The translations under genes were made by a program, and so were the position numbers. The notes under the pieces were generated by a model. It was given only the letters and a program-made list of their open reading frames with translations, was not told the origin of the DNA and did not search any database. A stretch of 22,131 nucleotides of DNA from Gammaproteobacteria bacterium (lineage in GTDB: Bacteria > Pseudomonadota > Gammaproteobacteria > Steroidobacterales > Steroidobacteraceae), in NCBI GenBank assembly GCA_003162555.1, contig PMNQ01000204.1:405-22535 (forward strand), in the 5' to 3' direction. Numbering within the stretch: position 1 is the stretch's first letter; every line of letters begins with the position of its first letter. Positions 1-22,131 of the stretch are shown piece after piece.

Positions 1-1
1 A

Positions 2-547
2 CACGCCATGCTGTATCCGGATTTCTGGGCGGCCGCGGCCTGTCATTCCGGCGACATGGGTTTCGAGATTTGTTACATGCCCGGTCTGGTGCGTAGCTTG
101 CGCGAGTTCGCGCGCGCCGGCGGCATCAAGCCCTGGCTCGACGAGTTCTACGCGCGGCCCAGGATAAAAGACGAGGACGTGCAGCATCTCGAGATGCTCG
201 GCATGTGCGCGAGTTACGATCCGGATCCGGGTTCCTATCTCGGGTTGCGCCTGCCGCTCGACATGGAGACCGCCGAGATCATCCCCGAGCGTTGGGCCAA
301 CTTCGCGAAGTGGGACCCGGTGAACATGGTGGTCAAGCGCGGCGCTGGCCTCAAGGCGCTGCGCGCGCTGTACATCGACTGCGGCAACGTCGATCAGTTC
401 AACCTCGTCTACGGTGCGCGTCGCCTGCACCGCGCGCTGGACGCCTTGAGCGTGCCGCATCGCTACGAGGAGTTTCCGGACAACCACTCGAACGTTGACT
501 ACCGCATGGATGTCAGCCTGCCGTTCCTCGCCACAGCCCTGGCCTGA
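2..547 (+). CDS. Putative esterase, alpha/beta hydrolase fold (C-terminal part only)
   Basis: This is the C-terminal ~182 residues of a larger protein. The reading frame is already open at base 2 (His-Ala before the first Met at base 8), so the true start lies outside the window and the Met at 8 is internal. The text resembles the second half of the enterochelin esterase/esterase D-like family: a segment following the nucleophile elbow (LYPDFWAAAACHSGD), a probable catalytic acid in YIDCGNVDQFN, and a probable catalytic His in FPDNHSNVDYR near the end. Such enzymes hydrolyse carboxyl esters, but the substrate cannot be told here. The nucleophile serine motif is missing because it lies upstream. 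It ends 15 bases before the cytochrome c gene and is probably co-transcribed with it. A related carbohydrate esterase or peptidase-like hydrolase cannot be excluded. Confidence 0.7.
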   Translation, partial: HAMLYPDFWAAAACHSGDMGFEICYMPGLVRSLREFARAGGIKPWLDEFYARPRIKDEDVQHLEMLGMCASYDPDPGSYLGLRLPLDMETAEIIPERWANFAKWDPVNMVVKRGAGLKALRALYIDCGNVDQFNLVYGARRLHRALDALSVPHRYEEFPDNHSNVDYRMDVSLPFLATALA

Positions 548-562
548 AGCGCAGCCGGGTCA

Positions 563-1597
563 GTGAAGCCAGCCATGGTTCGCGCGTTCATTGTGCTGCT
601 CGCATGTTGCGCCAGTGTGGCTGAGGGGGATTCCTTCGTCGCACCGTCCTGGCTCTACCCACTGTCGCCACCGGCACCGGCCAATCCGCCACCCTTTGAC
701 AAGGTCAAGCCGCTGCACGTGGCGCAAAGTCGCGTCAGCTACACCCGGGCGCAGCTCAACGATCTCTATTCCGCACCGGACTGGTTTCCCGATTCGCGCG
801 CGCCCATGCCGGACGTCGTGGCGCGCGGCCGCGCGCCGGACGTGTACGCCTGCGGCTTCTGCCACACGCCCTCGGGTCAGGGCCGTCCGGAGAATGCTTC
901 GCTCGCCGGTCTCCCGGCGGCCTACATCAGCCGCCAGGTCGCAGACATGAAGAGCGGCGCACGCCGCAGCGCCGCGCCCGGCCCATACCGGCCGAGCGAT
1001 TTCATGATCCGCGAGGCGCAGCACGCCAGCGACGCGGATATCGCGGCCGCAGCCAACTATTTCTCGCGGCAGCATTTCAGTTCGCACGTGCATGTGGTCG
1101 AGCAGGCGCGTGTGGCACGTTCACGCGTGGTGGGCTGGGTCTACGCGGCAGTCGCGGGTGCCGGCGCCGCAGGCGCTGACGCAGGCGCAGGCGCTGGCGC
1201 AAGCGCAGGCGCTGGCGCGAGCGACGAACCGCTCGGCGAGCGCCTCATGGAATTTGCGCCCGACGCGGAGCGCCACGAACTGCGCGACGACAATCTTGTC
1301 TACACAGCCTACGTGCCGCCCGGCAGCATGGCGCGCGGCCTGCTGCTCGCTCGCGGTGGCGGAGCCACCGTTGCCGCTCCATGCATTACCTGTCACGGCG
1401 ATCGCCTGCAGGGCACGGCCGCCATTCCGCGGCTCGCCGGACGCTCGCCGACTTACCTGCTGCGCCAGCTCGTGGCCTTCAAGGGCGGTGCGCGCACGGG
1501 CGCCAACGCCGCGCTGATGCGCATGGTGGTCGCGAACCTGCAGATTGGCGATATGATTGACGTCGTCGCCTATGCGGCCTCGCTGGAGTCACCGTGA
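563..1597 (+). CDS. Secreted diheme cytochrome c (c4-like)
   Basis: The protein has 344 residues with two covalent heme attachment motifs, CGFCH at 97-101 and CITCH at 274-278. Each is followed by a class I cytochrome c pattern: LAGLPAAYISRQ then MKSGAR, and RLAGRSPTYLLRQL then FKGGAR. This is the c4-type two-domain layout, used for periplasmic electron transfer. Residues 5-22 form a hydrophobic signal peptide. The start is GTG at 563; an ATG at 575 (residue 5) would also leave a complete signal peptide and may be the real start, since no strong ribosome binding site separates them. Residues ~197-220 are an almost pure Ala/Gly stretch between the two heme domains, encoded by a DNA tandem repeat (see repeat entry), which looks like a recent linker expansion. 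The electron partner is unknown; the nearby molybdoenzyme has no export signal, so direct contact with it is unlikely. Confidence 0.9.
   Translation: MKPAMVRAFIVLLACCASVAEGDSFVAPSWLYPLSPPAPANPPPFDKVKPLHVAQSRVSYTRAQLNDLYSAPDWFPDSRAPMPDVVARGRAPDVYACGFCHTPSGQGRPENASLAGLPAAYISRQVADMKSGARRSAAPGPYRPSDFMIREAQHASDADIAAAANYFSRQHFSSHVHVVEQARVARSRVVGWVYAAVAGAGAAGADAGAGAGASAGAGASDEPLGERLMEFAPDAERHELRDDNLVYTAYVPPGSMARGLLLARGGGATVAAPCITCHGDRLQGTAAIPRLAGRSPTYLLRQLVAFKGGARTGANAALMRMVVANLQIGDMIDVVAYAASLESP
1169..1216 (+). repeat. In-frame 18-base tandem repeat coding an Ala/Gly linker
   Basis: Two near-perfect copies of an 18-base unit lie at 1181-1198 (gcaggcgcaggcgctggc) and 1199-1216 (gcaagcgcaggcgctggc), which differ at one base. 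A related 12-base partial unit, gcaggcgctgac, precedes them at 1169-1180. All units are multiples of three, so the frame is kept and the product is an Ala/Gly-rich linker between the two heme domains of the cytochrome c. Slippage could change the copy number without breaking the gene. Confidence 0.85.
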
Positions 1598-1638
1598 TGA
1601 GCGGGAAGCATAGCGTCCGGCCCGGGCGGCGCCCATGA
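1597..1638 (+). other. 13-codon reading frame bridging the cytochrome c and aminotransferase genes
   Basis: This frame (MSGKHSVRPGRRP) starts with an ATG sharing its A with the cytochrome c stop (TGATG) and ends with a TGA overlapping the aminotransferase ATG (ATGA). It could let ribosomes reach the aminotransferase start by two rounds of termination and reinitiation. Whether it is translated is unknown, and no ribosome binding site of its own is required for coupling. Confidence 0.3.
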
Positions 1639-3002
1639 GTCATTCGGTAAGCGCGGCCATAGGTATCGACCGCCAGCGACTTGCGCAGCTGCGGGCTCGC
1701 GAGGACGCGGCGTTTGCGCGCCGGACGCCGCGTTCGGCGGCGTTGCGGGCACGGGCGGCCGCGCACCTGCCCAATAGTGTGCCGATGTCGTGGATGAGCA
1801 ATCTATATCCGACGCCGCCGATCTACGCTGAATCCGGCCGCGGCGCGAGCTTCCGCGACGTCGACGGCAACGGCTATCTGGACTTCAACGTCTGCGACCT
1901 GAGCATGACCGTCGGTTTCGGCAACGAGATCGTCGCATCGACTCTGGCCGCCCAAGCGCGCCGCGGCACGCAGTTCCTGCTGGCGACTGATGACGCGATT
2001 GCGGTGGCGGAACAACTCGCCGAACGCATGCATCACCCTTACTGGCAATTCACGCTATCGGCCTCGGGCGCGAATACGGAAGTGATAAGGGCGGCTCGAT
2101 TCCTGACCGGGCGCTCCAGGATTATCATCTTCGGCGGCCACTATCACGGACACATTGACGAGACCCTGGTGCGCGAGGAGCTGGGCCGTGTGCATGCAGA
2201 CAATCCTGGACTTTCGCCCGGCGCCGCGGCGCACACGACATTGCTGCAGTTCAATGACCTGGCGGCGCTGGAGCGTACGCTGGCCGCGGGTGATGTGGCG
2301 CTGGTGCTCACGGAACCGGCGCTGACCAACTGCAATGTCGTGCTGCCCACGGCGGGATTTCACAGAGGATTACGCGAGCTGACGAAGCGGCATGGCACCC
2401 TGCTGTGCCTGGATGAGGCGCACACGTTCCAGTTCGCGTATGGCGGCCTCGTCACCGCTTGGCAGCTCAACGCGGATTTCATCGTGCTCGGCAAGGGGCT
2501 CGGCACCGGTGTGAGTTTCGGGCTCTACGGCATGAGCGAGTCCGTCGGCGCCGCGTACGCACGGCACATCGATCTGTACGTCGAGCCGCGCGGCATGGCG
2601 ACCGGCGGCACGACCTATGCCACTCCGCTGGCCACCGCCACTGCGCGGGCAGCGCTGGAACAGATCCTGACTGCAGACGCCTACACGCGCGTCGAAACAT
2701 TTGGCAAGCGGCTTGCCGACGGGCTGGAGGCTGTATTCACGCGCCGCTCCCTGCCGTGGCGCGCTTTCCGCTGCGGGCCGCGCTCGGGCTATTGCCTGGC
2801 GCCGCAACTCCCGCTCAACGGGCGCGAAGCGGCGCTTTCACTCGACTACGACCTCATCAATGCGCGACGCATTTACATGGCCAACCGTGGCGTCTGGGAT
2901 GCCGTGTCGTCCGCCGGGCCACAGGCTTCGCTGGCGCACACGGCAGCGGACATCGATCGCTATGTCGAACTGGCAGATGCATTCCTGGGCGAGATAAACT
3001 GA
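1635..3002 (+). CDS. Class III PLP-dependent aminotransferase (glutamate-1-semialdehyde aminomutase-like)
   Basis: The protein has 455 residues and the class III aminotransferase fold. It shows the N-terminal GRGASFRDVDGNGYLDF segment (68-84), the phosphate-binding SASGANTEVIRAAR region (142-155), GGHYHGH (167-173), the cofactor-ring Asp in CLDEAHT (D260-E261), and the Schiff-base lysine in VLGKGLGTG (K287). The family moves amino groups between amino acids or amines and oxo acids, or shifts them within a molecule as in glutamate-1-semialdehyde aminomutase. The length and divergent sequence suggest a catabolic or secondary-metabolism aminotransferase rather than the heme-pathway HemL, but the substrate is not readable. 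The gene starts at ATG 1635, 37 bases after the cytochrome c, and ends 4 bases before the molybdoenzyme, so these genes probably form one operon. It would act in the cytoplasm. Confidence 0.85.
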   Translation: MSHSVSAAIGIDRQRLAQLRAREDAAFARRTPRSAALRARAAAHLPNSVPMSWMSNLYPTPPIYAESGRGASFRDVDGNGYLDFNVCDLSMTVGFGNEIVASTLAAQARRGTQFLLATDDAIAVAEQLAERMHHPYWQFTLSASGANTEVIRAARFLTGRSRIIIFGGHYHGHIDETLVREELGRVHADNPGLSPGAAAHTTLLQFNDLAALERTLAAGDVALVLTEPALTNCNVVLPTAGFHRGLRELTKRHGTLLCLDEAHTFQFAYGGLVTAWQLNADFIVLGKGLGTGVSFGLYGMSESVGAAYARHIDLYVEPRGMATGGTTYATPLATATARAALEQILTADAYTRVETFGKRLADGLEAVFTRRSLPWRAFRCGPRSGYCLAPQLPLNGREAALSLDYDLINARRIYMANRGVWDAVSSAGPQASLAHTAADIDRYVELADAFLGEIN

Positions 3003-3006
3003 CCCC

Positions 3007-5037
3007 ATGACGGAAAAGCCCAGCGTCTGCCCGCTCGACTGCCCGGATACGTGCAGCCTGACGGTGACGGTCGCCGACGAGCAGATCGTGTCCGTGAAGG
3101 GCTCGAAGGCCAATCCGATTACGCATGGCGCGATCTGCGCCAAGGTGGCGCGTTTCTATCCTGAGTTCGTGCACGGCCCGAACCGGTTGCGCTATCCATT
3201 GCGGCGCAGCGGCCCGAAGGGCGCGGGCAGCTTCACGCGCATCACCTGGGAAGCCGCGCTCGATGAGATCCACGAGCGCGTGTCCGCGGTCATCGCGCGG
3301 CACGGGCCGCAGGCCGTGATGCCGCTGAACTACGCGGGCCCGCAGGGCATGCTCGCGAGCGATTCGATGTCGGCGCGCTTCTTCCACAAGCTGGGCGCGA
3401 CACAACTGCACCGCAGCGCGCTGTGCGGCGGCATCCGCAGCCAGGCCTACGCCGGCATGTTTGGCGAAGCGCCCGGCACACCGCTCCAGCAGGCGAGCCT
3501 GGCGCAACTGATCATCGTCTGGGGCAATAACGCGACCGCCTGCAATCTGCATCTGATGCGACAGATCAACATGGCCAAGCGCAACGGCGCGAAGCTGGTG
3601 GTGATCGATCCGCGGCGCATCAAGGCCGCCGACCAGGCACACATGTTCCTGGCGGTACGCCCGGGCACGGACGTTGTGCTCGCCTTCGGCCTGGCCTGCG
3701 AGCTCGAGCGGCAAGGCGAGCTCGATCGCGCGTTCATCGATGCGCACGTTCTGGGGTTCGAGCCGTACATGGCCGTGGCGCGCGAATATCCGGCAGAACG
3801 CGCCGCCGAAATCTGCGGCGTCGCGGTCGAGGACCTCCGCTTGCTCGCGCAGTGGTATCGCGAAGCCACGCCGGCGGTCATCGCCTGGGGCAACGGACTG
3901 GAGCGCAACCAGAATGGCGGCTCCGGGATCCGTGCGATCGCGGCACTCCCCGCGCTCGCCGGCAAGTTCGGCATCGCGGGCGGTGGGCTGATCGCGGCGG
4001 CCGGCAATGCTTATCCGACGACTTCCGATTCACTGATGCGCCCCGAGCTGGCACCGGTGGGCACGCGCACGCTGAATATCATCGATGTGGGCAGCGCACT
4101 GCTCGATGCGCAGCTCGCGCCGCCGATCGAGGCGATATTCATCTACAACCACAATCCGCTGATCGTGCATCCCGACCAGAATCGCATGAAGCGGGCTCTG
4201 TCCCGCGTTGATCTCTTCACGGTTGGAATCGACGTGGCGATGACCGACAGCATGCAGTACGCGGATATCGTGCTACCGGCCTGCAGCCACTTCGAATATG
4301 CCGACATCTACGCCGCCTACGGCCAGCAGTACCTGCAGCGCGCCGAGCCCGTGATCGCACCGGTCGCCGAGGCGCTGCCGAACACCGAGATCTTCCGTCG
4401 CCTGGCGGCGCGCTTTGGCTACTGCGGCCCGGAATTCACCGCCAGCGATACTGAGCTCATCGACGCCGCGGTGGACAGCGCCGATCCGCGCATGCGCGGG
4501 TTTCGTGGCAGCGAGCTGCCGCTCGATGCGGCGCTCAGCATGGAATATGAGGGCGGCGAGCCGGTGCTGTTCCGCAATGTGTGGCCGACAACGCCGAGCG
4601 GCAGGATCGAACTGCAGTCGGCAATGCTGGCAAGGCTCTACGGTGCGGCGCTGCCGGGATTCCGTCCGCTCGGTTCATCGTATCCGCTGACGCTGATCAC
4701 GCCGGCTTCCGACAAGCGCATTACTTCTACCTTCGGCGGACTGTCGTTCAATGCCACCACGCCGGTCCTCGAGATGCATCCGGACGATGCCGCCGGCCGC
4801 GCGCTCGCTGATGGCGCTCTGGTGCGAGTGTGGAATGAACTCGGCGAAGTGTATCTGCCCCTGTGCGTGACGACAGCGGTGCGTCCCGGTGTGGTCTGCT
4901 CGGAAAAGGGTGCGTGGCTGCGCACCAGCAAGAATGGCCAGACCGTGTCCGCGCTTGCGCCGACGCACAAGGCAGACATCGCCGCGGGTGCCTGCTACAA
5001 CGACACCCGAGTCGATGTAGCCGCTGCCGCGGCCTGA
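3007..5037 (+). CDS. Molybdopterin oxidoreductase with one N-terminal [4Fe-4S] site, cytoplasmic
   Basis: The protein has 676 residues of the DMSO reductase/formate dehydrogenase superfamily. The N-terminus carries the iron-sulfur ligands C8, C12, C16 and C44 (CPLDCPDTC then GAICAKV), with 27 residues between the third and fourth as in [4Fe-4S] members. HGPNRLRYPLRRSG, VWGNNATACN, VIDPRR and the C-terminal pterin-dinucleotide domain (about 560-676, including MHPDDAAGRALADGALVRVWN) follow in the usual order. Cys140 in SALCGG is a candidate molybdenum ligand, but this is inference. There is no Tat signal, so the enzyme should stay in the cytoplasm, unlike many respiratory relatives. Substrate and electron partner are unknown. 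It starts 4 bases after the aminotransferase, which suggests joint expression and perhaps a shared pathway. Confidence 0.9.
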   Translation: MTEKPSVCPLDCPDTCSLTVTVADEQIVSVKGSKANPITHGAICAKVARFYPEFVHGPNRLRYPLRRSGPKGAGSFTRITWEAALDEIHERVSAVIARHGPQAVMPLNYAGPQGMLASDSMSARFFHKLGATQLHRSALCGGIRSQAYAGMFGEAPGTPLQQASLAQLIIVWGNNATACNLHLMRQINMAKRNGAKLVVIDPRRIKAADQAHMFLAVRPGTDVVLAFGLACELERQGELDRAFIDAHVLGFEPYMAVAREYPAERAAEICGVAVEDLRLLAQWYREATPAVIAWGNGLERNQNGGSGIRAIAALPALAGKFGIAGGGLIAAAGNAYPTTSDSLMRPELAPVGTRTLNIIDVGSALLDAQLAPPIEAIFIYNHNPLIVHPDQNRMKRALSRVDLFTVGIDVAMTDSMQYADIVLPACSHFEYADIYAAYGQQYLQRAEPVIAPVAEALPNTEIFRRLAARFGYCGPEFTASDTELIDAAVDSADPRMRGFRGSELPLDAALSMEYEGGEPVLFRNVWPTTPSGRIELQSAMLARLYGAALPGFRPLGSSYPLTLITPASDKRITSTFGGLSFNATTPVLEMHPDDAAGRALADGALVRVWNELGEVYLPLCVTTAVRPGVVCSEKGAWLRTSKNGQTVSALAPTHKADIAAGACYNDTRVDVAAAAA

Positions 5038-5041
5038 GCGG

Positions 5042-5431
5042 CTAGGTCGCGATCAGCTCCACGCGCTCGACATCGGGCGCGGCCTGGTTGTGCAATTCCG
5101 TGTTGAAGGACACGAGTACGAACGGGCGCGTGCCGGTGTTCTTGAATGCATGCGGCACACCGGGCGGGAACTGGAACCGCCACACCTCGCCCTCGGGCAC
5201 CAGCGCCTCGCGCGTCACCTCGCCATCGCGGTAGCGCACCAGCGCCTCGCCATATACGGCGGTGAGCTCAGTGCCGCGCAGGTGACGGTGGTTGCCGCGC
5301 ACCGCGCCCGGTTCGGTGATGACGGCATGGACGTTGCGCCAGCCGCTTAAGATCTGCGGCTCGAGCGGCTCGAACACCGCTCCGCGCGTGTCCGAGTGCA
5401 CCTTGATGCGGGTGATCGTGACTTTCTGCAT
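5042..5431 (-). CDS. Small cupin-domain protein
   Basis: The protein is 129 residues from the ATG whose complement is at 5429-5431. That start was chosen because a purine-rich GAGGGG ribosome binding site lies just upstream on this strand; a longer reading frame to 5506 adds 25 residues with no family resemblance and would run into the divergent promoter region. It has a single cupin barrel with the metal-ligand pattern H48, H50, E55 (GNHRHLRGTE) and H94 (PGVPHAF). The sequence resembles the dTDP-sugar ketoisomerase/3,5-epimerase-like cupins (GAVRGNHRH, LVSFN), but no sugar-nucleotide genes are nearby, so only the fold is safe. It is convergent with the molybdoenzyme (4 bases between stop codons) and divergent from the peptidase. 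Confidence 0.75.
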   Translation of the reverse strand: MQKVTITRIKVHSDTRGAVFEPLEPQILSGWRNVHAVITEPGAVRGNHRHLRGTELTAVYGEALVRYRDGEVTREALVPEGEVWRFQFPPGVPHAFKNTGTRPFVLVSFNTELHNQAAPDVERVELIAT

Positions 5432-5510
5432 CGCGCCCCTCGATGTTCTGCCTGCTGCAATTATCCGCGATTCTGGGCCACAATGGTGTACCTGAGGGAG
5501 GCACACGAAG
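5432..5510. promoter_or_regulatory. Divergent intergenic region between the cupin and the S9 peptidase
   Basis: These 79 bases must carry the starts of two opposite transcripts. On the plus strand a clear ribosome binding site, GGGAGG at 5496-5501, sits 9 bases before the peptidase ATG. CACAAT at 5479-5484 could serve as a poor -10 element with ctgcaa (5455-5460) 18 bases upstream, but both match the consensus weakly. No operator-like palindrome stands out. Confidence 0.35.
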
Positions 5511-7652
5511 ATGCGCAGGAATTTCGGTTACGCATGGCTCGCTGGCGCGAGCCTGTACCTGGCGGCGGCGGCCATGGCCACCGGCACCAACGCGTCCGCC
5601 ACCACGACCACGAGCAACGGGAATGACCCGTTCCTGTGGCTCGAGCAGGTCAACGATCCGCGCGCCATGGACTGGGTGAAAGCAGAAAACGCCAAAACCT
5701 CCGCTGTGCTGGAACAGGACCCGCGCTACAGCGCGCTGCGCGAGTCCGCATTGGCGCTGGCGCAGGCCAACGACCGGATTCCGGAACCGGCCGTGCTGGG
5801 CGGCGAAATCTATAACCTCTGGCAGGACGAGCACCATTCGCACGGTCTGTGGCGGCACACCGGTTTCGCCGATTTCCTGCGCACGGACGTCACGTGGCAA
5901 CCGCTGGTAGACCTGGACGCGCTCTCGGCGGCCGAGCATGCCAACTGGTTCTGGCACGGCGCGCAATGCGCCGAGCCCGGCGAGCACAACTGCATGCTCG
6001 CCCTGTCGGACGGCGGCGAGGACGCGGTGACCGAACGTGAATTCGACCTGCGCACGGGCCACTTCGTCGACGGCGGATTCGTGCTGCCCAAGGGCAAGCA
6101 GGATCTCGCCTGGCAGGACGACGACACGCTGCTGTCCAGCCGCGAATGGAAGCCCGGCGAACTGACAAGCTCGGGCTACCCGTACGTCGTCAAGCGCCTG
6201 CGGCGCGGTCAGCCGCTTGCCGAGGCGACTGAAATCTTCCGCGGCGATCCGGCCGATGTGGGCGTGGGCCCGCTGACCCTGCGCGACAGCGCCGGCAACC
6301 AGGTCCTGATGATCGTCCGGTTCCGCACCTTTTTCGAAACCAACTATGTGCTGCTGGGCAGTGGCGGCCCGAAGCCGCTTGGCTTGCCGGGCAAGAGCGG
6401 CATCGTGGGCTTGCTCGCAAACCGGCTGATCGTCGAGTTGCGCGAGGATTGGCGTACCGCGTCGGGCAAGGTGTTCGGCTCCGGCTCGCTGGTCTCGATC
6501 GACATGGCACAGGCGCGCGCCGCGCCGGGAAAACTGCGGCCCACGCTGATCTACGCGCCCGAACCGCGCCACGCATTCACCGCCGCTGCGGTGACACGCG
6601 ACAAGTTGCTGCTGACCGAACTCGACAACGTGCGCGGCCGCGCCTTTGTCTGCGCGCCGGACCGCACTGGCGGCTGGTCGCGCCGCGTCCTGCCGCTGCC
6701 CGACAATGTCAGCGTGTCGATCGTCGATACCGACCTGCACAGCAATCGCGCATTTTTCGAGGTCACCGGTTTCCTGACGCCGGCCAGCCTCTGGCTCGCC
6801 GATCTGGACGCCAACACGCAGCAGCTGGTGCGGGCGCTGCCGCCGCGCTTCGATGCCTCGCGCCTGGCCGTCGAGCAGCTTGAGGCGGTGTCGAAGGACG
6901 GCACGCGCGTGCCCTATTTCGTCGTGCATGCGAAAGACATGCACCGCGACGGCAGCACGCCGCTGATCCTCGAAGCCTACGGCGGCTTTCAGATTTCGGA
7001 GACGCCCTACTACTCCGCGACGCTCGGCAAACTGTGGCTGGAGCGCGGCGGCGCGTACGCACTCGCCAACATCAGGGGCGGCGGTGAGTTCGGACCGGCC
7101 TGGCACGATGCCGGCCTCAAGACGCATCGCCAGCGCATTTACGACGACTTCGCCGCCGTGGGCGAGGATCTGATCGCCAGGGGATTCACGTCGCCGCCAC
7201 ACCTCGGCATCCGCGGCGGATCCAACGGAGGATTACTGATGGGCGTGGAATTCAACCAGCGTCCGGAGCTATGGGGCGCCGTCGACATCGAGGTGCCGCT
7301 GCTCGACATGCTGCGCTACGAGCAGATCGATGCCGGCAGCTCGTGGGTGGGCGAGTATGGCAGCGTGAAGATTCCGGAAGAGCGCGCTTTTCTTGCCTCG
7401 ATTTCTCCGTACAACAATCTGCGCGCAGACGCGCACTACCCGCTGCCGCTGGTCTGGAGCACCAGCAAGGACGATCGTGTTGGCCCGCAGCACGCGCGCA
7501 AATTCGCAGCGAAAATGGCCTCGCTCGGCCTGCCGTACCTGTTCTACGAGGTGCTCGAGGGCGGCCACTCCGCCGGCGCCACGCTCGATGAGGAGGCGGC
7601 GACCAGTGCGCGCGAGTACACGTACTTCTCGCGCCAGCTCAAACTGCCCTAA
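5511..7652 (+). CDS. Secreted prolyl oligopeptidase-family serine peptidase (S9)
   Basis: The protein has 713 residues, the usual length for prolyl oligopeptidase with a signal peptide. Residues 1-~30 (MRRNFGYAWLAGASLYLAAA and on) form a Sec-type signal. The middle part, roughly 80-440, should be the beta-propeller; the C-terminal part is the alpha/beta hydrolase. Catalytic residues are visible: nucleophile S571 in RGGSNGGLL, the acid in SKDDRVGP (D654 or D655) and H686 in EGGHSAG. NIRGGGEFGPAWH is also typical of the family. Such enzymes cut short peptides after proline, or related sites, in the periplasm. A good ribosome binding site, GGGAGG, lies 9 bases before the ATG. The gene stands alone, with the cupin divergent and the amidohydrolase convergent 17 bases downstream. 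The exact cleavage preference is not readable. Confidence 0.9.
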   Translation: MRRNFGYAWLAGASLYLAAAAMATGTNASATTTTSNGNDPFLWLEQVNDPRAMDWVKAENAKTSAVLEQDPRYSALRESALALAQANDRIPEPAVLGGEIYNLWQDEHHSHGLWRHTGFADFLRTDVTWQPLVDLDALSAAEHANWFWHGAQCAEPGEHNCMLALSDGGEDAVTEREFDLRTGHFVDGGFVLPKGKQDLAWQDDDTLLSSREWKPGELTSSGYPYVVKRLRRGQPLAEATEIFRGDPADVGVGPLTLRDSAGNQVLMIVRFRTFFETNYVLLGSGGPKPLGLPGKSGIVGLLANRLIVELREDWRTASGKVFGSGSLVSIDMAQARAAPGKLRPTLIYAPEPRHAFTAAAVTRDKLLLTELDNVRGRAFVCAPDRTGGWSRRVLPLPDNVSVSIVDTDLHSNRAFFEVTGFLTPASLWLADLDANTQQLVRALPPRFDASRLAVEQLEAVSKDGTRVPYFVVHAKDMHRDGSTPLILEAYGGFQISETPYYSATLGKLWLERGGAYALANIRGGGEFGPAWHDAGLKTHRQRIYDDFAAVGEDLIARGFTSPPHLGIRGGSNGGLLMGVEFNQRPELWGAVDIEVPLLDMLRYEQIDAGSSWVGEYGSVKIPEERAFLASISPYNNLRADAHYPLPLVWSTSKDDRVGPQHARKFAAKMASLGLPYLFYEVLEGGHSAGATLDEEAATSAREYTYFSRQLKLP

Positions 7653-7669
7653 GGCCCGCGCCGCCGGCT

Positions 7670-9040
7670 TCAGTTCGCGGGCTGCAGATTGCTGCGGTCC
7701 ACGCGCAGGATCGTGCGCAGCAGCACGTCGGCGCCGTTGGCGCAATCGGACCAGCGCGACAGTTCCTTCGGCGAGTGGCTGATGCCACCGATGCTCGGAA
7801 TGAAGATCATGCCCATCGGACCGAGCTTCGCGAGATTCTGCGCGTCATGACCCGCGCCGCTTGGCAGGTGCAGCGTCGTCAATCCAAGAGTCGCCGCTGC
7901 GGCTTCGATCTGCTTCTGAATGCGCACGTCGGCGAGTGCCGGGTCATCATGGATTGCGCGGACCATCGAGATTTCAGTGCCAGTCTCGCGGGCGATCTGC
8001 TGCAACCGTGCCGCCGTCTCTGCGCCCAGCCGGGCGATGGTTTCCGCTGACAGATCGCGAAATTCGACGCTGAGCAGCACTCGCCCCGGGATAACATTGG
8101 GCGCATTGGGGAACACCTGGAAGCGCCCGACGGTGCCCACCTGCCGGCCGGGTGCACGCGTGGCGATCTCGCGCACCGCCTCGACAACCCTGGCAGCCGT
8201 CAGCAGCGCATCGCGACGCTCGCCCATCGGCGTGGTGCCGGCGTGGTTTGCGAAGCCTTTCACCTCGACGTCGTACTCGTCGATGCTGACGATGCCGTCG
8301 ACGACGCCAACCGCAATGCCCGCCTTTTCGAGCACGCCACCCTGCTCGATGTGCAGCTCGAGGTAACAATGCAGCGAGTGCGGTGCGCGGCGCGCAAGCG
8401 CCAGGTGATCCGGATCACCACCGATCTTCAGCAGCCCGTCGCGCATGCGCACGCCACTGTAGAGGCGCTCGAGCGCCTCGGCAGGTATCGTCTCCACCGC
8501 CGCGCTGCTGCCGATCGGGCCGCCCTCTTCATTCGACCACAGCGTGACTTCCAGCGGGTGACGGGTGACGACATGGTGTTCCTGCAGCGCACGCACGACC
8601 TCGATGGCTGCCATCGACCCGACCTGGCCGTCGAAATTGCCGCCGCCCGGCACCGAATCGACATGCGAACCGATGACGATCGGTTTGAGCGCGGGATCGC
8701 TCCCGGCGCGCGTGCCGGTGATGTTCCCGGCCGCATCGATGTGCGGATCCAGGCCCGCATCGCGCATCAGGCCCATGGCGTAGGCACGGCCCGCCACGTC
8801 GGCATCGGAATACGCGACGCGGCTGACGCCATCGGCAAAACTGCCGCCGGCGGGGCGGCCAAAGGTGCTGAGCTGTTCCAGGGTGGCCTGGAGCCGCGCC
8901 GCATCGATGCGTGGTTCAGCCGTGGCGGCAGCATGTGCACTCGCAAATACGGTTCCACTCGGGGCGCTGGCCACTGCGATGCCGGCCAACAGGGCGAAAC
9001 AGCGGCGCCGATCGACGTGTCGAATAAATCCCGTGCTCAT
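7670..9040 (-). CDS. Tat-type secreted M20 amidohydrolase (N-carbamoyl-amino-acid hydrolase/allantoate amidohydrolase-like)
   Basis: The protein has 456 residues. The family's metal-binding residues are visible: H126 (GSHVDS), D137 (GGNFDGQVG), E171/E172 (SNEEGG), H230 (ELHIEQG) and H422 (GISHSP), together with the dimer-domain segment NHAGTTPMGERRDA (265-278). The family uses two metal ions to hydrolyse N-carbamoyl amino acids, allantoate or related ureido or amide compounds. Its ~40 extra N-terminal residues begin with DRRRCFALLAG and a hydrophobic run ending near SAHA, which looks like a twin-arginine signal, although the motif is not perfect (Cys between the arginines and Phe). This implies folding with metal in the cytoplasm and export. 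It is last in a minus-strand operon, its ATG overlapping the glycosyltransferase stop by 4 bases. No purine or pyrimidine catabolic genes are near, so the substrate is open. Confidence 0.85.
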   Translation of the reverse strand: MSTGFIRHVDRRRCFALLAGIAVASAPSGTVFASAHAAATAEPRIDAARLQATLEQLSTFGRPAGGSFADGVSRVAYSDADVAGRAYAMGLMRDAGLDPHIDAAGNITGTRAGSDPALKPIVIGSHVDSVPGGGNFDGQVGSMAAIEVVRALQEHHVVTRHPLEVTLWSNEEGGPIGSSAAVETIPAEALERLYSGVRMRDGLLKIGGDPDHLALARRAPHSLHCYLELHIEQGGVLEKAGIAVGVVDGIVSIDEYDVEVKGFANHAGTTPMGERRDALLTAARVVEAVREIATRAPGRQVGTVGRFQVFPNAPNVIPGRVLLSVEFRDLSAETIARLGAETAARLQQIARETGTEISMVRAIHDDPALADVRIQKQIEAAAATLGLTTLHLPSGAGHDAQNLAKLGPMGMIFIPSIGGISHSPKELSRWSDCANGADVLLRTILRVDRSNLQPAN

Positions 9041-10833
9041 TGATTGGTTCCAGAATTGCGTCGCCAGAGAAAATAGCCACGGCCGCCGGGACGTTCGACC
9101 CGCGCGCGCACTGAAAATCCAGCGGCGCTGAGCAGCGGCTCGTTGCCGACGGCGTTGGCGGCGACCGCGTCGCTGGCGACTGGATTGTCGCGGTCACCGC
9201 GCAGATAGGCGAGCCATTGCTCACGCGACCAGCTTCCAGGCGCGAGGCTGACAACCAGCGCATGTTCGGGCGGCGAGGTCGCGCCGTTATCAGCGTTGGC
9301 GCCAGCGGCGGCGATACTGCGCCAGCTTCCGGCCGGAAGATAAAGCTGCGCCCAGGCGAGCGTGGTCTCGTCCGGATTCCACAGCAGCAGCGGATCCGTG
9401 CCGGCGTTCCACGCCACGCGGTTAGCGAGCGATTCGAGATCCTGCGCGCGATTCACCGCGCTCCCCAGGCTCAGCAAGCCCAGCGACAGCAGCAGGCACC
9501 AGGCGAGCGCGAACTGCTGCAACCGCGCCGCGATGGGCTTGCGTGGGGTGCGCGGTGCTCCCGGAGCAATACAGATTCCCGCGCACCATGCGGCGACACC
9601 TGCCGCCGTGCATGAACTCAGCAGATACAGCGGCCAGGGCGCGCGCAACACCGACCATTGGAGCGCTGCGTTGACGCCCAGCACGACGATCGACACCAGC
9701 AGCAACAGCACAGCGGTGCCCGTCAGCACGCGGCGCGTGGCCGCAGTGTCCGCGGCCAGCCGCTCGATGGCGAGCGACATCAACAAGGCGAAACCGATCA
9801 TGCAGGGCGCGGCGTAGATGCTGCGCGCGGTCGTGGCGAGCGACAGCAACAGCAATCCCGGAAACGCGGCGCACACGCCAAAACGCCAGGCCGCGCGCCG
9901 CGCGCTTGCGCGGCGTGTGCCGCGCCAGGCCGCTTCGAGCGCGTACGCGGCCAGCAGTGTCCAGGGCAGCAGGTACAACGGCAGCTCCAGGAAATAGCGG
10001 CCCGGCGAGTTGTGGTGGCCACTGGCATAATCGAATTTCGCTTCCATCGCGATCGGCAGCGCGCGCCCGGTGAGATTGTTCCAGAACAGGATGCGCAGCA
10101 GGCGCGCGCCGTCGGGTTGCGCCGCGACCGCGCTCACCCACAGCGCGATGCAGGCCACCGGCAGCAGCGCGCAAGTCCAGAATTCCGCGCGCCACAGCTC
10201 GCGCCAACGCCGTTCCCAGGCGATGAAGCACAGGAATGCCAGCACCGGCACCAGCCAGGCAGCGAAATTCTTCGCGAAAAACGCCAGCGTGAGCCCGGCG
10301 TGCATGACGAGGTAACCACGCCAGCGCGCGCGGCGCGCAGGCGCGTCTTCGCCGCTGGCGCTCAATGCGTGGTACATGCCGGCCAGCGCCACGCAGACGC
10401 CCGCGAGCAGCAGCGCGTCGGTGTCGAGCCAGATCTGCACCTGGTACACCAGTCCGCTGGTGGCGAACAGCACGGCCCCGCACCAGGACGCGGCGCCCGC
10501 CTCCGCGCTGTCGCCGAGCAGACCACGCAGCAGCGCCAGCATGGCGAAAAAGGCGAGCAGCGCATAGACGAGTTGCGGCGCGCGCGCTGCTGCGGGATGT
10601 GCGCCCAGCGCCCGCATCGCCGCACCCGCGAGCCAATAGCTCAGCGGCGGCTTTTCCGCGAAGCTTGCGCCGTCAAGCGTGGGGAGCGGCAGCGCCTGAT
10701 GGCTGACCGATGCAGCCAGCGCCGCTTCGCGCGGCTCGTCTGGTGTCCAGTAGCCGCGCCCGAACATGCCCACGCACCACAGCAGCGCCAACGCCGCCAG
10801 TGGGACGAGCGCTTGCCGGTTGCGCAGGTTCAT
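9037..10833 (-). CDS. ArnT-like membrane glycosyltransferase (GT39/GT83, PMT fold)
   Basis: The protein has 598 residues and many hydrophobic segments. The first periplasmic loop carries the signature acidic pair in YWTPDEPREA (D32-E33), and AEKPPLSYWLAG follows, both typical of ArnT and other polyprenyl-phosphate-sugar transferases. These enzymes take a sugar from an undecaprenyl-phosphate donor and add it, on the periplasmic side, to lipid A, a glycolipid or a protein. No arnBCD genes lie nearby, so aminoarabinose specificity is not supported. The C-terminal ~120 residues look soluble. It overlaps the stop of the upstream transporter (10830-10833) and the start of the downstream amidohydrolase (9037-9040) by 4 bases each, so translation is probably coupled. 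Confidence 0.85.
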   Translation of the reverse strand: MNLRNRQALVPLAALALLWCVGMFGRGYWTPDEPREAALAASVSHQALPLPTLDGASFAEKPPLSYWLAGAAMRALGAHPAAARAPQLVYALLAFFAMLALLRGLLGDSAEAGAASWCGAVLFATSGLVYQVQIWLDTDALLLAGVCVALAGMYHALSASGEDAPARRARWRGYLVMHAGLTLAFFAKNFAAWLVPVLAFLCFIAWERRWRELWRAEFWTCALLPVACIALWVSAVAAQPDGARLLRILFWNNLTGRALPIAMEAKFDYASGHHNSPGRYFLELPLYLLPWTLLAAYALEAAWRGTRRASARRAAWRFGVCAAFPGLLLLSLATTARSIYAAPCMIGFALLMSLAIERLAADTAATRRVLTGTAVLLLLVSIVVLGVNAALQWSVLRAPWPLYLLSSCTAAGVAAWCAGICIAPGAPRTPRKPIAARLQQFALAWCLLLSLGLLSLGSAVNRAQDLESLANRVAWNAGTDPLLLWNPDETTLAWAQLYLPAGSWRSIAAAGANADNGATSPPEHALVVSLAPGSWSREQWLAYLRGDRDNPVASDAVAANAVGNEPLLSAAGFSVRARVERPGGRGYFLWRRNSGTNQ

Positions 10834-11753
10834 GACCGCGCAAGCTTAGCCGTTGCCGACGCCGGAATCACCGCTTCGGCCGCGGCGACCATGCGCACGC
10901 CGCCAATCACGAGTGCCGCGCCGAGCAGTTGCAGCGCTCCGAGCGCTTCGCCGAGCAGCAGCCATGCCATCAGCATGGTGATGGGCGGACCGAGCGATCC
11001 GATCATCGCAGTCGGCCCTGCGCCGAGCCGGCGGATCGCCTCCGACACCAGCCAGATCGGCAGCACGGTGGAAAACACCGCCATCGCCGCACTTAAGCCG
11101 TGCACCTGCCAGGGTTGTGCCAGCGCCAGTCCGGGCGGCCGCAGCAGCACGAACTGCAGCAACGCTGCCGCGCAGGCGACCATCGTGGCCCAGGCCGCGA
11201 CGCGCGTGGAGCCCAGCCGCGTGAGAATCCGCGCGGCGCCCAGCAGGTAGGCCGCGTAGCAGATGGCACTTGCGAACACGAGCGTGCCGCCGATGAGCAC
11301 GTTGCCGCTGCCGGCGCGCACGTCGTGCGTGACCACCAGCGCTACGCCCGCATAGCACAGCGCCAGCGCGATCAGTGTCGGCCGCGCTGGCGCGCGCCGC
11401 ACGCGCCAGGCGCCATAGAGCACCACAATGGTCGGATACACGAACAGGATCAACCGTTCGAGCGCGGCCGAGATATGGCGCAGTCCCAGGAAATCCAGGT
11501 AACTCGAGCCGTAGTAACCGAGCACTCCGAGCACCAGCAGCGCGCGCCAGTCCGACGGCGTGATCGGTTCAGCGGCGTTGCGCGCCGTGTACGCCATCAG
11601 CAGGAACAGCGGCAGCGAATACAGCATCCGCAGCGCCAGCAGCGTTTCGGGATCGACGCCGTAGCGATACGCGGCCTTGACCAGCACCGCCTTGAACGAG
11701 AAGCCAACGGCGCCGAGCAGGGCGCAGGCCAGTCCGATCGATTGCGGCCTCAC
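10830..11753 (-). CDS. EamA/DMT-family membrane transporter
   Basis: The protein has 307 residues with about ten hydrophobic segments and the duplicated EamA layout: GAVGFSFKAVLVKAAYRYGVDP at the front and TAMIGSLGPPITMLMAWLLLGEALGALQLLGAALVIGGV near the end. Family members export metabolites or amino acids, or take up small molecules; the substrate cannot be told. The start is GTG (complement at 11751-11753), one base after the stop of the DUF2909 gene, and its own stop overlaps the glycosyltransferase start. It is therefore the second gene of a four-gene minus-strand run. Next to an ArnT-like enzyme it could in principle move a lipid-linked sugar, since EmrE-like ArnE/F proteins do so, but it is of the ordinary EamA size and I would not claim that. 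Confidence 0.85.
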   Translation of the reverse strand: MRPQSIGLACALLGAVGFSFKAVLVKAAYRYGVDPETLLALRMLYSLPLFLLMAYTARNAAEPITPSDWRALLVLGVLGYYGSSYLDFLGLRHISAALERLILFVYPTIVVLYGAWRVRRAPARPTLIALALCYAGVALVVTHDVRAGSGNVLIGGTLVFASAICYAAYLLGAARILTRLGSTRVAAWATMVACAAALLQFVLLRPPGLALAQPWQVHGLSAAMAVFSTVLPIWLVSEAIRRLGAGPTAMIGSLGPPITMLMAWLLLGEALGALQLLGAALVIGGVRMVAAAEAVIPASATAKLARS

Positions 11754-11754
11754 T

Positions 11755-11967
11755 TCAGGGTTGGAGACCGTGCGGGCGGATCAGGCCGAACCGCCAGGCC
11801 AGCATCAGCAGCAGGAACAGCATTACCGACAGCACCACGCGCACCGTCAGCGAGTTCACGAGTTTTTTCGAGTCGCCGCGATCGGTCGCCAGGTGATAGA
11901 GCGCCACGCCCAGGCTCACGACGATGGCCACCAGCACGACGATCACGGCCAGCCTTATCCATTCCAT
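11755..11967 (-). CDS. DUF2909 small twin-transmembrane protein
   Basis: The protein has 70 residues with two hydrophobic helices (about 4-22 and 43-61) joined by the short polar loop HLATDRGDSKKLVNSLTVRV, which is the DUF2909 pattern. The start is the ATG with complement at 11965-11967. Longer reading frames over this stretch give charged, low-complexity text and are rejected. In many gammaproteobacteria this family sits between the gene for cytochrome oxidase subunit III and SURF1, so a role linked to oxidase assembly is suspected but unproven. Here it is on the opposite strand from SURF1 and heads an unrelated transporter/glycosyltransferase run. I see no ribosome binding site just upstream; TATACT at 11974-11979 (minus strand) is close enough to suggest a leaderless message. 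Confidence 0.8.
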   Translation of the reverse strand: MEWIRLAVIVVLVAIVVSLGVALYHLATDRGDSKKLVNSLTVRVVLSVMLFLLLMLAWRFGLIRPHGLQP

Positions 11968-12060
11968 GCTGCAAGTATAGGCCGGCGCCTGTACTCCGCG
12001 CCCACCCGGCGGCACAATGCCCGCCGCTTTTCGACGCCGGAGTACGCGCGTTTGCTGCGA
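11968..12060. promoter_or_regulatory. Divergent intergenic region between DUF2909 and SURF1
   Basis: These 93 bases separate two opposite gene sets. On the minus strand TATACT (complement of 11974-11979) is a good -10 hexamer, but no -35 is evident at the right spacing. On the plus strand CACAAT at 12013-12018 is a weak -10 candidate, and GGAG at 12039-12042 is a plausible ribosome binding site 9 bases before TTG 12052. Confidence 0.35.
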
Positions 12061-12828
12061 ATGGAATTGGGCAACCGGAGGCTTCGGGCCAGCGTCTGGA
12101 TGACGTCGCTGGCGATGGCAGGCGTGCTGCTGTTCGGGCAGCTCGGCCGCTGGCAGTGGCACCGCGCGGCGGAGAAGCGCGCGCTCGCGGCGGCTTTCGC
12201 CGCCAGCACGGCGGCCGCCGCCACCGAGCTTGGGACCCGCCCGATAGCGGCGCTTCCGCGCTACACGCTGCTGCGCGTGCGCGGCCGCTACGACGGCGCG
12301 CACCAGTTCCTGCTCGACAATATCATCCGCGACGGCGCGGTGGGCTATGAAGTACTGACGCCCCTCCAGCTCGAGGACGGCCGCATCCTGATGGTGAACC
12401 GCGGCTGGCTCCCGCTGCCGGGCGGCCGCCGCGAACCGCTACCGGATGTGGCGCTGCCGAGCGCGCAGGTTGAGGGTTCAGCGCCGATATCGGCGTCGGT
12501 GCCCGCCGAAATCAGCGGCCGGATCGATGAGCTGCCAGTCACCGGCATCAGCATGGGCCGCGCGCCGCCGGATATGGGGCCGTCCTGGCCGAAGCGCACC
12601 AGCTTTCCGACGGCTGCACAGCTCGGCGCGGCGCTTGGCCAGCGCATTGAACCCCGCGAGCTGTTGCTCGCCGCGGCCGAACCGATGGGCTATCGGCGCG
12701 ACTGGGAGCCTCGCGGCAACGGCTTCGGACCGTCGCGCCACGTGGCCTACGCGCTGCAGTGGTGGAGCTTCGGAGCCCTGACCCTGTTCCTTTATTTCTT
12801 CATGAACATCGAGCGGCGCAAACCATGA
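12061..12828 (+). CDS. SURF1 cytochrome oxidase assembly protein
   Basis: The protein has 255 residues, normal for bacterial SURF1. It has a transmembrane helix at each end (about 11-27 and 228-248) and a periplasmic domain between. Family landmarks are GRWQWHRAAEKRAL just after the first helix, RVRGRYDGAHQFLLDN, and VNRGWLPLPG. SURF1 helps insert heme a into subunit I of aa3-type oxidases. ATG 12061 is the first Met in the conserved region, but the only purine-rich site, GGAG at 12039-12042, is better placed for the in-frame TTG at 12052, which would add three residues. The gene begins a plus-strand assembly operon and overlaps the next gene by 4 bases. The oxidase subunit genes that usually precede it are absent. 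Confidence 0.9.
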   Translation: MELGNRRLRASVWMTSLAMAGVLLFGQLGRWQWHRAAEKRALAAAFAASTAAAATELGTRPIAALPRYTLLRVRGRYDGAHQFLLDNIIRDGAVGYEVLTPLQLEDGRILMVNRGWLPLPGGRREPLPDVALPSAQVEGSAPISASVPAEISGRIDELPVTGISMGRAPPDMGPSWPKRTSFPTAAQLGAALGQRIEPRELLLAAAEPMGYRRDWEPRGNGFGPSRHVAYALQWWSFGALTLFLYFFMNIERRKP

Positions 12829-13379
12829 ACGACCGATCGCAGCCAACTGTCCGCAATCGCAAACCCATCCTGATCCTGGTGGTGCTGTTTCTGGCGCCGC
12901 TGGCCGCCGCGTTCTGGCTGTACTACGGATCAACCTGGCGCCCCTCGCTGCATACCAACCACGGCGCACTGATCGCGCCGGTCTCGTTGCCCGGAATGGC
13001 GTCGGGCAAATGGACGCTGCTTGTGGTCGGCCAGGGCGAGTCCGGTTGCGATACCGGATGCCGCGAGACACTGGTCTACGCGCGCCAGACCTGGCTGTCG
13101 CTTGGCCAGCTCACCCCGCGGGTGCAGCGGGTGCTGTTGGCTGGCCCAGGGTGCTGCGACACGGGCTACCTGCAACGCGAACACGTCGGCCTGATCGCCC
13201 TGAACTCCGCCGGCCCGCAGGCCGCGCCGCTCCTGCAGCGCGTGCCCGACCCCAAGGAAGGGACTATCTTTGTCGTCGATCCCTTGGGCAATCTGATGAT
13301 GCGTTACGATGTGCGACAGGACCCCAAGGGCCTGCGCGAAGACCTCAAAAAACTGCTCGAGCTCTCCCACATCGGCTGA
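12825..13379 (+). CDS. Membrane-anchored Sco-like protein with CxxxC motif
   Basis: The protein has 184 residues with one N-terminal membrane helix (about 13-35) and a periplasmic thioredoxin-like domain. It has Cys75 and Cys79 in ESGCDTGCRET, matching the CxxxC copper site of Sco/SenC proteins, and a thioredoxin-fold ending GTIFVVDPLGNLMMRYD then a helix (DPKGLREDLKKLLEL). A gene of this size commonly lies between SURF1 and heme A synthase in proteobacteria and is often annotated only as a transmembrane or cytochrome oxidase-associated protein. By position and motif it probably takes part in copper delivery or thiol reduction during CuA or CuB assembly. A second pair, C110-C111 in GPGCCDTGY, partly echoes the first. 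The conserved copper-binding His of true Sco proteins is not evident at its usual place. The ATG overlaps the SURF1 stop. Confidence 0.75.
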   Translation: MNDRSQPTVRNRKPILILVVLFLAPLAAAFWLYYGSTWRPSLHTNHGALIAPVSLPGMASGKWTLLVVGQGESGCDTGCRETLVYARQTWLSLGQLTPRVQRVLLAGPGCCDTGYLQREHVGLIALNSAGPQAAPLLQRVPDPKEGTIFVVDPLGNLMMRYDVRQDPKGLREDLKKLLELSHIG

Positions 13380-13397
13380 CGCAAAACGACTTCAACG

Positions 13398-14363
13398 ATG
13401 CCCCGCGCCTCGCTCATCCGACCGCTCGCCGTTACGGCATTCGTGCTGTGTCTGATCGTCGTTGTGATGGGCGCATACGTGCGCCTTTCGGCCGCAGGAC
13501 TGGGCTGTCCGGACTGGCCCGGATGCTACGGCCACGTCACTCCCGCCGGCGCGATAGCGGCCGCTGAACCCTCCGGAGGAATGCTGGACGGGGCCACCGT
13601 CGATGCCGGCAAAGCCTGGAAGGAAATGGTCCATAGATACGCTGCAGCAACATTAGGCATTCTAATTCTCATTATTGCTGCACTGGCGATACAAACTCGC
13701 AAACTCAGGGTGGTCTCGCTCCCCTACGCCGCCATGCTGGTCGGGCTCGTCATCGCGCAGGGAATGCTGGGGATGCTGACGGTCACTGAACGGTTGAAGC
13801 CGGTCATCGTCACCGCTCATCTGCTGTTAGGTTTGACGACGTTATCTGCACTTTGGTGGATGGTTTTGACACTTGGCCGGCGGCAGGCCAGCGCCTGGCG
13901 CGGCAGCACCGCGTTCCTCGGTTCCAGCCTGCGGCTCACGCGCCAGCTCGCGCTGCTCGGATTGGTGGCATTGGTGCTGCAGCTGGCGCTCGGCGGCTGG
14001 ACCAGCAGCCACTACGCCGCGACTGCCTGTCCGGATTTTCCGAAGTGCCAGGACCAGTGGTTGCCCGGGATGCAGGGCGCCGTGGGCATCCATTTCGCGC
14101 ACCGGCTGGGCGCACTGTTCGCCGCCGCGATGCTGCTGCTGGCATCAGTCCGCGTACTGCGTTCACGGAGCGATCCGTTCGCACGCCGGGCCGCGCTCGC
14201 GGTGCTGGTAGCGCTGGTGCTGCAGCTGGCCATCGGCATCACCATGGTGCGAAGCGGATTTCCGCTCTGGCTCGCCACCGCCCATAGCGCGGGCGCGGCG
14301 TTGCTGCTGCTGGCAGTGGTGGCGCTGAACCGCTCGCTGCGCCCAGCCTGGAAAGCGTCTTGA
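13398..14363 (+). CDS. ctaA: Heme A synthase (COX15/CtaA)
   Basis: The protein has 321 residues with about eight membrane helices in two repeated halves. Histidines expected to bind the two hemes are seen in MVHRYAA (H79), TAHLLLG (H141), HFAHRLG (H232/H235) and TAHSAGA (H296). Two periplasmic cysteine pairs are present, C37/C43 in GCPDWPGC and C211/C217 in CPDFPKC. The enzyme oxidises the methyl group at C8 of heme O to the formyl group of heme A at the inner membrane, using the product of the next gene. It starts 18 bases after the Sco-like gene, and its stop overlaps the TTG start of ctaB. The presence of this gene implies an aa3-type oxidase elsewhere in the genome. Confidence 0.93.
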
Positions 14364-15289
14364 ACGCGCCGGCGGATGCCGTGCCGGCCGCTGCGCCAGA
14401 ACCCGGCAAGCGGCACGTGGCTGGCTGGCGGGATTACTTCGAACTCACCAAGCCGCGGGTGGTCTCGCTGATCGTGTTGACGGCGGTGGTCGGCGCGCTG
14501 CTGGCCACGCCCGGCCTGCCGCCACTCGATGCGCTACTGTATGGGAATCTGGGGATCGCCCTGGCGGCCGGTTCAGCCGCGGCCTTCAACCATGTGCTCG
14601 ACCGGCGCATCGACGCCCACATGGCGCGTACCCGCGGCCGCCCGCTCCCGACCGGCACGCTGAATCACCGCCAGGCGATTGCCTTCGCCATGGCGCTCGG
14701 TATCGCCTCGATGCTGGTGCTGGTGTTGCTGGTCAACACGCTGACCGCCGTGCTCACCTTCGCCTCGCTGATCGGCTACGCCGTGCTCTACACCGTGTGG
14801 CTCAAGCGCGCCACGCCGCAGAACATCGTCATCGGCGGCGCCGCTGGCGCCGCGCCGCCGGTGCTCGGCTGGGCGGCCGTCACCAATACCGTCGATCCGC
14901 ACGCGCTGCTGCTGTTCCTGATCATCTTCGCGTGGACGCCGCCGCACTTCTGGGCGCTCGCGATCGCGCGACGCAATGACTACGCCAAGGCCGAAATCCC
15001 GATGCTGCCGGTGACGCACGGCGTGGAATTCACGCGGCTCCATGTGCTGCTGTACACGGTGATTCTCGCGCTGGTCACGCTGCTTCCCTATGTCACCGGC
15101 ATGAGCGGCCTGATTTACCTGGCGGCGGCGCTGGTGCTGAACACGCGCTTCCTGGTGCACGCGGTGCGACTCAAGCTCACGCGGCGCGACGACCTGCCGA
15201 TGCGCGTGTTCCGCTTCTCGATCAGTTACCTGATGTGGCTGTTCCTGGCGCTGCTGGTCGACCACTACCTGCCGACGCAGGTGCTCTGA
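14360..15289 (+). CDS. ctaB: Protoheme IX farnesyltransferase (heme O synthase)
   Basis: The protein has 309 residues and is a UbiA-superfamily membrane prenyltransferase. The N-terminal [10 protein letters not shown] and the diphosphate-binding NHVLDRRID motif (N77, D81, D85) followed by [11 protein letters not shown] identify heme O synthase, which adds a farnesyl group to heme B. The later loop carrying [10 protein letters not shown] is also typical. The start is TTG at 14360, sharing bases with the ctaA stop (tTGA), so translation is probably coupled to ctaA; no other in-frame start gives the N-terminal KPR region without loss. Product heme O feeds ctaA. Also called cyoE in organisms with bo3 oxidase, but the pairing with ctaA and SURF1 favours the aa3 role. 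Confidence 0.95.
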
Positions 15290-15293
15290 TCTG

Positions 15294-15887
15294 ATGACGA
15301 CGCTCATCGGCTTGTCCGGAAGCCTGCGGCGCGGATCCTTCAACACAGCTTTGCTGCGCACGGCCGCGACGCTCATGCCGGCGGACGCAACGCTGCAGAT
15401 CCACACGCTGCACGACATTCCGCTCTATGACGCGGATCTCGAAGCGAGCGCGGGATTGCCCGAGCGCGTTGCCGCGCTGAAGGAAGCGATCGCTGCGGCG
15501 GACGGATTGCTGCTGGCCACTCCCGAGTACAACAACGGCATTCCAGGCGTGTTCAAGAACGGCATCGACTGGCTCTCGCGTCCCGCGAGCGACATCAAAC
15601 GTGTGTTCGCCGACAAGCCGATCGGGCTGATCGGCGCCTCGCCCGGCGGTTTCGGCACGATCCTTTCGCAGGCCGCCTGGCTGCCGGTGCTGCGCACGCT
15701 CGGCGCGCGTCACTGGTCGGGCAGTCGGCTGCTGGTCTCGCGCGCCGGGCAGGTATTCGACGAGAGCGGCGCGATGCGCGATGCGAAACTGCAGGAGCAG
15801 CTGCAGGTTTTTCTGCAGGGTTTTGTGGCCTATGTGCGCGAGGTCAGTTCCGCGCGCGAGTCGCGAGCCACGAACCAGCCAGGATGA
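15294..15887 (+). CDS. NAD(P)H-dependent FMN reductase (chromate/quinone reductase-like)
   Basis: The protein has 197 residues and a flavodoxin-like fold. GLSGSLRRGSFNTAL (6-20) is the FMN phosphate-binding loop, and TPEYNNGIPGVFKNGIDW (76-93) is the FMN-ring loop typical of the family, with PIGLIGASPGGFGT following. Members reduce FMN, quinones, azo dyes or metal ions with NAD(P)H in the cytoplasm; the physiological substrate is unclear. It begins 4 bases after ctaB, in the place where a true SCO gene often stands, so it is likely the last gene of the oxidase-assembly transcript. Its 3' end overlaps the 3' end of the opposite-strand transporter by 44 bases. Confidence 0.88.
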   Translation: MTTLIGLSGSLRRGSFNTALLRTAATLMPADATLQIHTLHDIPLYDADLEASAGLPERVAALKEAIAAADGLLLATPEYNNGIPGVFKNGIDWLSRPASDIKRVFADKPIGLIGASPGGFGTILSQAAWLPVLRTLGARHWSGSRLLVSRAGQVFDESGAMRDAKLQEQLQVFLQGFVAYVREVSSARESRATNQPG

Positions 15888-16704
15888 GCGCAAAGGCCAG
15901 GTAACCGCCCAATCCGAGCTGCTCATGCAGCACCAGTACGCCCAGAAGCGCGGCCACCGCCGGATTGATGTAGGTGATCACCGAGGCGCGCGCCGGCCCG
16001 GCATGGTTGACGAGATAGAACATCAGCAGCATCGCCACCGCGGTGCAGGCGAGCCCGAGGATTGCGATCGACGCCAGCGCGAGTGCCGAGGGCTGGTGTG
16101 TCGGGAACGTCATGAGCGCGGGGACCAGCAGCACGACGCTCGAAACCGCGAGGCTCGCGGCGATCGGCCCGAAGGAATCGAGCCCGCCCAGATGCGCTCG
16201 GATGATCAGCGGCCCAACCGCGTAGCAGATCGCGGCCAGCAGTATGCAGCCCGCGCCTGCCCAGCCAAACGGCCCGCTGATGCTGCCAAAGCCCAGCAGC
16301 GAGACCACGCCGAGGAACCCCAGCAACAGGCCGGCGAGCCGCCACGGCCCGAGCGGTTCGTGCAAGCCGAAGAAGCGCGAGATCACGCGCACGGTGAGCG
16401 GCACCGAGGCGATCAGGATGCCGGTCACCGAGGAGTCGATCCAGCGCTCGCCGACCGAGATCACCGTAAAAGGAATCACGAACTCGATCAGCCCGAAAGC
16501 GACGATGGGCAGTTTGTGCTCACCCAGTGCATGCAGCGCGCCACGACGCCACGCGATCGGCAGCATCACCAGCGCCGCGAGCGTGATGCGGCCCCAGGCC
16601 ACGACCCAGGGCGAGAGTTCCTGCACCGCGATCTTGATGAAGAAATACGGCACGCCCCAGATCACGCCGAGCGCGGCGAAAGCCATCCAGGCGCGCGCGC
16701 TCAT
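15844..16704 (-). CDS. EamA/DMT-family membrane transporter (second copy type)
   Basis: The protein has 286 residues, taken from the ATG whose complement is at 16702-16704. The upstream extension of the reading frame overlaps DUF3293 antisense and is Cys/Arg/Pro rich, so it is rejected, while a GAGG site precedes the chosen start. About ten hydrophobic segments and the two EamA halves are visible (FAALGVIWGVPYFFIKIAV at the start; ASVITYINPAVAALLGVLVL near the end). The second half carries the usual PxxA motif. It exports or imports a small metabolite; substrate unknown. It is not close in text to the transporter at 10830-11753, so the two are not a recent duplication. It follows the DUF3293 gene by 13 bases and ends inside the 3' end of the opposite FMN reductase. 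Confidence 0.87.
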   Translation of the reverse strand: MSARAWMAFAALGVIWGVPYFFIKIAVQELSPWVVAWGRITLAALVMLPIAWRRGALHALGEHKLPIVAFGLIEFVIPFTVISVGERWIDSSVTGILIASVPLTVRVISRFFGLHEPLGPWRLAGLLLGFLGVVSLLGFGSISGPFGWAGAGCILLAAICYAVGPLIIRAHLGGLDSFGPIAASLAVSSVVLLVPALMTFPTHQPSALALASIAILGLACTAVAMLLMFYLVNHAGPARASVITYINPAVAALLGVLVLHEQLGLGGYLAFALILAGSWLATRARN

Positions 16705-16717
16705 AGCAATGCCTCGT

Positions 16718-17170
16718 TCATCGCGATGGCTCCAGCCACACAAGGCGTGGCACGGCATCCGCCGCGGCGTGCAGGATGGCGTTCTGGCCGTAGTACCGGC
16801 CGTGCAGGCAAGCGGCGTCGAGCCCAAGGCCGGGCACGAACAGGCTCTCTTCCGCCTGCCACTCGTCGCGCGGGTCGCGACCGTATCCGGGCCAGCATTC
16901 AAGGCCCATTGCCGTCAGGCGCTGCCGCAATTCCTGGTTTGCGGTTGCATTCAGCGCGGCCGATTGCTGTGCGCTGCGCGGATTCCAGGCGGTCAGGAAA
17001 GCCGAGCAGCTCACGCCGCAGCGCTCGTGAATCGCCTGCAACGCGGGGCTCGCGATATCGACTCGCAACGTCAGCAACTCTCCACCGGGCTGTTGCACTT
17101 CGTAGTGCGTGCGGCGGTAGGCGGCATCGAGCGAGGTGTCCGATTCAATGTCCTGTTGCATGCTTCGCAT
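16718..17170 (-). CDS. DUF3293 domain protein
   Basis: The protein has 150 residues, and its length and text match the DUF3293 family: AFLTAWNPRS at 57-66, repeated Asn/Ala-Asn in the ALNATANQELRQRL helix, the GYGRDPRDEWQAEES segment and GRYYGQNAI at 124-132. The family is widespread in proteobacteria and its function is unknown; I do not assign one. The start is the ATG with complement at 17168-17170; a second Met three residues later (complement 17159-17161) is an equal candidate. It is divergent from glyoxalase II with only 21 bases between the start codons, so the two promoters must overlap or lie inside the neighbouring gene. It is followed by the EamA transporter, probably on the same transcript. 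Confidence 0.8.
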   Translation of the reverse strand: MRSMQQDIESDTSLDAAYRRTHYEVQQPGGELLTLRVDIASPALQAIHERCGVSCSAFLTAWNPRSAQQSAALNATANQELRQRLTAMGLECWPGYGRDPRDEWQAEESLFVPGLGLDAACLHGRYYGQNAILHAAADAVPRLVWLEPSR

Positions 17171-17191
17171 TATGACGTACGCTAGCTACCT

Positions 17192-17983
17192 ATGATCGTC
17201 GAACGCATCTGGGCAGCCAACGAGCTGCGCAATTTTCACTACGTAGTCGCCTGTGGCGAAACCGGAGACGCCCTCGTAGTAGATCCGCTCGACTGGCGTG
17301 CTTGTCTCGCGCGCGCGAACGAGCGCGGCTGGAAAATCACGCAGATCGTCAACACGCACGAACACAAGGATCACACCGCGGGCAACGCGGAGCTGGTCAA
17401 GGCCACCGGCGCCCGCGTGCTGGCGCATGCACGCGCGGCCAGCATGATCGGCGGCGTCGACCAGGGGCTTAACGCAGGCGATGTGATCCGCGTTGGACGG
17501 AGCGTGGAGCTCGAGTGCCTCGATACGCCCGGACACACGCTCGCGCACGTCTGCCTGCTGGCGCATGCGGAAGGACCGGCGCTGTTCTCGGGCGATACGC
17601 TGTTCAATGCCGGCGTCGGCAACTGTCGCGGCGGCGGCGACCCTGAACGGTTGTTCGAGACTTGCGCACAGCAGCTCGCGCGCCTGCCGACGAGCACGCG
17701 AATCTACCCGGGCCATGATTACCTGCTGAACAACCTGCGCTTCACGCGCCATGTCGAGGCCGGCAACGAGGCGGCCGCTGACTGGCTGGTGCGCTCGGAA
17801 AAAGTGCCGCCCGAAGAACAGGCGGTGCTGACGCTCGCGCAGGAATTAACGGTCAACAGTTTCTTCCGCTTGAGCGAACCGGGCCTGATCGATACGCTCC
17901 GCCAGCGCGTGCCCGCACTGGCGGCCAAGCCGACGCCGCGCGAGGTGTTCCTGGCGTTGCGCGAGCTGCGAAACAGCTGGTAA
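17192..17983 (+). CDS. gloB: Hydroxyacylglutathione hydrolase (glyoxalase II)
   Basis: The protein has 263 residues of the metallo-beta-lactamase fold. The two-metal site is complete: THEHKDH (H56, H58, D60, H61), H115 in TPGHTLAH, D135 in FSGDTLF, and H175 in YPGHDYLL. The C-terminal part (about 180-263) is the glyoxalase II helical domain that binds glutathione, with NPFFR-like VNSFFRLSEP and a terminal KPTPREVFLALRELRNSW. It hydrolyses S-lactoylglutathione to lactate and glutathione in methylglyoxal detoxification, in the cytoplasm. CRGGGDPERLF contains one more Gly than the CRGGDPERLF I would expect. It is divergent from the DUF3293 gene. Confidence 0.92.
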   Translation: MIVERIWAANELRNFHYVVACGETGDALVVDPLDWRACLARANERGWKITQIVNTHEHKDHTAGNAELVKATGARVLAHARAASMIGGVDQGLNAGDVIRVGRSVELECLDTPGHTLAHVCLLAHAEGPALFSGDTLFNAGVGNCRGGGDPERLFETCAQQLARLPTSTRIYPGHDYLLNNLRFTRHVEAGNEAAADWLVRSEKVPPEEQAVLTLAQELTVNSFFRLSEPGLIDTLRQRVPALAAKPTPREVFLALRELRNSW

Positions 17984-18098
17984 TCGGCGCGTTGCCGGCG
18001 TCTTTGGCCTCGCATTGGCCATCAGGTAGCCGCCCGGGGCGCTCGCCTCCGGGGTAGAATTTGCGGCCCCAAGGCCAGCCAAATCCGATCCAAATCCG
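17984..18098 (+). promoter_or_regulatory. Intergenic region upstream of uvrD
   Basis: These 115 bases are the longest gap in the window. TAGAAT at 18055-18060 is a fair -10 candidate for uvrD, without a recognisable -35. CCCGG (18033-18037) and CCGGG (18049-18053) could pair around an 11-base loop, too weak and lacking a T-tract to call a terminator for gloB. No LexA-type CTG-N10-CAG box is apparent. No Shine-Dalgarno site precedes the uvrD start; an 11-base tandem repeat occupies that place. Confidence 0.3.
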
Positions 18099-18100
18099 AT
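18079..18100 (+). repeat. Perfect 11-base tandem repeat spanning the uvrD start codon
   Basis: CCAAATCCGAT occurs at 18079-18089 and again at 18090-18100. The last two bases of the second copy are the A and T of the uvrD ATG. The repeat fills the place where a ribosome binding site would be expected. Confidence 0.9.
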
Positions 18101-21100
18101 GGATGTCTCCCCGATACTCAGCCCCCTGAACGACGCCCAGCGCGCCGCGGTCACCGCGCCGCTCGGGGCGACGCTGGTGCTGGCCGGAGCGGGCAGCGGC
18201 AAGACCCGGGTGCTGATCCATCGCATCGCCTGGCTGATCCAGGCCGAGGGCGCGACGCCGCACGGGATCCTCGCCGTCACCTTTACCAACAAGGCGGCGG
18301 CGGAAATGCGTGCGCGCGTCGAAGCGCTGCTCGGCACTTCCGGCGGCGCCATGTGGCTCGGCACTTTCCATGGCCTCGCGCATCGCCTGCTGCGCCTGCA
18401 CTGGCGCGACGCGGGTCTGCCGCAGAGCTTCCAGATCCTCGACAGCGAGGATCAGCTGCGGCTCATCAAGAAGGTCGTGAAGGCGCTCGAACTCGACGAC
18501 ACCCGCTTCGTGCCGCGCGAAGTGCAGTACTTCATCAACAAGCACAAGGACGAAGGCCGGCGCCCGGCGCAACTCAAGGACGGCGGCGATCCGACCGAGC
18601 GCACGCTGATCCGGTTGTACGTCGAATACGAACAGGTCTGCGCGCGGCAGGGTGCGGTCGATTTCGCGGAGCTGCTGCTGCGCGCGTTCGAACTGTGGCG
18701 CGACAATCCGGAATTGCTGCGCCATTACCGCGCGCGTTTCCAGCACGTGCTGGTCGATGAGTTCCAGGACACGAACTCGATCCAGTACGCGTGGATTCGG
18801 TTGCTGGTCGGCAGCACCGGCTTTCCGTTCGTTGTTGGAGACGACGATCAATGCCTTGCGGCAGGCACAGCGGTAACGATGGCCGACCGTTCGAGAAAAC
18901 CCATCGAAGCGGTTCTTCCGGGCGAGCGGGTACTGTCCAGTTACGGCGCGGGCGACCTCCGAGCGGCAACCGTGATGGAGCGATTCGCGCGCCACCGCAC
19001 CGGCAGGATGATTTGCCTGCACATGGCTTCCGGTGCCGTCATCAAGAGCACGCCCGACCATACGCATTTTGCTGGATATGTTCTGGGCGAGACACCGCAG
19101 ACTTACTTCCTGTACCTGATGCACAAGCAGGGAGTCGGATATCGCCTCGGAACGTCGCAGGTCTACACAGCGGGTCAGGCTCGACCTACAGTCGGCTTCA
19201 AGCAACGCGCGTTGCAGGAGCACGCGGACGCCGCGTGGATCATCAGCACGCACGCCAGTGAAAATGAAGCGCGACTGGACGAGATGCTGACCTCGCTGCG
19301 ATATGGAATACCCACGCTGCCGTTTGTAGCCCGCAAGGGCAAAGGCACCAATGGCTTGGTGCATGATCCGCGCTACATAGGCCGGATCTTCAGTTCTCTG
19401 AACACGACTGATGCGGCGCTGCGCTTGCTGGAAGATTCGGAACTGGACCCGGATCGCCCGCATCACACACCCCAGGCCCGCAATTCGAACCGCCGCAATA
19501 TCGTGATTACCCTGTGCGGCGATCGCCGCGGCGGCAATCCCATGCATCGGATCTCCGTCGTTGGTATCGACGCGTCTGACCGAAAGCTGCTGGAGGGAAT
19601 CGGCCTGAGCGTGCGGGTTGCCAAGAAGGCACACAAGAGCTGGCGATTCGAGACGGTGCGCAGCGACTTCGGTGAGCTGATGTTGATCGCCAGGCAGATA
19701 CGCGACGCGCTTGGCGGACGCTATGTGTTGCAGGGCCACCTGCTCGATCGCTCGCTACCGTTTATCGCCGCTGCTGCAATCCGACCGGGTATGGTTATGG
19801 CCACGGAACAGGCGTCATTCGACGTCGTCGAGCGCGTCAAGCACGAAGATTACGCCGCCGAAGTCTACGATCTCAATATCGAGCGCACGCACAATTTCGT
19901 CGCCAACGGTGTCATTACACACAATTCGATATACCGATGGCGAGGCGCACGCGTCGAGAACCTGCAGAAATTCCGCAGCGATTTTCCGCAGGCGCAGCTA
20001 TTCAAGCTGGAACAGAACTACCGCTCGAGCGCGGCGATCCTCGAGGCTGCGAATGCGCTGATCGCCAACAACTCCGCGCGCCTCGGCAAGGAGCTGTGGA
20101 CCAGCGGCGCGCGCGGCGAACCGGTGCGCGTCTACTGCGCCTACAACGAGCGCGACGAGGCGGAGTTTGTGCTCGGGCGCATTCAGCAGTGGATCGCCGG
20201 CGGCGGCCTGCGGCGCGAGTGCGCGATCCTGTATCGCTCGAACGCGCAGTCGCGCGTGTTTGAAGAGGCGCTGATCCAGGCGCGCATACCGTACCGTGTT
20301 TACGGCGGCTTGAGGTTCTTCGAGCGCGCCGAGATCAAGGACGCGCTCGCATATATCCGCCTCATCGCCAACCGCGATGACGATGCTTCGTTCGAGCGAG
20401 TCGTCAACCTGCCGGTGCGTGGCATCGGCGCGCGCACGCTCGACCTGTTGCGCGAGGCCGCGAAGGGCGCGGGGAGTTCGCTGTGGCGCGCCGCGGGCGC
20501 GCTGCTTGCACCATCGCCGGTAGATGGGGCCACTGGCGGGCGCGGCGCGGCGGCACTGCACGGATTCCTCGCGCTGATCGAGCGGCTGGGACGCGACATC
20601 GAAGGCATGCCGCTGCACGAGCAGGTCGATCACGTGATCAACAACAGCGGCCTGATCGAACATTTCCGCAAGGACAAGGCCGACCGCGGCGAAGCGCGCA
20701 TCGAGAACCTCGCCGAGCTCGTGAGCGCCGCGCGCGGCTACGAGCCCGAGGGTGAAGATCTGCCGCCGCTGCAGAGTTTCCTGGCGCACGCGGTGCTCGA
20801 GTCCGGCGAGACGCAGGGCAGCGAGTGGGACGACTGCGTGCAGATGATGACGCTGCACACGGCGAAGGGTCTCGAGTTCCCAGTGGTTTTCCTGGCTGGC
20901 ATGGAAGACGGGTTGTTCCCGCACCAGCGCTCGATCAACGAACTCGCCAGCCTCGAAGAGGAACGGCGGCTGTGCTACGTGGGCATCACGCGTGCCATGC
21001 GCCAGCTTTACCTCTCCTACGCCGAGCAGCGCCGGCTGCACGGCGTCGACAGCTACAACGTCGCCTCGCGTTTCATCCAGGAATTGCCGGCTGGGCTCCT

Positions 21101-21383
21101 CGAAGAGGTGCGGCCGCGCATCCAGCTCGCCCGTCACGGCCTGTCCGCGCCAGGCGTTGGACGCCGCGAGGGCGTTGGCGATGGCGCCGGCATGTTCCGC
21201 AATCCCATTGAGACCACACCGACCGGCATGCGGCTCGGCAGCCGGGTGCGTCATGGCAAATTCGGCGAGGGCGTGGTGCTGAATCTGGAAGGCCAGGGAC
21301 CGCACGCCCGCGTCCATGTTAATTTCGAACAGCAGGGCGCCAAATGGCTGATGCTGAGCGTCGCCCGGCTGGAGCCAGTGTGA
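18099..21383 (+). CDS. uvrD: DNA helicase II UvrD, interrupted in frame by an intein
   Basis: The precursor has 1094 residues; without the intein it is 736, normal for UvrD. The start MDVS followed by LNDAQRAAV (Q motif, 10-18) matches the enterobacterial protein. Superfamily 1 motifs are in order: GAGSGKT (30-36), TFTNKAAAEM (61-70), DEFQDTN (220-226), VVGDDDQ (245-251) and, after the intein, SIYRWRGA (610-617), LEQNYRSS (637-644), TLHTAKGLEF (918-927) and VGITRA (961-966). The last ~50 residues are the small Tudor-like C-terminal domain. UvrD unwinds DNA 3'-5' in nucleotide excision and mismatch repair. The intein splits motif III, which contacts ATP and DNA, so the precursor should lack helicase activity before splicing. 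trkA follows by 10 bases. PcrA or Rep could be confused with it, but the length and N-terminus favour UvrD. Confidence 0.95.
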   Translation: MDVSPILSPLNDAQRAAVTAPLGATLVLAGAGSGKTRVLIHRIAWLIQAEGATPHGILAVTFTNKAAAEMRARVEALLGTSGGAMWLGTFHGLAHRLLRLHWRDAGLPQSFQILDSEDQLRLIKKVVKALELDDTRFVPREVQYFINKHKDEGRRPAQLKDGGDPTERTLIRLYVEYEQVCARQGAVDFAELLLRAFELWRDNPELLRHYRARFQHVLVDEFQDTNSIQYAWIRLLVGSTGFPFVVGDDDQCLAAGTAVTMADRSRKPIEAVLPGERVLSSYGAGDLRAATVMERFARHRTGRMICLHMASGAVIKSTPDHTHFAGYVLGETPQTYFLYLMHKQGVGYRLGTSQVYTAGQARPTVGFKQRALQEHADAAWIISTHASENEARLDEMLTSLRYGIPTLPFVARKGKGTNGLVHDPRYIGRIFSSLNTTDAALRLLEDSELDPDRPHHTPQARNSNRRNIVITLCGDRRGGNPMHRISVVGIDASDRKLLEGIGLSVRVAKKAHKSWRFETVRSDFGELMLIARQIRDALGGRYVLQGHLLDRSLPFIAAAAIRPGMVMATEQASFDVVERVKHEDYAAEVYDLNIERTHNFVANGVITHNSIYRWRGARVENLQKFRSDFPQAQLFKLEQNYRSSAAILEAANALIANNSARLGKELWTSGARGEPVRVYCAYNERDEAEFVLGRIQQWIAGGGLRRECAILYRSNAQSRVFEEALIQARIPYRVYGGLRFFERAEIKDALAYIRLIANRDDDASFERVVNLPVRGIGARTLDLLREAAKGAGSSLWRAAGALLAPSPVDGATGGRGAAALHGFLALIERLGRDIEGMPLHEQVDHVINNSGLIEHFRKDKADRGEARIENLAELVSAARGYEPEGEDLPPLQSFLAHAVLESGETQGSEWDDCVQMMTLHTAKGLEFPVVFLAGMEDGLFPHQRSINELASLEEERRLCYVGITRAMRQLYLSYAEQRRLHGVDSYNVASRFIQELPAGLLEEVRPRIQLARHGLSAPGVGRREGVGDGAGMFRNPIETTPTGMRLGSRVRHGKFGEGVVLNLEGQGPHARVHVNFEQQGAKWLMLSVARLEPV
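18852..19925 (+). mobile_element. Intein in UvrD motif III (358 residues, splicing-competent by sequence)
   Basis: This is a protein-splicing element translated within uvrD, precursor residues 252-609. Block A is CLAAGTAVTM beginning with Cys252; PIEAVLPGERVLS follows. Block B is STPDHTHF (T318, H321). Blocks F and G are YDLNIERTHNFVANG (590-604, H598) then VITHN ending H608-N609. The first residue after it is Ser610, a valid +1 nucleophile, so this reads as a class 1 intein. Removal rejoins GDDDQ to SIYRWRGA, restoring helicase motif III. At 358 residues it is far larger than a mini-intein (~130-150), leaving ~220 residues (about 345-570) for an inserted domain. That region shows SLRYGIPTLPF, NIVITLCGDRRGG and SWRFET but no clear LAGLIDADG, HNH or GIY-YIG motif. 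From memory, inteins with similar central text occur in other bacterial UvrD/PcrA proteins; that needs a search. Confidence 0.95.
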
Positions 21384-21393
21384 TGGTGCAACG

Positions 21394-22131
21394 ATGAAGA
21401 TCCTGATTCTGGGCGCCGGCCAGGTGGGCCGCACCGCCGCGCAGAGCCTGGCGGGCGAACCCGCCAACGAAGTTACAGTGATTGACGTCAATGAACAGGT
21501 GCTGCGCGACCTGCAGGACCGGATCGACATCCGCGCCGTGGCCGGCAACGCCTCCTACCCCTCGGTGCTCGAATCCGCGGGCATCGCCGACACCGATATT
21601 CTGATCGCACTGACCAATAGCGACGAGGTCAACATCGTCGCCTGCCAGATCGCGCAGCTCCTGTACCGCACGCCGACCCGTATCGCGCGCATCCGCGCCG
21701 CCGAGTACACCTCGCGCCCGCAGCTGTTCGCCGAGGGCGGTCTCGCGGTCGATGTGTGGATCAGCCCCGAAGAACTGGTCACGGATTACATCGCGCACCT
21801 GCTCTCAAATCCCGGCGCGCTGCAGGTATTGGATTTCGCCGACGGCCGTGTGCAACTCGCCGGCGTGCGTGCACGCCCAGAGGGCCTGCTGGTTGGCAAA
21901 CCGTTGCGCACGTTGCGCGAGCACCTGCCCGAGACCGACATCCGCGTCGCGGCGATCTATCGCGATGGGCGCCTGCTGCCGACGGCCGGTGATACGGTGA
22001 TCGCCGAGGGCGATGAGATCTTCTTCGTGGCCGCGCGCGATGATGTCACCAAGATGCTGGCGGAACTGCGCAAGCGTCTGCCGAAGGTGCGCAAGCTGGT
22101 GATCGCCGGCGCCGGCAACATCGGCCTGCGG
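21394..22131 (+). CDS. trkA: Trk potassium uptake regulatory protein TrkA (N-terminal part)
   Basis: The first 246 residues are present and the gene runs off the window; complete TrkA has about 458. The N-terminus is a dinucleotide-binding domain with GAGQVG at 7-12 and the ribose-binding acid D31 in VTVIDVNE, followed by AGNASYPSVLESAGIADTDILIALTNSDEVN. Residues ~140-225 are the first TrkA-C ligand domain (LLVGKPLRTL to GDEIFFVAARDDV). A second nucleotide-binding domain begins at LVIAGAGNIGLR (235-246), showing the tandem two-module TrkA layout. TrkA is a cytoplasmic peripheral subunit that binds NAD(H) and gates the TrkH/TrkG potassium transporter. The start is ATG 21394; it lies 10 bases after uvrD and is linked to it by a 4-codon reading frame with exact stop/start overlaps. 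Confidence 0.93.
   Translation, partial: MKILILGAGQVGRTAAQSLAGEPANEVTVIDVNEQVLRDLQDRIDIRAVAGNASYPSVLESAGIADTDILIALTNSDEVNIVACQIAQLLYRTPTRIARIRAAEYTSRPQLFAEGGLAVDVWISPEELVTDYIAHLLSNPGALQVLDFADGRVQLAGVRARPEGLLVGKPLRTLREHLPETDIRVAAIYRDGRLLPTAGDTVIAEGDEIFFVAARDDVTKMLAELRKRLPKVRKLVIAGAGNIGLR

Follow-up and report, generated by a model that had tools for sequence, protein, structure and literature searches.

The uvrD gene in the 22,131-nucleotide stretch of DNA analysed here (the window) is interrupted by a long in-frame insertion, which raises the question of what this element is and what the large domain in its middle does. The gene is a single open frame of 1094 residues (18099..21383, forward strand), composed of 736 residues of exteins and a 358-residue intein. 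The N-extein (UvrD residues 1-251; 18099..18851, +), recognised by Pfam PF00580, ends with GDDDQ, and the C-extein (19926..21383, +) starts at Ser+1 with SIYRWRGA and carries the UvrD C-terminal and tudor domains found by Pfam and the stop codon. The intein lies between them, from Cys1 to Asn358 (uvrD residues 252-609; 18852..19925, +), and has both Pfam and NCBIfam matches. The preliminary description had placed a continuous insert with a Cys start and an Asn end at 18852-19925 and had expected a host protein of about 736 residues; both agree with our results, as removal of the insert leaves exactly 736 residues (2211 bases including the stop). The UvrD parts scored 1100.1 bits against NCBIfam NF008743 (DNA helicase II; cut-off 965) and 1050.6 against TIGR01075 (uvrD), which is below that model's own cut-off of 1144.45. 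We take the insertion site between GDDDQ and SIY to be helicase motif III.

The insert starts with CLAAGT behind GDDDQ and ends with THNFVANGVITHN ahead of SIYRWRGA. An HMM search for Hint domains, proposed in the preliminary description, found PF14890 (Intein_splicing) above its Pfam cut-off (53.3 against 35.8), and TIGR01443 (intein_Cterm) of NCBIfam also matched. The N-terminal part of the Hint domain (intein residues 1-75; 18852..19076, +) carries Cys1 and block B (TPDH, with Thr67 and His70), and the C-terminal part (residues 300-358; 19749..19925, +) carries block F (Asp340, His347) and block G (His357, Asn358). The Hint fold is present together with the features of a class 1 intein, namely the Cys1 nucleophile, the T-x-x-H of block B, the His-Asn of block G and Ser+1. 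Class 1 splicing proceeds by an acyl shift at Cys1, transfer to Ser+1 and cyclisation of Asn358; the Hint domain would in this way excise itself post-translationally and ligate both UvrD halves. The earlier claim that UvrD contains a complete intein of class 1 type, located in a conserved helicase motif, is supported and, because of this, the intein-bearing precursor very probably has to splice to yield normal UvrD. The Mtu RecA and Pho RadA inteins share the Hint fold, the splicing residues and the order of blocks with the uvrD intein, which, taken by itself, is ordinary.

The splicing residues C1, T67, H70, D340, H347, H357 and N358 are identical in all 79 inteins compared, rows that come from the best 80 of 153 relatives. 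This conservation is partly by construction at the ends, where our parse required the first Cys, the final His-Asn and an allowed +1 residue. Furthermore, one of the two locus-scan patterns includes T67 and H70; since T67, H70, E123, D126 and W129 are all present in the scan patterns, they are conserved partly by selection, and D340 and H347 were never required. Parsing the 80 loci gave no failure among those readable to both ends (2 of 80 were cut by contig ends), and the +1 residue, Ser in the window, is Ser in 68 and Cys in 10 of 78 relatives. The element is a single frame with a complete Hint domain and its splicing residues, at a fixed site common to relatives in several phyla.

What is most unusual about the uvrD intein is its middle domain and where this domain sits within the Hint fold, neither of which the preliminary description mentions. 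This insert (intein residues 76-299; 19077..19748, +) belongs to no Pfam family and lies directly behind block B, where 224-240 residues separate the flanking points in 79 of 79 inteins, and just 6-8 residues occupy the usual intein nuclease site in all of them. Sequence and model together place the insert between block B and the Hint strand that follows, and show the usual nuclease site reduced to a short loop. In the Pho RadA intein only six residues lead from the block B histidine region to the strand LQWVPAAEVKPGDVVV, behind which the usual nuclease site lies, in contrast to the 224 to 240 of the uvrD intein, and the nuclease of the Mtu RecA intein is located at the usual later site. The uvrD intein is therefore not a homing-endonuclease intein of the usual build, with its nuclease at the conserved C35 site, and we infer the nuclease nature of its insert. 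The insert looks like a probable DNA-cutting module of a different kind from the usual intein nuclease and at a different site of the intein.

The putative catalytic part is a GIY-YIG-like module at intein residues 85-158 (19104..19325, +). The model gives the order strand 85-92, strand 96-105, helix 115-122, strand 127-134 and helix 137-151, followed by two helices and an alpha/beta part, and this secondary-structure order is unchanged when the insert is modelled alone (pLDDT 88.4, pTM 0.75). Behind the module there is a helical stretch (residues 166-212; 19347..19487, +) with helices 173-182 and 185-195 and conserved LL and PHH, and then an alpha/beta stretch (residues 213-299; 19488..19748, +), which is the proposed DNA-binding part; recognition of DNA would involve both of them. 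GIY-YIG domains are described in the available text of PMC1564403 as having about 100 residues, the GIY and YIG motifs followed by Arg and Glu, and three strands with three helices. In the uvrD intein module the motifs take the forms x-Y-L-M and x-R-(L/V/I)-G, with Arg98 where YIG has Tyr, and a central Arg and a C-terminal Glu are present as Arg119, on predicted helix 115-122, and Glu144, on predicted helix 137-151. Tyr88, Arg98/Gly100, Arg119 and Glu144 would form the active site, and the candidate catalytic role of Arg119 and Glu144 is suggested by residue order alone. Tyr88, Arg98, Gly100, Arg119, Glu123, Trp129, Glu144 and Pro154 are identical in 79 of 79 inteins; Glu123 and Trp129 lie within the locus-scan pattern and the others outside it. 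GIY-YIG nucleases (I-TevI, the UvrC N-terminal domain, T5orf172/MUG113) have their secondary-structure elements, and their Tyr, Gly, Arg and Glu, in the same order as the module, and the K-I-G form of T5orf172 loci resembles its R-L-G; however, these nucleases have no significant sequence match to it. In order and place the module appears to fit the GIY-YIG description well, the Arg in place of the second Tyr excepted.

Profile comparisons do not bear this assignment out. The parts of the insert (81 rows) and the module together with rows from phages and plasmids (41 after culling) scored at most 17.4 in hhalign against GIY-YIG alignments (UvrC, small GIY-YIG and T5orf172), and the highest scores among 17 UvrD decoy windows were 21.6 (UvrC), 16.4 (small GIY-YIG), 23.3 (T5orf172) and 20.9 (all), with decoy means of 11-13. 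Comparison at this level gives no support for GIY-YIG identity and, because the hhalign scores with the GIY-YIG alignments fall below those of the best decoys, the assignment of the module is one that we infer, leaning only slightly towards it. Additionally, no Pfam nuclease family, GIY-YIG included, matched any of the 79 inteins, and the insert profile had no convincing match among PDB chains (best E 0.65). The VIA-align list for the insert contained no GIY-YIG row, and its rows cover mainly insert residues 133-220, the second half, which makes it no test of the module. A search for free-standing relatives of the insert gave 118 matches at E 0.01 (among the 8000 candidates sharing most words), none labelled as a nuclease; those with a Pfam domain had UvrD, AAA or Hint, and many had none. 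PHROGs, repeats and RNA families gave nothing helpful.

Inteins with this module are also found in phages. Among phage records, 66 matched at E 1e-5, 38 of them across at least 80% of the query; identity was 24-27% among the phage matches listed over at least 84% of the query, while matches of shorter pieces were closer, SPO1 reaching 35% over 26% of it. The phage helicase inteins (Bacillus phages SPO1 gp34.33 and CampHawk, Escherichia phage phi92 and kin) reside in UvrD-like helicases, like that of the window, and have the same VYLM..RVG..R..W..E module behind block B. The SPO1 and phi92 inteins also keep Tyr88, Arg98, Gly100, Arg119, Trp129 and Glu144, and the SPO1 intein, with 275 residues, is without most of the alpha/beta stretch. 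By eye, the module is also present behind block B in a Streptococcus phage methylase intein and in Nostoc and Thermobispora plasmid inteins, and this occurrence in phages and plasmids makes the intein family a wide one. It is conceivable, with a little less than even confidence, that a broad intein family, with members in bacterial UvrD (eight phylum labels) and in the helicases and one methylase of phages, homes by means of a GIY-YIG-type nuclease built in behind block B. A scan of viral contigs with a single intein sequence found nothing.

Within the genus, all 15 genomes have a uvrD match, five with the intein and ten with an uninterrupted GDDDQSIYR site. Full-length intein matches were found in six of 60 relatives, the window's own genome included, with a short match only in a seventh, and in four of the 369 genomes sampled from the class (again counting the window's own), a fifth having a 24-residue match. 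The preliminary description had called such an intein unusual for a gammaproteobacterium, which holds for the class as sampled but not for the genus, nor for UvrD, Rep and PcrA inteins, which the available text of a review lists for bacteria (PMC5874633). The UvrD tree requires at least five changes of intein state, and the window uvrD falls in a clade (99/99) that also includes four relatives lacking the intein, one of them 95% identical. Since 77 and 93 of 500 label shuffles needed as few changes, the intein labels on this genus tree are close to random, neither more clustered nor more scattered than chance. In addition, the intein was more diverged than its host gene at silent sites in 4 of 4 pairs computed; between the window and relative G001, dS was 1.48 for the intein and 0.75 for the host gene, with 86/155 and 127/345 at fourfold sites. 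This fits separate acquisition, and weaker codon bias may add to the divergence, because GC3 is lower in the intein (0.71 against 0.84). No co-conversion tract or donor DNA stood out beside the insertion site.

The reading that we favour, by a small degree of confidence, is that uvrD harbours a mobile intein of class 1 type which homes with a GIY-YIG-like nuclease at a new position. The 224-residue insert behind block B would be the homing endonuclease, which would cut intein-free uvrD at the codons joining GDDDQ to SIY, and repair from an intein-bearing uvrD copy would then spread the element. Among the alternatives, the insert could be a stabilising or accessory domain and a nuclease no more, the intein being kept by descent and occasionally lost. 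The intein tree and the host tree largely agree at phylum level, over eight phylum labels, which indicates that long-range jumps are rare or old and speaks for this alternative, as do the missing sequence link from the insert to any nuclease and the state of the module in some further database relatives, where P0061 has Gln at Glu144 and P0076, P0091 and P0103 have large gaps; such changes would also fit decay of a homing nuclease. However, when five segments of the intein were compared, dN was lowest in the module for 9 of 10 genus pairs, none of the 79 inteins has lost a candidate catalytic residue and the window intein sits among close intein-free relatives, so that we consider an accessory domain unlikely. 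More doubtful still is that the intein is an ordinary one and its insert a LAGLIDADG homing endonuclease, perhaps worn down, that is too divergent for Pfam: none of the 79 inteins had a Pfam LAGLIDADG match, and the genome of the window had no PF14528 match while 5 of 14 control genomes did. The preliminary description had viewed the intein as a host splicing switch through which UvrD activity would depend on temperature or redox. That the intein interrupts a conserved motif of a DNA-repair helicase would suit such a switch, but ten of the 15 genus genomes do without the intein and a selfish element accounts for the same facts, which makes this proposal very improbable. Lastly, an assembly chimera, which the preliminary description had named as a refuting case, or a pseudogene is hardly credible even for a draft assembly (72.27% complete, 279 contigs), because the same insert and junction recur in 78 of 80 relatives (the remaining two are cut by contig ends), among them records without MAG in their titles (Hydrocarboniphaga effusa AP103, Methylohalomonas lacus and Geothrix fermentans DSM 14018), the frame is open and dN/dS is low.

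According to the available text of PMC1564403 (2006), no intein had been found to contain a GIY-YIG enzyme, and the review PMC7765530, in the part available, names four homing endonuclease families including GIY-YIG, with LAGLIDADG the commonest in inteins. A related case is the AceL NrdHF split intein (PMC7891396, as far as its available text goes), in which a GIY-YIG endonuclease is likewise tied to an intein, but as a separate gene between the split halves, whereas the uvrD intein would hold it in one chain inside the Hint domain. A full-text literature search, with most subscription journals outside its reach, found no GIY-YIG intein as such. According to the available text of PMC6801210 (2019), all intein nucleases occupy one conserved site, which is called puzzling there, as random invasion should yield inteins with nucleases elsewhere, and a clash with the host protein is proposed to forbid other sites. 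The UvrD intein family is a natural test case for this rule. If our reading is true, it would provide a GIY-YIG enzyme within a contiguous intein and mean that the Hint fold has a second point at which nucleases insert, contrary to the one-site rule. An intein nuclease of a new type would also supply site-specific cutters of a new class, and the intein-bearing and intein-free relatives are ready pairs for homing tests. The UvrD/Rep/PcrA inteins of PMC5874633 reside in an SF1 DNA-repair helicase, like that of the window; its available text puts helicase inteins at the P-loop, in contrast to the GDDDQ-SIY junction found here.

The ten neighbouring frames scanned (window 563-17983 and 21394-22131) resemble ordinary genes of the host (cytochrome c, aminotransferase, molybdopterin oxidoreductase, prolyl oligopeptidase, M20 peptidase, PMT, CtaA, UbiA, glyoxalase II and TrkA), with no mobile-element genes among them. 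ARAGORN called a tRNA-Trp at 13887-13977 (+), within the CtaA/COX15-like gene 13398-14363, which is probably false. Among the phage and plasmid loci, the helicase frame of Klebsiella phage KP13-16 (L017, 72-3668, +) seemingly holds two inteins: residues 249-292 match LAGLIDADG_3, and a GIY-YIG-like module follows later in the frame. In a Providencia plasmid, a stretch for which no gene is listed (L020, about 2001-2675, +) encodes a relative of the uvrD intein, with a module close, by eye, to that of the Streptococcus phage methylase intein. In the genus relative G004, a dCTP deaminase-like frame, named by eye (L013, 1267-3060, -), carries an intein with block B, then GWRALADLRPGDRIA and then a long middle part; this intein looks usual in build, so the genus holds more than one kind of intein.
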